DNA of 64,000 bases from Aeromicrobium sp. Root344 (lineage in GTDB: Bacteria > Actinomycetota > Actinomycetes > Propionibacteriales > Nocardioidaceae): assembly GCF_001425755.1 (NCBI RefSeq), contig NZ_LMDH01000001.1, forward strand, positions 1,830,335 through 1,894,334. Reading direction: 5' to 3'. This document shows, in pieces, positions 1 to 64,000 of this stretch; positions within the stretch are counted from its first letter, which is position 1, and each line of letters begins with the position of its first letter. The notes beneath the pieces were generated by a model that searched no databases, was not told the origin of the DNA, and was given only the letters and a program-made list of their open reading frames with translations. Both the position numbers and the translations under genes were made by a program.

Positions 1-1469
1 ATCGCGACCCGGATGCGGTGGCCGCTGTCCGCCGATCGCGAGTACGAGGAGCTCGGGTAGCCCTTGGTCGTCGACGCCCTGGTCGTGTACGCCCACAGCT
101 CGCGGCCGGCCGCCGCGTCCGCGCCGGCCAGGAAGAGCGTGTTCGCGACGCGGCCGAGGATCGTCGGGCTCCACGGCACGCCACCGGTGCTCGACATGCT
201 GACGCGGGAGACGCCGCCGATCAGGCCGTTGGCACGCCACAGGCTCGCACCGTGCGTGGCATCGGCTGCCGTGAACCAGAGCTTGCCGGCCACTACGCGC
301 AGGTCGCGCGGTGAGCTGTTGCTCGTGCCGGTGTTGATGCTCTTGACGAGGGTCACGTCTCCCGCGACTCCGCGGGTGCGATAGAGCTCCGAACCGAGCG
401 CGGCGGTCGATCCGCTGAAGTAGACCCAGCCGCCGTAGACCGTCCAGCCGATCGGGTTGGCGTCCGAGCCGCCGCCCTGGACGTTGCCCAGGACGGTCGT
501 GCCCGCGTCGGACCCGTCGGTGCTCCACAGCTGCGGACCGGACGTCGACGTGGCGCCGAACAGCACCTTGCCGTTGTACGCGAAGAGGTTGCGCGGGACG
601 CTCGAGGTGGAGCCGGGGTAGATGTTCTTCACGAGGCCCGCGTTGTCCGGCGTGCCGTTCGACTTCCACAGCTCGAGGCCGTACGTCGGGTTGGTGGCGG
701 TGAACAGGATGTTGCTGCCGAGCACCGTGAACTGGTCAGGGCTCGAGCTGCCGCTCCCCGAGTACAGGTCGCCCAGCGAGAACGTCGTCGGCCCGGTGCC
801 GCTGCTGATCCAGGGCTCGAACCCGTCCCCGTTGGCACTGCTGCCGAACGCGACCTTGGTGCCCACTGCCGTGAGGTTGTCGATGCCTGTCGAGCCGCTG
901 AAGTTCGACACCTGCGCCGGGGGCGCCGCAGGTCCGATGGCAGGCTTGGCCGCCAGCTTCCAGAGCTGGTCGGTGCTGCCGGTCGGGTTGGCGACGAAGT
1001 ACAGCTTCGATCCGGCGACGGCCATCTCGAGGGGCTCGGTGTTGAAGTTCGGCTTGATGTCCATGATCCGGGTGGTGCCGGCCGCGGTGCCGTTCGTCGC
1101 CCAGAGGCTGATGCCGTGCACGCCGTCGTTGGCCTGGAAGTACACCTTGCCGTCGAAGGCCGTGAACCCGCTCGGGTCGGACGAGGTGTTGAGGTCGGGG
1201 CTGATGTCCTTGAGCAGCTTGGTGCCGGCCGTGCTGCCGTCGCTGATCCACGGCTCGGCTCCGATCGCGTCGGTGCTGTACGCCCCGAAGACGAACCGTG
1301 ATCCGAGCGCCGCACCTTCGGTGATGTCGGCCTTGGCGGTGCCGGGCGCGATGTTCCGCACCCGGTGGACTGCGCCGTCGTAGTTGGCCGCCGGAGCGGG
1401 CGCGGCGAGGAAGCCGACGGTGAGTGCTCCGATGGCGGTCGCTGCGAGAAGGGGCACGGTGCGGCGCAT
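1..1469 (-). CDS. Secreted ELWxxDGT-repeat protein, 3' end outside the window
   Basis: An open frame of 489 codons runs without a stop from the ATG at 1469 off the left edge, so the C-terminus is missing. Residues 1-28 form a Sec signal peptide (MRRT, hydrophobic stretch, AAPAPA). The rest consists of repeats of about 45-60 residues, each with a variant of E-(L/P)-W-x-S-(D/N)-G-T followed by A-G-T and a K-(D/N)-I strand, e.g. EPWISDGSTAGT, SLWATNGTAAGT, ELWKSNGTPDNAG, QLWSTDGSDAGT. This is the ELWxxDGT repeat family (TIGR04534 type), probably a beta-propeller exported to the cell surface. AAAGG lies 6-9 nt before the ATG. The function is unknown and I see no catalytic motif. The other frames here are open only because of GC bias. 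Confidence 0.85.
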   Translation of the reverse strand, partial: MRRTVPLLAATAIGALTVGFLAAPAPAANYDGAVHRVRNIAPGTAKADITEGAALGSRFVFGAYSTDAIGAEPWISDGSTAGTKLLKDISPDLNTSSDPSGFTAFDGKVYFQANDGVHGISLWATNGTAAGTTRIMDIKPNFNTEPLEMAVAGSKLYFVANPTGSTDQLWKLAAKPAIGPAAPPAQVSNFSGSTGIDNLTAVGTKVAFGSSANGDGFEPWISSGTGPTTFSLGDLYSGSGSSSPDQFTVLGSNILFTATNPTYGLELWKSNGTPDNAGLVKNIYPGSTSSVPRNLFAYNGKVLFGATSTSGPQLWSTDGSDAGTTVLGNVQGGGSDANPIGWTVYGGWVYFSGSTAALGSELYRTRGVAGDVTLVKSINTGTSNSSPRDLRVVAGKLWFTAADATHGASLWRANGLIGGVSRVSMSSTGGVPWSPTILGRVANTLFLAGADAAAGRELWAYTTRASTTKGYPSSSYSRSADSGHRIRVA

Positions 1470-1590
1470 GGATGAGCCTTTGATCGATGGGGGTCGGCCG
1501 ACGCTCAGAGGTGCACCAAGCAAAGGTCTAGATGATTGGCAACGCTAGCAGGCGGGCAGCCTGCGCGGACGACATTGCGACAATCTGTGG

Positions 1591-1616
1591 CGAACCGGTA
1601 CGGATGTACCGGTTCG
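1591..1616. repeat. 26-nt perfect inverted repeat between two minus-strand genes
   Basis: CGAACCGGTAC (1591-1601) and GTACCGGTTCG (1606-1616) are exact reverse complements around a 4-nt centre. The repeat lies between the end of the tetR gene (1637) and the start of the ELWxxDGT gene (1469). There is no T-run on either side. It could be a factor-independent terminator hairpin for the exporter operon or a binding site upstream of the secreted-protein gene. Confidence 0.6.
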
Positions 1617-1636
1617 ACCGGGCTGCGCCGCGGCTC

Positions 1637-2236
1637 CTACGGGCGTGCCCCGGAGCCGATGAGCACCTGCATCGCGGGAGCGTGGAGGCGTACGACCTCC
1701 TCGATCGGCGCCTCCGTGAGGGGCGGCATCTGCACGACGTAGCGCAGTGTCGCCATGCCGATCAGCTGGCTCGCGATGAGTGCCGCACGCAGCTCGCGGT
1801 CGTCGCCCTCGAGCACCTTGAGGAGCGACGCGATGAGCACCTCGCGGGCCAGCTGCAGCATCGGCGCCTGGGAGTCCTGCGTGCTCAGTGTCGTGCGGTA
1901 CATCGAGCTGAAGACGTCGCGGTGGGGATCCCAGGCGGTGAGGAACGTGCGCAGGAGGCGTTCTGCCATGCCGTCGGGGCCGTCCTCGATAACCGAGGCG
2001 ATCTTCTCGACCGGGTTGACGGGCAGCTCCATCGTCGCGACGAGGAGGCCCGCCTTGTCGCCGAAGTAGTGGCTGATCAGGCTCACGTCGACGCCGGCGT
2101 CGCGGGCGATCGCGCGCATCGAGGTGCCGCTGAATCCTTGCGCAGCGAAGTTGGCCCGGGCGGCGTCGAGGATCGCGGTGCGTCGGTCCGCCGCGTCCCC
2201 GGCCGGCGGGCGCCCGCGCGTACGTCTGGCCGTCAC
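1637..2236 (-). CDS. TetR/AcrR family transcriptional regulator
   Basis: 199 aa from a GTG at 2236. The N-terminal helix-turn-helix spans about residues 15-60 (ILDAARANFAAQGFSGTSMRAIARDAGVDVSLISHYFGDK), the TetR signature. The rest is the variable all-helical ligand and dimer domain. GTG at 2236 is chosen because it overlaps the permease stop (GTGA, 2233-2236), giving translational coupling. It is the last gene of an ATPase-permease-TetR operon, so it probably represses its own operon through the palindrome at 3666-3683. The effector is unknown. An exporter operon ending in its own TetR usually means drug or metabolite efflux induced by a substrate. Confidence 0.9.
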   Translation of the reverse strand: MTARRTRGRPPAGDAADRRTAILDAARANFAAQGFSGTSMRAIARDAGVDVSLISHYFGDKAGLLVATMELPVNPVEKIASVIEDGPDGMAERLLRTFLTAWDPHRDVFSSMYRTTLSTQDSQAPMLQLAREVLIASLLKVLEGDDRELRAALIASQLIGMATLRYVVQMPPLTEAPIEEVVRLHAPAMQVLIGSGARP

Positions 2237-2961
2237 GGCGTACGACGCCGAAGTGTCAGCGAGGCGCCCGTCAGGGCCAGCGCGCAGCAGCCGACAAGGA
2301 TCACGAGGTCCGTGACCAGGGTCGAGGTGAAGTCGCTCGTCGACCCCAGCTCGCTGAACGCATCGGCTGCATAGCTCATCGGCAGTGCGTCGGACAGCCG
2401 GTGCAGGACGTCGGGCATCGAGTCGCGGGGGGCGAGGAGCCCGCAGAGCAGCAGCTGCGGCACGACGACGAGCGGCATGAACTGGACGGCCTGGAACTCG
2501 GTGACCGCGAACGCCGACATCAGCAGGCCGAGGGCCGTGCCCAGCACCGCGTCGACGACCGCGAACAGCACGACGGCCCACGGTGTGTTGACCTCCATGT
2601 CGAGAAGCCAGATCGCGACCGCAGAGGTGACGAGCGCCTGGCCGAGCGCCGCTGCGCCGAACGCGACGCCGTAGCCGCCGATCAGCTCACCACGCCGCAA
2701 CGGCGTCGTCAGCAGCCGCTCGAGCGTGCCGGACGTCCGTTCACGCACCATGGTCACCGACGTCACGAGGAACATCACGACGAACGGGAAGATGCCGAGC
2801 ATCTGCGGGCCGACGCGGTTGAAGATCGCCGGGTTGCCGTCGTAGACGTACTTGAACAGGAGCAGCAGCACCGACGGCAGGACGACGATCATGCCGATGC
2901 TGCGCGGGTCGTGGCCGAGCTGCTGCAGCACCCGACGTGCCGTGGCGAACGTCCTCGTCAT
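2233..2961 (-). CDS. ABC-2 type transporter permease
   Basis: 242 aa, start at 2961, which overlaps the ATPase stop (ATGA). Six hydrophobic segments are visible: about 22-42 (IGMIVVLPSVLLLLF), then IFPFVVMFLVTSVTM, GAAALGQALVTSAVAIWLL, VVLFAVVDAVLGTALGLLMSAF, FMPLVVVPQLLLCGLL and a last one near the C-terminus (LVILVGCCALALTG). The motif RERTSGTLERLLTTPLRRGE is the conserved cytoplasmic segment of ABC-2 permeases (DrrB/YadH type). With the adjacent ATPase it forms a half-size exporter. The substrate cannot be read from sequence; drug or lipid export is typical for the family. Confidence 0.92.
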   Translation of the reverse strand: MTRTFATARRVLQQLGHDPRSIGMIVVLPSVLLLLFKYVYDGNPAIFNRVGPQMLGIFPFVVMFLVTSVTMVRERTSGTLERLLTTPLRRGELIGGYGVAFGAAALGQALVTSAVAIWLLDMEVNTPWAVVLFAVVDAVLGTALGLLMSAFAVTEFQAVQFMPLVVVPQLLLCGLLAPRDSMPDVLHRLSDALPMSYAADAFSELGSTSDFTSTLVTDLVILVGCCALALTGASLTLRRRTP

Positions 2962-3674
2962 GCTGCCGCCTCGGCGAGGGTCAGGAAGGCCTGTTCGAGG
3001 TCGTCCTGGCCGGTGTCCGCGCGCAGCTCGTCGGGTGTCGAGTCGGCGATGATGCGGCCCTCGCGCATCAGGAGCACGCGGTCGCAGCGGCCGGCCTCGT
3101 CCATGACGTGACTCGAGACGAGCAGCGTCCTGCCCTGGTCGGCGAGGCGCTTGAAGAGCTGCCACAGGTCGCGGCGCAGCACGGGGTCGAGGCCCACGGT
3201 CGGCTCGTCGAGGAGGTAGAGCTCCGGGTCGGCCAGGAGCGCTGCGGCCAGCGAGACCCTCGTGCGCTGCCCGCCGGACAGGTCGGCCACGAGGGCGTCG
3301 GCCTTGTCGGCGAGGCCGACGTTGTCGACGGCTTCGCGTGCCGCCGCCTCGTCGCTGCCGATGAGGGCGGCGAAGTAGAGGAGGTTCTGCATGACGGTCA
3401 GGTCGGGATAGACCGAGCTGGCCTGGGTGACGTAGCCGACGCGTCGCCTGGCATCGGGGCGGCCGGCCGGCCCGTCGAGCACCGTGACGGTGCCGGCCTT
3501 GACGACCTGGATGCCGGCGATGGCGCGGATCAGCGTCGACTTGCCGCAGCCGCTGGGACCGAGCAGTCCCGTGACGGAGCCGCGCGGGACCGACACGGTG
3601 AGGTCGGGCAGCACGGTGGTCCTGCCGCGGATGACCGTGAGTCCCTCGATCTGGACTGCTGGACTATTCAACAT
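2958..3674 (-). CDS. ABC exporter ATP-binding protein
   Basis: 238 aa. Walker A GPSGCGKST is near residue 40, the signature is LSGGQRTRVS, Walker B is LYLLDEPT and the H-loop is SSHVMDEAGRCDRV, all of the DrrA/CcmA exporter class. The ATG at 3674 lies 6 nt after a -10 box (TATATT) that has a TTGACC -35 at 17-bp spacing, so the mRNA should be leaderless and the start is well supported. First gene of the ATPase-permease-TetR operon, with 4-nt overlaps throughout. The start codon sits inside the palindrome at 3666-3683, so a bound repressor would block the promoter and transcription start. Confidence 0.93.
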   Translation of the reverse strand: MLNSPAVQIEGLTVIRGRTTVLPDLTVSVPRGSVTGLLGPSGCGKSTLIRAIAGIQVVKAGTVTVLDGPAGRPDARRRVGYVTQASSVYPDLTVMQNLLYFAALIGSDEAAAREAVDNVGLADKADALVADLSGGQRTRVSLAAALLADPELYLLDEPTVGLDPVLRRDLWQLFKRLADQGRTLLVSSHVMDEAGRCDRVLLMREGRIIADSTPDELRADTGQDDLEQAFLTLAEAAA

Positions 3675-3683
3675 ACGTTGAAT
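3666..3683. promoter_or_regulatory. Probable TetR operator
   Basis: A perfect 18-bp palindrome, ATTCAAC - ATAC - GTTGAAT, covers the last three bases of the -10 box, the transcription start and the ATG of the exporter ATPase gene. Arm length and position fit a TetR-family site. The obvious candidate to bind it is the TetR encoded last in the same operon (1637-2236). Confidence 0.75.
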
Positions 3684-3709
3684 ATAAGATCTGGCCCAGG
3701 CTCGGTCAA
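3681..3709 (-). promoter_or_regulatory. Sigma-70-type promoter of the exporter operon, leaderless
   Basis: On the minus strand, TTGACC (3709-3704), a 17-nt spacer and TATATT (3686-3681), followed after 6 nt by the ATG at 3674. Consensus spacing and hexamers make this one of the clearest promoters in the window. Confidence 0.8.
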
Positions 3710-3723
3710 GCCGGGGCCCGGCC

Positions 3724-5040
3724 CTACTTCTTGACGGTGAACGTCTTGCTGACCGACGAAGAGGCGCCGATCCTGTTGAAGGCGTACACGTAGACCCGGT
3801 TGGTGCCGGCCTTGAGCTTGCTGCGGAGCAGCGTGTACGACCGGGTGGTGACGACCTTGTTGTAGAGCGTCGTCGTGCCCTTCTTGACCACGACCTTGTA
3901 CTTCGTGATCGGTGTTCCACCGTTGTTGATCGGGGAGTTCCAAGTGACCCGGCGGCTCGACGACGTCGACGAACCGGAGATCTTGATGTTGCGCGCCGCC
4001 GTCGGCTTCGTGAGCGGGATCAGGGGAGCGAACGTGAAGACTGACGGCGCGTTCGCGACGTCGGTCGAGTACTCGTTGACGACGTGGACGTTGCGGTTCG
4101 TGTCGACTGCGACACCGGTGGGGTACGAGATCCCAGCCCCGCTGAGTCGCTTGATCGGGAAGGCGTCGCCTTGGGTGCCCGGAGCGAAGACCGTGACGGA
4201 GCCGTTGCTGCCGTCGGTCGCATTGGTCACGTAGAGGTTGTCGGAGGAGTCGAGCGCCAGCGAGGAGGCGCCGTGCAGGTGCGTGTTGGGGCCGGTGATG
4301 GTGCGAATCGGCGGCGTGGCTGACTCGGTGTTGGCGGCGTAGATCGCGATGTTCTCGTTGCCGTTCCCGCCGTTGAGGTTGGCGACGTAGATCAGGCCCT
4401 TGCTGTCGATCACGATGCTCGTCGGGTTGTTGATCCCGTCGGTGATCGTCCTGATGGGCTCGATGTCGCCGCCACGGCCTGCGCCGTAGACGCGGATCGT
4501 GCTCGTGCTGTTGATGTTGGCGACGTAGACGTCGCCGTTGGCGGCCACGGCCACGTCGCTGGGTGACGAGAGGCCGGTGTTCTTCATGCCGCCGATCGTC
4601 GTGTACGGCGAGCTGCTCGAGGTGTCCTTGGGGAACACGCTGACGGTTGCCGTCGAGGAGTCGGCGACCCAGATCCGCCCCTTCGCGTCGTAGCTGACGC
4701 CCTGCGGTCCTGACAGGCCCGACCGGCTGGTGTCGAGGATCGAGCCGTCGGCGAGGCCGTATCCGGTCGAGTTGAACTCATTGTCCTTGAGGACCTTGAC
4801 CCGCGAGAACGTGTTGTTGGACTCCGCGATCGCGAACTTCGACGGGTCATCCGCCGCCGTGGGGTTCGGATCGACGGCGATGTCGGTGGGGTGGGTGAGA
4901 CCGGCGCCGTTGAACGTCGTGGATCGCGTCGGCGCGTACGAGACGTCGTAGGTGTCGGCGTGGGCCGGGGTCATGGTCAGGCACGAGACGGCCAGGCCGG
5001 CGGCGGTCAGGGCCGCGAAGTTGCGCATGGGAGTGGGCAT
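3724..5040 (-). CDS. Secreted NHL-repeat beta-propeller protein with C-terminal fibronectin-like domain
   Basis: 438 aa from the ATG at 5040 (a second ATG at 5028 is possible). A signal peptide (FAALTAAGLAVSCLTMTPAHA) is followed by five or six NHL/SMP-30-like repeats with recurring GLSGPQGVSYDAKGRIWVADS, LSSPSDVAVAANGDVYVAN and ISYPTGVAVDTNRNVHVVN blades. The last 90 residues or so (KPTAARNIKISGSSTSSSRRVTWNSP) look like a fibronectin type III domain. A TAGGTT hexamer lies 8 nt before the ATG. It is probably an exported binding or cell-surface protein; no enzymatic motif is visible. Extra in-frame ATGs further upstream would put residues before the signal peptide and are unlikely starts. Confidence 0.85.
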   Translation of the reverse strand: MPTPMRNFAALTAAGLAVSCLTMTPAHADTYDVSYAPTRSTTFNGAGLTHPTDIAVDPNPTAADDPSKFAIAESNNTFSRVKVLKDNEFNSTGYGLADGSILDTSRSGLSGPQGVSYDAKGRIWVADSSTATVSVFPKDTSSSSPYTTIGGMKNTGLSSPSDVAVAANGDVYVANINSTSTIRVYGAGRGGDIEPIRTITDGINNPTSIVIDSKGLIYVANLNGGNGNENIAIYAANTESATPPIRTITGPNTHLHGASSLALDSSDNLYVTNATDGSNGSVTVFAPGTQGDAFPIKRLSGAGISYPTGVAVDTNRNVHVVNEYSTDVANAPSVFTFAPLIPLTKPTAARNIKISGSSTSSSRRVTWNSPINNGGTPITKYKVVVKKGTTTLYNKVVTTRSYTLLRSKLKAGTNRVYVYAFNRIGASSSVSKTFTVKK

Positions 5041-5124
5041 GACGAAGGAACCTAGCGGGATCGCAGGGTGCTGGTGAGGGTTTTCGACGAGATGTCTTGA
5101 AGTGTTCACGCGGCCGGCACTACG

Positions 5125-5153
5125 TGACATCGCCGATGTCATGGTCCTACTGT
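5125..5153 (+). promoter_or_regulatory. Palindrome overlapping a leaderless promoter
   Basis: TGACATCGCCGATGTCA (5125-5141) is a perfect 17-bp palindrome with 8-bp arms. Its left arm coincides with the -35 position of a promoter whose -10 is TACTGT (5148-5153), 6 nt before the ATG at 5160. The nonamer TGTTCACGC also occurs twice nearby (5103-5111 and 5151-5159). The palindrome is placed to act as an operator for the decapeptide-repeat gene. Its binding protein is unknown. Confidence 0.6.
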
Positions 5154-5159
5154 TCACGC

Positions 5160-5876
5160 ATGGACATCCGAGGACTGGCCCTGCTCCCCGTACGCGTGAC
5201 GGTCGCCGCGACGCAGGCGACGCTCGGCCTCGGCCAGCTCGCGTCGCCCCAGGGGCCGATCCTGCGTGAGGGGGGCTACGGCACCCGGCTGGCGCAGATC
5301 TTCGGCGAGGGTGGCCTGCTCGAGCAGCTCAACCGGATCCTTGCCGACGAGCGCGGGCCCATCGGGCTCGCCAACACCCTCGCCGACCTGACCGCCGACG
5401 ACAGGCCGGTCGGCAAGGCGCTGGCTCGTGACGGCCTGCTCGACCGGATGGCCGATGAGGAAGGCCCGTTCGTACGCCTGTTGGAGGCCGGGGGGCCTCT
5501 GGACCGGGCGCTGGGCGAGGACGGCCCGCTCTATCGCCTGCTCGCTCCCGGTGGCCCGCTCGACCGGCTGCTCGCCGAGGAGGGCGCGATCGACCGCATC
5601 CTCGCGGAGGGCGGCCTGATCGACCAGCTGCTCGCCGAGCAGGGAATCCTCGAGAAGCTGCTGGCGCCCGGCGGCACGCTCGACCAGCTCATCGAGCTGG
5701 GCGCCACGTTCGACGCGATCGTCCCGCGGCTCGAGGCCTTGGGCAACGCGATCCCCAACCTCAACTCCGCCGTCAACATCCTGAGCGGCGCCGTCGAGCC
5801 CTTGGGCGCGCTCGCGGGCCGGTTGCCCGGCGGTCGCCGGCGGCCGGCGGTGCTCGACCCCGCCGTCAGCGACTAG
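5160..5876 (+). CDS. Decapeptide-repeat protein (GGPLDRLLAE type), unknown function
   Basis: 238 aa from the ATG at 5160, supported by TACTGT 6 nt upstream. From about residue 85 to 180 the chain is built of an almost perfect 10-residue repeat: EGPFVRLLEA, GGPLDRALGE, DGPLYRLLAP, GGPLDRLLAE, EGAIDRILAE, GGLIDQLLAE, QGILEKLLAP, GGTLDQLIEL. Looser copies lie before it (EGGLLEQLNRILADE, RDGLLDRMADE). Each unit is a Gly-Gly/Pro turn plus a short amphipathic helix, which suggests a solenoid or a membrane-surface-lying rod. The N-terminus (IRGLALLPVRVTVAATQATLGL) is mildly hydrophobic and the C-terminus ends RLPGGRRRP. I do not recognise the family. Divergent from the NHL-repeat gene. Confidence 0.85.
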   Translation: MDIRGLALLPVRVTVAATQATLGLGQLASPQGPILREGGYGTRLAQIFGEGGLLEQLNRILADERGPIGLANTLADLTADDRPVGKALARDGLLDRMADEEGPFVRLLEAGGPLDRALGEDGPLYRLLAPGGPLDRLLAEEGAIDRILAEGGLIDQLLAEQGILEKLLAPGGTLDQLIELGATFDAIVPRLEALGNAIPNLNSAVNILSGAVEPLGALAGRLPGGRRRPAVLDPAVSD

Positions 5877-5937
5877 AGGCGCCCACCTTGAGTCCCGGAG
5901 GATGATCGATGGCAGGACCACTCCGGAGGAGGCTCAC

Positions 5938-7158
5938 ATGAGCAGCACGCCAGGGATCGTCGTCGTCGGAGCCGGGTTGGCCGCGGCCAAGGCCGTCGAG
6001 TCCATGCGAGAGGCCGGGCACACCGGCGCCATCACGTTGATCGGCGAGGAGCCGGATCGCCCGTACGAGCGACCGGCGCTGTCCAAGGACTATCTGCAGG
6101 GCAGCGGGTCCCGGGACGACCTGTTCGTCCACCGGGAGGAGTGGTACGCCGAGCACGACGTCGCGACTCGGTTCGGTGAGGCCGTGGCATCGATCGACCG
6201 CGAGGCGCGCACGGTGGCACTCGCCTCGGGTGACAGCGTGCCGTACGAGCGCCTGCTGATCGCCACGGGTTCACGGCCGCGCACGCTCGAGGTCCCGGGC
6301 GCGGACCTCGACGGCGTGGTGTCGTTGCGACGCATCGGCGACAGCGACCGCATCCGTGAGGCATACCAACGTGCCTCGAGCGTCGTGATCATCGGCGCCG
6401 GATGGATCGGCCTCGAGACGGCCGCCGCCGCACGTGCCGCCGGCCTGCAGGTCACGGTCCTGGAGTACGCCCCGCTGCCGCTCGGCCGGGTGCTGGGTGA
6501 GGAGCTGGCGACCTACTTCGCCGACCTCCACCGGCGCAACGGCGTCGACCTCCGCACGTCGGTCGAGGTCACCGCGATCACTGGCACCGACGGACGGGTC
6601 ACTGGCGTCCAGGCGGGCGGCGAGGAGCTCGCGGCAGACCTCGTGATCGTCGGCGTCGGCATCAGCCCCAACGCCGAGCTCGCCGCCGAGGCCGGGCTCG
6701 AGGTCGACAACGGCATCGTCGTCGACGAGCACCTGCGCACGTCCGACCCGGCGATCTACGCCGCCGGCGACGTGGCCAACGCCTACAACTCCACCGTCGG
6801 CGACCGGTTGCGGGTCGAGCACTGGGACAACGCGATCCGCCAGGGGCAGCTCGCCGGGCGCACCGTGCTGGGCCGCGACGACGCATACGACTGGCAGCCC
6901 TACTTCTACACCGACCAGTTCGACCTCGGGATGGAGTACGTCGGCCGTGGCAGCGCGAGCGACGACGTCGTGATCCGGGGAGACAAGGCCAGCGGTGAGT
7001 TCATCGCGTTCTGGCTCGACGGCGACCGCGTCACCGCCGGCATGAACGTCAACGTCTGGGACGTCAACGACGACCTGCGGGCCCTCGTCGGGAGTAGCGT
7101 GGATCGCGCGAGGCTCGCCGATCCCGACGTGCCGCTCACCGAGGTGGTGCCGAGATGA
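5938..7158 (+). CDS. FAD-dependent ferredoxin reductase-type oxidoreductase
   Basis: 406 aa. The start at 5938 has GGAGGA 8 nt upstream (5925-5930). The N-terminal FAD motif is VVVGAGLAAAKAVESM, the NAD(P)H-binding Rossmann motif is VVIIGAGWIGLETAAAA (about residue 155), and the second FAD motif is TSDPAIYAAGDVAN. The C-terminal reductase domain is FYTDQFDLGMEYVG...GEFIAFW. This is the BphA4/CamA/ThcD class, which passes electrons from NAD(P)H to a small iron-sulfur protein for P450s or dioxygenases. No ferredoxin or oxygenase gene lies next to it, so the partner must be encoded elsewhere. The stop overlaps the start of the next small gene (ATGA). Confidence 0.93.
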   Translation: MSSTPGIVVVGAGLAAAKAVESMREAGHTGAITLIGEEPDRPYERPALSKDYLQGSGSRDDLFVHREEWYAEHDVATRFGEAVASIDREARTVALASGDSVPYERLLIATGSRPRTLEVPGADLDGVVSLRRIGDSDRIREAYQRASSVVIIGAGWIGLETAAAARAAGLQVTVLEYAPLPLGRVLGEELATYFADLHRRNGVDLRTSVEVTAITGTDGRVTGVQAGGEELAADLVIVGVGISPNAELAAEAGLEVDNGIVVDEHLRTSDPAIYAAGDVANAYNSTVGDRLRVEHWDNAIRQGQLAGRTVLGRDDAYDWQPYFYTDQFDLGMEYVGRGSASDDVVIRGDKASGEFIAFWLDGDRVTAGMNVNVWDVNDDLRALVGSSVDRARLADPDVPLTEVVPR

Positions 7159-7310
7159 CGCCCGACCAGGACCGTTTCAAGCACCTGCCCAAGCGCGTAC
7201 GCCTCGAAGACACCATCACGACAGCCGAGACCGAACCGGTGCCCGACCCTGACGGTGATCGTGACCCCGACCGTGACTTCCTGATCCGCTACGGGCTCGG
7301 TGGCGTCTGA
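7155..7310 (+). CDS. 51-aa conserved-looking small protein coupled to the reductase
   Basis: MTPDQDRFKHLPKRVRLEDT... ending FLIRYGLGGV. The ATG at 7155 overlaps the reductase stop (ATGA), a coupling used by many true gene pairs in this window. The middle is acidic with an Asp-Pro/Asp-Arg repetition (PDPDGDRDPDRD). It has no cysteine pattern, so it is not the missing ferredoxin. The function is unknown. A structured N-terminus and a conserved C-terminal YGLGG suggest a real short protein rather than a chance frame. Confidence 0.6.
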   Translation: MTPDQDRFKHLPKRVRLEDTITTAETEPVPDPDGDRDPDRDFLIRYGLGGV

Positions 7311-7331
7311 CTGACGGTGGGAGTGGCTCCC

Positions 7332-7337
7332 TACTGT
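7332..7337 (+). promoter_or_regulatory. -10 box of a leaderless transcript
   Basis: TACTGT lies 7 nt before the GTG at 7345 of the Old Yellow Enzyme homologue. No Shine-Dalgarno sequence is present. I see no good -35 hexamer. Confidence 0.5.
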
Positions 7338-7344
7338 TGTCGGT

Positions 7345-8421
7345 GTGCCTGAACTCTTCGAGCCCCTGACGCTGCGCGGCGTCACCGCCCGCAACCGCAT
7401 CTGGCTCGCGCCGATGTGCCAGTACTCGTGCTTCGATCGCGACGGGATGCCCAACGACTGGCACCTCGTCAACCTCGGCCAGCACGCGACCGGAGGCTTC
7501 GGACTCGTGATGACCGAGGCGACCGCCGTGGTGCCCGAAGGGCGGATCAGCCCCGAGGACACCGGCATCTGGTCCGACGCGCACATCGAGCCGTGGCGTC
7601 GGATCGCCGAGTTCGTACGTGGTCAGGGTGCGGTCGCGGGGATCCAGCTGGCGCACGCTGGCCGCAAGGGCTCGACGTGGGCACCGTTCGCCGAAGGTGA
7701 CGGCACGGTGCCGGAGGCCGACGGGGGCTGGACCGCGGTGGGCCCGTCGGCGCTGGCGTTCGAGGGCTATGAGGTGCCGCGGGCCATGACGACCGAGGAG
7801 GTCGCCGGGCTGCCGCAGGCGTTCGCGGACGCTGCGGTGCGAGCCGACCGGGCGGGGTTCGACGTCGTCGAGGTCCACGGTGCTCACGGCTATCTCCTCC
7901 ATGAGTTCCTCTCGCCGCTCGCCAACCAGCGCACGGACCGCTACGGCGGTACGTTCGACAACCGCACGCGGCTGGTCGTCGAGATCGTCGACGCCGTCCG
8001 TCAGGTCTGGGACAAGCCGTTGTTCGTACGCCTCTCGGCGTCGGACTGGGCTGACGGCGGGTGGAACGTCGAGGAGACCGCGCGGCTCGGTGCCGTGCTC
8101 AAGCAGCACGACGTCGACCTGCTCGACGTGTCGTCCGGCGGCGCCGTGGCGCACCAGAAGATCGACATCGGCCCGGGCTACCAGGTGCCGTTCGCCCGTG
8201 AGGTGCGCGAGGTCAGCGGCCTCCCGGTCTCGGCCGTGGGTCTGATCACCGAACCGCTGCAGGCGGAGCAGGTGCTCCACGACGGCTCGGCCGACGTCGT
8301 CATGCTCGGCCGGGTCGCAATCCGCGAACCCGCCTGGCCGCTGCGGGCCGCCCACGAGCTCGGCGTCGCACCCAAGGACGCGCCCTATCCGCCCCAGCAC
8401 GCCCGCGGCGCCTGGCGGTGA
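7345..8421 (+). CDS. NADH:flavin oxidoreductase, Old Yellow Enzyme family (YqjM class)
   Basis: 358 aa from a GTG. An FMN-dependent ene-reductase TIM barrel. YqjM-class markers are APMCQYS near residue 25 (redox-tuning Cys25 and Tyr27), QLAHAGRKGS for phosphate and FMN contact, the substrate pair in HGAHGYLLHEFLSPLANQRTDRYGG, and the C-terminal FMN-phosphate loop VGLITEPLQAEQVL...VMLGRVAIREP. It reduces activated C=C bonds, e.g. in enones or nitro compounds, with NAD(P)H. Length fits the family. Transcribed alone; its last codons overlap the first copy of the dispersed repeat at 8415. Confidence 0.93.
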   Translation: MPELFEPLTLRGVTARNRIWLAPMCQYSCFDRDGMPNDWHLVNLGQHATGGFGLVMTEATAVVPEGRISPEDTGIWSDAHIEPWRRIAEFVRGQGAVAGIQLAHAGRKGSTWAPFAEGDGTVPEADGGWTAVGPSALAFEGYEVPRAMTTEEVAGLPQAFADAAVRADRAGFDVVEVHGAHGYLLHEFLSPLANQRTDRYGGTFDNRTRLVVEIVDAVRQVWDKPLFVRLSASDWADGGWNVEETARLGAVLKQHDVDLLDVSSGGAVAHQKIDIGPGYQVPFAREVREVSGLPVSAVGLITEPLQAEQVLHDGSADVVMLGRVAIREPAWPLRAAHELGVAPKDAPYPPQHARGAWR

Positions 8422-8545
8422 CCTAGGTCGTACGCGCGGCCTCGCGGTTCGACCCAGCTCACCGCCGCCACGGTCGCGGTTCGACCAGGCTCACCGCCGC
8501 CACGGTCGCGGTGACCCAGGTCGTACGCGCGGCCTCGCGGTTCGA
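8415..8545. repeat. Compound repeat region between OYE and purL
   Basis: A 38-nt unit at 8415-8452 recurs at 8508-8545 with one mismatch (GCGGTGACC(T/C)AGGTCG... to ...GCGGTTCGA). Between them lies a tandem pair of about 32 nt (8445-8476 and 8477-8507), GCGGTTCGACC, CAG or AGG, then CTCACCGCCGCCACGGTC. The core GTTCGACCCAGCTCACCGC and its reverse complement also occur at 38530-38645, so this is a dispersed intergenic family. The first copy covers the OYE stop codon. Confidence 0.75.
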
Positions 8546-8592
8546 GCTGTTCCACCGCTCAACGGGCGGTACGGCGGCGCCGGTACGACCGA

Positions 8593-8598
8593 TAGGAT
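8593..8598 (+). promoter_or_regulatory. -10 box of the purL transcript
   Basis: TAGGAT, then 6 nt, then the GTG start of purL at 8605. This is the leaderless arrangement used repeatedly in this window. The -35 region has no clear match. Confidence 0.6.
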
Positions 8599-8604
8599 CG
8601 GGGT

Positions 8605-10875
8605 GTGAGCGAAGCCCCCCGCCTGGACACCGTCGCCGTCGCCGAAGCCACCCCGGACAAGCCGCAGCCGTGGTCCGAGCTGGGCCTCCGTGAGGAGGAG
8701 TACGACAGCATCCGCGAGATCCTCGGCCGCCGCCCGACCGGGGCCGAGCTGGCGATGTACTCGGTGATGTGGAGCGAGCACTGCTCCTACAAGTCGTCCA
8801 AGGTGCACCTCAAGAAGTTCGGCGACCTGCCGCAGGAGACACCCCTCGGCAAGACCCTCGCCGGCATCGGCGAGAACGCCGGCGTCATCGACATCGGCCA
8901 GGGCTACGCCGTAACGTTCAAGGTCGAGTCGCACAACCACCCGTCCTACGTCGAGCCCTACCAGGGTGCGGCGACCGGCGTCGGCGGCATCGTCCGCGAC
9001 ATCCTCGCGATGGGCGCGCGTCCGGTCGCGGTCATGGACCCGCTGCGCTTCGGCCCGCTCGACGCGCTCGACACCCGCCGCGTCATGCCCGGCATCGTCG
9101 CCGGCGTCGGCGGTTACGGCAACTGCCTCGGCCTGCCCAACATCGGCGGCGAGGTCGTGTTCGACGACACCTACGTCGGCAACCCGTTGGTCAACGCGTT
9201 GTGCGTCGGCGTGCTCCGCCACGAGGACCTGCACCTCGCCTTCGCCAGTGGCGTCGGCAACAAGGTCGTCCTCTATGGCGCCCGCACCGGCGGCGACGGC
9301 ATCGGCGGCGTCTCGGTCCTCGCGTCCGAGACGTTCGACGCCGACGGACCGGCCAAGCGACCCAGCGTCCAGGTCGGCGACCCGTTCATGGAGAAGCTCC
9401 TGATCGAGTGCACCCTCGAGCTGTTCCGCGCCCAGGTCGTCAACGGCATCCAGGACCTCGGCGGCGCCGGTCTCTCCTGCGCGACCAGCGAGCTGGCCTC
9501 GGCCGGCGACGGCGGCATGCATGTCGAGCTCGACACTGTCCCGTTGCGCGACTCGACGCTCTCGCCCGAGGAGATCCTCATGAGCGAGTCGCAGGAACGC
9601 ATGATGGCCGTCGTCGAGCCGCACCACCTCGACGCGTTCATGGCGATCTGCGAGAAGTGGGACGTCGAGGCGGTCGTCGTCGGCGAGGTCACCGACGGCG
9701 ACAACCTCGTCATCGACTGGCACGGCCAGACCGTCGTCGACGTGCCGCCCCGCTCGGTCGCGCACGACGGCCCGACCTACCACCGCCCCTATGCACGCCC
9801 CGAGTGGCAGGACGCCCTGCAGGTCGACGGTGCCGAGCAGCTCGCCCGCCCGGCCACGGGTGACGAGCTCCGGGACCAGGTCGTCGCGGTGATCACCTCG
9901 CCCAACCTGGCCGACAAGTCCTGGGTCACCGACCAGTACGACCGCTACGTCCAGGGCAACACGGTCCTGGCCCAGCCCGAGGACGCCGGCGTCATCCGCA
10001 TCGACGACGAGACCCACCTCGGCGTCGCGGTGTCGACCGACTGCAACGGCCGCTTCGCCAAGCTCGATCCCTACGTCGGCGCGCAGCTGGCGCTCGCGGA
10101 GTCCTACCGCAACGTCGGCGTGACGGGTGCCCTGCCCCTCGCCGTCACCGACTGCCTCAACTTCGGCTCACCCGAGAACCCCGACGTCATGTGGCAGTTC
10201 GAGCAGGCGACGCACGGCCTCAAGGACGCCTGCGAGGTGCTCGGCATCCCGGTCACCGGCGGCAACGTGTCGTTCTACAACCAGACCGGTGAGACGCCGA
10301 TCCTGCCCACGCCGGTCGTCGGCATCCTGGGCGTCATCGACGACGTACGCACGCGCATCACGCAGGGCTTCGTCGCCGCGGGCAGCCACGTGCTGGTGCT
10401 CGGCGAGACGCGCGACGAGCTCTCCGGGTCTTCGTGGGCCGACGTGGTCCACGGCCACCTCGGCGGCCGGCCTCCGGTCGTGGACCTCGAGGCCGAGCGC
10501 GCCCTGGCCAACCTCATGGTCGAGGCGGCCAAGACCGGCGTGGTCGAGGCGGCACACGATCTCTCCGACGGCGGCCTGGCGGTCGCCCTCGCCGAGGCGT
10601 CGTTCCGCAACGGCGTCGGCGTCACGGTCGAGCTCGACGACCCGTTCCTCGATCTCTTCAGCGAGTCGGCCGCCCGCGCGATGGTCGTCGTCGCCGAGGA
10701 CCGGCACGACGAGTTCGTGTCGCTGGCCGAGCAGCACGGCGTCGAGCTGGCCTCGGTCGGACGTACGGGCGGCGACGTCATCGAGGTCGCCGGCCAGTTC
10801 AGCGTGCCGGTCGCCGAGCTCAAGGCGGCCTGGCAGGCGACGATCCCCGCGGTCCTGGGCGCGCACGTCGCCTGA
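8605..10875 (+). CDS. purL: Phosphoribosylformylglycinamidine synthase subunit PurL
   Basis: 756 aa, the small-PurL type that works with PurQ and PurS. It converts FGAR, glutamine and ATP to FGAM, step 4 of purine synthesis. Diagnostic motifs are [48 protein letters not shown] (ATP and Mg site), [37 protein letters not shown] and, in the C-terminal half, [24 protein letters not shown] and [16 protein letters not shown]. Both halves are intact. The stop overlaps the next ATG (TGATG, 10873-10877). purQ and purS are not in the window; purF and purM follow about 5 and 6 kb downstream. Confidence 0.98.
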
Positions 10876-11228
10876 TGGCTCGCAGGCCGACGCCGCTGTC
10901 GCACGAGGAGTTCGCGGCGATCTGCCGCCGGCTCGACGAGGGCGAGCCGACGCGGGCTGACCTCAAGGCGGCGACGATGCACCTCGTCGCGCTGCTCGTG
11001 GCCCGGGCGCCGGGCGCCAGCGTCGAGGTCCGCATCCCGCCGTTCGCGGCGGTCCAGTGCATCGCAGGCGCCCGGCACACGCGCGGCACTCCGCCCGCGG
11101 TGGTCGAGATGGACGCCCCGACCTGGATCGCCCTGGGCCGCGGCCGCCTGCAGTGGGCCGATGCCACGGTGCGCGCCTCGGGTGAGCGATCCGACCTCTC
11201 GCCGCTGCTGCCGCTCGATGAAGCCTGA
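10875..11228 (+). CDS. Sterol carrier family protein
   Basis: 117 aa, ATG overlapping the purL stop. The profile (ADLKAATMHLVALLVARAPGASVEVRIPPFAAVQCI, then THTRGTPPAVVEMDAPTWIAL-like text and a C-terminal RASGERSDLSPLLPL) matches the short actinobacterial sterol-carrier-protein family commonly found in the pur region. The SCP2-like fold would bind a hydrophobic ligand; the ligand is unknown. Coupling to purL suggests co-expression but the functional link is unclear. Confidence 0.8.
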   Translation: MARRPTPLSHEEFAAICRRLDEGEPTRADLKAATMHLVALLVARAPGASVEVRIPPFAAVQCIAGARHTRGTPPAVVEMDAPTWIALGRGRLQWADATVRASGERSDLSPLLPLDEA

Positions 11229-11329
11229 GATTTCACCCAGTTCCGGCAAAACCGTCACAAGAAGACAAACCGTCCCGTTATGCTTCTCCGGTCAGGGAGG
11301 GAAACCGACATTCACCATCAGGCGCACTC

Positions 11330-11788
11330 ATGACGACTGGCAACACCGATCCTGCCGAGCAGTGGTCCGACCTGCTCTCGAGCCTCACGGGACCCCGACG
11401 GGAAGCCGTCGTCGCGGCGCTGCGGTCCTCTGCTCAGCAGGGCTGGCCGGCAGACCGCGAGGCCGTACGCCTCCTGGTCGCCTACGCCAACGGTGAGATC
11501 GACGCGCAGGACTACGCCGTCGGGATCGTGGTGTCGCTCGGCGGTCACGAGAACGTCGTGCAGCCGCAGAGCCCGCCGATCGACCGCCCTTGGGCGCAGC
11601 AGCTCGCCGAGCAGGCGTGGGCCGCGCCGCAACAGGCCGCGCCATCACCGGCCCCGCCTGCGCCGGCGCCGGTGGCCTCGTTGACGCCCGAGTCCCGCAT
11701 GACCCGCGAAGAGGCCGTCGCCGCCTACGTCTCGGGACGCATCCCCGTCGAGGAGTTCCTCCGCGTCACCCGCGGCGTCTCCGCCTAG
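11330..11788 (+). CDS. Hypothetical protein with two short helical repeats and a Pro/Ala linker
   Basis: 152 aa. An N-terminal helical part contains REAVRLLVAYANGEIDAQDYAVGIV. A Pro-Ala linker (about residues 100-115) leads to a C-terminal MTREEAVAAYVSGRIPVEEFLRVTRG. The two parts resemble each other (EAVxxxxxYxxGxIxxxxF), recalling VbhA-type antitoxin helices or an internal duplication. I do not recognise a function. A TATGCT hexamer at 11279 may be its -10. It converges on the glycerophosphodiesterase gene with a 4-bp overlap in which CTAG serves both stops. Confidence 0.7.
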   Translation: MTTGNTDPAEQWSDLLSSLTGPRREAVVAALRSSAQQGWPADREAVRLLVAYANGEIDAQDYAVGIVVSLGGHENVVQPQSPPIDRPWAQQLAEQAWAAPQQAAPSPAPPAPAPVASLTPESRMTREEAVAAYVSGRIPVEEFLRVTRGVSA

Positions 11789-12510
11789 CGCCGGGCAGCC
11801 ATCGCGCGAGCCGGGTAGTTCGTCGTCACCATCCAGACGTCCGGGTCGTTCATCCAACGTTCGAGCTCGTCCTGACGGTCGACCGTCCACACCAGCAGTG
11901 GCAGGCCCCGCTTGCGGGCGTACGTCTTGAGGGTCAGCCGCGCCACGACCTTGTGCGACACCACGAGATTGGCCCCGCTCAGCAGGACCCGAAGCCGCGG
12001 GAACGCCGACTCGATCTTCACGAGCTTCCTGACGAACCAGTTGCTCGTGCCCGCCCTGGCGCTCGACGACAGGCCGACCAACAGGTCGGGCGCATGCACC
12101 TTCGACCACCGGCGTATGCGCCTGACGGACGAGTCCTCGGCGGTCGTGATGATCGCCTGGTCCGTGCCGAGAGCATCGATGATCTGCTCGACCAGCGCGA
12201 TCTCGTCGCCGCGCACCTTGAGGTCGACATGCGCCCTGATCCGGCCGCGGATCAGGGCGAGCACCGCGTCGAGGTCGACGAGCCGCGACGCCGAGAACTC
12301 GTCGTGCCGGTGCCTGGCGATCGAGCGGCGCACCGAGTCGTCGTCGATCTCGTCGTCGTGGAAGATGACCGGCCGGCCGTCGGCGGTCAGGCGTACGTCG
12401 AACTCCACGAAGTCGCAGCCGAGGGCGATCGCGGCCTCGAACGCCGCCAGGGTGTTCTGCGCCGTGCGGTCGTCTGCGGCACCCCCGCGGTGCGCCGACA
12501 CGAGAGCCAT
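11785..12510 (-). CDS. Glycerophosphodiester phosphodiesterase
   Basis: 241 aa, GDPD TIM-barrel family. The catalytic signature is SAHRGG (His at residue 7), NTLAAFEAAIALGCDFVEFDVRLTADGRPVIFHDDEID with metal ligands Glu and Asp in EFDVR and the second catalytic His in FHDDE, and LKVRGDEIALVEQII. It hydrolyses glycerophosphodiesters to an alcohol and glycerol-3-phosphate. It lacks a signal peptide, so it is cytoplasmic. The ATG lies 8 nt after the stop of the DUF1906 gene, so the two are probably co-transcribed. Confidence 0.9.
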   Translation of the reverse strand: MALVSAHRGGAADDRTAQNTLAAFEAAIALGCDFVEFDVRLTADGRPVIFHDDEIDDDSVRRSIARHRHDEFSASRLVDLDAVLALIRGRIRAHVDLKVRGDEIALVEQIIDALGTDQAIITTAEDSSVRRIRRWSKVHAPDLLVGLSSSARAGTSNWFVRKLVKIESAFPRLRVLLSGANLVVSHKVVARLTLKTYARKRGLPLLVWTVDRQDELERWMNDPDVWMVTTNYPARAMAARR

Positions 12511-12518
12511 GCGGAGGG

Positions 12519-13838
12519 CTAGCCGAGCTTGCCGCGCTGGAGCAGCGACCACACGGACTTCTCGGCCGTCGAGTACTGCGTCAGCCCGTTGGCCTTGCGA
12601 TACGCCTTGACCGCCGTGATCGTGCTGGAGTCGAAGATGCCGGTCAGCCGCGGGTGCAGGCCGGCGGCGATCAGCGCCCTCTGGAGGCGCCACACCGACA
12701 GCCCGACGGTGCCCTGCTTGAGCACGTGGGGGATCGGTCCGGCCGAGAGCAGCGCGGTCCACGTCGGCCGTGTGGTGTGGCCGACCGGCGCCCAGCCCTT
12801 GGTCTTGCGGAACGCGTCGATCGCCTTGGCCGTCGCGGAGCCGAACGTCTCGTTGACCGTGGTCAGGAAGCCCTGCTCATGCAGCAGGCACTCGAGGGCG
12901 GCGACCTCGGGGCCCTTGCTGCCGACCGAGAGCTGCGGATAGGACGTGAACGACATGGCCACGCCGCACGGCCTGGCGTCCTTGACCGCGACCGAGCCCC
13001 TGCCGACGTCGAGGAAGTCCTTGTCGATGTTGATCGACTTGCCGCCGTACGTCATGGTCACGCCGTTGTGGTACTGGTGGATGCGCTGGTGGTCGGCCCA
13101 GCCGTCGTCGGCGAGATAGGGCCCGCCGTCGGTGTCGGCGACCTTGTTGGTCCACGCGATCCAGAGCTGGTCAGGCTTGGTGAAGCTCGGGCGCTCGGAC
13201 GTGCGGGCCGCATCGATCGCTGCGATCGCCGCCGAGCCGCTGGAATAGACCCCGGACTTGTAGCCATGGTCGTGCAGGTACTCGGTCCACGCGTCGACGA
13301 ACTCCAGCACGACGTTGTCGCACTTGGCTGTCCGGGCGTACCACTCGAGGTCGAGGTAGGAGTAGCTCCCGGCCCCGAAGCCGTACTTGACCAAGGCCGC
13401 GATGGTCTCGGCGGCGTCCTCGCGGGCCTGGGAGCGCGCCAGTGAGACGGTGTAGGACATCCGCTTCTTCTGGACCCGGCTGTCGGGGTTGTTGACGAAG
13501 CACGGCGCCTGCCGGCCCACGTGGATCGGCATGAAGCGCCAGCCGTTGGCGGCGTTCGTGGCGACCCACGCCTTGCTGAGGTTGGGCTGGTAGGCGTCGC
13601 CGCAGTAGCGAGAGCTGCCCGAGACGTAGATGCCGATCGCGGTGAACGGCGAGCGGAGGTTCCAGGCGTCCATCGTCGACTGGTTGGGGGCGACGCACGC
13701 GTCGAAGCCGTGGCCGGTGAAGTCACCGGGGGCTCGGGGCGCCGCAGAGGCGGGCGAGGACAGCAGGAAGGTCGCGGCCAGGCCGGTCAGGATGCCGGTG
13801 ATCGTGAGCCGCGAGGTGGGGGAAGGCACCAGGCGCAT
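12519..13838 (-). CDS. Secreted DUF1906 glycoside-hydrolase-like protein with peptidoglycan-binding domains
   Basis: 439 aa. A signal peptide (residues 1-32, ending PASAAPRAP) is followed by a DUF1906 / Rv2525c-like TIM barrel (FDACVAPNQSTMDAW, AIGIYVSGSSRYCG, LDLEWYARTAKCDNVVLEFVDAW, GVYSSGSAAI, WIAWTN, IHQYHNG, NIDKDFLD). The C-terminal 150 residues hold two peptidoglycan-binding-like repeats (GSKGPEVAALECLLHEQGFL and GTVGLSVWRLQRALIAAGLHPRLTG). The protein probably binds or remodels cell wall glycan. Start 13838 is chosen because TACCCT lies 6 nt upstream; an upstream ATG at 13868 would precede the signal peptide. Confidence 0.88.
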   Translation of the reverse strand: MRLVPSPTSRLTITGILTGLAATFLLSSPASAAPRAPGDFTGHGFDACVAPNQSTMDAWNLRSPFTAIGIYVSGSSRYCGDAYQPNLSKAWVATNAANGWRFMPIHVGRQAPCFVNNPDSRVQKKRMSYTVSLARSQAREDAAETIAALVKYGFGAGSYSYLDLEWYARTAKCDNVVLEFVDAWTEYLHDHGYKSGVYSSGSAAIAAIDAARTSERPSFTKPDQLWIAWTNKVADTDGGPYLADDGWADHQRIHQYHNGVTMTYGGKSINIDKDFLDVGRGSVAVKDARPCGVAMSFTSYPQLSVGSKGPEVAALECLLHEQGFLTTVNETFGSATAKAIDAFRKTKGWAPVGHTTRPTWTALLSAGPIPHVLKQGTVGLSVWRLQRALIAAGLHPRLTGIFDSSTITAVKAYRKANGLTQYSTAEKSVWSLLQRGKLG

Positions 13839-13844
13839 CCTTAG

Positions 13845-13850
13845 AGGGTA
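13845..13850 (-). promoter_or_regulatory. -10 box of the DUF1906 gene
   Basis: On the minus strand TACCCT (13850-13845) lies 6 nt before the ATG at 13838, with CTGACG (13873-13868) 17 bp further upstream as a possible -35. A leaderless arrangement. Confidence 0.55.
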
Positions 13851-13977
13851 CGGCCAAGGGCCCGCCACGTCAGGGATATCCGGCTCAGGGGTTGCGGTCG
13901 TGCGCGCGACCGGGGATAGGCTTGGGCCGGGCGTGGTCCCGGTCCCTCCCCTGGATGATCGGGGCCACGTTCACCGT

Positions 13978-14009
13978 CGCCGGTTGAGCTGTCCTTTCGC
14001 CGGTTGAGC
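13978..14009. repeat. Short direct repeat CGCCGGTTGAGC
   Basis: CGCCGGTTGAGC occurs at 13978-13989 and 13998-14009, followed by CTGTCGAAGCTCA. Its reverse complement, TGAGCTTCGACAGGCTCAACC, split here, is related to the GTTCGACCCAGCTCACCGC family at 8415 and 38530. It sits just past the 3' end of the acyl-CoA synthetase gene. Confidence 0.5.
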
Positions 14010-14019
14010 CTGTCGAAGC

Positions 14020-15585
14020 TCACACCTGCCGCGCGCGATCGCCCCAGTACGGCTTGCGCAGGTCCCGTTTGAGGATCTTGCCCGACGGATTCCTCGGGAG
14101 CGCGTCGACGATGTCGATCGAGCTCGGGGTCTTGTAGCCGGCGAGCCGCTCGCGGGCGAACGCGATGAGCTCCTCGGCCGGCACGGCCCGGTCGGGCTTG
14201 AACGCCACGACCGCCTTGACGGTCTCGCCCCACCTGTCGTCCGGGACACCGATGACCGCAAGCTCCTGGATCGCCGGGTGCTCGGCGAGGACCCGCTCGA
14301 CCTCGGGGGAGTACACGTTCTCCCCTCCCGTGATGATCATGTCCTTGATGCGGTCCTCGATGAACAGGAAGCCGTCCTCGTCGGTCCGGCCGAGGTCGCC
14401 CGTGCGGACCCAGCCGTCGGGCGTGATGAGCTCGGCGGTGGCCTCGGGCTTGCCGAGGTAGCCGATGGTGGCCTGCGGCGTACGGAACCAGACCTCTCCG
14501 GACTCGCCCTGCGGCACGTCCTCGAGCGAGACGGGGTCGACGATCCGCATCTCGGTGTGCGGCACCGGTCGCCCGGCCGACACCAGTCGCTCGGGGTGGG
14601 CGGCATCGCGGTGCGCGGCGTCGTTGAGCACCGTGACGACACCGCCGAACTCGGTCATGCCGTACACCTGCTGGAACTCGGTGTCGGGCCAGGCCTCCAT
14701 GGCTGCGCGGAGCACCGGCAGTGGCATCGGCGCGGCGCCGTAGCCGAGTGACTTCAGCCTGCTGAACAGGCCCATCACCTGCGGACCGGCGGCGATCAGG
14801 GCGGTCACGACGGCGGGCACGAGGAAGGCATGGGTGCAGCCGGCCATGACGCCGGCGGCCAGCAGTGCGCCGTCGACCTCCGGCACGATGTAGGCCGTCG
14901 CGCCGATGACGGGGGCCTGCAAGGCGTACGAGGTGCCGCCGACGTGGAACATCGGCATCGCGACCAGCAGCATGTCGCCCTCGCCGTACGACGCGTCGCC
15001 CAGCCCGTTGACGCTGTGCTCGACCATGGCGTGCTGGCTGAGCTGGACGCCCTTGGGCCGGCCGGTCGTGCCGGAGCTGTACATCACGACGCAGACGTCG
15101 TCGGGCTGGACCGCCGGATCCCGGTCGTTCGGGGTCGCCGCCGACTGCCAGGCCTCGAGCTCGTCATGGTCACCGCCGATCACGATGACCTTCCTGACGT
15201 GCTCGAGGCGGTCGCGCACGACGTCGAACTGCTCCAGCAGCTGGTGCCCGACGAACACCACCTCGGCCGCGCAGTCGTTCAGCACGTAGTCGAGCTCGTC
15301 CCCGGCCAGCCGCCAGTTGACGACCGTCGTCGCGGCGCCCAGCTGGCAACCGCCCAGGATGACCTGGAGGACGGCGGGATCGTTCTTGGCGAGGATCGCG
15401 ACCCGGTCGCCGCGGCCCACGCCATCGGCCCGGAGCGCTCCGGCGGTCCGGCGTACGGACTCCCACGCCTCGGCCCACGTCCAGGTGTGTTCGCCGAAGA
15501 TCCAGCACGGCTTGTCGGGCCGCTCGTCGGCACGATGCGCGAGGAAGTCCGGCAGGTAGGTGGCGGGCGGGATGGCGATCGACAT
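14020..15585 (-). CDS. Acyl-CoA synthetase (AMP-binding, class I adenylate-forming)
   Basis: 521 aa. The ATG at 15585 is preceded by AGGAG. Motifs run in order: P-loop YSSGTTGRPKGVQLS, YGMTEFGG, TGDLGRTDEDGFLFIEDRIKDMIITGGENVYSPEVE, and the catalytic Lys in PRNPSGKILKRDLR close to the C-terminus. It activates a carboxylic acid, probably a fatty or aromatic acid, to an acyl-CoA via acyl-AMP. The substrate pocket cannot be assigned. It is monocistronic and divergent from purF; the 94 bp between them contain the purF promoter. Confidence 0.93.
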   Translation of the reverse strand: MSIAIPPATYLPDFLAHRADERPDKPCWIFGEHTWTWAEAWESVRRTAGALRADGVGRGDRVAILAKNDPAVLQVILGGCQLGAATTVVNWRLAGDELDYVLNDCAAEVVFVGHQLLEQFDVVRDRLEHVRKVIVIGGDHDELEAWQSAATPNDRDPAVQPDDVCVVMYSSGTTGRPKGVQLSQHAMVEHSVNGLGDASYGEGDMLLVAMPMFHVGGTSYALQAPVIGATAYIVPEVDGALLAAGVMAGCTHAFLVPAVVTALIAAGPQVMGLFSRLKSLGYGAAPMPLPVLRAAMEAWPDTEFQQVYGMTEFGGVVTVLNDAAHRDAAHPERLVSAGRPVPHTEMRIVDPVSLEDVPQGESGEVWFRTPQATIGYLGKPEATAELITPDGWVRTGDLGRTDEDGFLFIEDRIKDMIITGGENVYSPEVERVLAEHPAIQELAVIGVPDDRWGETVKAVVAFKPDRAVPAEELIAFARERLAGYKTPSSIDIVDALPRNPSGKILKRDLRKPYWGDRARQV

Positions 15586-15642
15586 GGCGCTCCTCGACGA
15601 CGTGACGTGGATCACGACAGCGTAGGGGACACCGCAAACGCA

Positions 15643-15673
15643 TTGGGTCCGAAAGGGTTGCGGCCCCTACACT
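15643..15673 (+). promoter_or_regulatory. purF promoter
   Basis: TTGGGT (15643-15648), 19 nt, TACACT (15668-15673), then 6 nt to the GTG at 15680. The -10 and leaderless spacing are good. The -35 spacing is long, so only the -10 is firm. Confidence 0.55.
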
Positions 15674-15679
15674 TGGAGC

Positions 15680-17170
15680 GTGCCCCGCGGAGATGGACGC
15701 CTGACCCACGACCTCGATCCCCAGGACGCCGGACCCCAGGACGCGTGTGGCGTCTTCGGAGTCTGGGCGCCCGGCGAAGAGGTCGCCAAGCTGACCTACT
15801 TCGGCCTCTACGCGCTGCAGCACCGTGGGCAGGAATCTGCCGGCATCGCGGTCAGCAATGGCCGACAGATCCTCGTCTACAAGGACATGGGGCTCGTCTC
15901 CCAGGTGTTCGACGAGGCCACGCTCGAGTCGCTCAAGGGCGAGATCGCGATCGGGCACGCCCGCTACTCCACGACCGGTTCCAGCGTGTGGCACAACGCC
16001 CAGCCGACGTTCCGCCCCACGGCGGCCGGCTCGGTCGCCCTCGGCCACAACGGCAACCTGACCAACACCGCCGAGCTCATCGAGCTGCTGCGCGAGCGCG
16101 ACCTCGAGCTGGGCCGGGCAGCCGGCAAGGGCGAGACGGCCACGTCCGACACCTCGGTCATGGCCACCCTGTTGTCGTCCTACCCCGACCGCTCGGTCGA
16201 GGAGGCCGCCCTCGAGGTGCTGCCCAAGCTGCGCGGCGCGTTCTCGCTGGTCTTCATGGACGAGAACACGCTCTACGCCGCGCGTGATGCGCAAGGCATC
16301 CGCCCCCTCGTGCTCGGCCGGCTCGAGCGCGGCTGGGTCGTCGCGAGCGAGACCGCAGCCCTCGACATCGTCGGCGCCTCGTTCATCCGCGAGGTGCAGC
16401 CCGGCGAGTTCATCGCGATCGACGAGAAGGGCCTGCGCACCGAGCACTTCGCCAAGCCCGAGCCCAAGGGCTGTGTGTTCGAGTACGTCTACCTCGCCCG
16501 TCCCGACACCACGATCTCCGACCAGCGGGTCTTCTCCGTGCGTGCCGAGATCGGCCGTCGCCTGGCGCGCGAGTTCCCGGTCGACGCCGACCTCGTCATC
16601 CCGGTGCCGGAGTCCGGCACCCCCGCGGCGATCGGCTACGCCGAGGAGAGCGGCATCCCGTTCGGTCACGGGCTGGTCAAGAACTCCTACGTCGGCCGCA
16701 CCTTCATCCAGCCCTCGCAGACGCTGCGCCAGCTGGGCATCCGGCTCAAGCTCAACCCGCTCCGCGACGTCATCGCCGGCAAGCGGCTCGTGGTCGTCGA
16801 CGACTCCATCGTCCGCGGCAACACGCAGCGGGCCCTCGTCCGCATGCTGCGCGAGTTCGGGGCCGCCGAGGTGCATGTCCGCATCTCGTCGCCGCCGGTC
16901 AAGTGGCCCTGCTTCTACGGCATCGACTTCGCCTCGCGTGCCGAGCTGATCGCCAACGGCATCTCGGTCGACGAGATCTGCCGGTCGATCGGCGCCGACT
17001 CCCTGGCCTACGTCACGCTCGACCAGCTCGTCGAGGCGACCAACGTGCCCAAGGACAACCTCTGCCGGGCCTGCTTCGACGGCATCTATCCCGTGGCGCT
17101 GCCCGAGGACGACCTCATCGGCAAGCATCTGCTCGAGGTCCAGGACACCCTGCCCCTCGAGGTCCTCTGA
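15680..17170 (+). CDS. purF: Amidophosphoribosyltransferase PurF
   Basis: 496 aa. First committed step of purine synthesis: PRPP plus glutamine to phosphoribosylamine. A 22-residue propeptide precedes the nucleophile Cys23 (QDACGVFGVW), as in the Bacillus-type enzyme. The N-terminal Ntn glutaminase has LQHRGQESAGIA, GHARYSTTGSS and HNGNLTN. The C-terminal phosphoribosyltransferase has the PRPP loop VVVDDSIVRGNTQRALV. Cysteines in KGCVFEYVY, KWPCFYGIDF and NLCRACFDGIYP are positioned for the [4Fe-4S] cluster of this class. The stop overlaps purM (TGATG), so the two are one operon. Start GTG 15680 follows a TACACT box by 6 nt. Confidence 0.98.
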   Translation: MPRGDGRLTHDLDPQDAGPQDACGVFGVWAPGEEVAKLTYFGLYALQHRGQESAGIAVSNGRQILVYKDMGLVSQVFDEATLESLKGEIAIGHARYSTTGSSVWHNAQPTFRPTAAGSVALGHNGNLTNTAELIELLRERDLELGRAAGKGETATSDTSVMATLLSSYPDRSVEEAALEVLPKLRGAFSLVFMDENTLYAARDAQGIRPLVLGRLERGWVVASETAALDIVGASFIREVQPGEFIAIDEKGLRTEHFAKPEPKGCVFEYVYLARPDTTISDQRVFSVRAEIGRRLAREFPVDADLVIPVPESGTPAAIGYAEESGIPFGHGLVKNSYVGRTFIQPSQTLRQLGIRLKLNPLRDVIAGKRLVVVDDSIVRGNTQRALVRMLREFGAAEVHVRISSPPVKWPCFYGIDFASRAELIANGISVDEICRSIGADSLAYVTLDQLVEATNVPKDNLCRACFDGIYPVALPEDDLIGKHLLEVQDTLPLEVL

Positions 17171-18234
17171 TGGGCGAGCCCACGTCCTACGCCAGCGCGG
17201 GGGTCTCGATCGAGGAGGGCGACCGCGCGGTCGAGCTCATGAAGGAGTGGGTCGAGAAGGCCCGTCGTCCTGAGGTCGTCGGTGGCATCGGTGGCTTCGC
17301 CGGACTGTTCGACGCGACAGCCCTCAAGTCGTACACGCGCCCCCTGCTCGCCACCTCCGCGGACGGGGTCGGCACCAAGGTGCAGATCGCGCAGCGCATG
17401 GACAAGCACGACACGATCGGCTTCGACCTCGTCGGCATGCTGGTCGACGACCTGGTGGTGTGCGGCGCGGAGCCGCTGTTCATGACCGACTACATCGCCT
17501 GCGGCAAGGTCGTCCCCGAGCGCATCGCCGACATCGTCAAGGGCGTCGCCCAGGCGTGCGCCGAGAGCGGCACCGCCCTGCTCGGCGGCGAGACCGCTGA
17601 GCACCCGGGCCTGCTGGCGCCCGACGAGTACGACATCGCCGGTTCTACGACTGGCGTCGTCGAGGCCGACAAGCTGCTGGGTGCCGAGCTCGTACGCCCT
17701 GGGGACGTCGTCATCGCGATGGCCTCGAGCGGCCTGCACTCCAACGGCTACTCCTTGGTGCGTCACGTGTTCTTCGAGCGAGCCGGCTGGGAGCTTGACC
17801 GCCATGTCCCCGACTTCGGCCGTACGCTCGGCGAGGAGCTGCTGACGCCGACGCGCCTCTACACGCTGCCGTGCCTCGCCCTTGCGGACGCTGTCGAGGT
17901 GCACGCGATGTCGCACATCACCGGCGGCGGACTTGCCGCCAACCTCGCGCGCGTGGTCCCCGACACCGTCTCCGTGCGCGTCGACCGTTCGACCTGGTCG
18001 CCGCAGCCCGTGTTCGGCCTCGTCGGCTCGCTCGGTGGCGTCGCGCAGGCCGACCTCGACCAGGCGCTCAACATGGGGGTCGGCATGGTCGCCCTCGTCG
18101 CCCCCGACGCGGCTGATGCCGCCATCCGCCTGCTCGCCGAGCGCGGCATCGACGCCTGGATCGCCGGTGACATCGCCGCTGCGGGTGTGCACGGTGAGGG
18201 TGGCAGCGTCACCCTGAGCGGGACGCACGACTGA
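17170..18234 (+). CDS. purM: Phosphoribosylformylglycinamidine cyclo-ligase PurM
   Basis: 354 aa, the AIR synthetase that acts directly after PurL, closing the imidazole ring of FGAM with ATP. It has the PurM signature: YASAGVSIEEGDRAVELM, GGFAGLFD, LLATSADGVGTKVQIA, DLVGMLVDDLVVCGAEPLFMTDYIACG, LLGGETAEHPG, ASSGLHSNGYSLVR and AMSHITGGGLAANLAR. ATG overlaps the purF stop, giving tight co-translation of steps 1 and 5 of the pathway. Confidence 0.98.
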   Translation: MGEPTSYASAGVSIEEGDRAVELMKEWVEKARRPEVVGGIGGFAGLFDATALKSYTRPLLATSADGVGTKVQIAQRMDKHDTIGFDLVGMLVDDLVVCGAEPLFMTDYIACGKVVPERIADIVKGVAQACAESGTALLGGETAEHPGLLAPDEYDIAGSTTGVVEADKLLGAELVRPGDVVIAMASSGLHSNGYSLVRHVFFERAGWELDRHVPDFGRTLGEELLTPTRLYTLPCLALADAVEVHAMSHITGGGLAANLARVVPDTVSVRVDRSTWSPQPVFGLVGSLGGVAQADLDQALNMGVGMVALVAPDAADAAIRLLAERGIDAWIAGDIAAAGVHGEGGSVTLSGTHD

Positions 18235-18333
18235 GACACGCCGTCTCTGGGGGGTCGATGACGGATTTGTTGTCACCTTTGGGTACGCTTGTCGCACGAC
18301 ATACTGACTACTTTTCTGCGAGGGGGTCGACCC

Positions 18334-18504
18334 ATGGGGCGCGGCCGTGCGAAAGCCAAACAGACCAAAGTCGCTCGCGACTTGAAGTACCGGACACCTG
18401 ACACGGACTTCAACACTCTGCAGCGTGAGCTCCACGGTGAGTCGGGCGAACCGATTCCCCCTCAGTATCGCGACCTGGACCGAGAAGACCCGGCCGCCTC
18501 CTAG
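18334..18504 (+). CDS. DUF3073 family protein
   Basis: 56 aa, MGRGRAKAKQTKVARDLKY followed by RTPDTDFNTLQRELHGE. This is the highly conserved actinobacterial DUF3073 protein with a very basic N-terminus and an acidic tail, typically found beside purM. The role is unknown. Start 18334 has GAGGGGGT about 8 nt upstream and begins at the conserved MGRGRAKAK; upstream codons are not conserved-looking. In many actinomycetes a bldC-type regulator follows; here the next gene is unrelated. Confidence 0.9.
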   Translation: MGRGRAKAKQTKVARDLKYRTPDTDFNTLQRELHGESGEPIPPQYRDLDREDPAAS

Positions 18505-18563
18505 GCGCCCGGACCCTCATTCTCGCTTCGTCCGGCCCACAGGCCGGTGATCCGACAGGCGGA

Positions 18564-18569
18564 TAGCCT
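18564..18569 (+). promoter_or_regulatory. -10 box for the gene at 18576
   Basis: TAGCCT, 6 nt, then ATG. Leaderless spacing. Confidence 0.5.
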
Positions 18570-18575
18570 GTCTGG

Positions 18576-19454
18576 ATGTTTCGTCGGTCCCGCACGCGCT
18601 TCGAGCTGCGTCACCGCGGCTCGCTGACCCCACCGGTCGCCGGCGAGAGGTTGGACGCGTTCAGCGTCGACCACCTCGGGCGGCCCGTGATGCTGTGGGG
18701 CGGAGACGGGATCGCGGCGGTCCAGGTGGCAGATCGCGATGCCGTCGTGCTGCAGGAGTGGCCGCCGAGTGACTGGACGCTCCAGCCCCTGCCCGACGGA
18801 CGGTTCGTCGTCGTGGGCTCGCGTGCCGAGTGGCGGGACGGGTTGGCTGAGGACAACGCGTACGTCTACGCCTCTGACGGCTCGTTGGAATTGGCGGGCT
18901 GCCTCGGCGACGGGATCGAGCACGTGCAGACGTCGGCTGACGGCGGCATCTGGGTCGGCTACTTCGACGAGGGCATCTTCGGCAACGACGGTTGGGGCAG
19001 CCCGGGCCCGGAGCCCATCGGCTCGGCAGGGATCGTCCGGTTCTCGTCGGACCTCCAGGTGAGGTGGGAGTATCCGGCTCAGCAGCAGGAGTCCATCGAC
19101 GACTGCTATGCCCTCAACGTCACGGGCGGCGACGTCTGGGCTTGCCCCTACTCCAGCTTCGATGTCGTGCGCATTCGTGACGGAGCAGTGCGAAGGTGGG
19201 TCAACGACGTGACGGGCGCGACGGCGATCGTCGTGAGCGGCGACTCCGTGGCGCTCTTCGGCGGCTACCAGGACCGCGATCGGCTCGTCGTCGGGTCGCT
19301 CGGCGACGACGAGCTCGACGTGCAGGCGACCGGGCGGCTGACCATGCCGGACGGCCGACGACTCCCGGAGGACACGTTCGTCGTCGGCCGCGGCGCGGAG
19401 CTCCATGCCTTGGTGGGCTCCGACTGGTTCAGCTGGTCGTTGGACCAGGCCTGA
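18576..19454 (+). CDS. Hypothetical protein, probably all-beta propeller-like
   Basis: 292 aa, no signal peptide or membrane segment. Regularly spaced short strands with DG/GG turns (DGRFVVVGSRAEW, DGGIWVGYFDEGI, GGDVWACPYSSFDVVRIRDG, GDSVALFGGY) suggest a cytoplasmic beta-propeller. The motif SADGGIWVGYFDEGIFGN is typical of an actinobacterial hypothetical family, but I cannot name a function. The start is supported by TAGCCT 6 nt upstream. Its stop abuts the convergent dehydrogenase stop in the palindrome TGATCA (19452-19457). Confidence 0.75.
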   Translation: MFRRSRTRFELRHRGSLTPPVAGERLDAFSVDHLGRPVMLWGGDGIAAVQVADRDAVVLQEWPPSDWTLQPLPDGRFVVVGSRAEWRDGLAEDNAYVYASDGSLELAGCLGDGIEHVQTSADGGIWVGYFDEGIFGNDGWGSPGPEPIGSAGIVRFSSDLQVRWEYPAQQQESIDDCYALNVTGGDVWACPYSSFDVVRIRDGAVRRWVNDVTGATAIVVSGDSVALFGGYQDRDRLVVGSLGDDELDVQATGRLTMPDGRRLPEDTFVVGRGAELHALVGSDWFSWSLDQA

Positions 19455-20546
19455 TCAGCTGGTCGGCAGCCAGACCGAGCGGAGCCGGCCGACCTCGCGC
19501 ATGCGCTGCTCGGCCATGCGGTCGGCGGCGATCGACGGCGGCACGCCTTCGGACTTGGCGCGCTCGAGCACACCCAGCGTCGTGTCGAAGATCGTCGTGG
19601 CGCGCATCTTGGCCCGATCGAAGACGAAGCCCTCGAGCTCGTCGGCGACCTGGATGACACCGCCGGAGTTGACGCAGTAGTCGGGCGCATACGTGATGCC
19701 GCGCTCGTCGAGGCGCTTCTCGATGCCCTCGTGGGCCAGCTGGTTGTTGGCCGCGCCACACACGATCGTCGCGGTCAATGCCTCGATCGACTCGTCGTTG
19801 AGGGCGCCGCCGAGGGCGCAGGGAGCGTAGATGTCGAGCGGTTCGCGGATCAGCGCGTCCGTGTCGACGACCGACGTGATCGAGGGGTAGGTCTGCTTGA
19901 GGGCGGCGACCGCATCGGCGTTGACGTCGGTGACGACGACCTGGGCGTCCTCCTCGACCAGACGACCGACGAGGTGCTTGCCGACCTTGCCGACGCCGGC
20001 CACGCCGACGCGCTTGCCAGCCAGGGAGGTGTCGCCCCAGAGGTGCTGCGCCGAGGCGCGCATGCCCTGGTAGACACCGAAGGCGGTGAGCACCGAGGAG
20101 TCGCCGGCGCCGCCGTGCTCGACCGTGCGGCCGGTCACGAAGTCGGACTCACGGGCGATGATGTCCATGTCGGGGCTGAACGTGCCGACGTCGCACGCCG
20201 TGTAGTAGCGACCGCCGAGGGTCTGCACGAAGCGGCCGTACGCACGCAGCAGCGCCTCGGTCTTGATCTTCGTCGGGTCGCCGATGATGACGGCCTTGCC
20301 GCCGCCGAGGTCGAGACCCGCGAGCGCGTTCTTGTAGGCCATGCCCTGTGACAGGTTGAGGACGTCGGTCAGCGCGTCCTGCTCGGAGGCGTACGGGTAG
20401 AAGCGGGTGCCGCCCAGGGCAGGGCCGAGGGCGGTGGAGTAGATCGCGATGATGGCCTTGAGGCCCGAGGCCTCGTCGTGGCAGAAGACGACTTGTTCAT
20501 GTCGGCTGCCGAAGGCGGAGGGCGCGCTGCTGCTGGAGTCGGTCAC
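19455..20546 (-). CDS. Branched-chain amino acid (valine/leucine) dehydrogenase
   Basis: 363 aa from GTG 20546; an ATG at 20597 would add 17 low-complexity residues. GTG is preferred because the length and the N-terminus ([41 protein letters not shown]) match Streptomyces valine dehydrogenase; a weak GAGAG lies upstream. Catalytic Lys is in [20 protein letters not shown], the NAD motif is [14 protein letters not shown], with [10 protein letters not shown] and [10 protein letters not shown]. It oxidatively deaminates Val/Leu/Ile to 2-oxo acids with NAD, starting branched-chain catabolism or providing fatty-acid primers. A -10-like TAGAGT lies at 20635-20640 on the minus strand. Confidence 0.9.
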
Positions 20547-20641
20547 GGTAGTGCTCTCTGTCGTGGATGGCGGAGGTGCGTTGGTGGGCACTTCCATCGG
20601 CGAAGCCGCGGGGTGGTGCGGCTTGGCAGAGACTCTACCGC

Positions 20642-21448
20642 TCAGCGAGGCCTCGGGAGGACGTACTTCGGCGGCCGTGCGGCACGGTCCTCCGGCGGAG
20701 TGCGCACCGCCGTGGTCGTCCCGTCCTGCCACACGACGAGCGCGGTGCGGTCCGGGCGACCCTCGAGCCACGACCCGGCGCCCATGCCGTGCGCGTATGC
20801 CGCGGTCGCATCGATGTCGGCCCAGGTGAGGGACGACGTGACGACCGTGACCGAGGCGATGCCGGATGGAGGCCGGCCGGTGCGCGCGTCGACGAGGTGT
20901 TGACCGCGATGCAGCGTGCCCGACGTGGCCACGGCACCGTCCGCAATCGGCACGAGGCCGAGCAGCTGCGTCGAGTCGTGGGGGTTCTCGAGGCCGATGC
21001 GCCACGGGCCCGCGCCGGGCACGACGGTGCGACAGACCATGTCGCCGCCCGCCGAGAGGCAGAAGTCCGTGTCGTCGAGCTCGCGCAGCCTCGTGGCGGC
21101 GCGATCGACCGCCCAGCCCTTCACGACGCCGCTGGGGTCGAGCGAGGTGACGCCCTCGGCATCGATCCGCCAGACGTCGAACGCCCCGCCCGATGCCACG
21201 GCAGCCTCGGCGCCCAGGGCCAGCACCTCGCGGACGACCGGCGATGCGTCATCGAGCGAGAGCGTCCCGCGGTTGATGCGGGAGACGTCGGAGTCGTCCC
21301 GGTAGGTGCTGAAGATGCGGTCCGCCTGGCGCAGCGAGTCGACGACGGTCACCCACGCCTGGTCCGCCACGGCATCAGTCGTGTGACGACCGCGCAGAGC
21401 GAGCGTCACCGGCATTCCCATGACGTGCTCGACCCGTCGCGTCGTCAC
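20642..21448 (-). CDS. apbE: FAD:protein FMN transferase (ApbE)
   Basis: 268 aa, GTG overlapping the stop of the upstream FMN-binding gene (GTGA). ApbE signature: [12 protein letters not shown] at the start, [86 protein letters not shown] (metal and FAD site). It transfers FMN from FAD to a Thr/Ser of the target motif. The target is almost certainly the preceding protein, which carries SGAT. No signal peptide is visible, so modification may happen inside the cell or at the membrane. Confidence 0.94.
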
Positions 21449-21888
21449 AGCCCGGCCTTGTCGAGCGCTCCCTGAAGGGAGGTGGCATAGCCCTGGCTCG
21501 TCACGGTCGCGCCGCTGATCATGTCGACCGTGCCGTCCTGGGACTCCAGCGTGGCCTTCGTGAGGATCGGGAGGGCGTACGCATTGATCTCGGCGTCGCG
21601 TCCGTTGCCGTTCGGGTAGACCGGCACCGTCACGTCGGTGATCTTGCCGTTCGTCACGGTGATGGCGACCTGGACCGGTCCCCACTGCGTGTCGGTCGAC
21701 GGCCCCGTGTACGTCGTGCCGCTCGTGGTGGAGCCGGTGTCGGAGCTGGTGCTCGAGCTGGACGAGGACCCGGCAACCGGGGGAGCGAGGACGCTCGTCG
21801 CAGCCGGTCCGGCGGTGGACGTGTGATAGCCGAACAGCAGCACGACGGTGGTCACGGTGCTGAGCAACCAGAGGACGATGCGCTTCAT
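21445..21888 (-). CDS. FMN-binding domain protein, ApbE substrate
   Basis: 147 aa. An N-terminal membrane anchor (residues 1-20) is followed by a Ser/Thr-rich linker (about 40-65) and an extracytoplasmic FMN_bind domain: WGPVQVAITVTNGKITDVTVPVYPNGNGRDAEIN, then DMISGATVTSQGY. Thr128 in SGAT is the predicted covalent FMN site, as in NqrC/RnfG-type domains. It lies between a ferric-reductase-like protein and ApbE with a 4-nt gap and a 4-nt overlap, so one operon. It should carry electrons from the membrane reductase to an outside acceptor. Confidence 0.93.
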   Translation of the reverse strand: MKRIVLWLLSTVTTVVLLFGYHTSTAGPAATSVLAPPVAGSSSSSSTSSDTGSTTSGTTYTGPSTDTQWGPVQVAITVTNGKITDVTVPVYPNGNGRDAEINAYALPILTKATLESQDGTVDMISGATVTSQGYATSLQGALDKAGL

Positions 21889-21892
21889 GCGG

Positions 21893-23299
21893 TCACCAGC
21901 TGAACGTCTCGAGGTGGATCTGCTCCGGCGGGACGCCGGCCGCAGTGAGGGTGCGCACGACCTCGTCGGTCCACGCGGTCGGACCGCAGACGTACACGTC
22001 GCGCTCGTCGATGTCGGGCACCCAGAACGTCAGCGACGTACGGTCGTCAGCGTCGCCGGCGTGCGCTCCGAGCCATGAGTCGCTGGAGCGGCGGTGTCCC
22101 GGCAGCCACAGCAGCTCCAGGCCGCGGGTGCGGGCCAGGTCCTGCAGCTCGGCCGACATGAGCGGCTCGTCGCGGTAGCGCTGCAGCAGGACCGCCTCGC
22201 CCGGCTGGTAGTCGAGCGCTTCGCCGAGGGCGCGCAACGGTGTGATGCCGACGCCCGCTCCGATGAACGCGAGCTTGTCGCGGGTGCGGGCGCGGTCGCC
22301 GAGGCGTCCGTACGGCCCCTCGAACATCACGCGAGTGCCCGGCGCAAGGGTCCGCAGCCGGCGACTCTCGTCACCGAGGTCCTTCACCGTGATGCGGAGG
22401 GTGTCGTCGGTCGGGGCGGCGGAGAGCGAGTACGGATTGCCGCGCGTACGTCCGGCGCCGTCGAGGAACCGCCAGACGAAGAACTGGCCGGCCTCGGCGT
22501 GCAGCCTGTCGAGGCCGCGGCCGGTCAGGTGGACCGACACGACGTCAGGGCTCTCGGCCACGACGGACGACACGCGCACGCGATGGGCGAGTGAGCGCTG
22601 GACCGGCAGTGCCACCCGGAACACGACGATCGCCAGCGCAGCCGTCGCCCACGCGCTCCACCAGAACACCGTGGACGCTTTCGAGGCGAGGAGCTCCTGC
22701 CCGGTCCAGAGCTGATGGGGCAGCGCGAGACCCACGCCGAGGTACGCGTACAGGTGCAGCAGGTGCCACGACTCGTAACGAAGGCGCGCCCGCGCTGCGC
22801 GGATGCTGGTCACCGCGACCATGACGAGGCACCAGGCCCCGGCGACGGCCAGCAGCATCCCCGGGTCATCGATCGTCATCCGCCACGTCTCGGCTGGCAC
22901 CCGCGGAATCGTGCCTCCGGCGTACCCCCAGATGATCAGCACGACGTGCGTGAGCATCAGGGTGAACGACGTGAAGCCCACCAGCCGGTGGAGGTGGGCC
23001 AGTCGGTCCTGGCCGAACGCGTGCTCAAGGACCGGGAGGCGAGCCATCAGCAGCACTTGAGCGAGAAGCAGCACGGACGCCATCAACCCGGTGAGGCGCC
23101 CGGTCGACAGGAGCGCGGAGTCCCAGCTGCCGAGGTCCCGGATGCCGCCGCCGGCCACCCACCAGTAGGCCACCAGCAGCAGGCCGAGCCACAGCGTCGC
23201 CATGGCAGCGAGCCGGGCGGCGGCGTCACGACGTGCCCGCCGGCCCCGCGCGGCGTAGGTCGAGGCGTTCCGACGAGCGCCCGCAGTCAGGGTCGTCAT
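21893..23299 (-). CDS. Ferric reductase-like transmembrane protein with FAD/NAD(P)-binding domain
   Basis: 468 aa. The N-terminal half has about six membrane helices with the di-heme-type histidines in LAHLHRLVGFTSFTLMLTHVVLIIWGY and SWHLLHLYAYLGVGLALPHQLW. The C-terminal half is a ferredoxin-NADP reductase module: GQFFVWRF...NPYSLSAAP (FAD), GVGITPLRALGE (NADP) and YVCGPTAWTDEVV. It moves electrons from cytoplasmic NAD(P)H across the membrane, as in the NOX/FRE family. The start overlaps the upstream gene stop (ATGA). With the FMN-binding protein and ApbE it forms an apparent extracellular flavin electron-transfer chain. Confidence 0.93.
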   Translation of the reverse strand: MTTLTAGARRNASTYAARGRRARRDAAARLAAMATLWLGLLLVAYWWVAGGGIRDLGSWDSALLSTGRLTGLMASVLLLAQVLLMARLPVLEHAFGQDRLAHLHRLVGFTSFTLMLTHVVLIIWGYAGGTIPRVPAETWRMTIDDPGMLLAVAGAWCLVMVAVTSIRAARARLRYESWHLLHLYAYLGVGLALPHQLWTGQELLASKASTVFWWSAWATAALAIVVFRVALPVQRSLAHRVRVSSVVAESPDVVSVHLTGRGLDRLHAEAGQFFVWRFLDGAGRTRGNPYSLSAAPTDDTLRITVKDLGDESRRLRTLAPGTRVMFEGPYGRLGDRARTRDKLAFIGAGVGITPLRALGEALDYQPGEAVLLQRYRDEPLMSAELQDLARTRGLELLWLPGHRRSSDSWLGAHAGDADDRTSLTFWVPDIDERDVYVCGPTAWTDEVVRTLTAAGVPPEQIHLETFSW

Positions 23300-23709
23300 G
23301 CCGGGTCGTTGTCGCCGTTCGGCTGGTCGCCCGACCGGTTGTCGGGCTGGTTGCCGGATGCGGGGCCCTGGCCCGGTCCGCCACCGCGCTGGCCGTACTC
23401 GTGGTTCCGGTCGCGGAAGTCCGGCCGGCCGTCGCCCGGGGCGAACCGGCTCATCCGGTCGTCGCGGCCGTCGTCGCCGCCCGCGGTCGCGTGCCCGATG
23501 CCGAAGCCGAGGACGCCGCCGGCCAGCGCCAGTCCGGCGCCACTGGTCAACAGGATGTTGCGCGTACGCGGGCTGGAGAACACCGGGGTCTTGGTGTCCT
23601 GCCTCGTGCTGGCCTCGGGAGCCGCAGCGGGTGCGGGGGTCGGCTGCTCGACCGTTGCCTGCTCGGTGGTGGACTGCTCGTCCTCAGGGGTCTTCTGCTC
23701 GTCGTTCAT
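23296..23709 (-). CDS. Membrane-anchored Gly/Asp-rich protein, first gene of the ferric-reductase operon
   Basis: 137 aa. The cytoplasmic N-terminus is acidic and rich in Gln/Thr/Pro, then one membrane segment at about residues 52-72 (ILLTSGAGLALAGGVLGFGIG), then an outside tail rich in Asp, Gly, Asn and Arg (DDGRDDRMSRFAPGDGRPDFRD). GGAGGAGC lies just before the ATG. No family recognised. Its co-transcription with the reductase suggests an accessory role, e.g. metal or flavin capture by the Asp-rich tail; that is speculation. Confidence 0.8.
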   Translation of the reverse strand: MNDEQKTPEDEQSTTEQATVEQPTPAPAAAPEASTRQDTKTPVFSSPRTRNILLTSGAGLALAGGVLGFGIGHATAGGDDGRDDRMSRFAPGDGRPDFRDRNHEYGQRGGGPGQGPASGNQPDNRSGDQPNGDNDPA

Positions 23710-23790
23710 GGGTGCTCCTCCGTGCCTTGGGAGTGCCCAGCATGTGCAGCGGACCTGAGGTGCGCCGCAGGACGACCTGTGAGCGGGCTG

Positions 23791-24318
23791 TCAGTCGTCG
23801 TCGCGGGCCGCTCGCTCGGCGGCCGCCTCGGGATCCGGGACTCCGCGGAACGTACGGAAGCTGTAGACGATGAACGCGAGGGCGATGAGCGCCGACAGGA
23901 TCAGCGTGGCGCCTGTGCCCCAGCCACCGATGAGCCACCAGCTCTCACGCAGCGGCCACCAGCCCGGGGCGTCGGGGCGGATCCCCCAGTAGATGCCGAC
24001 CGCCGCGATCGCGAGAGCTCCGGAGCAGCTGGCGATGATGCGCGGCCAGGTCTGCACACCGTCGGCGGCGGCCTTGTAGGCCACGACCTTGACCGGCTCG
24101 AGCCGTCGCTCGGCCCATTCGTACTGCTCGGACAGGATCGCCAGCCCGCCCACGACCATCAGCAGCCCGGGTCCCGGGAGCACCAGTGCGGCGATGCCGC
24201 CGACCACCAGGATCCACCCGACGATCTCGAGGACCAGTCGGCGGACGGCCTTGGCGGGCTTGCGGCTCGCAGGCTTGTCGGTCACAGGGCGTCGATCTGC
24301 GTGATGGCCATGCTCCAT
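23791..24318 (-). CDS. PGPGW family transmembrane protein (TIGR02611-like)
   Basis: 175 aa. VGWILVVGGIAALVLPGPGLLMVVGGLAILSEQYEWAERRL is the PGPGW motif region. Two more membrane helices follow (IIASCSGALAIAAVGIYWGI and GTGATLILSALIALAFIVYSF), with an acidic tail. Function unknown; found widely in actinobacteria. The start at 24318 is the furthest upstream ATG; a GTG at VTDKPASRK is an alternative. Confidence 0.85.
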   Translation of the reverse strand: MEHGHHADRRPVTDKPASRKPAKAVRRLVLEIVGWILVVGGIAALVLPGPGLLMVVGGLAILSEQYEWAERRLEPVKVVAYKAAADGVQTWPRIIASCSGALAIAAVGIYWGIRPDAPGWWPLRESWWLIGGWGTGATLILSALIALAFIVYSFRTFRGVPDPEAAAERAARDDD

Positions 24319-24338
24319 CCTTGCAGCCGCGTGGTGGG

Positions 24339-25139
24339 CTAGTCCCTGACCCGTTTGGCCAGCGACTTGTCCATGCGGCGAAACAGCGGCTGCGAGACCT
24401 TGGTGACCACGCCGGGCAGCGCGGCCATGCCGAGCTCACCCATCGCCCCCGGCAGGCTCGTAACTCGTGTCGGTTTGTCGACAATTGCCTTGACGAGCCA
24501 GTTGGCCGCCTTGTCGGCACTGAGCATCGGCATCGCCTGGTAGATCGGCGTTGCGCCCGACATCTCGGTGCGGACCATGGGGAAGTAGACGGTCGTCGAC
24601 GTGATGCCGTCGTGCCCGAGCTCGGCCGTGAGCGACCGGGTGAACGACTCGAGCGCCGCCTTGCTGGCGAGATAGGCCGAGAACAGCGGGATCGGCACCT
24701 GGGTCGACATGCTCGACGAGACCACGACGTGCCCGTGGCCCTGCTCGAGGAATCGCGGGACCAGCGCCAGCGTCAGGCGTACGGCGCCGAAGTAGTTGAT
24801 GGCCATCGTGCGCTCGTAGTCGTGGACCCGGTCAAGCGACTCCTTGACGGGCCTGCGGATGGATCGTCCGGCGTTGTTGACCAGGACGTCGATCCGCGCG
24901 TGCTCGGCCAGCAGCTGCGCCGCGACCGCGTCGGTCGCCGCGGCGTCGGAGAGGTCGACGGCATAGGCGTACGCGCTCCCGCCCGCGGTCTCGATGCAGG
25001 CGCGGACGTCCTCGAGCTCGTCTGCGCGCCGGGCCAGCAGGCACACGGTGGCCCCGAGGCGAGCGACCTTGCGGGCGGCCTCGGCGCCGATGCCGCTGGA
25101 GGCGCCCGTGATGACGACGGTCTGGCCGCTGAGCTTCAC
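24339..25139 (-). CDS. SDR family oxidoreductase
   Basis: 266 aa from a GTG that overlaps the tetR stop (GTGA). NAD(P) motif TGASSGIG (residues 11-18), NNAGRS, catalytic Ser in VVSSSMS and YLASK (Tyr-x3-Lys), so an active classical SDR. The C-terminal extension (LPGVVTKVSQPLFRRMDKSLAKRVRD) is typical of mycobacterial-type lipid SDRs. Co-transcription with a TetR gene, divergent from a sterol-desaturase homologue, suggests lipid or sterol modification. Substrate unknown. Confidence 0.92.
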   Translation of the reverse strand: MKLSGQTVVITGASSGIGAEAARKVARLGATVCLLARRADELEDVRACIETAGGSAYAYAVDLSDAAATDAVAAQLLAEHARIDVLVNNAGRSIRRPVKESLDRVHDYERTMAINYFGAVRLTLALVPRFLEQGHGHVVVSSSMSTQVPIPLFSAYLASKAALESFTRSLTAELGHDGITSTTVYFPMVRTEMSGATPIYQAMPMLSADKAANWLVKAIVDKPTRVTSLPGAMGELGMAALPGVVTKVSQPLFRRMDKSLAKRVRD

Positions 25140-25750
25140 TCCGAGTCGCCGCCGAACAGCGCGGTGAGCAGGCGCATGCAGCGTTGCATCATCTGCTCGG
25201 CGCTCTCCTCGGGGTGCTCCATCCACCAGTTCATCAGCGAGTCGACGATCCCGAGCCAGACCGCGGTCATGGCGGAGATGTCGAGCGGGTCGTCGTTGCC
25301 GGCGAGCCGCATGAGCTCGGTGACACCTTCGTCGGCGAGCTTGCCGATGCGCTCGGCGTAGCCGTTGATCGAGTCGGCGATCGCGCCGGTCGAGGGCGCG
25401 GTGGGATCGAAGAAGAGGCGCCAGAGGTAGGGCTGGGGCTCAAGCAGAGTGAACATCCCGGCCAGCGTCGCCATGCCCCGCTCGATGCCGACGGCCTCGC
25501 CGCGGGCGATGCGTTCGATCTCGTCGGCGAGCAACGCGCCCCCGCGGTCGAGGCAGGCTTCGTAGAGCCCTTCCTTGGAGCCGAAGTAGTTGTAGATCAG
25601 CGGCTTGGAGATGCCGGCCTTGTCGGCGACCGTCGCGACCGATGTCGCGGCGAACCCGTGCGTGCCGAACTGCTCCGACGCGATGTCGAGGATCTGCGTC
25701 TCCCGGTCCAGGCGGGGGACGCCCTTGGTGCCTGCGTTGGGTCTGACCAC
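25136..25750 (-). CDS. TetR/AcrR family regulator of the SDR / sterol-desaturase locus
   Basis: 204 aa from a GTG, with TAGACT 6 nt upstream (leaderless). HTH: ILDIASEQFGTHGFAATSVATVADKAGISKPLIYNYFGSKEGLYEACLDRG. The C-terminal domain is of the WHG/TetR_C type. The 70-bp gap to the divergent sterol-desaturase gene holds the palindrome GGTAA-C-TTACC, a probable site for this protein, so it likely controls both directions. Confidence 0.92.
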   Translation of the reverse strand: MVRPNAGTKGVPRLDRETQILDIASEQFGTHGFAATSVATVADKAGISKPLIYNYFGSKEGLYEACLDRGGALLADEIERIARGEAVGIERGMATLAGMFTLLEPQPYLWRLFFDPTAPSTGAIADSINGYAERIGKLADEGVTELMRLAGNDDPLDISAMTAVWLGIVDSLMNWWMEHPEESAEQMMQRCMRLLTALFGGDSE

Positions 25751-25756
25751 GGCAGC

Positions 25757-25793
25757 AGTCTAGCGGCGCGATGTGATCTCATGGTAACTTACC
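25757..25793. promoter_or_regulatory. Divergent control region: tetR -10 box and GGTAACTTACC palindrome
   Basis: TAGACT on the minus strand (25762-25757) lies 6 nt before the tetR GTG. GGTAA-C-TTACC (25783-25793) is a perfect 11-bp palindrome near the tetR -35 position and about 30 bp before the sterol-desaturase RBS (TGGAGGAG). It is well placed for one TetR dimer to control both genes. Confidence 0.6.
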
Positions 25794-25820
25794 CAAAGGT
25801 CATATCAGTCTGGAGGAGCC

Positions 25821-26717
25821 ATGCAGGAGTTTTTCGACCCGCTGAAGAACCCGACCCTCGTTGCGGCACCGTTCTTCGTCCTGTCGTTGCTGATCGAGCT
25901 CGCCGCGTTCAGGTTCCTCGAGACCGACGAGGAGATGCGCGGCTACGAGCGCAAGGACGCACGCACCAGCCTGATCATGGGGATCGGCTCGATCGTGTCG
26001 AGTGCGGTCTTCAAGCTCGGCACGCTCGTGGCGTTCGTCGCGATCAGCGTGCACCTCGCGCCGTGGCACCTGCCGGATGACGCCTGGTGGTCGTGGACGG
26101 CCCTGATCCTGGGACTCGACCTGGCGTTCTACCTCCAGCACCGGTTCGTGCACCGGGTCCGCATCGGCTGGGCCGCGCACCAGGCGCACCACTCGAGCGA
26201 GTACTTCAACTACTCCACGGCGCTGCGCCAGAAGTGGAACCCGTGGGCCGAGGCGCTGTTCTGGCTGCCGTTCCCCTTCCTGGGCTTCGAGCCGTGGACG
26301 CTCTACGTCGCGTTCTCGATCAACCTGATCTACCAGTTCTTCGTGCACACCGAGCGGATCGGCACGATGTGGCGGCCCATCGAGCTCGTCTTCAACACCC
26401 CGTCGCACCACCGGGTGCACCACGGCAGCGATCCGGAGTACCTCGACAAGAACTACGCCGGGATGCTGATCATCTGGGACCGCATGTTCGGCACGTTCCA
26501 GAAGGAGCTGTTCCGTCCGACGTACGGGCTGACGGTGCCGGTCGACACCTACAACGTGCTGCGGCTGCAGTGCGGCGCCTTCGCCGAGCTGTTCCGCGAC
26601 GTCCACAACGCGAAGAACTGGCGGGAGAAGCTCGGCTACGTCTTCATGCCGCCGGGCTGGCACCCGGGCGAGAAGCGGGCCGAGGCGGAGCAGCCGCGCG
26701 AGACGCAGTCGGTGTGA
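25821..26717 (+). CDS. Sterol desaturase / fatty acid hydroxylase superfamily protein
   Basis: 298 aa integral membrane di-iron protein. Hydrophobic segments lie near residues 8-30, 50-75 and 90-110. Histidine clusters are QHRFVHR (HX3H), HQAHHSSEYFNYSTALRQ, VHTERIG and HHRVHHGSDPEYLDKNYAG. This is the SUR2/ERG3/CrtZ fold that uses O2 to hydroxylate or desaturate lipids. Start has TGGAGGAG 6 nt upstream. It overlaps the next gene by 4 nt (GTGA). Confidence 0.92.
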   Translation: MQEFFDPLKNPTLVAAPFFVLSLLIELAAFRFLETDEEMRGYERKDARTSLIMGIGSIVSSAVFKLGTLVAFVAISVHLAPWHLPDDAWWSWTALILGLDLAFYLQHRFVHRVRIGWAAHQAHHSSEYFNYSTALRQKWNPWAEALFWLPFPFLGFEPWTLYVAFSINLIYQFFVHTERIGTMWRPIELVFNTPSHHRVHHGSDPEYLDKNYAGMLIIWDRMFGTFQKELFRPTYGLTVPVDTYNVLRLQCGAFAELFRDVHNAKNWREKLGYVFMPPGWHPGEKRAEAEQPRETQSV

Positions 26718-27283
26718 CCGACCGGCAGCTGGTCGTCGTTGCCGCGGTGTTCGCCGGCTTCCTCACGGCGTGCGACCAGCTGATCCACGTCCGGACCGGC
26801 ACGCTGGTCTATCACTGGGGGCCGCAGGTGTGGGACCAGACGATCATCGTCCCGATGACGTTCTTCCTCGCCGGCGTCGCGATGCTCCTGGTGAGCCGGC
26901 GGGTCCAGCAGCACGAGCTGCGCCGGCGCCGGGCCGCGCTCAGTCTCGGCCTGGTGATCGCGGCGTACCTCGTGTCAGGGCTGCTGGACCCCGACCTCGC
27001 CTGGCCGTATGCGGTGGTGCTGCTGGTGGTGTGGGTCGTACGGCTCGTGCTGCGGCGCGAGCGTGGCATCGCGGTCGCAGCCTGCGGGGCCATCGCCATC
27101 GGTGGCGTCCTTGGCGAGTCGGTGCTGTCGGCACTCGGTGAGTTCGACTACGCGGCACCGGACGTCGTCGGTGTGCCGTGGTGGCTGTTCCCGCTCTACC
27201 TCCACGGAGCGCTGGCCGCAGCCGATGTCGTCGCGCTCGTACGTTCGAGGGCTAGCGCTGTGCCCGCCGGGCGTCGTACCTGA
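26714..27283 (+). CDS. Six-helix membrane protein, possibly INSIG-like
   Basis: 189 aa from a GTG coupled to the sterol-desaturase stop. About six membrane segments are visible (LVVVAAVFAGFLTACDQLI, TIIVPMTFFLAGVAMLLV, AALSLGLVIAAYLVSGLL, AVVLLVVWVVRLVL, GIAVAACGAIAIGGVLG, PWWLFPLYLHGALAAADVVAL). The segment DQLIHVRTGTLVYHWGPQVWDQTIIVPMTFF has the shape of INSIG proteins: acidic residue, IHxxTGxLxY, a W-x2 turn and then VP in the next helix. Mycobacterial INSIG homologues (MvINS) are known. The assignment is a hypothesis from pattern and context; a generic membrane protein is the alternative. Its 3' end overlaps the convergent gene by 32 bp. Confidence 0.6.
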   Translation: MTDRQLVVVAAVFAGFLTACDQLIHVRTGTLVYHWGPQVWDQTIIVPMTFFLAGVAMLLVSRRVQQHELRRRRAALSLGLVIAAYLVSGLLDPDLAWPYAVVLLVVWVVRLVLRRERGIAVAACGAIAIGGVLGESVLSALGEFDYAAPDVVGVPWWLFPLYLHGALAAADVVALVRSRASAVPAGRRT

Positions 27284-27470
27284 CGCCGAGCGCGAAGAAC
27301 GCCATCGTCACGGCGGTGCCGACGATGACGGTCGCCCCGTCGCTGAGCACGTCGTTGACCGCCAGGACGGCGACGAGCGCGAGCGTCACCACGACGTACG
27401 CTGCGATCTTCCAGTCGTCGCCGATGACGAAGTCGTACCAGAACAGGCCGAAGGCCTTGAGGAATCTCAT
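27252..27470 (-). CDS. Small membrane protein, two helices
   Basis: 72 aa. MRFLKAFGLFWYDFVIGDDWKIAAYV starts an amphipathic/hydrophobic region, followed by VVVTLALVAVLAVNDVL and TVIVGTAVTMAFFALGVRYDARR. The ATG overlaps the stop of the upstream COG4280-like gene (ATGA), so the two are co-translated and may form a complex. Function unknown. The last 32 bp overlap the 3' end of the convergent gene at 26714. Confidence 0.8.
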   Translation of the reverse strand: MRFLKAFGLFWYDFVIGDDWKIAAYVVVTLALVAVLAVNDVLSDGATVIVGTAVTMAFFALGVRYDARRAQR

Positions 27471-28249
27471 GCGGCTGCCTCCGTCGGAGCGGACGTGCGG
27501 GAGCGGCCGAGGCCGGCGATCACGAGTCGGGTCACCGCGAACCACCCGGCCACCAGGACGATGAGGGCGACCTTGCCGCCCGGCCAGTGCAGGCTCTCCT
27601 CGCCGTCGCGGAAGTAGCCGACGCCTTCGAGGGCCCAATAGGTGCCGAACGACGCGAGCATGACGCCGACGCCGTACTTCAAGGTGTTCTCGGGGATGCG
27701 CGACAGCGGTTTGCGCAGCGCGACGCCGAGCGCGATCACGATGACGCCGGCGACCACGGCACCGGCGACGGCCATGCCGAGCGCGTCGGCGGAGAGGCCG
27801 AAGGTGACGACGATGAAGACCACCTCGACGCCCTCGAGGAACACGCCCTTGAACGACACCATGAAGCCGAAGAGGTCGATGCCGGCGTACGTCGTGCGGT
27901 CCGCCTCGCGGGCGGCCTCGGTCTGCTCGGCGAACTCCGCGTCCTCGTCGTGCAGCGCCTTGAGGCCCGAGGCGCGCAGGCACGCCTTGCGCAGCCACTG
28001 CAGCCCGAAGATCAGCAGGAGGGTGCCGATCGTGAGCTGCAGCAGGGACTCCGACAGCCAGGTGCTGATCGCGACACCGAGGACCGCGGTGAACGCCGTC
28101 AGGGCGATGAGGGCCGCCACGGTGCCGGTGATCGCGGACCGCCAGCCGCGCGTCACGCCCATCGCGAGGACGATCGTGAACGCCTCCACGAACTCCACGA
28201 AGGAGGCGAAGAAGACCGCGCTGACGAGCGCCGCGGTCGTCCCGTCCAT
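27467..28249 (-). CDS. COG4280-type predicted membrane protein (possible metal transporter)
   Basis: 260 aa, about six to seven helices in two related halves. Each half starts with a Glu-containing helix: FASFVEFVEAFTIVLAMGVTRG (about residue 14) and FKGVFLEGVEVVFIVVTFGLSAD (about residue 132). The paired E-x2-E / E-G-x-E motifs inside helices recall FTR1-type iron permeases and the UPF0016/GDT1 cation transporters, which also arose by duplication. The cytoplasmic loop between halves is charged (LHDEDAEFAEQTEAAREADR). It starts 2 nt after the SDR stop. Metal transport is inferred only. Confidence 0.75.
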   Translation of the reverse strand: MDGTTAALVSAVFFASFVEFVEAFTIVLAMGVTRGWRSAITGTVAALIALTAFTAVLGVAISTWLSESLLQLTIGTLLLIFGLQWLRKACLRASGLKALHDEDAEFAEQTEAAREADRTTYAGIDLFGFMVSFKGVFLEGVEVVFIVVTFGLSADALGMAVAGAVVAGVIVIALGVALRKPLSRIPENTLKYGVGVMLASFGTYWALEGVGYFRDGEESLHWPGGKVALIVLVAGWFAVTRLVIAGLGRSRTSAPTEAAA

Positions 28250-28251
28250 GG

Positions 28252-29007
28252 CTAGATGCTCCTCGTCATGCCACCGTCGACCGGAAGCATGACGCCGGTC
28301 AGGAAGCCGGCTGCGGGTGACAGCAGGAACGCCGCGGTGCGACCGAACTCCTCGGGCCTGCCGTAGCGACGCAGCGGGATCGTCTGCTCGGTCGCCGCAC
28401 GGGCCGCCGCAGGATCGTCCGCCATGGAATCGAGGTGGCGTACGCGCTCGGTGTCGACCCGGCCGGGCAGCAGCCCGTTGACGCGGATGCCGCGCGGCCC
28501 GAGCTCGTCGGCGAGGTTCTTGGCAGCCATGGCGAGACCGGGACGCAGTCCGTTGGAGATGCCGAGGTTGGGGATCGGCGCCTTGGCCGACGTCGAGAGG
28601 ACGAAGGCGATCGAGCCACCCTCACCGAGCTCCTCCGAGATCGCGACGGCGAGGCGGATCGCGCCGAGGAAGACGGTCTCGAACGACGAGCGCCACTCGT
28701 CCTCCGTACGATCGAGGATCGCGCCGGCAGGCGGTCCGCCGACGCTGATCAGGGCCCCGTCGAGCCGTCCGAACGCGTCGCGGGCAGCCCGGATGAGCTG
28801 GTCGGGTGCGGTCGGGTCGGCGTTGTCGACCGCGACGCCGATCGCCAGCTCACCCAGCTCGCCGACCGCGCGATCGACCGACTCCCGTGAGCGGGACGAG
28901 ATCACCACGCGGGCACCGTCGTCGACCAGGGCGTGTGCGGTGGCAAGTCCGAGGCCACTGGCGGCACCGGTGAGGAGATAGACGCGATCGCGAAGCCCGA
29001 GGTCCAT
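28252..29007 (-). CDS. SDR family protein with non-canonical catalytic residues
   Basis: 251 aa. The Rossmann motif TGAASGLG and C-terminal VDGGM are normal SDR features. Where classical SDRs have Tyr-x3-Lys this protein reads SNGLR (LGISNGLRPGLAMAAKNLADELGPRGIRVNGLLPG), i.e. Ser and Arg at those positions. A branch of SDRs with an SN-x-x-R pattern exists and its members may use another mechanism or be non-catalytic. First gene of an operon with the COG4280-like and small membrane proteins. The start is supported by TAGGCT 6 nt upstream. Confidence 0.87.
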   Translation of the reverse strand: MDLGLRDRVYLLTGAASGLGLATAHALVDDGARVVISSRSRESVDRAVGELGELAIGVAVDNADPTAPDQLIRAARDAFGRLDGALISVGGPPAGAILDRTEDEWRSSFETVFLGAIRLAVAISEELGEGGSIAFVLSTSAKAPIPNLGISNGLRPGLAMAAKNLADELGPRGIRVNGLLPGRVDTERVRHLDSMADDPAAARAATEQTIPLRRYGRPEEFGRTAAFLLSPAAGFLTGVMLPVDGGMTRSI

Positions 29008-29013
29008 GCCTTC

Positions 29014-29019
29014 AGCCTA
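29014..29019 (-). promoter_or_regulatory. -10 box of the SDR / COG4280 operon
   Basis: TAGGCT on the minus strand, 6 nt before the ATG at 29007; leaderless spacing. Confidence 0.5.
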
Positions 29020-29163
29020 GGCCGGTCCCAGTCAGCAAGCGGCCGGACGTCGTGTCTCGGGTTCCTTCGCAGGGCGGTGGGCTGGATCGAACGCCGAGGC
29101 GCCGGGTACGACCTAGGTCACCGCCAACCGCAGGCGCCGTCTCTCGTGCCAACCGCGGGCCAC

Positions 29164-29199
29164 AAAAAACGGGCCCCGCTCGTACCTCGCGGAACCCGT
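29164..29199 (-). terminator. Intrinsic terminator after tRNA-Phe
   Basis: On the minus strand an 11-bp stem (ACGGGTTCCGC with GCGGGGCCCGT, two G-U pairs, 9-nt loop) is followed by six T. It directly follows the tRNA-Phe 3' end. Confidence 0.8.
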
Positions 29200-29205
29200 G
29201 TCTTG

Positions 29206-29279
29206 TGGCCAGGGCCGGGGTCGAACCGGCGACCCTCCGCTTTTCAGGCGGATGCTCGTACCAACTGAGCTACCTGGCC
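29206..29279 (-). tRNA. tRNA-Phe (GAA)
   Basis: 74 nt with a complete cloverleaf: acceptor GGCCAGG/CCTGGCC, D-arm GCTC...GAGC, anticodon stem TCCGC/GCGGA around CTGAAAA (anticodon GAA), T-arm GCCGG-TTCGACC-CCGGC, discriminator A. CCA is not encoded (ACA follows). Second gene of a tRNA-Asp / tRNA-Phe pair on the minus strand. Confidence 0.97.
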
Positions 29280-29345
29280 GTGCCCGCGAACGAGCGACGA
29301 TCACCTTATCGCACCGCCCCGGTGCGGTTGAAATCGGCAGCAACG

Positions 29346-29379
29346 AAAAACCCACGCACCTGGACTCAGGTGCGTGGGT
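29346..29379 (-). terminator. Intrinsic terminator after tRNA-Asp
   Basis: A perfect 13-bp stem, ACCCACGCACCTG / CAGGTGCGTGGGT, with a 4-nt loop and a T-run on the minus strand (A-run 29346-29350 on the plus strand). It sits between the two tRNA genes, so tRNA-Phe needs read-through or its own promoter. Confidence 0.85.
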
Positions 29380-29389
29380 CTCGTTCAGC

Positions 29390-29466
29390 TGGCGACCCCG
29401 ACCGGACTCGAACCGGCGACCTCCGCCGTGACAGGGCGGCGCGCTAACCAACTGCGCCACGGGGCC
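29390..29466 (-). tRNA. tRNA-Asp (GTC)
   Basis: 77 nt including an encoded CCA. Acceptor GGCCCCG/CGGGGTC, anticodon stem CCGCC/GGCGG around CTGTCAC (anticodon GTC), T-arm GCCGG-TTCGAGT-CCGGT, discriminator G73 as expected for Asp. First gene of the tRNA pair; a promoter lies 30 bp upstream. Confidence 0.97.
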
Positions 29467-29495
29467 TTGCTGTTCGCGGGTGAACCGCGCACGCA

Positions 29496-29525
29496 ACTGT
29501 AACGTACGGGCACCCCCGCGAACAA
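29496..29525 (-). promoter_or_regulatory. Promoter of the tRNA-Asp gene
   Basis: Minus strand TTGTTC (29525-29520), 18 nt, TACAGT (29501-29496), about 30 nt before the tRNA 5' end. A 10-bp inverted repeat, TGTTCGCGGG (29471-29480) with CCCGCGAACA (29515-29524), brackets the -10. Confidence 0.6.
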
Positions 29526-29531
29526 AACGGG

Positions 29532-29840
29532 TCAGGCGTTCGGACGGGTCTCCGAGGGCGGCAGATCCTCACCCGGTCCGGGCTCGGTCGGTCCGGCCTC
29601 CTCGGTCGCCCAGGTGGCAGTCGACGCTGGCTCGATGGGCGGACCGCCGGTCGCTCCGCCGGCGACAGCCTGGCCGCCCGGAGGCAACGGGTTGTCCGCG
29701 TCACCGGTCGGCGCGACGGAGTCGTCGAGACGGTGCGGCTGCCGCGAGTCGACGGTGTCCGGGCCCTGCCTGACGGTGCGCAGCCACAGGATGCCCACCG
29801 CCACGATGAGCAGGATGACGATGATGACGAGCCACTTCAT
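29532..29840 (-). CDS. Small single-pass membrane protein with Pro/Gly-rich tail
   Basis: 102 aa. MKWLVIIVILLIVAVGILWL is an N-terminal membrane anchor; the rest is a disordered tail rich in Pro, Gly, Asp and Glu. GGGAGGAC lies just before the ATG at 29840. An upstream ATG would place extra residues before the anchor and is unlikely. No function recognised. Confidence 0.75.
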   Translation of the reverse strand: MKWLVIIVILLIVAVGILWLRTVRQGPDTVDSRQPHRLDDSVAPTGDADNPLPPGGQAVAGGATGGPPIEPASTATWATEEAGPTEPGPGEDLPPSETRPNA

Positions 29841-30004
29841 GAGGTGTCCTCCCTGTCGGGCGCCGGGCGGCACGCGACGTGCCCCCGAGGCACTCTCACC
29901 AGCCTAGCCGCGGCGTGGCGTAGCGCATGTCCGAGCGATCGTAGGCCCGTGTCCACGCTGTGAACACGGCGTTCCCGGGTGCCGAACCGCGCTTGTATGG
30001 CGTC

Positions 30005-30517
30005 ATGACTGCTCGCCCCACGACCGACGCACCCCTGTCGCTGGCCGAGCTCGCCGCCCTGACGAGCACTGTCGCCGAGGACGTTCGCGCTGGCCTCTAC
30101 GAGGTCCACGCCGACCAGGAGAGCCGGTGGCACGTGAGGCTGCGATGCGATGACCAGGTCGACGTGTGGCTCATCAGCTGGACCACCGACCAGGGCACGC
30201 AGCTGCACGATCACGGCGGCTCGTCGGGCTCGTTCACGGTCGTCAGCGGTGAGCTCAGCGAGGCCGTCTGGACGCCGGGCGCCGAGGTGCTCGCCGAGAC
30301 CGTACGCGGCGAGGGCGACTCGGTGATCTTCGGCGAGCACTACGTGCACGACGTGCGCAACGTACGGACCGAGACCGCCGTCAGCGTCCACGCGTACTCG
30401 CCGCCGCTGTCGCTCATGAACTACTACGACGTCGACGGCCACCAGCTCACCAAGCTCGCGTCGATGTGGACCGACGACCCCGAGGCTCCGGCCCCGTCGC
30501 TGAGGCAGGCGTCGTGA
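30005..30517 (+). CDS. Cysteine dioxygenase family protein
   Basis: 170 aa cupin. Iron-binding histidines are in TQLHDHGGSSGSF (HxH) and EHYVHDVRN, with the ordered C-terminal HAYSPPLSLMNYYD typical of bacterial type I cysteine dioxygenases. It oxidises cysteine (or a related thiol) to the sulfinic acid with O2. Coupled by GTGA to a rhodanese gene, which supports a role in sulfur handling. The start at 30005 follows the first conserved residues; no clear RBS. Confidence 0.9.
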   Translation: MTARPTTDAPLSLAELAALTSTVAEDVRAGLYEVHADQESRWHVRLRCDDQVDVWLISWTTDQGTQLHDHGGSSGSFTVVSGELSEAVWTPGAEVLAETVRGEGDSVIFGEHYVHDVRNVRTETAVSVHAYSPPLSLMNYYDVDGHQLTKLASMWTDDPEAPAPSLRQAS

Positions 30518-30939
30518 CGACGTACGCCTCGGTCGACGACCTGTTGGCGTCCGCCAGGGGGTCCCTCGAACGACTCGAACCCCTCGAGGCGTACGCCCGC
30601 GTGACCACGGGCGCGCTGATCGTCGACATCCGTCCTGCGTGGCAACGGGAATCAGATGGCGAGATTCCCGGTTCTGTCATAGTCGAGCGCAATCATCTGG
30701 AGTGGCGTCTGCATCCGGCCTCGGGTGCGAGCCTGCCCCAGGCGCGAGACGGACAGGAGTGGATCGTGGTCTGCACCGAGGGTTACACCTCATCGCTCGC
30801 GGCTTCCGCGCTCGTCTCGCTCGGCCTGCCGGCGAGCGACATCGTGGGTGGCATCCACGCGTGGCGCGCTGCCGGCCTGCCCGTTGCGACGGGTCCCACG
30901 CCGGTCGAGACGGTGGTCGGTGTCACCACCTCGTCATGA
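30514..30939 (+). CDS. Rhodanese-like domain protein
   Basis: 141 aa, GTG overlapping the dioxygenase stop. Rhodanese features: ALIVDIRPAWQRESDGEIPGSVIVERNHLEWRL, the active-site Cys loop VVCTEGYTSSLAA and the C-terminal VGGIHAWRAAGLPV. The catalytic Cys is present, so sulfurtransferase activity is likely. Co-translation with cysteine dioxygenase suggests joint control of cysteine-derived sulfur. Confidence 0.92.
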   Translation: MTTYASVDDLLASARGSLERLEPLEAYARVTTGALIVDIRPAWQRESDGEIPGSVIVERNHLEWRLHPASGASLPQARDGQEWIVVCTEGYTSSLAASALVSLGLPASDIVGGIHAWRAAGLPVATGPTPVETVVGVTTSS

Positions 30940-31044
30940 GATGACGTTCCGTTCGCATTGCCGCGCGGGGTGGATACACGCCAGACTGTCCGAAGCCCGT
31001 TTGCCCAGTTCAATGCCTACCTATCGCGAAACGCGGAGGACCGC

Positions 31045-31857
31045 ATGATCGAGTACCGCTCCATCGGCAAGACGTTCGCAGACGGCACCGAGGCGGTCGG
31101 GGACTTCAGCCTCCAGCTCCCGTCGCGTACGACCACGGTGTTCGTCGGCTCGTCCGGCTGCGGCAAGACGACGCTGCTGCGCATGGTCAACCGGATGGTC
31201 GATCCGTCGCACGGCCAGGTGCTGATCGACGACGTCGACGTCGCGACTCGCAACAAGGTCGAGCTGCGGCGCAGCATCGGCTACGTCATGCAGGAGGCCG
31301 GCCTGCTCCCGCACCGCAAGGTCATCGACAACGTCGCGCTGATGATGCGGCTCAAGGGCGCGAGCAAGAAGGAAGCCCGCGACCGCGCCCACGAGGTGCT
31401 CGAGACGGTCGGGCTCGACTCCTCACTGGCCAACCGTTATCCGGCCCAGCTCTCGGGCGGCCAGCAGCAACGTGTGGGCGTGGCCCGCGGGCTCGTGACC
31501 GATCCCAACATCCTGCTGATGGACGAGCCGTTCGGCGCGGTCGACCCCATCGTGCGCGACGAGCTCCAGCAGGAGCTGCTCCGCCTGCAGCGTGAGCTCG
31601 ACAAGACCATCGTGTTCGTCACCCACGACATCGACGAGGCGTTCCTGCTCGGCGACCAGGTCGTGATCCTCAAGAAGGGTGGCGAGATCGCCCAGGTCGG
31701 CTCACCCGCCGACATCCTGGCCAAGCCGGCCAACGACTTCGTCAGCAGCTTCATCGGGCTCGACAAGGGGCGCCGCACGCTGCACGTCGAGGAGCGCAAC
31801 GGCACCCGCATCGTCGTCGACGAGTCGGGCAAGGCCACAGGAGTCCTGGCCGAATGA
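31045..31857 (+). CDS. Osmoprotectant ABC transporter ATP-binding protein (OpuCA/ProV class)
   Basis: 270 aa. Walker A GSSGCGKTT, Q-loop MQEAGLLPH, signature LSGGQQQRVG, Walker B ILLMDEPFGAVDP, H-loop THDIDEA. The N-terminus YRSIGKTFADGTEAV is OpuCA-like. It ends after a short tail without the paired CBS domains that sense ionic strength in OpuA/OpuC, so osmotic control must act elsewhere. GGAGGA precedes the ATG. First gene of a four-gene importer. Confidence 0.93.
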   Translation: MIEYRSIGKTFADGTEAVGDFSLQLPSRTTTVFVGSSGCGKTTLLRMVNRMVDPSHGQVLIDDVDVATRNKVELRRSIGYVMQEAGLLPHRKVIDNVALMMRLKGASKKEARDRAHEVLETVGLDSSLANRYPAQLSGGQQQRVGVARGLVTDPNILLMDEPFGAVDPIVRDELQQELLRLQRELDKTIVFVTHDIDEAFLLGDQVVILKKGGEIAQVGSPADILAKPANDFVSSFIGLDKGRRTLHVEERNGTRIVVDESGKATGVLAE

Positions 31858-31882
31858 CCGAGCGCCAGCGAAGGAATCAGGC

Positions 31883-32578
31883 ATGACCTGGTTCAACGCC
31901 AACACCGACAAGGTGTGGGACCTCCTGCTGAGCCACCTGTGGCTCAGCGGGCTGCCGATCCTGCTCGGATTCGTGATCGCGGTCCCGATCGGCTGGTTCG
32001 CCAACCGGCACCGCAGGCTCAGGGGCACGATCCTGAGCCTCGGCGGCATCCTCTACACGATTCCGTCCCTGGCGTTCTTCCTCGTCCTGCCCAGCATCAT
32101 CGGCACCGGTTTCCTCGATCCGGTCAACGTCGTGGTGGCGCTGACCGTCTATGCCGTGGCGATCATGGTTCGCTCCGCCGCGGATGCTTTCGAATCGGTC
32201 TCGCCGGCGGTGCTCGACGCTGCGACGGCGACCGGTTTCGCGCCGGCCGGGCGGGCCTTCCTGGTCGAGCTGCCGCTCGCCGGTCCGGTGCTGCTCGCCG
32301 GCCTGCGGGTCGTGGCGGTCAGCACCGTGAGCCTCGTGAGCGTCGGCGCCCTGATCGGGGTCAGCAACCTCGGCTCGCTGTTCACCGAGGGCTACCGCAC
32401 CGACAACGACGCCGAGATCCTGATCGGGGTCATCGGCATCGTGGGCCTCGCCCTGCTGTTCGACCTCGTCCTGGTGATCGCGGGTCGGCTGCTGATGCCG
32501 TGGGCGTACACCGGCGGGCAACGCACGCCGATCAAGCCCATCGTCTCGTTCGCCCAGCACTTGGGGGGTGTTGGTTGA
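31883..32578 (+). CDS. Osmoprotectant ABC transporter permease 1
   Basis: 231 aa. BPD-type permease with five or six helices and the EAA-like loop VLDAATATGFAPAGRAFLVELPLAGPVLLAGLR. Resembles OpuCB/ProW. It lies 25 nt after the ATPase and overlaps permease 2 (TGATG). Works as a heterodimer with it. Confidence 0.92.
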   Translation: MTWFNANTDKVWDLLLSHLWLSGLPILLGFVIAVPIGWFANRHRRLRGTILSLGGILYTIPSLAFFLVLPSIIGTGFLDPVNVVVALTVYAVAIMVRSAADAFESVSPAVLDAATATGFAPAGRAFLVELPLAGPVLLAGLRVVAVSTVSLVSVGALIGVSNLGSLFTEGYRTDNDAEILIGVIGIVGLALLFDLVLVIAGRLLMPWAYTGGQRTPIKPIVSFAQHLGGVG

Positions 32579-33258
32579 TGAGCGTGCTCAACGACACCGT
32601 CGACTGGCTCGGCGACTCGGCCAACTGGTCGGGCGACGACGGCATCCCGCACCGGCTGGCCCAGCACCTCGACTACACCGCCTTGACCGTCGTGATCGCC
32701 GCCGCGATTGCGATCCCGATCGGGTTGTGGGTCGGGCACACCGGACGGCTGCGTGGGCTCGCTGTGATCAGCACCGGTGCGTTGCGGGCGCTCCCCACGC
32801 TCGGCGTGCTCGCGTACGCCTCGCTGTTCTCCGGCATCGGCATCAAGCCGGCGATCTTCACGCTCGTGCTGCTCGCCATCCCGCCGTTGCTGGCCGGCGC
32901 CTATGCCGGCCTCGAGTCGGTCAACCGCCAGACGATCGACGCCGCACGGGCGATCGGCATGACCGAGTGGCAGATCCTCCGCAAGGTCGAGGTGCCGCTC
33001 GCGCTCCCCTTGATCATCGGCGGATTCCGCTCGGCGACGCTGCAGGTCGTGGCGACCGCCACGGTCGCCGCCTACATCCCCGGACCGGGCGGCCTCGGCC
33101 GCTACCTGATCGACGGCCTCGCCGTCAGCGACTACGCCCGCATCGTCGGCGGCTCCGTCGTCGTGATCGCCCTCGCTCTCGTCCTCGACGGACTCTTCGT
33201 CATCCTCCAGCGAGTCGCCCTCGGCTCGCGTCCCTCCCGCACGCCCACCGTGGCGTGA
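32578..33258 (+). CDS. Osmoprotectant ABC transporter permease 2
   Basis: 226 aa. EAA loop TIDAARAIGMTEWQILRKVEVPLALPLIIGGFRSATLQVVATATVAAYI, with PGPGGLGRYLIDGLAVSDYARI; OpuCD class. ATG overlaps the first permease stop, indicating 1:1 synthesis. Confidence 0.92.
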   Translation: MSVLNDTVDWLGDSANWSGDDGIPHRLAQHLDYTALTVVIAAAIAIPIGLWVGHTGRLRGLAVISTGALRALPTLGVLAYASLFSGIGIKPAIFTLVLLAIPPLLAGAYAGLESVNRQTIDAARAIGMTEWQILRKVEVPLALPLIIGGFRSATLQVVATATVAAYIPGPGGLGRYLIDGLAVSDYARIVGGSVVVIALALVLDGLFVILQRVALGSRPSRTPTVA

Positions 33259-33278
33259 GCAACCCCTCAAGGAGAAAC

Positions 33279-34193
33279 ATGTCCATCACCAAGCTCACCG
33301 CCGGCATCGCCGCCGTCGCCGCCCTGGGTCTGTCCCTGTCGGCGTGCGGCAGCGACCCGACCGACTCGAGTGGCAAGAAGTCCGCCGGTGACACGATCAC
33401 CGTCGGCTCGGCCGCCTTCCCCGAGAACGAGATCATCGCCGAGATCTACGCCCAGGCACTGGAGGCCAAGGGCGTCAAGGTCAAGAAGAAGCTCAACATC
33501 GGCGCTCGTGAGGTCTACATCCCCGCGCTCAAGAAGGGCGAGATCGACCTGCTGCCGGAGTACTCGGGCAACCTGCTGTCCTACCTCGACCCGAAGGCGA
33601 CGGCCACCTCCGAGGCCGACATCGAGGCGGCACTCGACGACGCCCTTCCCGACAACCTTGACGTGCTGGACGCCGCCAAGGCCGAGGACAAGGACTCGCT
33701 CAACGTCACGCCGGAGTTCGCCGCCAAGAACAACGTCAAGACCATCGAGGACCTCAAGAGCGTCAAGGACCTGACCCTCGGCGCCAACCCCGAGTTCAAG
33801 GAGCGTGCCTACGGCATCCCGGGGCTCGAGAAGGTCTACGGCATCAGCGGCATCAAGTTCGTCCCGATCGGCGACGGCGGTGGGCCCAAGACCCTCAAGT
33901 CGCTGCTCGACGGTGACATCGACGTCGCGGACATCTACTCCACGACGCCGTCGATCCTGGCCAACAAGCTCGTGACGCTGGAGGACCCCAAGAACCTCAT
34001 CGCCGCGCAGCAGGTCATCCCGCTGATCAACGACGACAAGGCGTCCGACAAGGTCGAGAAGGTCCTCGACGACATCTCGGCGCAGCTGACGACGGCCGAC
34101 CTGCTCGACCTCAACAGCAAGAACCAGGGCGCCGACAAGACCGCCCCGGCGGTGCTGGCCAAGCAGTGGCTGACCGACAAGGGCCTCATCTAG
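33279..34193 (+). CDS. Glycine betaine/choline-type substrate-binding lipoprotein
   Basis: 304 aa. Lipoprotein signal with lipobox LSAC (Cys23). The mature part is an OpuAC fold: DTITVGSAAFPENEIIAEIYAQALEAKG, ARE(V)YIPALKKGEIDLLPEYSGNLLSYL, LTLGANPEFKERAYGIPGLEKVYGI, DVADIYSTTPSI. This is the OpuBC/OpuCC class that binds choline, glycine betaine or similar compatible solutes. GGAG lies 5 nt before the ATG. Last gene of the importer operon; a strong hairpin follows. Confidence 0.94.
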   Translation: MSITKLTAGIAAVAALGLSLSACGSDPTDSSGKKSAGDTITVGSAAFPENEIIAEIYAQALEAKGVKVKKKLNIGAREVYIPALKKGEIDLLPEYSGNLLSYLDPKATATSEADIEAALDDALPDNLDVLDAAKAEDKDSLNVTPEFAAKNNVKTIEDLKSVKDLTLGANPEFKERAYGIPGLEKVYGISGIKFVPIGDGGGPKTLKSLLDGDIDVADIYSTTPSILANKLVTLEDPKNLIAAQQVIPLINDDKASDKVEKVLDDISAQLTTADLLDLNSKNQGADKTAPAVLAKQWLTDKGLI

Positions 34194-34209
34194 TCCCTCA
34201 GCAACAACG

Positions 34210-34250
34210 AACGGCCCGGCCACCGCGAGGTGACCGGGCCGTTCTCTCTT
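34210..34250 (+). terminator. Terminator of the osmoprotectant operon
   Basis: AACGGCCCGG-C-CACC / GGTG-A-CCGGGCCGTT (34210-34243), 14 paired bases with one mismatch and a GCGA tetraloop, then TCTCTCTT. It lies 16 bp after the stop. Confidence 0.85.
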
Positions 34251-34287
34251 CTCCTTGCGACAAGCTCAAGGAGCTTGCCGGTCCCGC

Positions 34288-36447
34288 CTAGACGAGCGCG
34301 GGCTTCGGGGCGTACGCGTCCTCGGCGCTCTTGACCTCACCGAGGCGCTCGAGCCGGCCGCGCAGCTTGAGCAGCAGTGCCGGCATCAGCACGAGGCGGA
34401 CGAGCGTCGCGTCGATCAAGATGGCGACCGAGAGGCCGATGCCCATCTGCTTCATCTCGAGCATGCTCAGCGTCGCGAAGACCGCGAACACCGAGACCAT
34501 CACGACCGCCGCACTGGTGACGACGCTGGCCGTGTCGCGGATGCCGAACTCGACAGCCCGCTCGTACGGCAGGCCGTTGCGAAGGCCTTCACGGACCCGG
34601 CTCAGGACGAACACGTGGTAGTCCATCGACAGGCCGACCAGGACCACGAAGCAGAACAGCGGGATCCAGTCGACGACGAATCCGGAGGACTCGTAGTTGA
34701 GCAGGCCGTTGAACCAGTCGTGCTGGAACACGAGCGTCAGGACACCGAACGCGGCACCGACCGACAGCAGGTTGAGCACCGTCGTCAGCATCGCGATCGT
34801 GACGCTGCGGAACGTCCAACCCATCATGACGAGCGTCAGGACCAGCACGAACGCGATGACCCAGGGAAGGGTCGACGGCTGGTTCTCGTAGTCGAAGTTC
34901 TCCGCGACCGTGCCACCGACTGCCGTCGTCGTGGCCTGGAGCGAGTCCGTCGCCCGCGGGACGATCGCGTCACGCAGCTGCGTGAGGGCGGCGTCGTTGC
35001 GGACATCGCCCTCAGGATGTGCCGCGTACATCGACAGCTCGACGGTGCGGCCGTCCTTCGACACCGTGATGGCGTCGTCGGGGGCTGTCGCGATTCCGGC
35101 GTCAACGGCGTCGGCCTGGACGGCCTCGAGCGCCGACCGCGCGGCGTCCGTGCTGCCCTTGCCGGTGTGCACCAGCACGTCGATGCTGGGCCGCTCCGAC
35201 GGGAAGCTCTGCTGCAGCCGCTGGTACGCCTGCACCGCCGGGATGTCCTGCGGCAGGGTGTCGATCGTGCCCTGATGCATCTTCATGCCGAACGCGGGGA
35301 CCGCGAGAGCCAGCAGGACGCCGCCGGAGATCACGGCTGCCGCCACAGGCTTGCGGATGACCGGACGGATCAGGCGACCGCTGATGCCGCCCGCGCCGAT
35401 ACGTCGGTTGAGGCGCCACAGCAGGGGGATGCGGGGACGGTCGACCCAGCGGCCGAGCTTGGCCAGCAGGGCCGGCAGCACGGTCAACGAGCCGATCACG
35501 GCGACCACGACCACGAGGATCGAGCCGACGGCGAGCGCGCTGAAGACCGGCTCGCGGGTGATGAAGAGGCCCGACATCGAGACGACGACGGCGAAGCCGG
35601 AGACCACGACCGCGCGGCCCGAGGTCGCCGCAGCGATCTCGATCGCGTCCACGGTGGACCGCCCGCGCATCCGTTCCTCCCGCTCGCGCTTGAGGTAGAA
35701 CAGCGAGTAGTCGACCCCGACCGCCATGCCGATCAGCAGCACGACGTTGGCGACGGTGCCCGAGTCGGGCACGAGGTACGACACCGGGGCGTACAGGCCG
35801 AGGCCCGTGAAGACCGACGTGATCGCCAGCAGCACGGGGATGCCGGCCGCGATGAACGCACCGAACGCGACGAGCAGGATCAGGAACGTGATCGGCAGGC
35901 TCATCGACTCGGCGGAGGCCAGGTCCTCGGAGACCTTGTCGTTGATGCCCGCGTCGAGCGACGCGTCGCCGGCCTGCTCGACGTCGAGCCCCGGGTTGGC
36001 CTTCTGGACCTTCGCGGTGGCGTCGATCAGCGCCCCGACATGGTCCGCTGCGGCGTCCTCGTCGCCTGACATCGTGATCGGCACGAGCAGGGCGTCGTGC
36101 TTCTCCGACCAGATGGGTGGCCCGACGTCGGAGACGCCCGTGACGTCGGTTGCCGCCTTGGACACCTGGGTCGCGGCGGCCTCCGCCTTGGCCGTGTCGA
36201 GCGAGCCCTTGGGGGCGGTAATGAGGACGGACTCGGTCGGGCTCCCGGCCAGGCCGGCGTCGTCGATCATGGCGGCGGCGCGACCTGACTCGCCGACGCG
36301 GAAGTCCTCGTCGGCGACCTGCTTGGTCTGCACGGTCATCATGAGGGCGATCGCCGACGCGACGAACGCGACCCAGAGGCCGATCGCTCGCCACGGGTGC
36401 GTCGCGCTCCAGCGGGCGACTCGTACGGTGGGGGAGTTCGAAGACAT
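34288..36447 (-). CDS. MMPL family RND transporter
   Basis: 719 aa. Two repeats of one helix, a large outside loop and five helices. The first loop contains FRVGESGRAAAMIDDAGLAGSPTESVLI. VDYSLFYLKREREERMRG marks the proton-relay helix 4 of repeat 1, and LSMDYHVFVLSRVREGLRNG the equivalent in repeat 2. MMPL proteins export lipids or drugs by proton exchange. AAGGA lies 8 nt before the ATG. Divergent from the sensor kinase gene at 36614, which may control it. Confidence 0.93.
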   Translation of the reverse strand: MSSNSPTVRVARWSATHPWRAIGLWVAFVASAIALMMTVQTKQVADEDFRVGESGRAAAMIDDAGLAGSPTESVLITAPKGSLDTAKAEAAATQVSKAATDVTGVSDVGPPIWSEKHDALLVPITMSGDEDAAADHVGALIDATAKVQKANPGLDVEQAGDASLDAGINDKVSEDLASAESMSLPITFLILLVAFGAFIAAGIPVLLAITSVFTGLGLYAPVSYLVPDSGTVANVVLLIGMAVGVDYSLFYLKREREERMRGRSTVDAIEIAAATSGRAVVVSGFAVVVSMSGLFITREPVFSALAVGSILVVVVAVIGSLTVLPALLAKLGRWVDRPRIPLLWRLNRRIGAGGISGRLIRPVIRKPVAAAVISGGVLLALAVPAFGMKMHQGTIDTLPQDIPAVQAYQRLQQSFPSERPSIDVLVHTGKGSTDAARSALEAVQADAVDAGIATAPDDAITVSKDGRTVELSMYAAHPEGDVRNDAALTQLRDAIVPRATDSLQATTTAVGGTVAENFDYENQPSTLPWVIAFVLVLTLVMMGWTFRSVTIAMLTTVLNLLSVGAAFGVLTLVFQHDWFNGLLNYESSGFVVDWIPLFCFVVLVGLSMDYHVFVLSRVREGLRNGLPYERAVEFGIRDTASVVTSAAVVMVSVFAVFATLSMLEMKQMGIGLSVAILIDATLVRLVLMPALLLKLRGRLERLGEVKSAEDAYAPKPALV

Positions 36448-36613
36448 GATGTGTCCTTCTCTCGTGGTTGACGTTGGCCTCCAGCCTCGTGAATCGCGAG
36501 CCGCGTCGACATGGTGCTGGAACCCCGATCGGAAGTAGGCCTGAGCCCACTGTCAGACGGATGCCGATGCGCGAGGATTGGGTGATTCACCCCCACGATT
36601 CGGAGTCCCTGTC

Positions 36614-37930
36614 ATGAGCACCACCGTCCCCGCCACCTCGCCGTTCGAGGGGGAGTCGTTCTTCGCCGGCCTGTCGCGCCGGCTCAAGCTGAGCGTCTTG
36701 TCGGTCGCGTACGTCCTGTTGGCCGTGCCCGCGCTCGTGCTCCTCTGCGTCCTCACCACAGCCCTCGGCGTCGCGATCGTCGGCGTCGGCATGGCACTCC
36801 TCCTGATCTTCGTGCCGCTCAACCAGCAGCTGGCCAACGTGCACCGCCGGCTCGCCGGGCGCATCCTCGGCATCCACATCGAACGGCCGTACCTGCCCAC
36901 GAAGTCGGTGTCGGGTTTCGGCCTGCTCAAGCGCTGGGTCGCCGACCCGGCCCGCTGGCGCGACTTCGCCTGGACCTACATGTCGGTCACGGTCGGCTGG
37001 GCCCTCGCGTGGATCTCGTTCGGCCTCGGCCTCGGCGTGCTCTGGTACCTCGTCTTCCCGTTCGTCTACTGGGTCACGCCCAACGGCGTGTTCGACATGA
37101 ACTACGGGTTCTTCCGGCTCGACACCCAGGCGGAGTCGTTCTTCGAGTGGATCTGGCTCCTCGTCGCGTTCAGTCTCTGGTGGTGGCTGCTTCCCGTCCT
37201 GATGCGCTGGCGCGCCGAGCTCGACCGGGCGATGCTGTCGCCCACGCGGGAGTTCCTGGAGCGTCGCGTGGCCGAGGTGTCGCAGTCACGTGCCGAGACG
37301 ATCGACCACTCAGCCGCCGAGCTGCGCCGCATCGAGCGCGACCTCCACGACGGTGCCCAGGCCCGGCTCGTCGCGCTCGGCATGAACCTCGGCATGGCCG
37401 AGGAGATGCTGGCCAAGAACCCCGAAGGCGCCGCCGCGATGCTGGCGGAGGCGCGAGCCGTGACGACCTCCGCGCTCGGCGACCTGCGCTCGGTCGTACG
37501 CGGGATCCACCCTCCAGTGCTCGCCGATCGCGGTCTGGCCGGTGCGATCCAGGCCCTGGCGCTCGACATGTCGCTGCCGGTGTCGGTCATGATCAACCTC
37601 GCGGGCCGGCCGGCAGCGCCGGTCGAGTCGGCGCTCTACTTCGCCACGAGCGAGCTGCTCGCCAACATCGGCAAGCACTCCGGTGCGACGCGGGCGGTCA
37701 TCGAGGTCACGCACGACGGAGAGGCGCTCAAGGTCGTCGTCGAGGACGACGGCGCGGGCGGCGCTTCGATCAACGCCGGCACGGGTCTTGCGGGGGTCGC
37801 GCGACGGCTGGCGGCATTTGACGGCACGATGGACGTGGTCAGTCCCGTCGGGGGGCCGACGGTCGTCACCCTGGAGGTTCCGTGCGCGTTGTCATCGCCG
37901 AAGATCTCGCCCTCCTCCGGGACGGCCTGA
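36614..37930 (+). CDS. Sensor histidine kinase, NarL-partner type with putative sensor domain
   Basis: 438 aa. N-terminal part has four membrane segments in two pairs (about 30-75 and 130-210) as in the Sensor/DUF4153-like domain of actinobacterial kinases. HisKA_3 box RRIERDLHDGAQARLVALGMNLGMAEEM contains the phosphoryl-accepting His. The HATPase part has SELLANIGKHSGATRAVIEV and EDDGAGGASINAGTGLAGVARRL. GGAG lies 8 nt before ATG 36614. The 3' end overlaps the regulator gene by 49 nt. Confidence 0.93.
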   Translation: MSTTVPATSPFEGESFFAGLSRRLKLSVLSVAYVLLAVPALVLLCVLTTALGVAIVGVGMALLLIFVPLNQQLANVHRRLAGRILGIHIERPYLPTKSVSGFGLLKRWVADPARWRDFAWTYMSVTVGWALAWISFGLGLGVLWYLVFPFVYWVTPNGVFDMNYGFFRLDTQAESFFEWIWLLVAFSLWWWLLPVLMRWRAELDRAMLSPTREFLERRVAEVSQSRAETIDHSAAELRRIERDLHDGAQARLVALGMNLGMAEEMLAKNPEGAAAMLAEARAVTTSALGDLRSVVRGIHPPVLADRGLAGAIQALALDMSLPVSVMINLAGRPAAPVESALYFATSELLANIGKHSGATRAVIEVTHDGEALKVVVEDDGAGGASINAGTGLAGVARRLAAFDGTMDVVSPVGGPTVVTLEVPCALSSPKISPSSGTA

Positions 37931-38529
37931 CCCGGCTCCTGGAGGCGTACGACTTCGAGGTCGTGGCGGCGGTCGAGGACGCGGAGAAGCTCGGCGAGGT
38001 GCTCCGGACCCACGATGCCGACATCGCGGTGGTCGACGTACGCATGCCGCCGACGTTCACCGACGAGGGCCTGCGGGCGGCGATCGCCGCCCGCGCGGAG
38101 CGCCCCGGATTCCCCGTGCTGGTCCTGTCGCAGTACGTCGAGCAACTCTATGCACGTGAGCTGCTCGGCAGCGGTGACGGCGCGGTCGGCTACCTGCTCA
38201 AGGACCGCGTCGCCGACGTCACGACGTTCGTCGACGCCGTGCGTACGGTCGCCGGTGGCGGCACGGTGCTCGACCCCGAGGTCGTCTCGACGCTGATCGC
38301 CCGCGCGCAGCCCGACAGCCCGATCGCCCGCCTGACCGATCGCGAGCGAGAGGTGCTCGGCCTGATGGCGGAGGGCCGCTCCAACGCCGCGATCGCCGCC
38401 GCCCTCTTCGTGACCGAGAAGGCCATCAGCAAGCACACCAGCAACATCTTCATGAAGCTCGACCTCGACGCCGACGACGACAGCAACAACCGCCGCGTCC
38501 TCGCCGTGATCGCCTACCTGCAGGGCTGA
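37882..38529 (+). CDS. LuxR/NarL-type response regulator
   Basis: 215 aa from a GTG with GGAGG 5 nt upstream, inside the last codons of the kinase gene. Receiver domain: Asp7/8 pair in VVIAEDLALLRDG, phospho-acceptor Asp52 in IAVVDVRMPP, Lys in YLLKDRV. C-terminal LuxR HTH: LTDREREVLGLMAEGRSNAAIAAALFVTEKAISKHTSNIFMKL. Probably regulates the flanking MMPL transporters; no binding site is evident. Confidence 0.94.
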   Translation: MRVVIAEDLALLRDGLTRLLEAYDFEVVAAVEDAEKLGEVLRTHDADIAVVDVRMPPTFTDEGLRAAIAARAERPGFPVLVLSQYVEQLYARELLGSGDGAVGYLLKDRVADVTTFVDAVRTVAGGGTVLDPEVVSTLIARAQPDSPIARLTDREREVLGLMAEGRSNAAIAAALFVTEKAISKHTSNIFMKLDLDADDDSNNRRVLAVIAYLQG

Positions 38530-38645
38530 GCGGTGACCTGGGTCGAACCTGGTCCCGCAGGCGGTGTCCTGGGTCGAACCTGGTCCCGCTGGCGGTGTCC
38601 TGGGTCGAACCGGAGTCGCCGGCGTTCGACCCAGCTCACCGCCGC
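38530..38645. repeat. Three tandem 31-nt repeats plus an inverted partial copy
   Basis: Units at 38530-38560, 38561-38591 and 38592-38622 read GCGGTG(A/T)CCTGGGTCGAAC and then CTGGTCCCGC(A/T)G, the third diverged at its end. They are followed by the inverted core GCGTTCGACCCAGCTCACCGCCGC (split 38623-38645). Units abut without spacers, so this is not a CRISPR. Same family as the repeats at 8415-8545. Confidence 0.75.
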
Positions 38646-38663
38646 ACGCACGACGACGAAGAG

Positions 38664-38704
38664 GGCGGGCCCCGCTCTCCGGAGGGTGGAGAGCGAGACC
38701 CGCC
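38664..38704. terminator. Hairpin between convergent genes, possible bidirectional terminator
   Basis: GGCGGG...CGCTCTCC and GGAGAGCG...CCCGCC form a 14-bp stem with a small internal loop (CCC/AGA), centred between the response regulator (+) and the second MMPL gene (-). No T-run; a hairpin-only terminator is plausible in a GC-rich actinobacterium. Confidence 0.5.
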
Positions 38705-38717
38705 GGTCCCTGACGCC

Positions 38718-40844
38718 TCAGGCGTCGACGCGTTCGAGGTCGGCCGGACGGCCTTCGCTGATGCCGATCCGGTCGTGCAGCCGGCGCAGGAACGGCGGCG
38801 CCCACCAGTTGCGCCGCCCGAGCAGCGCCATCAGCGATGGCACCAGCATGGCCCGGACGATCGTCGCGTCGATCAGCACCGCCAGCGCCGTGCCGATGCC
38901 CAGCTCCTTGATGAAGATGATCTGCGACGTCGCGAACGCGCCGAGGGCGATCGCGAACAGCAGGGCGGCGGCCGTGACGATGCGGCCCGTACGTTGCAGT
39001 CCCAGGGCGACCGACTCCCGCTCGCCGGCGCCGGCGTCACGCGCCTCCTTGATCCGGGTCAGCAGGAACACCGCGTAGTCCGTCGACAACCCGAACACGA
39101 CCGCGAACAGGAACACCGGCTGTGACGACTCGAGCGCGCCCTGGCTCGAGTAGTCGAGGAACCCCTCGAACCGGCCGTCCTGGAAGATCAGCACCAGCAC
39201 GCCGAACGTCGCACTGATCGTCAGCACGTTCATCAGCAGCGCCTTGATCGGCAGGATGACGGAGCCGGTCATCAGGAACAACGTGATGAACGTCAGCAGG
39301 GCGAGGATGGCGAGCGCCAGCGGGATGTTGGCGGCGATCGACGCGACCTGGTCGACCTGCTCGGCGCTGGCACCGCCCACGAGCACCTTGCCCGGTGCGT
39401 CGGTGTCGCGGATCTCGCCGACCAGGTCGAGCGTCTTGTCGTCGAGCGTCGTGCCGGTGGGGACGACGTCGAGCTGCCAGGTGTCGTCGCCCAGGAACCG
39501 GGGCGGCGCGACCTGTGCGACGCCGTCGAGCGCCCCGAGCGTCGACGCGTACGCCTCGAGCTCGGACTGGTCCGACTCCGGCGCGGTGACCGCCACGATG
39601 ACGGGGGAGGACTCGGCGCCGACGAAGTCCTGGCGCAGCACCGTGTCGACGGTCTTGGCCGGGCTGCCGTCGGGCAGCACCGTGGCGTCGACGCCGGTGA
39701 ACTTCACGCCGAGGAACGGGGTGCCGAGCGCCAGCAGGATCGCGGCGCCGGCGATCGCGGTGCCGACCGGGAAGCGCATGACGAACTTCGAGACGCGGTA
39801 CCAGAAGCCCTGCACTTCGGCGCGGGACTCGGCGATCTGGGCCTCGCGCCAGCGGCGAGGCGCGAGGGCGTTGACCCGGTGCTGCAGCACCGCGAACAGG
39901 GCTGGCAGCACGATCAGCGACACCGCTGCGGCGGCGAGGGCGACGACCGACACGCCGATGCCCATCGAGTAGAGGAAGCGCAGCGGGAAGACCAGCAGCG
40001 CGAGCCCGGCGCCCGCGACGGTCACCGCCGAGAAGGCGACGGTACGCCCGGCCGTGGCGACAGTTCGGCGGACGGCCTCGGCGCCCGGGCCCACCCGCTC
40101 GAGCTCCTCGCGATAGCGCGAGACGAGGAACAAGGAGTAGTCGATCGCGAGGCCCAGGCCAAGGCCCGTGATGAGGTTGAGCGCGAAGATCGAGATGTCG
40201 ACGAACTCGTTGATGCCACGCACGACCAGCAGCGAGGTGACGATCGTCAGTCCACCGACGAGCAGCGGCAGGAGGGCGGCGACCGCGGACCGGAACACCC
40301 ACAGCGACACCAGGAACAGCAACGGGAACGCGATGAGCTCCGCCGTCACGAGGTCGCTCTCGACGTGCTCGTTGACCTCCTGGTACGCCGGGCCGAAACC
40401 GCCGACGCGTACGCCGTCGACCCGCCCGAGCTCATCGCGCAGGTGCTCGGTGGTCTTGTCGGAGTCGACGCCGGAGCGGTAGATCGCGGCGAAGTAGGTC
40501 TGGGTGCCGTCCTTGGAGACGAACTGCTCGCCCATCTCCGGTCCGCCCACGACCTGCTTGACCGACGGGTCGGACAGGATCTCCTGCGTCTTGGCGATCG
40601 CCGCCTTGTCGTCGACGTCGACGAGCGCGATCAGGCTGGGCGAGGCGTCCTGGCCCGCTGCCTTCTCGATCTGGTCGATCGCCTTCGCGCTGCTCGCGCC
40701 GGTGTCGGAGAACGAGTCGTTGTCGCTGTTGAGCAGCCCTGCGACGGGCCCGCCGAGCACGCCGGCGAGGACGAAGAACAGGACCGTCACGCCGAGCACG
40801 CGACGCGGGTGGGTGTTGGCCAGGCGGCCGAGTGCGTTGAACAT
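38718..40844 (-). CDS. MMPL family transporter (second)
   Basis: 708 aa. ATG at 40844 overlaps the tetR stop (TGATG). RND architecture with two MMPL halves: GLGLGLAIDYSLFLVSRYREELERVG in repeat 1 and FGLSTDYAVFLLTRIKEARDAG in repeat 2 mark the functional helices. The N-terminus FNALGRLANTHPRRVLGVTVLFFVLAGVLGGPVAGLLNSDNDSFSDTGA is typical of the YdfJ/MmpL13 group. Under direct control of the co-transcribed TetR; probably exports a lipid or toxic compound. Confidence 0.94.
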   Translation of the reverse strand: MFNALGRLANTHPRRVLGVTVLFFVLAGVLGGPVAGLLNSDNDSFSDTGASSAKAIDQIEKAAGQDASPSLIALVDVDDKAAIAKTQEILSDPSVKQVVGGPEMGEQFVSKDGTQTYFAAIYRSGVDSDKTTEHLRDELGRVDGVRVGGFGPAYQEVNEHVESDLVTAELIAFPLLFLVSLWVFRSAVAALLPLLVGGLTIVTSLLVVRGINEFVDISIFALNLITGLGLGLAIDYSLFLVSRYREELERVGPGAEAVRRTVATAGRTVAFSAVTVAGAGLALLVFPLRFLYSMGIGVSVVALAAAAVSLIVLPALFAVLQHRVNALAPRRWREAQIAESRAEVQGFWYRVSKFVMRFPVGTAIAGAAILLALGTPFLGVKFTGVDATVLPDGSPAKTVDTVLRQDFVGAESSPVIVAVTAPESDQSELEAYASTLGALDGVAQVAPPRFLGDDTWQLDVVPTGTTLDDKTLDLVGEIRDTDAPGKVLVGGASAEQVDQVASIAANIPLALAILALLTFITLFLMTGSVILPIKALLMNVLTISATFGVLVLIFQDGRFEGFLDYSSQGALESSQPVFLFAVVFGLSTDYAVFLLTRIKEARDAGAGERESVALGLQRTGRIVTAAALLFAIALGAFATSQIIFIKELGIGTALAVLIDATIVRAMLVPSLMALLGRRNWWAPPFLRRLHDRIGISEGRPADLERVDA

Positions 40845-41383
40845 CAGAACTCCTTTGCGACGGCGAGCGGGTCGCCGTACAGCTCGGTGAGGTCGAGGGC
40901 TGCCACCACGGTGAGCAACATCCCCTGGGCCATGAAGTCGCGGACCTCGTCCGCTGTCGCGCCGCTCAGGGCGGCGATGTCCTGCCAGATCTCGCGGTAG
41001 GTCCGCTGGGCGACGTCCTTGATCGCGGGGTCGGAGCCGGCTGCCCAGGTGTGCAGCTGGCACCGCATCGAGTTGACGTCGTCGTTCATGAAGCCGATGT
41101 AGGCCATCGCCATCGCCTCGAGCGGTGACGTGCCGGGATCGCGGTTCTCCGCGGCCTCGCGGAAGGTCTTGCGGAGGTTGAGTGTGTGGTGCTCGATCGC
41201 CGCGGCGATGAGTCCGGCCTTGGTGCCGAACAGGCGGAACAGGTAGGGCTGGGACACCCCGGCGCGCTCGGCGATGACCTCCGTGGAGGTCGCATGCATG
41301 CCGGATCGGCCGTACTCCTCGATCGCTGCCTCGAGGATCAGGACCTTGCGATCCTCGGCCTTCATACGCGTTGCGGGTGCCAT
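40844..41383 (-). CDS. TetR/AcrR family regulator of the MMPL operon
   Basis: 179 aa. The start at 41383 is fixed by a near-consensus leaderless promoter (TAACTT 7 nt upstream). HTH: LILEAAIEEYGRSGMHATSTEVIAERAGVSQPYLFRLFGTKAGLIAAAIEHH. C-terminal ligand domain follows. Its operon promoter is covered by the palindrome at 41392-41413, so autoregulation and control of the downstream MMPL gene are likely. Confidence 0.93.
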   Translation of the reverse strand: MAPATRMKAEDRKVLILEAAIEEYGRSGMHATSTEVIAERAGVSQPYLFRLFGTKAGLIAAAIEHHTLNLRKTFREAAENRDPGTSPLEAMAMAYIGFMNDDVNSMRCQLHTWAAGSDPAIKDVAQRTYREIWQDIAALSGATADEVRDFMAQGMLLTVVAALDLTELYGDPLAVAKEF

Positions 41384-41390
41384 GCGGATC

Positions 41391-41419
41391 AAGTTAGTGA
41401 CGACTCACAAACTTGTCAA
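41391..41419 (-). promoter_or_regulatory. Near-consensus leaderless promoter of the tetR-MMPL operon
   Basis: Minus strand TTGACA (41419-41414), 17-nt spacer, TAACTT (41396-41391), then 7 nt to the ATG at 41383. Confidence 0.85.
41392..41413. promoter_or_regulatory. TetR operator in the tetR-MMPL promoter
   Basis: AGTTAGTGA-CGAC-TCACAAACT: 9-bp arms with one mismatch. The 22 bp fill the promoter spacer and most of the -10, so binding would exclude RNA polymerase. The adjacent TetR is the natural candidate. Confidence 0.78.
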
Positions 41420-41501
41420 TCACCGGTTTGGTGAAACCGTGGGCCCGCCGACGGTTCCGCCGATACGCTGACGCACTGTCGCAATCCATCGGAGGAACCG
41501 C

Positions 41502-42452
41502 ATGTCACGTCATCTTCGCCTGCTCGCCGCTTTGGTGGCGGCGTTCGCACTGGCCGCCGCCGGGCTCGTCACCACGTCGGCCCAGGCCGCCACCACCGTG
41601 TCGGTGTCGGGCCGGGTCGTCGACGCCAACGGCGTCGGCATCCGCGGACTGAGCATCAGTGCAGAGCGCGGCGACGAGGACTACGCCGACTTGGGCCTCA
41701 CCCGGACCGGCGGCACGTTCAACGTCACGGGATACGGCGACCTCACCCCCGGCACGTGGACCATCGTGGTGTCCGACGACGACGCGAACCCCGAGTACTC
41801 GACGACGTTCAAGAGCGTGACGCTCGTCGCCGGCGCCAACGCGCTGGGCGACATCCAGGTCCAGCTGTCCTCGACGGCCGAGGGATCCGTCACGGCTCCG
41901 TCCGGCCGCAAGCTGTCCAACGTCGAGGTCATCGCGCTGCCCGGCGACGGCACGTTCCCGGACGAGCCGGACCCGTCGTTCTTCTACAGCCTCGGCTTCG
42001 GGCAGACCGACACCTCGGGTGCCTTCCGCATGACGGGACTCTCGGTGGGCCAGTACACGGCGTTCTCGGTGTTCGAGGAGGACCAGGAGCTGCCGACGCA
42101 CCACGTCTCGTTCGACGTGGCGACTCCGGGCCAGACGGTCACCGGCGTCAACCTGACCGGGATCAAGGTGCCCCCGTCCGTACGCATCAAGGGCACCTCG
42201 CCGGCGAAGGGCAAGGCGACGCTCACGCTGACGGTCAGCGCCGCGCAGTACGGCATCGCCAACGCGGGGGGCCGCTTCGACCTCTACCTCGGTTCGAAGA
42301 AGATCCGCTCCGCCGTCGGCTTCACGAATGGCAGCCGCACGGTCCACCTGATCGGGCTCGCCGCAGGCAAGCGCACCTTCAAGTTCAAGTACCTCGGCTC
42401 GACCGACACCCGTTCCGCGTGGTCCAACAAGATCACCGTGACGGTCAGGTAG
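41502..42452 (+). CDS. Secreted protein with carboxypeptidase-regulatory-like beta domains
   Basis: 316 aa. Signal peptide with AAAGLVTTSAQA cleavage region. The mature part has two or three Ig/CarboxypepD_reg-like beta-sandwich units: VSVSGRVVDANGVGIRGLSISAERG..., FGQTDTSGAFRMTGLSVGQYTAFSVF, and a C-terminal unit PPSVRIKGTSPAKGKATLTLTVSAAQYGI...KFKYLGSTDTRSAWSNKITVTV. GGAGGAAC lies just before the ATG. Probably a cell-surface or secreted structural protein; no enzyme motif. Confidence 0.82.
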   Translation: MSRHLRLLAALVAAFALAAAGLVTTSAQAATTVSVSGRVVDANGVGIRGLSISAERGDEDYADLGLTRTGGTFNVTGYGDLTPGTWTIVVSDDDANPEYSTTFKSVTLVAGANALGDIQVQLSSTAEGSVTAPSGRKLSNVEVIALPGDGTFPDEPDPSFFYSLGFGQTDTSGAFRMTGLSVGQYTAFSVFEEDQELPTHHVSFDVATPGQTVTGVNLTGIKVPPSVRIKGTSPAKGKATLTLTVSAAQYGIANAGGRFDLYLGSKKIRSAVGFTNGSRTVHLIGLAAGKRTFKFKYLGSTDTRSAWSNKITVTVR

Positions 42453-42522
42453 CCGCCGGGTCGTCACTCTGGCGGTACGTGGCTCTCGCTGCCATGCTCA
42501 GGGACGGAAACAGGAGGTCTGC

Positions 42523-43338
42523 ATGGCACTCGTCGAGGTCAACGGCGCACGGATCAACATCGAGGACACCGAGGCGCCGGTCGGCCGGCCCGACGCGGCG
42601 ACGGTCGTGTTCGGCCACGGGCTGTTGTTCAGCGGCCGGATGTTCGACGACCAGGTCGACCGGCTGGCGCCGCGCTATCGGTGCGTGACGATCGACTGGC
42701 GCGGCCAGGGCCGGTCACCGGCGGCCGACGGCGGCTACGACATGGACACGCTGGCCGACGACGCCGCGGCGATCATCCAGGAGCTCGCGCTCGGCAAGGT
42801 GCACTGGGTGGGGCTGTCGATGGGCGGGTTCGTCGGGATGCGGCTGGCGGCCCGGCGCCCCGAGCTGATCCGCTCGCTGAGCCTGCTCGACACGAGTGCC
42901 GGACCCGAGGACCCCGAGAAGGTCGGCCAGTACCGGCTGCTCGCCAAGATCTACGGCCTGTTCGGCCTCGGACCCGTGCAGTCGCGGGTCAAGCCGCTGC
43001 TGTTCGGACCCACCTACCTCAGCAGCCCGGAGTCAGAGCCGCAGATCGAGGCCTGGCTCAACGAGGTCAAGGCGGTGAAGCGCTCCGGCATGAAGCGGGC
43101 CATCTATGGCGTCACCGACCGTGAGCCGATCGCCGACGAGCTCGGCAACATCACGGCGCCGACCCTCGTGGCCACCGGTGCCGATGATGTCGCGACACCG
43201 GTGGCCAAGGCCGAGGTCATCCACAAGCTGATCCCCGGCTCGCAGCTCGAGATCATTCCGCTCGCCGGTCACTCGAGCACGATCGAGCAGCCCGACGCGG
43301 TCAGCGACCTGCTCGAGGCGTTCATCGACCGGAACTGA
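42523..43338 (+). CDS. Alpha/beta hydrolase
   Basis: 271 aa. Oxyanion [11 protein letters not shown], acid turn IDWRGQGRS, nucleophile Ser99 in GLSMGG, catalytic His in [13 protein letters not shown]. Single-domain with a small cap; similar in layout to 3-oxoadipate enol-lactonase-type and other esterase families. Substrate unknown. AGGAGG lies 8 nt before the ATG, one of the strongest RBSs in the window. Its last 17 bp overlap the convergent gluQ gene. Confidence 0.9.
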
Positions 43339-44206
43339 CCGGCGGCTCGACCACCCACGGCTGCGTGGGCAGCTGCGCCGGGTCGAACGACTTCAGCAGC
43401 CCGCCCGGGCTGGCGCCCGTGAGGCCCAGCGATTCGACGATGAGTGCGAACACGTCGACGCCGGCCTCGCGGAGCTCGGTGAACGTGACCGCCCCGTCGC
43501 GCTTCGCCAGCCGCTGACCGGACGCGTTGAGCGCCAGCGGCACGTGCACGTACGTCGGTGGGCTCGCCCCGAGCAGGGTGGCGAGGTAGGCCTGGCGCGG
43601 CGCCGAGGCCAGCAGGTCGTCGCCGCGAACCACCTGGTCGACGCCCTGGTCGGCGTCATCGACGACGACCGCGAGGTTGTAGGCCGGCACGCCGTCGCCG
43701 CGCCGCAGCACGAAGTCGTCGACGGCGCCTTCGTACGTCCCGTGGATCTCGTCCTCGACCCTGAACGTCGCAGCCTCGCTGCGGAGCCGGAGGGCCGCGG
43801 GTCGCTCGGTCCGTCGCTCCGCGCGCTGGGCCTCGGTCAGGTCACGGCATGTCCCGGGGTAGGCGCCCGGCGGGTGGTGCGGTGCGGTCGGCGCCTCGAG
43901 GATCTCCCGGCGGGTGCAGAAGCACTCGTAAACCCGGTCCTCGTCCTGCAGGCGCGCGATCGCCGCGTCGTACAGGCCGAGGCGCTCCGACTGGCGCACG
44001 GGTGGGCCGTCCCAGTCGAGTCCGAGCGCACGCAGGTCGTCGAGCTGGCGCTGCTCGGCGCCGGCACGGACGCGATCGAGGTCCTCGACCCGGATGAGGA
44101 ACTCGCGTCCGGAGTGCCGGGCCCACAACCACGCCAGGAGTGCCGTGCGGAGGTTGCCGACGTGCAGGTCACCTGACGGCGAAGGGGCATATCGGCCGGC
44201 GCTCAC
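43322..44206 (-). CDS. gluQ: Glutamyl-Q tRNA(Asp) synthetase
   Basis: 294 aa from a GTG. Truncated GluRS paralogue without the anticodon-binding domain. Class I motifs: [22 protein letters not shown] (HIGH-like HVGN) and the KMSKS-like [10 protein letters not shown]. Zinc ligands are the Cys pair in [10 protein letters not shown], a Tyr and YPGTCRDL. It glutamylates queuosine in tRNA-Asp. Upstream of a serine hydrolase gene by 21 nt in the same direction, so possibly co-transcribed. Confidence 0.94.
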
Positions 44207-44227
44207 CCCACCAGTATGTCGACGGTC

Positions 44228-45304
44228 TCAGAGCAGCTGCTCGATCGCCGCCCAGACGGCATCCACGCGGTCGTGGGTGGCCAGCCCGCGGGTGACGTAC
44301 GCACAGGAGTAGCCCTTCGCGGTCGACACCCACGCCGACGAGCCGCCGATGCCGCCCATGCCGATCTCGACGTCGTCCCGCTGGAAGCCGAACGTCCACG
44401 ACACCTCCCGCTCGAGGACGAGGTCATGACCTGCGGCCTGCACCGATGTGTACTCGCGCAGGAGGTCATGTCCGAGCCGCCGGGCGACCGGGCCGTCGGG
44501 GTCGAGCAGGCCGGCGTAGAACCCGGCGAGCGCCGAAGCCGTGGCGTGCAGGCCGATCGCGGGGAACCAGCCCGTGCGCCAGCGTTCACTGTTGACCACG
44601 TCGACGTCGAGGGGGCCCACCGGCCGGCCGAGCGAGGCGGTCAGCGCCTCGTTCGGACTGCTGAGGTAGCCGTCCGCCCAGCCCGGCTGCCGGTACGTCA
44701 GCTCGGCGACCCGTGGCAGATCGGCGGGGCCGACGGAGAGGTGCAGGTCCCAGGCGTACGCCCGGGCGAGGCTCGCGAAGCGCTCGGCGAGACTCTCGCC
44801 GGTCGCCCTCTGCACGACGCCGTGGAGCAGGTGCCCGTACGTCAGCGCATGCTCCGCGATGCCCTCGCCGGGCGGGTGCAGGGGTGCGGCGTCCGCGAGC
44901 GCCGCGACCAGTGCCTCGCCGTCGAGCGGGTCGATCGTCGATGCCGCCGGCGGGAACGCGTAGAGGCCGGACTGGTGTGACAGCACGTGCCGCAGCGTCG
45001 TGGCTTCCTTGCCGTGCGCGCCGAACTCGGGCCACACGTCGGCGATCGGCTGGTCGAGGCCGATCGCACCGTCGGCGACGGCGGTGAGCGCCGCGAGGGC
45101 AGCGAACGGTTTCGCGACGGAGTAGGTGTGGACCAGTGTGTCGAGCTGCCAGGGATCACCGGCCGCGTTGCGGGTGCCGACCGCGACGTCGAGCACCTTG
45201 GCGCCGTCGTGCCACACCGACACCCCGGCGCCGATCTCGTCGCCGGTGTCGGCCGAACGCCGTACGAGATCGCCGATCGTCGACCAGTCGGGCTCTTGGG
45301 GCAT
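44228..45304 (-). CDS. Serine hydrolase, beta-lactamase class C / EstB-like
   Basis: 358 aa, ATG 45304. Catalytic SxxK is SVAK (Ser62, Lys65); the Tyr motif is YGH in LTYGHLLHGVVQRATG; the C-terminal GGIGGSSAWV stands where KTG-like motifs lie. The LCP-like text DQPIADVWPEFGAHGKEATTLRHVLSHQSGLYAF is diagnostic. No signal peptide, so a cytoplasmic esterase or amidase rather than a secreted beta-lactamase. Confidence 0.92.
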   Translation of the reverse strand: MPQEPDWSTIGDLVRRSADTGDEIGAGVSVWHDGAKVLDVAVGTRNAAGDPWQLDTLVHTYSVAKPFAALAALTAVADGAIGLDQPIADVWPEFGAHGKEATTLRHVLSHQSGLYAFPPAASTIDPLDGEALVAALADAAPLHPPGEGIAEHALTYGHLLHGVVQRATGESLAERFASLARAYAWDLHLSVGPADLPRVAELTYRQPGWADGYLSSPNEALTASLGRPVGPLDVDVVNSERWRTGWFPAIGLHATASALAGFYAGLLDPDGPVARRLGHDLLREYTSVQAAGHDLVLEREVSWTFGFQRDDVEIGMGGIGGSSAWVSTAKGYSCAYVTRGLATHDRVDAVWAAIEQLL

Positions 45305-45353
45305 GGCGTCACAGTGCCACGCCACACGGCGCGCGCGGGCCGGGTTGCGCGAC

Positions 45354-45359
45354 TAGGGT
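45354..45359 (+). promoter_or_regulatory. -10 box for the gene at 45366
   Basis: TAGGGT, 6 nt, ATG; leaderless spacing. Confidence 0.5.
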
Positions 45360-45365
45360 CGAATC

Positions 45366-45686
45366 ATGGCCGAGATCCACACGCCGGACGAGCCCGACTC
45401 GGTCGCGGACCGCCCGATCGGCACGCGATCGTTCATCTACGGCACCAAGACGTTGGCGACCGCCGTGGTCGCCCTGATCCTGACCATCGCGAACGGCGGC
45501 GACACCGAGCCGGCGTTCTGGGTGCTGGTGTCGGCCGGCGTGCTAGGCGTGATGTTCAGCCTGATCGAGCGCACCACGACCCATGGCGCCGAGGTGGTCA
45601 GCCATCGCCGGGTCAACCTCGACGTGCTCGGCACGGTCCTGCTCGCGGTCGTGGTCAACCTCGTGGTCCACGTCGCCCAGCGTTGA
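45366..45686 (+). CDS. Small integral membrane protein
   Basis: 106 aa. Three hydrophobic segments: YGTKTLATAVVALILTIAN, FWVLVSAGVLGVMFSLI and LDVLGTVLLAVVVNLVVHVA. The short acidic N-terminus is cytoplasmic. No family recognised. Confidence 0.8.
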   Translation: MAEIHTPDEPDSVADRPIGTRSFIYGTKTLATAVVALILTIANGGDTEPAFWVLVSAGVLGVMFSLIERTTTHGAEVVSHRRVNLDVLGTVLLAVVVNLVVHVAQR

Positions 45687-45812
45687 GACTGCGCCAACGG
45701 GGCGGTCTCGGGCGCAAAAGTCGAATCTCCGGACACCAGCGGCGCGGTCGGGTTACATGGTGTCTGACATACGCCTCGGCGTGAAGCAGGATTCAGGCAC
45801 GAGGACACTCCC

Positions 45813-46616
45813 ATGCGTTCACATCTTCGGGCGACGGCTGTCGCTGTCGCGACATGCGCGGTGCTCGTGGTGGGGCTCACCGCTGCAGCGGCGCCCGCCG
45901 GGGCCAGCACGACACCCACCATGGTCGTCATCGGCGACTCGATCACGTCGCGACACAACGACACCGTGGGCAGCGCGTCCCGTGGGTGGTGGTCCTACCT
46001 CGGCAGCAAGCTGGAGCTCCGGGTCATTCGCCACGCCGTACGCGGCTCGGGCTATGGCAAGCGCGGCAAGGCCAACGACGGCACGGACGTCTGCGGTCGC
46101 TCCACGTTCCGGCAGCGCCTCGAGAACGCCACCGTCGCCCAACACGTCAAGGCCGCTCGTGTCGTCATCGTCGAGGGCGGGATCAACGACTACATGACGT
46201 GCGTCCGCAAGGACGGGGAGTGGGACCAGGTCCGCTCGACCGAGTCCGAGGTCAAGGTCCAGATCCACGCCACGATGGTTCGCCTGGCAGAGCTCCGAGC
46301 CTCGGCGCCGTCATCGGTCTACGTGACCGCACCGTTCGGACCCTTTGCGCCGGCCGACAGGACCAAGGCCTGGATCCTCCCGTTCCTCAAGGCCGAGGCC
46401 GAGGCGGCGGGCTTCCACTACGTCGACACGGCACACGGGACGCTCTACGGCGATCGCACCAGCGACAAGGTGCATCCCAACGCCGCCGGCAACGTGCGGC
46501 TCTACCGCGACCTCTACACCAACGGGGCGATGTATCGATGGGGTGCCGGCTTCAAGGGGATGGACGCTCCGGCGCCACCGACGAGCGGCGCGCCGGTCGC
46601 GCCGAGGACGCCCTGA
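45813..46616 (+). CDS. Secreted SGNH/GDSL hydrolase
   Basis: 267 aa. Signal peptide to about residue 31. SGNH blocks: GDSIT (Ser43), a Gly in block II near VRGSGYG, EGGINDY (block III Asn), and DKVHPNAAGN (block V catalytic Asp/His). Exported esterase, probably acting on polysaccharide or cell-wall esters. A Pro-rich tail follows. No clear RBS at the ATG. Confidence 0.92.
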   Translation: MRSHLRATAVAVATCAVLVVGLTAAAAPAGASTTPTMVVIGDSITSRHNDTVGSASRGWWSYLGSKLELRVIRHAVRGSGYGKRGKANDGTDVCGRSTFRQRLENATVAQHVKAARVVIVEGGINDYMTCVRKDGEWDQVRSTESEVKVQIHATMVRLAELRASAPSSVYVTAPFGPFAPADRTKAWILPFLKAEAEAAGFHYVDTAHGTLYGDRTSDKVHPNAAGNVRLYRDLYTNGAMYRWGAGFKGMDAPAPPTSGAPVAPRTP

Positions 46617-46641
46617 CCGCAACGGCCTGTCGGCGGCCGCC

Positions 46642-47088
46642 TCAGGGCAGGGGCTTCTCGTAGTGCTTGTAGGTCGTGTCGACCTCGTAGCCGCTCCGGT
46701 CGTACACCGCCTGGGCGCGCAGGTTGGCGTGTGCCGTCGACAGCTCGATCGCGACGGCGCCGGCCTCGACGGCCAGGGTTGCCGCGGTGTCGAGCAGCGC
46801 GTCGACGGCGCCTGTGCCCCGTGCCTCCTCTGACACGTAGAGGTCGTTGAGGATCCAGATCGGCGCGAGGCGCGTCGACGAGAACGCCGGGTAGATCTGG
46901 CTGAAGCCGACCGGGACACCGTCGTCATTCCGCGCGAGCAGCACGATCGACTCGTCGCGCGCCAGCCTGCTGGCCAGGAACGACGCCGAGATGTCCAGGT
47001 CGTAGGGCTCACCGTAGAACTCGCGGTACGCCGCGAACAGCGGAGCGGCCTGGGAGACGTCGGAGAGCTGGGCGCGGATGACCTTCAC
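46642..47088 (-). CDS. GNAT family N-acetyltransferase
   Basis: 148 aa, GTG start. Acetyl-CoA-binding motif VSEEARGTGAVDALLDTAATLAVEAGAVAIELSTAHANLRAQAVYDRSGYE fits the GNAT fold; R-G-T-G-A replaces the usual Q/RxxGxG/A. Substrate unknown, probably an amine or small molecule. Confidence 0.9.
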   Translation of the reverse strand: MKVIRAQLSDVSQAAPLFAAYREFYGEPYDLDISASFLASRLARDESIVLLARNDDGVPVGFSQIYPAFSSTRLAPIWILNDLYVSEEARGTGAVDALLDTAATLAVEAGAVAIELSTAHANLRAQAVYDRSGYEVDTTYKHYEKPLP

Positions 47089-47183
47089 GGGAACAGCGTC
47101 CCACGCCCACGCCTCGGCGGGATAACGCCCGAGCGCCCAGATCGTTGATCGCGGTAGACGTCGGGGGTCGACGAGGAGGCACC

Positions 47184-47426
47184 ATGGACGAAGCGATCCG
47201 CGACTACGCGCGTGGCCTGGCGATCATCGCTGCCTTGGTCCTCGTCGCCCTGGCCGTCGTCGCCAACCCGATGCCGTGGTCGCCGCTCGGTCAGACGTCG
47301 GGTCAGGAGCAGGGCGACCACGGGGCGCCGTCCATCGACCTGTCGCGCTTCGACATCCCTGACGGCTGGGTGCCCGGGGAGGGCACCCGACTCGTCGTGC
47401 CGAGCGCGCCCGGCACTCACACCTGA
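47184..47426 (+). CDS. Small single-pass membrane protein
   Basis: 80 aa. GAGGAGG lies 5 nt before the ATG 47184. One membrane segment (ARGLAIIAALVLVALAVVANPMPW), then an outside tail GQEQGDHGAPSIDLSRFDIPDGWVPGEGTRLVVPS. No family recognised. Its stop is 1 nt from the convergent DUF1232 gene. Confidence 0.7.
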   Translation: MDEAIRDYARGLAIIAALVLVALAVVANPMPWSPLGQTSGQEQGDHGAPSIDLSRFDIPDGWVPGEGTRLVVPSAPGTHT

Positions 47427-47427
47427 G

Positions 47428-47835
47428 CTATCCGCAGAGCGTACGCACGACCTGGAGGCCCTCCGGCGTACCCGGCCAGTGCCGCTCCAACGCCTCGGGA
47501 CCCGCGGTGCGTACGACCGAGCGGAGCACCAGCGCGACGACCACGACGTCGTCGGCATAGCCGAGCACGGGGATGAAGTCGGGCACCAGGTCGATCGGCA
47601 TCGCGAGATAGCCGAGCAGCAGCACGAGACGTACGCGGACCCCACGCGGCAGCGTCCGGTCGCCGGCGAGCCGCTTGATGAGCCGCAGCAGGTCGGGCAC
47701 GAGCCGGGCGGCGTCTCGCACCGTCATCTCGTCGGGCTTGGCACGCCACAGGAGGACCAGCATCGCCACCCAGACGACCACGAGGCTGCCCGCGCACACC
47801 CCCGCGATCGCGACCCAGTTCGGCACGCCTCGCAT
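47428..47835 (-). CDS. DUF1232 (YkvA-like) membrane protein
   Basis: 135 aa. A membrane helix (about residues 7-30) is followed by the DUF1232 core LLGYLAMPIDLVPDFIPVLGYADDVVVVALVLRSVVR, which carries the diagnostic P-x-D-L-(I/V)-P-D-F-(I/L)-P-x-x-G-x-x-D-D. Function of the family is unknown. Confidence 0.92.
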   Translation of the reverse strand: MRGVPNWVAIAGVCAGSLVVVWVAMLVLLWRAKPDEMTVRDAARLVPDLLRLIKRLAGDRTLPRGVRVRLVLLLGYLAMPIDLVPDFIPVLGYADDVVVVALVLRSVVRTAGPEALERHWPGTPEGLQVVRTLCG

Positions 47836-47925
47836 GATGTCATCCCAAAGGACCTTGTGGAGTGGTGAAGCGTCGCTCTAGGTTGCTGGTGGGGCTCAGT
47901 TCACGCGGCGACGAGGGATCGAACG

Positions 47926-48216
47926 ATGGCGAAGAAGCGCCGCAAGCTCAGCTACGAGGAGCCGGTGACCAAGGGCGAGCGCAGCGCTCGGCTGGGTGGG
48001 AGCGCCGGCCGCCGCCTGCTCAGGCGCATGGGCCGATCTGATCGGCTCCTGTACGACGCCGAGTCCCAGGCACTCGTCGAGCAGGCCATCGGCTTCCTCC
48101 TGGATTCGCAGGGGTTGTCCGTCGACGACGCCAGGAACGTCCTCATCCAGGAGGCCGCCGATCGGGGCCTCACGATGCGCGAAGCCGCCGAGCGGGTCCT
48201 TCGACGGGAGAGCTGA
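47926..48216 (+). CDS. Stand-alone ANTAR-like domain protein
   Basis: 96 aa. A very basic N-terminus (MAKKRRKLSYEEP...RRLLRRMGR) leads to VEQAIGFLLDSQGLSVDDARNVLIQEAADRGLTMREAAERVL, which fits the three-helix ANTAR fold (A-x-G-hydrophobic-L, then A...L...A, then hydrophobic-REAAExV). ANTAR domains bind paired RNA hairpins to prevent termination but normally sit behind a receiver or GAF domain. None is present here. GAGGGA lies 7 nt before the ATG. Confidence 0.7.
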   Translation: MAKKRRKLSYEEPVTKGERSARLGGSAGRRLLRRMGRSDRLLYDAESQALVEQAIGFLLDSQGLSVDDARNVLIQEAADRGLTMREAAERVLRRES

Positions 48217-48231
48217 GCTGCCTGCGGAGCT

Positions 48232-50178
48232 CTACGCGTCGTAGTCGAGCCGGAGCTCCTCGCTGACCGGGTGCGCCTGGCAGGTGAGGATGTATCCGGT
48301 GTCGATCTCCTCGTCGCAGAGGACGTGGTTCTGGTCCATGACGGCCTGACCGAGAAGAACCTTGGCCCGGCACGTGCCGCAGGCCCCTCCGGCGCAGGAG
48401 TAGGGCGGGTCGATGCCGTGCTGCATCGCGGCGTCAAGGATGGTGTCGCCCGTCGATCGCAGCGGGAACGTCGTCTCCGTCCCGTCGACGGTGACGCTCA
48501 CCTGGCTCTCCACGTCCAGCCCCACCGAGCTGGTGGCCGGCTCGGTGTGGAAGACCTCGGTCAGGACCTGGGCCCCGCGCGGCTTCAGCGACGCTTCCAT
48601 GACGTCGACCAGGTCCTGCGGCCCGCACAGGAACCACGCATCGACTCGACCGGTCACGACCTCGTCGACCAGCTCGGGGGTGACCCGTCCGCGCAGCCTC
48701 GCGCCATCCTCTCGGGACAGCACGTGGTGCACGGTCAGCCGGTCGCCCATGGCGCCGAGCTCGTCCCTGAACATCGCGGACTCCGAGGTCTGGTTCCCGT
48801 ACACGAGGGTGAACGTGCTGTCCGGCTCGGTCTCGAGGGTCGTGGCGATGATCGACATCAGCGGGGTGATGCCCGAACCCGCCGCGACGGCTGCGTACGT
48901 GCGAGAGGCGCTGGGATCCAGTGCGGTGTGGAAGCGGCCGGTCGGGGTCATCACGTCGAGGATGTCGCCGGCCTCGAGGTCGTGGTGCACGTACGTCGAG
49001 AAGACACCGCCGGGCACGAGCTTGACGGCGACCCGCAAGGTTCCTGCGGACACGGGCGACACGATCGAATAGCTGCGACGCACGTCCTGTCCCTCGATCA
49101 TGGCGCGCAGGGTGATGTGCTGGCCCTGGACGTAGCGGTAGTCGTGGGCCAGGTCGTCGGGCACCTCGAACGTGATGAGGCGGCTGTCGGCAGTCAGGAG
49201 CTCCGTCGACCGGACGCGCAGCGGGTGGAAGACCGGCCGTCCCGCGGGAACCCGGTCAGGCGTCTGGCCGATGTCGTCGGTCAGCCGTCGCCAGGTGCGG
49301 TACTCGGCTGTCGTCAGGGAGCGGCCGAAGACGGTCGAGATGGCGGCATTGCGGTCGAGGTACGCCTGCTCGTTGCGGCGCCACGCACGGACGTAGCGGT
49401 AGAACGGCACGCTCGGATGCAGGTGGTGCACCAGGTGATAGTTCTGGTAGACGAACAGCGGCGTCGCCCACCACTCGCCCCCGACGCGGACCCGGGTCGC
49501 GCGGTACTTGTCCTGCCTCTGGGTGAACGGCAGTCCGTGGTGCGGCAGGTAGTCGAACCACCACGCGAGTATGCCCATGCCGATCCGCTGCGGGATCAGG
49601 AACGCGACGAGGAGCTCGGCACCATGTCCGGCCACGATCAGGGCGGCGAAGGCGGCGAGGACGCCGACCGCGGTCGCCACGGTGCCGACGACCTCACCGC
49701 GCGGGCGTTGCGAGATCCTGCGGACGTAGAAGACGAAGTACCACGCCTCGATGGTCATCCAGCGGAACGGGAGCTGCCACCACGGCCCCTCGCTCGTCCA
49801 GGCATCCGGGTCGACGGACTTGGGCTCGTTGGTGTTGCGGTGGTGCTCGATGTGGATGAACTTGAGCAGCCGGTACGAGGCGTACGGCGCGACGAAGGGC
49901 ACCGAGAGGTAGCCGAGTGCATTGTTGAAGCGGGTGTCGGTGCTCGTCGCGTGGTGCGTGGACTCGTGGAGCACGCTGAACATCAAGAACGTCACGGCCG
50001 CACCCATCGGGCTCGTGACCCACGGTGACCAGTCCGCCGCCAGCGCCCCGTACATCTCGAGCGCGAACAGCCCGAGGGTCGCCACGTAGAGCGCCACGGT
50101 CGGCCAGGCGACGGGGGGGACGCGCTCTCCGGGGTCGGGCAGTCCGAGGACGGGTTGCTGCTGGATGCTCGTCGTCAT
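48232..50178 (-). CDS. Fatty acid desaturase / ferredoxin reductase fusion (self-sufficient membrane oxygenase)
   Basis: 648 aa. Residues 1-320: membrane di-iron desaturase/hydroxylase with His boxes HESTHH (71-76), IHIEHHRNTN (about 108-116) and YHLVHHLHP (about 285-295). Residues 330-550: FAD/NAD(P)-binding reductase (RSYSIVSP for FAD, GSGITPLMSII for nucleotide, FLCGPQDLVDVME). Residues 560-648: plant-type [2Fe-2S] ferredoxin with CAGGACGTC and ILTCQAHP. NAD(P)H, FAD, Fe-S and di-iron centres are thus on one polypeptide. ATG 50178 begins the protein right before the desaturase helix. It is divergent from an epoxide-hydrolase-like gene. Substrate could be an alkyl chain or an aromatic; not readable. 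Confidence 0.92.
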   Translation of the reverse strand: MTTSIQQQPVLGLPDPGERVPPVAWPTVALYVATLGLFALEMYGALAADWSPWVTSPMGAAVTFLMFSVLHESTHHATSTDTRFNNALGYLSVPFVAPYASYRLLKFIHIEHHRNTNEPKSVDPDAWTSEGPWWQLPFRWMTIEAWYFVFYVRRISQRPRGEVVGTVATAVGVLAAFAALIVAGHGAELLVAFLIPQRIGMGILAWWFDYLPHHGLPFTQRQDKYRATRVRVGGEWWATPLFVYQNYHLVHHLHPSVPFYRYVRAWRRNEQAYLDRNAAISTVFGRSLTTAEYRTWRRLTDDIGQTPDRVPAGRPVFHPLRVRSTELLTADSRLITFEVPDDLAHDYRYVQGQHITLRAMIEGQDVRRSYSIVSPVSAGTLRVAVKLVPGGVFSTYVHHDLEAGDILDVMTPTGRFHTALDPSASRTYAAVAAGSGITPLMSIIATTLETEPDSTFTLVYGNQTSESAMFRDELGAMGDRLTVHHVLSREDGARLRGRVTPELVDEVVTGRVDAWFLCGPQDLVDVMEASLKPRGAQVLTEVFHTEPATSSVGLDVESQVSVTVDGTETTFPLRSTGDTILDAAMQHGIDPPYSCAGGACGTCRAKVLLGQAVMDQNHVLCDEEIDTGYILTCQAHPVSEELRLDYDA

Positions 50179-50402
50179 CGGACGCTCGCTCTCACAGGTA
50201 TGTAATCTCGTTATGCTTGACATTCGCACCGTATATGTAAAGTCGGTGGATCGGCAAGAGGGCGTGACGATGGGACCGGTGTGTCCGGGCCGGCCATCCA
50301 GGTCGGCCCGGGCCTGGCTTGGCTGCTGGTGCACGTCCGCGACGCCACGGGGTACGCCGACACCCAACGCTTCAATCGGACTCAACGGAGGAGACGTCAC
50401 CC
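50179..50402. other. Divergent intergenic region, AT-richer than its surroundings
   Basis: 224 bp between the desaturase-fusion and hydrolase genes. It contains TTGACA (50217-50222, plus strand) with TAAAGT 15 nt on, and the heptamer TATGTAA twice (50199-50205 and 50234-50240). These are candidate promoter and regulator sites for the two genes; I cannot assign them to one direction. The 3' half (50270-50380) shows no clear element beyond GGAGGAG before the ATG at 50403. Confidence 0.45.
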
Positions 50403-51329
50403 ATGGGGCTCAGTGACGCGCGTACGACGACGGGATCGGCATACCTGGCGACCGGTGTGCGGATGCACTACCACGACTGCGGCGAGGGTGAGGACGCTCT
50501 CGTGCTGCTCCACGGCTACCCCCAGACGTCGTGGCAGTGGCGCCACGTGCTCGGCCCTCTCGCGGCGGCCGGCTACCGCGTCATCGCGCCGGACTATCGC
50601 GGCGCGGGCAGCTCGTCCCGTCCGCGAAGAGATCCCGGCATGCCGGCGGAGCTCCGCGGTGACGGCCCGCTCCCGCGGGGTGGCTACACCAAGTGGGAGA
50701 TGGCCGAGGACGTCCACCTGCTGCTCCACGACCACCTGGGCCTCACCCGGCCGGCATTCGTCCTCGGGCACGACATCGGCTCGATGGTGGCGACGGCGTA
50801 CGCCTTCCGCTACCGCGACCAGGTCCGAGCGCTGGGCTACGGAGAGGCCACCCAGCCCGGAACGACGGTGTTCGAGCGCATGAAGAGCTCGCCCGTCGAG
50901 TGGCACTTCACGTTCCACAACGTGCTCGACCTGCCGGAGATGCTGGTGGCCGGGAGGGAACGGCTCTACCTGCAGTACTTCTTCGATCGTCACGCCGCCA
51001 AGCCCACGGCCATCGACACGGACGCCTACGCAGCCGCGTACGAGCAGGCCGGAGCCATGCGCGCGGGGTTCGACCTCTACCGCGCCTTCGCGGCCGACGC
51101 CGACGACATCCGCACGGCACTGCGCGAGGGCGGGAAGCTGTCGATCCCCTGCCTCGGGATGTACGGGCAGGCCAGCCTGGCGCACGCGAAGCAGACCGAG
51201 GAGATCGGGCGGGAGCTGGCCGACGACGTCACGGTCGACGGCATCCCCGACGCCGGGCACTGGATCGCCGAGGAGAATCCCGCAGCGATGGTCGAGAGCC
51301 TGCTGCGCTTCGACGGTCGTACCCCGTGA
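50403..51329 (+). CDS. Alpha/beta hydrolase, epoxide hydrolase / dehalogenase type
   Basis: 308 aa. Oxyanion HGYP (37-40), nucleophile Asp124 in GHDIGSMVA (Asp instead of Ser marks epoxide hydrolases and haloalkane/fluoroacetate dehalogenases), a lid domain with two Tyr-rich stretches (WHFTFHNVLD, RLYLQYFFDRH), catalytic His in DAGHWIAEE. GGAGGAG lies 10 nt before the ATG. Divergent from a self-sufficient oxygenase fusion, which suggests a pathway in which an alkene or arene is oxidised to an epoxide and then hydrolysed. That link is inference. Confidence 0.9.
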   Translation: MGLSDARTTTGSAYLATGVRMHYHDCGEGEDALVLLHGYPQTSWQWRHVLGPLAAAGYRVIAPDYRGAGSSSRPRRDPGMPAELRGDGPLPRGGYTKWEMAEDVHLLLHDHLGLTRPAFVLGHDIGSMVATAYAFRYRDQVRALGYGEATQPGTTVFERMKSSPVEWHFTFHNVLDLPEMLVAGRERLYLQYFFDRHAAKPTAIDTDAYAAAYEQAGAMRAGFDLYRAFAADADDIRTALREGGKLSIPCLGMYGQASLAHAKQTEEIGRELADDVTVDGIPDAGHWIAEENPAAMVESLLRFDGRTP

Positions 51330-51391
51330 GACCCACCGACGCCCACGTTTCGTGTCGTCTCACTGTGCCCGGCCCTGCGCAGGGGGTCACC

Positions 51392-51397
51392 TAGAGT
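51392..51397 (+). promoter_or_regulatory. -10 box for the PP-loop gene
   Basis: TAGAGT, 6 nt, ATG at 51404; leaderless spacing. Confidence 0.55.
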
Positions 51398-51403
51398 CGC
51401 CTC

Positions 51404-52621
51404 ATGTCTGCGCACTCGCTCGACGACTACCTCGCCCTCGACTTCGTCCCGGAGCCGGAACGCGCCAGCCAGTACGTCAGGCATCTCTTCGGGCGCGCGA
51501 CCGACGGCGGTGCGGCCGACCCGGTCGACCTGCTGTGCCGGATCGTGGAGGAGGAGATCGGCAAGCGCGGTGTGGACGAGGTGGTCCTGCCCCTGACCGC
51601 CGGCTACGACTCGCGAGGCCTGCTTGGTGCCCTGCTCTCGGTGCTGCCGGCGAAGTCGATCCATTGCGTCACGTTCGGCAGCAAGGACTTCCACGACGTG
51701 ACCGGTGCCGCCGCGGTCTGCTCGCGCCTGGGCCTGGAGCATCGACGCCTCGATCCCAACCGGATGCGTTGGGACCTGGACCGATTCACCGACATCGCCC
51801 GCGCCCGCTGGGAGAAGCACCGATCGCTGGCTCCCGTCGACGGCATCGCGGTGTACGCCGCGCTGGCCGACGCTGCCGAGGGCCGAGTCGTGCTCTCGGG
51901 CTACCTGGGCGACGCCGTGAGCGGAGCGCACCTTCCCAAGACGGACGAGGCGAGGACCGGGAGCGGCGTCACGGCGCAGTTCCTCCGCTGGAACGACCCG
52001 AAGATCGCGACCGCCCAAGGGGTCGAACGACGCACGGCGCTGTTCGAGAAGTTCCTCGCCGACCACGCCGACCTCCTCGGCCAGTCGCGGTCACTCACCC
52101 CGTTCGACCTGCTGGATTTCGGGTTTCGCCAGAACTTCCGCATCAAGTCCGTCGCGGTCGACGCGTTCGAGGACTGCATCGCTCCCTACGAGGACACTCG
52201 GTGGGTCGCGCACTGGATGGCGCGCAACCTCCCCGACCGTTTGGGGGCGTCGAGCTACCGGTCGATCTACCCCGCTGCGTTCCTCGAGGTGTTTGCCGAC
52301 GCGCCGGCGAGCCGATCCTTGGTGCAGCGGGCTGCCGGCCGCGTGGTGGCGAAGATGCGTCCCGCCCCACCAGTCGTGCCCTGGGTCATCCAGGCGCGCG
52401 GCGACGCCAGACGCAATGCCAGCATCGCGGCTGTGTTCGAGGAGACGACGCGCGCGTTCGACCAACGACGTGTCCGGCCAGAGGTCTCGGCCACGTCGGC
52501 GTTCGAGCGGCTCACGGGGGACGCGCCGACTGGCAAGGACTTCATGACGACGCGCTGGGCCGCCACCGCGGAGATGTACGTACGCGCAGGCATCCTCGGG
52601 AACGGCACATCATCACCGTGA
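51404..52621 (+). CDS. Asparagine-synthetase-like PP-loop protein without glutaminase domain
   Basis: 405 aa. LPLTAGYDSRGLLGALL (about residues 62-78) is the SGGxDS-type ATP-pyrophosphatase loop, with Thr-Ala-Gly-Tyr in place of Ser-Gly-Gly-x. HCVTFGSKDFHDVTGAAAVCSRLGLEHRRLD and VVLSGYLGDAVSGAHLP match the AsnB C-terminal synthetase domain (the second is the AMP/Mg loop). No N-terminal Ntn glutaminase with Cys2, so it must use another amine donor or have another role. It is the last chromosomal gene before the att site. Related stand-alone domains occur in polysaccharide and peptide gene clusters. Confidence 0.85.
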   Translation: MSAHSLDDYLALDFVPEPERASQYVRHLFGRATDGGAADPVDLLCRIVEEEIGKRGVDEVVLPLTAGYDSRGLLGALLSVLPAKSIHCVTFGSKDFHDVTGAAAVCSRLGLEHRRLDPNRMRWDLDRFTDIARARWEKHRSLAPVDGIAVYAALADAAEGRVVLSGYLGDAVSGAHLPKTDEARTGSGVTAQFLRWNDPKIATAQGVERRTALFEKFLADHADLLGQSRSLTPFDLLDFGFRQNFRIKSVAVDAFEDCIAPYEDTRWVAHWMARNLPDRLGASSYRSIYPAAFLEVFADAPASRSLVQRAAGRVVAKMRPAPPVVPWVIQARGDARRNASIAAVFEETTRAFDQRRVRPEVSATSAFERLTGDAPTGKDFMTTRWAATAEMYVRAGILGNGTSSP

Positions 52622-52667
52622 CACCAGCTCGTCTTCCGAGAGTTGTGGCGGCGTCGTTCGAGAGCTG

Positions 52668-52711
52668 TGGCACCCCCAACGGGATTCGAACCCGTGCTAC
52701 CGCCGTGAAAG
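52668..52711 (-). repeat. 3' fragment of tRNA-Glu(TTC): probable att site of an integrated element
   Basis: On the minus strand the sequence reads CTTTCAC (anticodon loop, TTC), GGCGG, TAGCA, then T-arm ACGGG-TTCGAAT-CCCGT, acceptor TGGGGGT, G, CCA. It is an exact 3' part of a tRNA-Glu. The 5' half is absent: after the anticodon loop the sequence becomes AT-rich and unrelated. Such a remnant is left at the distal end when an element integrates into a tRNA gene and restores the intact gene at the other end. The intact copy should therefore lie to the right of the window. Confidence 0.85.
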
Positions 52712-52901
52712 TGGAAATAAAGCCTGATGGAACAGTGTCGATCAATGCGGTTTTTGATTGATATTGCAGGGAAATCGTCGTCTAGATTTATTGGACATTT
52801 GTGACAGTTATTGGCTGTTTTGGAGTCTCGTGTTGCCTCAGTGTTGCCAAAGACCGGCCTCCGTCTTTACAGATAACCACCGGAAGAGGCAGTATTCTGT
52901 T

Positions 52902-53588
52902 ATGGCGATTCATGGCGACTTCCTGACAACCCAAGAGGTGTCCGACCTCTTGGGGGTTGAGGGGCGGCAGGTTCGCGGCCTCGCCGAGACGGGGTCGATC
53001 ACCCGCATCGCCCGTGGCATCTTCGACCGCACATCGGTGGAGCGCTACCGTGCCGAGCGCGGTTCAGGCCGGACCCGGACCTGGGCAGCGCGTACCGCCT
53101 GGGGGGCTATCGCATTGCTTTCGGGCGCAGCCCCGCTAGACCTCGGTGATGTCCAGACGTACCGGCTCCGCGCTGCTCTGCGCGAGATCACCGACCCGAC
53201 CGATCTGGCCATCCAGTTGCGCGACCGCGCGACGGTCACTACCTGGGCCGGCCACCGCTCCGTCCTTGAGCGCGTCCGTGAGGAGCTCGTCGTCCCCGGC
53301 CGTCAGCGGCTCGGGCTCGTCGAGGACGACGCCATCGTCGACGGCTACATCCATGCTGACCGGATTGCAGAGGTCGTGCGCCGCTACCGGCTCAGCGAGG
53401 ACACCACGGGTTCGATCACCCTGCGCTACACGAATATGGACATCGAGTTCATCCAATACCTTGCAGCCTTCAACAGGACGCTCGCCGCCGTCGACGCCGC
53501 CACCTCGCTCGACCCGCGTGAACGCGGCGTGGGAGAGAAGGCCCTGGTCGGCCGGTTGGAGTTGTTCCGCGAAAATGCCAGACGATAA
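52902..53588 (+). CDS. Putative AbiEi-like antitoxin with N-terminal helix-turn-helix
   Basis: 228 aa. Residues 8-50 (FLTTQEVSDLLGVEGRQVRGLAETGSITRIARGIFDRTSVERY) form an excisionase/MerR-type winged HTH. The rest (WAARTAWGAIALLSGAAPL...AALREITDPTDLAIQLRDRATV...VPGRQRLGLVEDD) is a helical domain of unknown fold. It overlaps the next gene, a nucleotidyltransferase, by 14 nt. A HTH protein paired with a downstream AbiEii-like nucleotidyltransferase is the layout of type IV toxin-antitoxin and abortive-infection modules, in which the HTH protein neutralises and autoregulates. A possible promoter is TTGCCA / TACAGA at 18 bp (about 52844-52873). Confidence 0.65.
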   Translation: MAIHGDFLTTQEVSDLLGVEGRQVRGLAETGSITRIARGIFDRTSVERYRAERGSGRTRTWAARTAWGAIALLSGAAPLDLGDVQTYRLRAALREITDPTDLAIQLRDRATVTTWAGHRSVLERVREELVVPGRQRLGLVEDDAIVDGYIHADRIAEVVRRYRLSEDTTGSITLRYTNMDIEFIQYLAAFNRTLAAVDAATSLDPRERGVGEKALVGRLELFRENARR

Positions 53589-54390
53589 GCAGTCGGGCAT
53601 CGAGCGCCCGATCATCGACGTCGGCGCTCCTACTGGTGGCTGGCCCGACCCGTGGCCGAACGTCGCCGAGATCGCCGAAGTTCTGCCGACCGACAAGTGG
53701 ACCCTTGTCGGCGGCCTGATGACCCAGTTGCACTCCATCCACCACGGCCTTGGCGCCGTGCGACCAACCAACGACGTCGACATCGTGCTGCACGTCGAGA
53801 CCTCACGCGGCGTCGCCTCGGAGACCGCGGCCGCATTGCAGTCCCTTGGGTACGACCTGCGTCCGACGGTCGATCCGCGCGACAACACCGCGCACCGCTT
53901 CTTCCGCGGCACGAGCAGGATCGACATGGTCGCCAACCGTCCAGACGACGAGTCGGAGGAAGTAGTCGACGTCTTGATCTCCGACCACCACGCTCCGAAG
54001 GTCACCGAGCGGCTCGCCGGACGCGACATGATTCGTATAGAGGGCGGCACGCAAGCACTGCGACGCACCATCAACGCGCGCATGGAGATCGAGCCCGGAA
54101 TCGTCACCACAGTCTCGGTCCCTGGCGTATTCGGCGCTCTCCTCTTGAAGGCTGCCGCGTACAAGACCGACTCGCGCGACCCCGACCGCCACCTGCGCGA
54201 CGCTGTGGCATTGCTCGCCTGTGTCGACGACCCGTTCGCCGAGCGCGAGGGCTTCACGGGCTCTGACCGATCCCGACTCCAAACCCTGCGCACTCGACTC
54301 ACACCCGACGACATCGCCTGGACCGTGCTGACCGGCCAGCCCCGCATCGACGCCGAGTCGGCACTGGAGATTCTCGTCAGCGAGGACTGA
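53575..54390 (+). CDS. AbiEii/AbiGii-like nucleotidyltransferase (putative toxin)
   Basis: 271 aa. Pol-beta-type nucleotidyltransferase core: WTLVGGLMTQLHSIHHGLGAVRPTNDVDIVLHV carries the GG...R-x-T-x-D-(V/I)-D pattern with the metal-binding Asp pair; VDVLISDHHAP supplies the third acidic strand. The C-terminal half is helical with LLKAAAYKTDSRDPDRHLRDAVALLACV, the K...R...D helix common to AbiEii proteins. ATG 53575 lies inside the preceding gene. In this family the toxin transfers nucleotides, e.g. to tRNA. Phage-defence or element maintenance is inferred. Confidence 0.72.
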   Translation: MPDDKQSGIERPIIDVGAPTGGWPDPWPNVAEIAEVLPTDKWTLVGGLMTQLHSIHHGLGAVRPTNDVDIVLHVETSRGVASETAAALQSLGYDLRPTVDPRDNTAHRFFRGTSRIDMVANRPDDESEEVVDVLISDHHAPKVTERLAGRDMIRIEGGTQALRRTINARMEIEPGIVTTVSVPGVFGALLLKAAAYKTDSRDPDRHLRDAVALLACVDDPFAEREGFTGSDRSRLQTLRTRLTPDDIAWTVLTGQPRIDAESALEILVSED

Positions 54391-54755
54391 CCCCCCGGAC
54401 CCGCGCGGAGCCGGACATCGGAGGAGTCTTGCCGCGCTATGAGCGGATTCTGGCCGGGCCTCGGATCCTGGTCCTGCGGCATCCGGATCACGGCGGACAG
54501 TGGATCATCCCGCCGCGAAGGCGCTAGATACTTCCTGGGCTGCGGTTGCCCTCCGTTAGACGAATCAGGCCGCGGCCACAGCCCTTGCACCGGGTCCCGG
54601 AACTCGCCACGACGATAGCGATGCTGAAGAACGTTCGGAGCGATAGCGTGCATTCATGACTTCGACTTATCAGATGGCCAAGCTAGGCCGGCTCGCGTAG
54701 GCGGGCCGAACCTAGCTTGTTCCAGCCTTCGGGCTACATCTGATTGGAGAAGTCT
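54391..54755. other. 365-bp gap with an inverted repeat
   Basis: No convincing gene. The main feature is CAAGCTAGG (54679-54687) with CCTAGCTTG (54711-54719), 9-bp perfect arms whose inner parts are also partly complementary (CCGG / GGCCG). It ends 37 bp before the GTG at 54756 and could be a terminator of the TA operon, an attenuator or an operator. A 59-codon open frame at 54439 has no RBS or composition support. Confidence 0.45.
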
Positions 54756-55106
54756 GTGTTCATTAGTGATTGCGTTGTGCTCAACGGGCGTGACCTGGTT
54801 GTGGAGACCTATGAGGTGCGTGGTCTTCGTCCGTTGCTGGCAGTGGTTGTGGACGAACTGTTTTGCTCCCACCACGGCAGGTCCTGCGCTGAAGGATTCT
54901 GTCTGCTCGAGCCGCCTTCGTGGGCCTGGTTCGTCGGGATCGGACCGCACGCGAATCTCGGTCTTGCGTTCTGGAAAGCGGGACAGTGGGCGCTCGGATA
55001 CCCGTTGCCTCTGACTGACCGGCGCACAATTAGCGAGGACGAGGCCGTGAATGTGTGGGGCTGGAACTCGGCATTGCTGGCCGAGTCGATGTCGCTGCTC
55101 GACTAG
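54756..55106 (+). CDS. Hypothetical cytoplasmic protein
   Basis: 116 aa from GTG 54756, chosen because GGAGAAG ends 4-6 nt upstream; a TTG at 54744 is possible. Compact, Trp-rich protein with two Cys motifs (FCSHHGRSCAEGFC) that resemble part of a metal site. The end reads NVWGWNSALLAESMSLLD. Not recognised. Located between the TA pair and the relaxase on the element. Confidence 0.6.
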   Translation: MFISDCVVLNGRDLVVETYEVRGLRPLLAVVVDELFCSHHGRSCAEGFCLLEPPSWAWFVGIGPHANLGLAFWKAGQWALGYPLPLTDRRTISEDEAVNVWGWNSALLAESMSLLD

Positions 55107-55264
55107 AACGGACGGCGCCGAGGGTTGCGGAACGTTCGCGTCCAGCGCCACCCTCGGCGCCCAGTAGAAGGGCTCACCTACGGTCTTGGTCCGCCACGCC
55201 TATTCGCGCGGCACCGCGCACGGCGGGCCCACAAGTCTTCAGGACGAGTAGACCTCGTCTACAG

Positions 55265-55420
55265 TCAACTTCGGCCCTGCCGGTCTTCTGCCGGAACCCA
55301 GCCGTAGCCACACTCCGGACAGATGTGTGCACCCTCATTGCCCGATTCGTCAAGGTCGACAACGGCTAGGACTCTTGCCTTGCAGTGAGGGCAGTCCACT
55401 CGCTGGACAAGGGTCTTCAT
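55265..55420 (-). CDS. 51-aa zinc-ribbon protein
   Basis: MKTLVQRVDCPHCKARVLAV followed by VDLDESGNEGAHICPECGYG and WVPAEDRQGRS. Two CxxC knuckles (CPHC, CPEC) 23 residues apart form a zinc ribbon. TACCGT lies 7 nt before the ATG (leaderless spacing), supporting the start. Below the length usually annotated. Function unknown; small zinc ribbons on mobile elements often bind nucleic acid or protein partners. Confidence 0.6.
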   Translation of the reverse strand: MKTLVQRVDCPHCKARVLAVVDLDESGNEGAHICPECGYGWVPAEDRQGRS

Positions 55421-55591
55421 GAGTCTGACGGTACTCAGCAAAGCCCGATCGTGGCAGGCGTGTTCCCGGTACGCGAGATGGGCGGCCGAGCGTCCTTGGG
55501 GTGCGCTTGGCTAGCCAACCGGTCGCAGGTAATCGCGTGCCCGAGCGCTGTCAGAACGACCTGCGTCCGAAGCCCGTCATCCCGTAGCGAC

Positions 55592-58500
55592 TCATATCCC
55601 GACGCCAGGGCCACCTGGGGGCAGATCCGTTGATCGCCGTGGCGAGCTCGTGCGTTGTCGTTGGACGCGGTCGAAGACATGGCTCTCGCCTGCGAGGAGT
55701 CGGGTGATCCGAGAGTCCAGGGCGGCTGTCGGGTGATCATCGGGTAGCGATCCTTGGCCTGCCGCAGCCTCCAAGAGGCGGTGTACGTCGTGTCCCTGCT
55801 GGGCCAGTAAGGCGAGCCGTCCGGCAAGGACAGGCGTGTGATTGTCGCTGTGCCCGACGAGCTCGCTGATTGGCCGTAGCCACGCTGCGCCTTGCTTGTC
55901 GAGGTGATGAGTGAGGCTTTGATCGAGTCGCTGTTGATGTTCGCGGGCCGCGAAGTCCACCTGTGGTAAGCCAGTCGGCCGTAGGTCGCTTTCGGGTATG
56001 CCGTGGGCGGCGCGCCACACTTCGATGTCGCTCGTGAGGCCAGCGGGGAGCGCGGTGTTCGGCGGCAGCCACTGGTGCGAGTGTTGATCGGTTGACCTCC
56101 GGACGTTGCGAGCGAAGGTGCTGACCTGTTCTGCGCGTTCGACCAAGTAGGTGCCCCAGGTGGAGTCTTCCGTGAGCTTGGCGGGGATGGCGGGGAGCCA
56201 TGGCAACGGGCCGCCGTCCGTCGAAGCCAGGGTATGCAGGCGCCATCCGAGCACGAGTGCTGCGTCGTCAGCGTCGTCGAGCGGGCGGTACGCGAAGGCA
56301 GTCTCGAGTAGATCGCAAGCGCTCAGTCCGTTTGTTTCGATCATGAGGAGTTGCGCCGACAGAGACGACCATCCAGGCGTGCCGGTGAGCCCGGTCAGCA
56401 GTTCTTCGGCCTGGTCCGCGATCTTGCGAATGTGATCTGGACCGAGCACGTCTTCGGCGGCGGCGACGAGTGCATCGGCATACCGGGTCGCGGCTTCGTT
56501 GAGTTGCGCTGCGGGCGAGGTCGCTTCGCGGGCGGTGGTGGTTGCGGAAACAGCAGTTCCGGTGCGGGCCAGGATGGATTCGAGGATTTCCGTTGCGGTC
56601 GCCGGCTCGCGAGTATCTGGGTGGAGCAACTGGTGAGGGTCGCCGTCTCCGCCGACCGCCAGGTGTACGTGATTGGCGTGACGTCCTCTGGTCATCATCG
56701 AGTAGAGCGTCTCGCGGGATTCCGTGCCGGTGATGACTCCGTGCATTGTGTCGGCGGTGAGGCCTTGGGCGCTGTGGACGGTCGAGGCGTATCCGAGCTC
56801 GACGTGCTCGGCGACGTATGGCGCGGGCAGGGTGATGTGCAGACCGGACCGCGCGTGGCGGGCGGTGAGTGATCCGCCCTGGACGTCGGTGACGGTCCAG
56901 CGGTCGCCGTTCTTCACCCAGTCTGTGGGGCTGAGCGCGAGCCGTCGGTCGTTGCGTCGAGTGCGCATCGTGTCGCCGATCGAGGCGCGACTGCCATCAG
57001 CGAGGTCGACCTCGGCGTCAGGCGTCGTCTTGTCGAGGCGCGTGGCTCGGGCTCGTAGATTCAATTCAGTCACGAGGTCGTGTGTGGGCGCGACCATCAG
57101 TGAATCCATTCCGGCTGCGCGGTCCTTCGACCACGCAGCGAAGACCGCGTCTGTGGTCGTGGTGGTGCTGCCGATGTGGACGCGGTCCTGGTCGAAGTAG
57201 TACCCGAGGGCCGACGGGTTGCCGTGACGCAAGGCAATTGACGCGGCGGCTTCGGCGGCGTCCGTGAATCGCATGAGTTGGTCCAGGCGTGCGGCGCCGT
57301 GGATGGCGACGATGTCGCGCAGTACTCCGCCGGCGCCGATGGCTGCGAGCTGTTGGTCGTCGCCGATGAGCCGCACGGACGCCCCGTTGTCGATGGCGTG
57401 GTTGATGACGCGGGCCAGGGTCAGTGTGTCGGCCATGCCCGCCTCGTCGATGATGACGAGCGTCTCCGGCCCGATCGACAGTAATGGGGATGGGCTTCCA
57501 ACGTCGAGCTCATGCACCAGCTTGGCGAGGGTGTCCGACGTGATGCCGGTCTCCGCCCCAAGCGCGGCCGCGGCTGCCGCAGATGGCGCCAGGCCAACGA
57601 CTTGTCCTCCGGCGTCGTCCCATGCGCTGGCCAGAATCTGCATTGCGGTGGTCTTGCCTGACCCGGCTGCTGCGATGCCGACCTGCAGACGCCGTCCGCT
57701 GAGGGCCATTTCTCGGACCAGTTGGGCTTGCCCTTGGTTGAGGGCGATGCCGTTCGCGGCGCTCTCCAGCAGAGCTACCTCGACGGTCTCGACTGGGACG
57801 AGGCGTCCGTCTTCGCGGTCTGCGGCGATCATGATCTGTTGCTCGGCCTCGAGGATCCTGGGGCTGGTGAACAGGTCGTGACCGGTGTGCCGGTAGACGC
57901 TTGAGCCATCCGCGCGACGGAGCTTCTCAGGGTCGCTGATGGGGTCGAGGTCGGGCGTCAGGTTGACGGATAGATGCTCGAGGACGTGGTTGACGACCCA
58001 GCCGACCGCCGCATCCAGGCGGCCGGAATCGATCTCGGTGTCGCGCACTTGGCGCTGAGCTTCGGCGCGCGCATGGGTGGTCTTCCACGTGGCGCGGTGG
58101 GACTCCAGCTCGGCGACTACCCGTTGCGCGGTGTCCGCTACCCATGTTGCTGACACGCCATCGCACACGGTGGCGATGGGGTGCAGCGCCTCAGCCACCA
58201 TGTCGTCGGCAGCCTGCTGCGATCCGAGTTTGTTGACCGCCTCGTCGTGCCAGACGGAACGTTGTTCGGCCAACGAGCGTGGCTCGTGCTTGGCGTCCCT
58301 CGTCTCCAGGTTCGCCTGCTGAGCCAGACCGATCGTCTCCAAAGGAGTTGGCGGGCGCCCGTGCGTCTGCTGGAAATCGGCTGCCAGCTCGCCTTGGCGC
58401 ACATTGATGTCGCGGCGGCGCTTCGACCATTCCTGGTTGAGCGATGGGTTGATGCCCACGATTTCGCGTACCAGGCGCTTCCCTCGTTGGGCATCGGACC

Positions 58501-59410
58501 GTGGCGCGAAGCGGACACCGAGTGTCGCGGCCAGGTGGTGCTCGAGTGCGGTGTTGTAGGTCTCCGACGCCGCCACTGCCGCCTCGTAGAGCACCCGCCC
58601 ATAGATGGCGAGCCACTTGCCGCCCGTCGTCTGGACCTTGTTCGCCACCGCGACGTGGGTGTGAAGGTCGGGGTCACCAGCACGCGAGTCGCGGTGCGTG
58701 AATCCCGTCGCGATCAGCCCACGCGTCTCGACCTGCCGAGCCCCGTTCAAGCCTTCGCGGGTGAACAGTGCCTCGCGTTCGATGAATCTCAACGCGTCGG
58801 ACACCGCGGCATCGTGGGCCTTCTCGATCACCGCTGACACTTCTGGCGGAGCGATTGCCCACAGTGTGGAGACCGACTTGACCGGCGAGAACGTCAGGTC
58901 AAAACCGGCGACGGCCGCGCGTGGTGGACGTGAGTATCGCTTCAACGCCGCGTCGAGCTCACGGGGGTTCGTAGGTTCCCGGCCGTGCTCCTCGACGAAG
59001 AATTCCTTGGCCACCTCCGTACGCGCGCGTGCACGAACGTCGGCCGGCGAAGCAGGTGCGGAGTGCTCGTTCTCGGAACTCAGGAAGCGGGCGCGAAGTC
59101 CCACCTCAGCCCGGAAGCCCTCGCTGAGTTGATTGTCATAAAGCCGGTATGGCCGACCCAGCCGATCGCCGGAGACCGGATCGAGTCCATGTCCGAACAG
59201 GTGAAGCATCTGCTCCGCCGTGACGACGTCACCGGTCTCGATACCGTCAATCCCGGCTAGCCCCGAGCCCATCCAGACGCCGGGCGCCTCACCTTTCGCC
59301 GAGTAGTAGTCCGCCAGTGTCGCGTGCCCCTTCTCGGTCGAGTCCATCGCAGCGACCTGCCGGGTCAAGTACTCATACCCGGAACCGGCCGAGAGCTTGT
59401 GCAACGTCAT
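55592..59410 (-). CDS. MobF family conjugative relaxase-helicase (TraA-like)
   Basis: 1272 aa from ATG 59410, with GGGGAA 8 nt upstream. Relaxase domain: catalytic Tyr pair near the N-terminus (SGYEYLTRQV, Tyr12/Tyr14) and the metal-binding His triad (HRDSRAGDPDLHTHV, about residues 238-251). TrwC/TraI-type helicase: Walker A AAAGSGKTT (about 579-586), Walker B LVIIDEAGM, motif GDDQQLAAIGAGG, and the C-terminal STVHSAQGLTADTMH. It nicks oriT and unwinds DNA for transfer. An upstream in-frame start would add 62 residues with no RBS. C-terminal 350 residues are uncharacterised. No oriT identified. Confidence 0.9.
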   Translation of the reverse strand: MTLHKLSAGSGYEYLTRQVAAMDSTEKGHATLADYYSAKGEAPGVWMGSGLAGIDGIETGDVVTAEQMLHLFGHGLDPVSGDRLGRPYRLYDNQLSEGFRAEVGLRARFLSSENEHSAPASPADVRARARTEVAKEFFVEEHGREPTNPRELDAALKRYSRPPRAAVAGFDLTFSPVKSVSTLWAIAPPEVSAVIEKAHDAAVSDALRFIEREALFTREGLNGARQVETRGLIATGFTHRDSRAGDPDLHTHVAVANKVQTTGGKWLAIYGRVLYEAAVAASETYNTALEHHLAATLGVRFAPRSDAQRGKRLVREIVGINPSLNQEWSKRRRDINVRQGELAADFQQTHGRPPTPLETIGLAQQANLETRDAKHEPRSLAEQRSVWHDEAVNKLGSQQAADDMVAEALHPIATVCDGVSATWVADTAQRVVAELESHRATWKTTHARAEAQRQVRDTEIDSGRLDAAVGWVVNHVLEHLSVNLTPDLDPISDPEKLRRADGSSVYRHTGHDLFTSPRILEAEQQIMIAADREDGRLVPVETVEVALLESAANGIALNQGQAQLVREMALSGRRLQVGIAAAGSGKTTAMQILASAWDDAGGQVVGLAPSAAAAAALGAETGITSDTLAKLVHELDVGSPSPLLSIGPETLVIIDEAGMADTLTLARVINHAIDNGASVRLIGDDQQLAAIGAGGVLRDIVAIHGAARLDQLMRFTDAAEAAASIALRHGNPSALGYYFDQDRVHIGSTTTTTDAVFAAWSKDRAAGMDSLMVAPTHDLVTELNLRARATRLDKTTPDAEVDLADGSRASIGDTMRTRRNDRRLALSPTDWVKNGDRWTVTDVQGGSLTARHARSGLHITLPAPYVAEHVELGYASTVHSAQGLTADTMHGVITGTESRETLYSMMTRGRHANHVHLAVGGDGDPHQLLHPDTREPATATEILESILARTGTAVSATTTAREATSPAAQLNEAATRYADALVAAAEDVLGPDHIRKIADQAEELLTGLTGTPGWSSLSAQLLMIETNGLSACDLLETAFAYRPLDDADDAALVLGWRLHTLASTDGGPLPWLPAIPAKLTEDSTWGTYLVERAEQVSTFARNVRRSTDQHSHQWLPPNTALPAGLTSDIEVWRAAHGIPESDLRPTGLPQVDFAAREHQQRLDQSLTHHLDKQGAAWLRPISELVGHSDNHTPVLAGRLALLAQQGHDVHRLLEAAAGQGSLPDDHPTAALDSRITRLLAGESHVFDRVQRQRTSSPRRSTDLPPGGPGVGI

Positions 59411-59555
59411 GGTCACGTTCCCCAAGGCCGAGAAATCAGCACGAGTGGCCACGCGAGGCACCCTCAATGAAAGAGGTGTGTGGAAGTTGATGGGCGTCGT
59501 TTCCGTGCCGGGCGTTTCAATTCCGTCGTATGTTGAGCGATCAGTACCGTAATTA

Positions 59556-59567
59556 CAACGTTCGTTG
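59556..59567. repeat. Inverted repeat CAACG-TT-CGTTG in the relaxase / nitroreductase gap
   Basis: 5-bp perfect arms around TT in the 189-bp divergent intergenic region, just at the -35 (TTGCAT) of the nitroreductase promoter. It may be an operator or an oriT-related feature. Confidence 0.4.
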
Positions 59568-59593
59568 CATATCCGTTTGATTGGCGCTACGGT
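59565..59593 (+). promoter_or_regulatory. Leaderless promoter of the nitroreductase gene
   Basis: TTGCAT (59565-59570), 17 nt, TACGGT (59588-59593), 6 nt, GTG at 59600. Confidence 0.6.
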
Positions 59594-59599
59594 CACCGG

Positions 59600-60268
59600 G
59601 TGAACGAGAACCTTGACGAAGGTGCATTCAACCTCGATGAGGCCGATCGCCTGTTGAGCACGACCCGTGCTGTGCGCCGCCGACTTGATCTGGAGCGTCC
59701 GGTGTCACGCGAGGTGGTCGAGAACTGCATCGAAGTCGCTATGCAGGCGCCGATCGGAGGCAACGTCGAGGTCCGTCGTTGGGTGGTCGTCACCGACCAG
59801 GGGCTCAAGGATCAGATCGCTGCGCACTATCGGACGGCCGCCGATCCTTACCTCGACGAGACCTTCGAGGATGCATACAAGCGGGGCGACCAGCAAAAGC
59901 TCCGTGTTGTGGCCAGCGCGAAGTTCCTTGCCGCCAACTTCGAGCGGGTGCCAGTCTTCGTCATCCCTTGCATTGAGCCTGGCATCGACTTCTCGGACAG
60001 CATCTCCGCCGTCGCAGATTTTGCCTCTGTGCTGCCCGGTGTGTGGAACTTCCAGCTCGCGCTGCGTGCGCGCGGGCTTGGCACGACGCTCACCACTCTC
60101 CACCTCTACGAAGAAAGAGCGGTGGGCGACCTTCTCGGGATCCCGGCCTCGGTGAGTCAGATCTGCTTGCTGCCTGTGGCGTACACGGTGGGGCGCAACT
60201 TCAAGCCGGCGAAGCGGGTCGACGCCCGCAAGGTCACGTATTGGAACTCCTGGCCCACAACGAAATGA
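59600..60268 (+). CDS. Nitroreductase family protein
   Basis: 222 aa from GTG, supported by TACGGT 6 nt upstream. Nitroreductase fold: STTRAVRRRLDLERPVSREVVENCIEVAMQAPIGGN (FMN phosphate and Arg site), RRWVVVTD, ALRARGLGTTLTTL, LLGIPASV and a C-terminal VGRNFKPAKRVDARKVTYWN. FMN-dependent NAD(P)H reductase of nitro or quinone compounds; the substrate is not readable. Placed before an oligopeptide-type ABC importer. Confidence 0.9.
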   Translation: MNENLDEGAFNLDEADRLLSTTRAVRRRLDLERPVSREVVENCIEVAMQAPIGGNVEVRRWVVVTDQGLKDQIAAHYRTAADPYLDETFEDAYKRGDQQKLRVVASAKFLAANFERVPVFVIPCIEPGIDFSDSISAVADFASVLPGVWNFQLALRARGLGTTLTTLHLYEERAVGDLLGIPASVSQICLLPVAYTVGRNFKPAKRVDARKVTYWNSWPTTK

Positions 60269-60285
60269 GGGGGCGGGCAAAACCA

Positions 60286-60314
60286 TTGTCCTCGTAGGAA
60301 CTGTGTTGTACATT
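60286..60314 (+). promoter_or_regulatory. Promoter of the oligopeptide-type ABC operon
   Basis: TTGTCC (60286-60291), 17 nt, TACATT (60309-60314), about 50 nt before the ATG 60365, which has its own GGAGG. Confidence 0.55.
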
Positions 60315-60364
60315 CACCGTTACATATCAACGTCTATCGACTATCCGGGCTGGAGGTCTTTCGC

Positions 60365-61357
60365 ATGAGTGCGTTGCCAGAGGTCGGCCTACCGGTCGTC
60401 GGCCCGCGGGCCTGGAAATTCGGTTTCATCGCGCGAGTCGCCTCGACTTTCGTCGGTGCTGTGGGGACGATCGTCGCCGCCTCGTTCGTCATCTTCACTG
60501 CCCTGAGCTTCGCTCCCGGGGACCCGGTGGCGCAGATCTTGGGGCCCAAGGCCACCGACGAGGCGCGCGCAGCGAAGGCTGCAGAGCTCGGTCTCGATGA
60601 CCCGTTGATCGAGCGGTACTGGCACTGGTTGACATCGCTGGTTCACGGAGACCTCGGCACGTCGTTCACCTATCGCGAAGACGTCACCAAGCTTGTCGAG
60701 CCACGACTCGAGACCACGTTCTTGCTCGTGCTGATGGCAGCACTGACGATGCTGGTGGTCGGGATCGCGCTTGGATCGCTGGGCGGAATCAGCGAGCGGT
60801 GGCGTCCCTATGTCAGCGCCGCGGCTGGGTTGGGAGTGTCGGTCCCCACGTTCGTGGCGTCAAGTGTGCTCATCAGCGTTTTCGCAGTTCAGCTGGGCTG
60901 GTTCCCCACGTTCGGAGCGGGCGAAGGCCTCGCCGACAGAATCAGGCACCTCGTGCTTCCCGCCATCGCGCTGTCCATCAGCTACGGCGCCTACGTCACA
61001 CAGCTCTCGGCGACGGCGGTGCGCGACGAGGCGTGTAAGGAGCACGTGATGACCAGTCGCGGACGGGGAATCCCAGGCAATCGCATCGTCTTTCGGCACA
61101 TTTTGCGCAACGCCGCCCTTCCGGTGATGACGGCATCCGGTCTGGCGATCGCGGGTCTCGTGGCCGGTGCGGTTGTCGTCGAGCAGGCGTTCGCCATCGA
61201 CGGCATCGGGTCACTGCTGATCGCCAGCATCTCGAGCAAGGACTACCCGGTTGTGCTCGCAGTGTCGCTCATCATCGTCATCGTCTTCGTCGTCGTCATG
61301 ACGATCATCGACGTCGCTCAGGTGCTTTTGGATCCACGTCAGAGAGAAGGCCGCTGA
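60365..61357 (+). CDS. Oligopeptide/nickel-type ABC permease 1 (DppB-like)
   Basis: 330 aa. DppB signature: SFVIFTALSFAPGDPVAQILGP (N-terminal helix), HWLTSLVHGDLGTSFTYREDV, EAA loop HVMTSRGRGIPGNRIVFRHILRNAALPVMTASG. GGAGG 8 nt before the ATG. The stop overlaps the next gene (TGATG). Imports peptides, nickel or opines; the binding protein that would tell is missing in view. Confidence 0.93.
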   Translation: MSALPEVGLPVVGPRAWKFGFIARVASTFVGAVGTIVAASFVIFTALSFAPGDPVAQILGPKATDEARAAKAAELGLDDPLIERYWHWLTSLVHGDLGTSFTYREDVTKLVEPRLETTFLLVLMAALTMLVVGIALGSLGGISERWRPYVSAAAGLGVSVPTFVASSVLISVFAVQLGWFPTFGAGEGLADRIRHLVLPAIALSISYGAYVTQLSATAVRDEACKEHVMTSRGRGIPGNRIVFRHILRNAALPVMTASGLAIAGLVAGAVVVEQAFAIDGIGSLLIASISSKDYPVVLAVSLIIVIVFVVVMTIIDVAQVLLDPRQREGR

Positions 61358-62211
61358 TGGCCACGATCGCGGCAGCCGGTGCCACTGTGGTACCAGCGGA
61401 ACGGTGTCCCAAGGACAAGCTGCTCATCGTCTCCGCCCTGATCTGTGCACTGGTGGCACTGGTCGCGGCCTTCGGTGCCTTCATCGCGCCGTACTCGCCG
61501 AACCAGACAGACGTGCTGAGTGCCAGCCTCGGTCCGAGTGGCCAGCACTGGTTTGGCACCGATGGCATCGGGCGCGACATCTTCTCGCGGGCGGTCAGCG
61601 GTGCTCGGATCAGCTTTGCAGGCGCCGGCATCATCGTCGTGGGCAGCGCATTCATCGGAACAGCCCTGGCCATCTTCTCTGCCTGGAACGGTGGGTGGGT
61701 GGATCGCGCGCTGAACCGCGTGCTCAACGTGATGTTCGCGGTCCCCGGGATCCTTGTCGCAGTGCTGGCATCGGCCGTGTTTGGTGCTGGCTTCTGGGCG
61801 CCGGTCATCGCTCTGACCATCGTGTACGTACCGTTCTACGCTCGCGTGGTTCGTTCGGCAGCGGTCCAGGAGTGCGCCATGCCCTACATTGAGGGATTGC
61901 AGCTGGCTGGGCTGTCGTCGTGGCGCATCTGCACCCGCCACATCCTGCGGAACGTCTCGCCGATGGTCCTCGCCCAGGCGACGATCGCCTTCGGCAACGC
62001 GTTGGTTGACTTCGCGGCGGTCTCGTTCATCGGGCTCGGTGTCCAGCCGCCCACCTCGGAGTGGGGGCTCATGGTTGCTGACGGACGTGCCGAGATCCTC
62101 AACGGGGCGCCGCAGCAGAGCCTCGCGGCGGGCATGTGCATCGTCGTCACCGTGGTGGCCTTCAACGTGCTCGGTGACCGGCTGTCGGCTCGCACTGGAG
62201 GTCAACGATGA
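61357..62211 (+). CDS. Oligopeptide/nickel-type ABC permease 2 (DppC-like)
   Basis: 284 aa. DppC features: AFIAPYSPNQTDVLSASLGPSGQHWFGTDGIGRDIFSRAVSGARISF, EAA loop YIEGLQLAGLSSWRICTRHILRNVSPMVL, FIGLGVQPPTSEWGLMVADGR. Pairs with the preceding permease. Confidence 0.93.
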   Translation: MATIAAAGATVVPAERCPKDKLLIVSALICALVALVAAFGAFIAPYSPNQTDVLSASLGPSGQHWFGTDGIGRDIFSRAVSGARISFAGAGIIVVGSAFIGTALAIFSAWNGGWVDRALNRVLNVMFAVPGILVAVLASAVFGAGFWAPVIALTIVYVPFYARVVRSAAVQECAMPYIEGLQLAGLSSWRICTRHILRNVSPMVLAQATIAFGNALVDFAAVSFIGLGVQPPTSEWGLMVADGRAEILNGAPQQSLAAGMCIVVTVVAFNVLGDRLSARTGGQR

Positions 62212-63233
62212 TGACGGCGGCAGGCGTGAGCGCTGACGCACGCGGACCCGCGCTGCTCGACATCCGAGACCTGGGTATCAGGCTGACGGATCGCGTGCCA
62301 CATCGCGTCCTGGTGCAGGACGTCACGCTGTCCATGCACCCCGGCGAGTCGGTCGGACTGGTGGGGGAGTCAGGTTCGGGCAAGTCCATGACTGTCAAGG
62401 CCGCGATGCGTCTCCTCCCGAGCAACGCCGAGGTGGAGGGCAGCATCGAGTTCGACGGCCGACTGGTCGACCGGTTCAGCCGGTCGGAGCTGGCCGCCTA
62501 CCGCAGCTCCGATGTCGGGTTGATCCACCAGGATCCACGCGCGCACACCAACCCGATGCGTACGGTCGGCCAGTTCCTGGTGGAGAGTGTGGTTGCCACT
62601 CGCAAGATGTCCAAGCGCGAGGCGACCGACCGCGCCATCAGCCTGTTGGCCGAGATGGGTATCGGCGACGCGCGGCGCCGGATGGATCAGTACCCTCACC
62701 AGCTGTCCGGAGGCTTGCTGCAGCGCGTCATGATCGCCGCCACGCTCATGAATGAGCCCCGACTCATCTTCGCCGACGAGCCGACGACGGCGCTCGACGT
62801 GACTGTGCAGTCAGAGGTCATGGCGATCTTGATGGAGCAGATCGAGGAGCGCGACCTCGGCATGCTCTTGGTCACCCATGACCTGGACCTCGCCGCCGCG
62901 GTGAGCGACACCCTGGTCGTCATGTACGCAGGAACCGTGGTCGAGTCGGGGGGCGCCAAGGATCTTTACGCCGACCCGCGGCACCCCTACACCGCAGCCC
63001 TTTTGGCATCCCGCCCGAGCACCACACAGGTCAAGCGCCTGGTGTCGATCCAGGGTCGACCGGCGGCGGCCTTCGAGGTGGGCCAGGGTTGCGTCTTCGC
63101 GGCGCGGTGTCCGTTCGCCACGGAGCTGTGCCGCACGGACCGCCCTGAGATGCGGCTGGTCGACGGTAGTCACGTCGCGTGCCACCGTGCTGAGGCGATC
63201 GCTGACGATCTGAAGGTGGCCTTGCATGACTGA
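62208..63233 (+). CDS. ABC transporter ATP-binding protein (DppD-like)
   Basis: 341 aa. Walker A GESGSGKSM, signature LSGGLLQRV, Walker B IFADEPTTALDV, C-terminal oligopeptide-specific region with CVFAARCPFATELCRTDRPEM, the Cys-rich motif (CX6C-type) conserved in DppD/OppD and able to hold an Fe-S cluster. ATGA overlap with the permease and 8-nt overlap with the next ATPase. Confidence 0.93.
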   Translation: MMTAAGVSADARGPALLDIRDLGIRLTDRVPHRVLVQDVTLSMHPGESVGLVGESGSGKSMTVKAAMRLLPSNAEVEGSIEFDGRLVDRFSRSELAAYRSSDVGLIHQDPRAHTNPMRTVGQFLVESVVATRKMSKREATDRAISLLAEMGIGDARRRMDQYPHQLSGGLLQRVMIAATLMNEPRLIFADEPTTALDVTVQSEVMAILMEQIEERDLGMLLVTHDLDLAAAVSDTLVVMYAGTVVESGGAKDLYADPRHPYTAALLASRPSTTQVKRLVSIQGRPAAAFEVGQGCVFAARCPFATELCRTDRPEMRLVDGSHVACHRAEAIADDLKVALHD

Positions 63234-64000
63234 CCCAGCAGGTGGACAGGCGACACGTGTCGTGACGACCGCACCGCAATCGTCGCCGAACGCAGGATCG
63301 GCCATCCTCACGGTTGAGCACCTGACGAAGGTCTTCGGGCGCAGCGGCCGTGAGCACAAGGCGGTCGATGACCTGAGCTTCCACCTGGATGAAGGTGAGT
63401 CGCTTGCGATCGTGGGCGAGTCCGGATCAGGGAAGACGACGACCGCGCGGATCGTGGCCGGCCTCGAGACAGCGACGTCGGGGAGAGTAGTCATGGACGG
63501 CCTCGACGTGACACGTGGACCTCGCACCGGTCGCCGGAAAGATGTGGCACGAATCGTCCAGATGGTCTTTCAGGACCCGTTCGGGTCGCTGGATCCCCGA
63601 CAGAAGATCGGCAAGGGCCTCGAGGAGCTGCTGACGATCCACTTCGGTCTGTCCGGTTCCGGTCTGTCGGATCGGGTCTCGGAACTCCTGGACCAGGTCG
63701 GCCTCGATGATCGCCATGCGGCGTACCTGCCGCGGACGCTCTCTGGGGGTCAGCGGCAGAGGGTTGCCATCGCTCGTGCTCTTGCCCTGGAGCCCAAGAT
63801 CCTGATCCTCGACGAAGCCGTCTCGGCTTTGGACGTCAGCGTGCAGGCCCAGGTGTTGAACCTGCTGGTCGACATCCGGCAGAACACGGGGATCTCCTAC
63901 CTGTTCGTCTCGCACGACCTCGGCGTCGTTCGCCAGGTCACCGACAACTGCCTCGTGCTGAACTGCGGCAAGCTGGTCGAGTCCGGCCCTACGGCCCAGG
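63226..64000 (+). CDS. ABC transporter ATP-binding protein (DppF-like), 3' end outside the window
   Basis: 258 codons, no stop before the right edge. Walker A GESGSGKTT, Q-loop MVFQDPFGSLDPRQKIG, signature LSGGQRQRVAIARA, Walker B ILILDEAVSALDVSVQAQVLNLL, H-loop SHDLGVV. With DppD it forms the heterodimeric ATPase of an oligopeptide-family importer. The missing part should be the C-terminal 60-80 residues. Confidence 0.92.
   Translation, partial: MTDPAGGQATRVVTTAPQSSPNAGSAILTVEHLTKVFGRSGREHKAVDDLSFHLDEGESLAIVGESGSGKTTTARIVAGLETATSGRVVMDGLDVTRGPRTGRRKDVARIVQMVFQDPFGSLDPRQKIGKGLEELLTIHFGLSGSGLSDRVSELLDQVGLDDRHAAYLPRTLSGGQRQRVAIARALALEPKILILDEAVSALDVSVQAQVLNLLVDIRQNTGISYLFVSHDLGVVRQVTDNCLVLNCGKLVESGPTAQ

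Follow-up and report, generated by a model that had tools for sequence, protein, structure and literature searches.

Phage Mx8 targets a tRNA. In a review of Myxococcus phages (PMC6070905), the Mx8 attP is placed inside int, so that integration gives the gene a new 3' end, and this new end is described as modifying the enzyme rather than inactivating it. The Islander study (PMC4383910) names Mx8 and SSV as integrases extending across attP, an exception that it allows among tRNA islands otherwise mapped by a tDNA, a displaced 3' tDNA fragment, a tyrosine integrase between them and a core on the anticodon side. Related arrangements are described for the SSV-type suicidal integrases of archaea, whose att site lies within the integrase gene (PMC8371274), for the integration-dependent immunity of mycobacteriophage BPs, in which integration alters the 3' end of the gene holding attP (PMC4557955), and for the state-dependent promoter switching of ICEKp1 int, by which the integration state feeds back on the integrase (PMC13023037).

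Here we describe an island of Aeromicrobium sp. Root344 whose left boundary lies in the window, by which we mean the whole 64,000-bp stretch analysed (G000:C1:1830335-1894334, in a genome of one contig with 3,874,254 bases). We are highly confident that a 53-kb island targeting tRNA-Glu and bearing putative arm sites has its attL core at window segment 52668-52711, and that integration swaps the C-terminus of its integrase. The island has every feature listed above for the Islander set and no essential difference from it, the integrase ORF crossing attP in the present case. With Mx8 it shares an ORF lying over attP and acquiring a new 3' end upon integration; unlike the phage, it is a cargo island with an actinobacterial integrase whose short tail has 16 residues out and 17 in, and the antisense reading of the tRNA uses a different frame in each of two related groups. 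Integration of the SSV type splits the gene into N- and C-parts, whereas here the integrated ORF retains the full catalytic domain on one side. In BPs the altered gene is a repressor and here it is the integrase; in ICEKp1 the feedback goes through transcription at the promoter side and here it would concern the protein C-terminus. We regard the cargo-island tail exchange in two frames as a variant of the Mx8 layout, and the island itself as one of a familiar type. A literature search, with most subscription papers outside its coverage, found no report of such a tail exchange in Aeromicrobium or Nocardioides. An ordinary island boundary thereby provides an example, open to testing, of a protein whose sequence would reveal whether its own gene is integrated.

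The segment is an exact 3' piece of tRNA-Glu(TTC) that reaches from the anticodon loop as far as the encoded CCA (minus strand CTTTCACGG...GGGTGCCA). The initial annotation had described it as lacking the 5' half, and in agreement with this ARAGORN found no complete tRNA there; in the whole window, the program reported only two tRNAs, Phe and Asp, at 29.2-29.5 kb. The same annotation took the remnant for an integration junction and predicted an intact minus-strand tRNA-Glu to the right, sharing the 44 nucleotides; as a check it suggested looking for a tyrosine integrase next to it. When the whole genome was searched allowing up to three mismatches, the 44-nt core was found in two places, both on the minus strand and without mismatches, at 1883002-1883045 (the window copy) and 1936154-1936197. 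The second copy lies 53,152 bp to the right and is the 3' half of the intact tRNA-Glu(ttc), the identity extends over exactly 44 nt and is lost on either side, and a chance origin of two such copies is negligible. A tyrosine integrase of 446 codons (Phage_integrase 5.2e-27) sits beside the second copy, at the right end of the island, and ends at the tRNA. The AT-richer DNA announced downstream of the remnant is also there, in a modest form, as GC falls from ~0.69 to ~0.65 at the left core copy and is near 0.69 again to the right of the tRNA-Glu. The features are collected in Table 1.

Table 1. Positions of the island ends and of the genes and motifs discussed (window positions unless marked as genome).
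Feature	Position	Strand	Remarks
attL core at the left end of the island (3'-terminal 44 nt of tRNA-Glu(TTC))	52668..52711	-	exact second copy inside the intact tRNA-Glu
Displaced int 3' end, 16 codons (VEIKPDGTVSINAVFD) + TGA	52711..52761	+	in frame with int only in the circle
Island part within the window	52712..64000	.	continues to genome 1936153
Left arm-type motif (putative) TGTTGCCTCAGTGTTGCC	52831..52848	+	one of only two genome occurrences of TGTTGCC-N4-TGTTGCC
Weakly AbiEi-like gene	52902..53588	+	Pfam AbiEi_4 24 bits, cut-off 25; PADLOC E ~0.006
Possible partner, overlaps the AbiEi-like gene	53575..54390	+	no family match
MobF/TrwC relaxase-helicase	55592..59452	-	TrwC 6.7e-86, AAA_30; MobF 227.8 bits, above cut-off 100
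Excisionase-like gene	genome 1934640-1934867		HTH_17 match
int	genome 1934910-1936250		Phage_integrase match
Right arms (putative)	genome 1936064-1936081	+	TGTTGCC-N4-TGTTGCC
attR/tRNA-Glu	genome 1936154-1936229	-	intact tRNA

Beyond the view of the initial annotation, the integrase gene runs across the attachment site. Its ORF crosses the right core in frame, antisense to the tRNA, and reaches its stop 53 nt past the core; therefore, integration should exchange the C-terminus of the encoded protein. In the integrated state the protein ends in ...FETGTPNGIRTRATAVK-GRRPRPLDDGGRKARSA, that is, AVK-GRRPRPLDDGGRKARSA, and when the island ends are joined in silico it would end in ...TAVK-VEIKPDGTVSINAVFD, the tail codons being found by translation at window positions 52711-52758, followed by TGA. 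We examined 60 loci of the family, from which 10 without a tRNA, 8 without the catalytic motif and 5 duplicates were left out. Among the 37 remaining integrases, 21 enter the tRNA and 16 stop before it; an ORF running into the tRNA is not universal among the tRNA-targeting integrases of the family. For the 17 integrases with the 3'-end motif described below, the distance from the catalytic motif to the arm takes six values (53, 68, 89, 92, 101 and 104 nt), the reading phase between both is kept in 16 (the exception is L140), and in none of the 17 does the ORF stop before the T-loop begins. A tblastn search with the integrated integrase matched 516 phage records and 8 of plasmids, none of them reaching 60% identity; the tail was found in none of the best 20 of the 516 phage matches nor in the 8 plasmid matches, whose alignments end at or before residue 388. 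IMG/VR yielded two loci in which both integrases stop early and have no motif; only L194 has a tRNA-Glu, and its integrase stop precedes this tRNA.

Each island end harbors one copy of the tandem TGTTGCC-N4-TGTTGCC. In its own genome the pattern occurs twice on the forward strand (1883165 and 1936064) and never on the reverse, with an expected count that we estimate at ~0.03 from its 14 fixed bases, and the reversed pattern used as a control was absent from this genome and from the 49 genus genomes. Across these 49 genomes the motif was found at 19 places in 11 genomes, 16 of which have the T-loop of an antisense tRNA at a constant spacing, namely -150 at left ends (-147 and -149 once each) and +103 at right ends (+102 once). 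The motif pairs bracket whole elements, for example, G021 C1 766438/795981 and G024 C7 1678562/1735272 at tRNA-Glu(ctc). The motif was also seen in 11 of 14 further or repeated genomes; G043/G378 and G062/G379, apparently the same assemblies as they show the same places, were counted once each. A second group has its left ends at -139 (5/5: L158, L168, L169, L170 and L171) and its right ends at +104. The motif places in G005, G028, G039, G381:C11 and G379:C207 were not counted as element ends, having no T-loop nearby. Repeated sites at a fixed distance, placed to the left and right of the core within attP, make up a lambda-like layout, and the tandems, one helical turn apart, are probably arm-type sites to which the integrase would bind. 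In addition, the pattern is a simple DNA tag found at both ends of related islands, including those with different cargo.

Other sequences were noticed near the arms. A second short conserved stretch, ~TTGGACATTTGTGGCA, lies at window ~52789-52810, past the tail stop and ahead of the left arms, and is seen in most of the left ends aligned; it is possibly another site for a recombination protein. In the tRNA-Glu(ctc) elements of L081, L083 and L088, a perfect G+C-rich hairpin followed by TCTTTTT is located between the arm and the core; it falls inside the int reading frame, directly ahead of the core, and resembles a terminator placed in coding sequence.

The joined form predicted from the island ends has a natural counterpart. 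In the MAG Aeromicrobium sp. LF-bin-295 (L106, G062/G379), the right and left arm pairs of contig L173 are separated by 253 bp (103+150); a single core lies between them, and one open integrase ORF runs through, ending in ...GIRTRATALRVEERPDGTVVTTIVFG; the stretch begins inside int, and the bin has an estimated contamination of 8%. Judged from its sequence, L173 is the attP predicted by joining the ends, and it may come from a circle, from a tandem copy or from an extrachromosomal form. In the second group, the arm-to-core distance is 104 instead of 103, which displaces the reading frame across the tRNA by one. Of the seven integrases of this kind among the 17, five end at a TAG that lies within the tRNA, e.g., ...YPRPDSNRRYRRERAAC; the ORF of L108 continues, and that of L140 is out of phase. 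The five left ends of this group would yield circular tails such as ...RERATGGSSDDVGNQ and ...RERATEGSPDDVGDQ; therefore, the tail swap appears to outlast the frame change, with a different tail.

We propose that the circular element would make an integrase carrying the long-kept tail VExxPDGTVxVTAVF, and that the circle would integrate by exchange of the core in the anticodon-loop half of tRNA-Glu, with putative arm sites on either side. Integration would restore the tRNA at the right, leave the 3' fragment at 52668-52711 and provide the integrase with an arbitrary tail whose codons lie antisense to the tRNA 5' half; excision, with the participation of the excisionase-like protein, would restore the original integrase gene. 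Both forms of the protein are presumably made, and their swap may tune integration versus excision. Candidate roles of the tail would be favouring integration, multimer contacts or stability. If the tail matters, the arrangement would be a compact, integrase-intrinsic directionality switch in actinobacteria, in a layout so far known to us from phage Mx8 (PMC6070905).

It is quite possible, even if we lean the other way, that the island is real and that the integrase residues following the catalytic domain are a run-on free of selection, the apparent conservation of the tail codons coming solely from a protein-binding constraint on the attP DNA near the core. In fact, the arm motifs lie within the reading frame, so that a constraint on the DNA is present there, and the integrases of the family that stop before their downstream tRNA indicate that the extension is dispensable in relatives. 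However, the open 16-codon tail VExxPDG[TS]xxxxx[VS]F is present with TGA at the same place in nine left ends (G000, G024 twice, G003, G021, G035, G013 and G062 twice), and the conservation drops at the stop codon, with 447/1728 pairwise differences in the tail and 804/1728 in the 48 nt after it. The three PDG codons, which look invariant, vary at third positions, and the phase is maintained over the six spacings described above, which also argues against a run-on. For the nine tails, which are not independent and some of which are closely alike, the in-frame pN/pS is 0.52, compared with 1.21 and 0.91 when the two other frames are read; for the 48 nt behind the stop it is 1.03. When the alignment columns were shuffled, 128/2000 shuffles attained the pN/pS of the tail and 214/5000 its codon-position-3 excess, and because of these values the coding signal of the tail appears modest and borderline, as a run-on would have it. 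Two other left ends depart from the pattern, that of G043 being frame-shifted and that of G032 an unrelated sequence.

A search of 294 family genomes with a profile of the tail gave matches in 12 at E<=0.01. Seven were strong (E<=3.5e-9; G000, G003, G013, G021, G024, G035 and G062), and the others were G043 at 5.1e-7 and four weak ones. For five of the seven strong genomes a close integrase was found as well, with E<=9.2e-219, 5.2e-217 or better than 1e-210; in G003 and G013, both fragmented assemblies, the tail matched and no integrase passed the threshold. Among 391 genomes of the order, five matches were obtained at E<=1e-4, four of which were already known and one weak. AlphaFold drew the tail of the joined-form C-terminus (A2) as two strands, at a mean pLDDT of 39.6, a confidence too low for this drawing to be informative.

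More tentatively, the integrase might sense its own state. The tail would be present only in the circle and integration would remove it, such that the reaction would be self-limiting and its direction biased without a repressor, in two frames. The tail codons would be shifted by integration tens of kilobases to the other end of the island, and the two related groups, with arm-to-core distances of 103 or 104 nt, would either have kept this trick or have made it again after the frame change.

A simple ORF caller gave 46 gene calls between the core copies. The gene next to int at the right end matches HTH_17 (35.3 bits, cut-off 27) and remains under the cut-off of the 'excise' domain model (20.6 bits, cut-off 28.8). 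The relaxase gene expected downstream of the remnant proved solid (Table 1). Of the toxin-antitoxin genes proposed in the same region, an AbiEi match is present at a sub-threshold score, and its partner found no match in Pfam, PADLOC or NCBIfam. The cargo between the ends comprises ABC-transporter genes, an amidase, peptidases, P450s, a Rieske oxygenase and a reductase, a glutamine-synthetase-like gene, a gene for a class-I amidotransferase and folate one-carbon genes, among which PurU exceeds its cut-off. Relatives of the ring-cleavage genes HpaD, HpaE and HpaG are also present, each scoring under its cut-off. From these matches the cargo looks catabolic, for amines or aromatics, the substrate being a guess. 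One block of it (L005 1-20000, genome 1914335-1934334) brings together the glutamine-synthetase-like, amidotransferase, Rieske/P450 oxygenase, one-carbon and Hpa-like ring-cleavage genes, and resembles a pathway that would act on a methylated aromatic amine, which is again a guess as to the substrate.

The element ends on one side with the intact tDNA and on the other with a correctly oriented fragment of it, and has a tyrosine integrase in between, which is the configuration of a tRNA-targeted genomic island. It carries a relaxase of the MobF/TrwC type, as integrative mobilizable elements do. The type IV secretion and coupling genes of an integrative conjugative element were not found among the island gene calls scanned with Pfam or NCBIfam (the 19-aa g059 lay outside the scan), nor did the same Pfam and NCBIfam scans reveal the phage structural genes of a prophage. 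Judged from its genes, the 53-kb island is perhaps a mobilizable one.

We compared the site in 20-kb stretches around tRNA-Glu(ttc), 13 stretches from 12 relatives. In eight relatives (G035, G025, G033, G008, G038, G034, G027 and G044), homologues of both flanks occur close together in one stretch with a single core copy, and the site is not occupied by the island; G012 matched on the right flank only. In those eight, 1.9 to 12.5 kb of other DNA separates the left-flank match from the tRNA, and therefore this is a variable spot and not a clean empty site. Neither an intact tRNA-Glu immediately to the left of the remnant nor relatives with the same gene order and no insertion, which would have spoken against a junction, were found, and the junction read by the initial annotation is supported by the second core copy, the integrase and the relatives. 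Its view of the DNA upstream as ordinary chromosomal genes held less well; window positions ~48450-52667 are not plain conserved chromosome, because they had no match in the stretches of the relatives. These ~4.2 kb to the left of the attL core contain desaturase/ferredoxin-reductase-like, hydrolase and asparagine-synthase-like genes and may be the leftover of an earlier insertion. The left neighbour gene g056 was discarded as an empty-site marker, having matched only G000 (two places) and G021 among 58 genomes; the right neighbour g103, present in 44 of 49 genus genomes, was used instead.

It seems unlikely that the island is decayed and immobile, its ends having been kept intact by descent after movement was lost. 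The scanned island genes are without a type IV secretion match, and fossils do occur at the same tRNA: G021 (taken as A. ginsengisoli) has two cores 1,958 bp apart and an int 3' remnant, by their sequence a fossil element, and G029 has a degenerate left core (6 mismatches) with an int remnant. However, the integrase and the cores of the island are intact and both arm pairs are perfect. Moreover, in G024 (taken as Aeromicrobium sp. 9AM), of the same genus, the same tRNA holds a 21,523-bp element between two core copies, which has only the excisionase-like gene and int in common with the 46 gene calls of the island, its int being 97% identical, so that a near relative has different cargo at the same site. 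Because G024, G021 and G029 carry elements or remnants there, one tRNA-Glu gene appears to have taken up the same integration module repeatedly.

That the 44-nt piece is a duplicated tRNA fragment without any link to mobility is in practice refuted by its orientation, its exactness over 44 nt, the integrase at the matching end, the GC step, the arm pairs and the single-copy sites of the relatives, even though partial tRNA copies do occur. One of them is seen in G024 (L189 ~17326-17436), where an extra partial tRNA-Glu core lies 67 nt to the left of the attL core, as if two successive insertions had taken place. Beside tRNA-Glu(ttc) in G025 (L183 13173-15691), ARAGORN reported about two dozen tRNA genes in a dense run, and at the same spot in G035 (L181 16289-17081) there is a short Arg-His-Arg run of tRNAs plus Cys; these may be a tRNA array in the same variable place.
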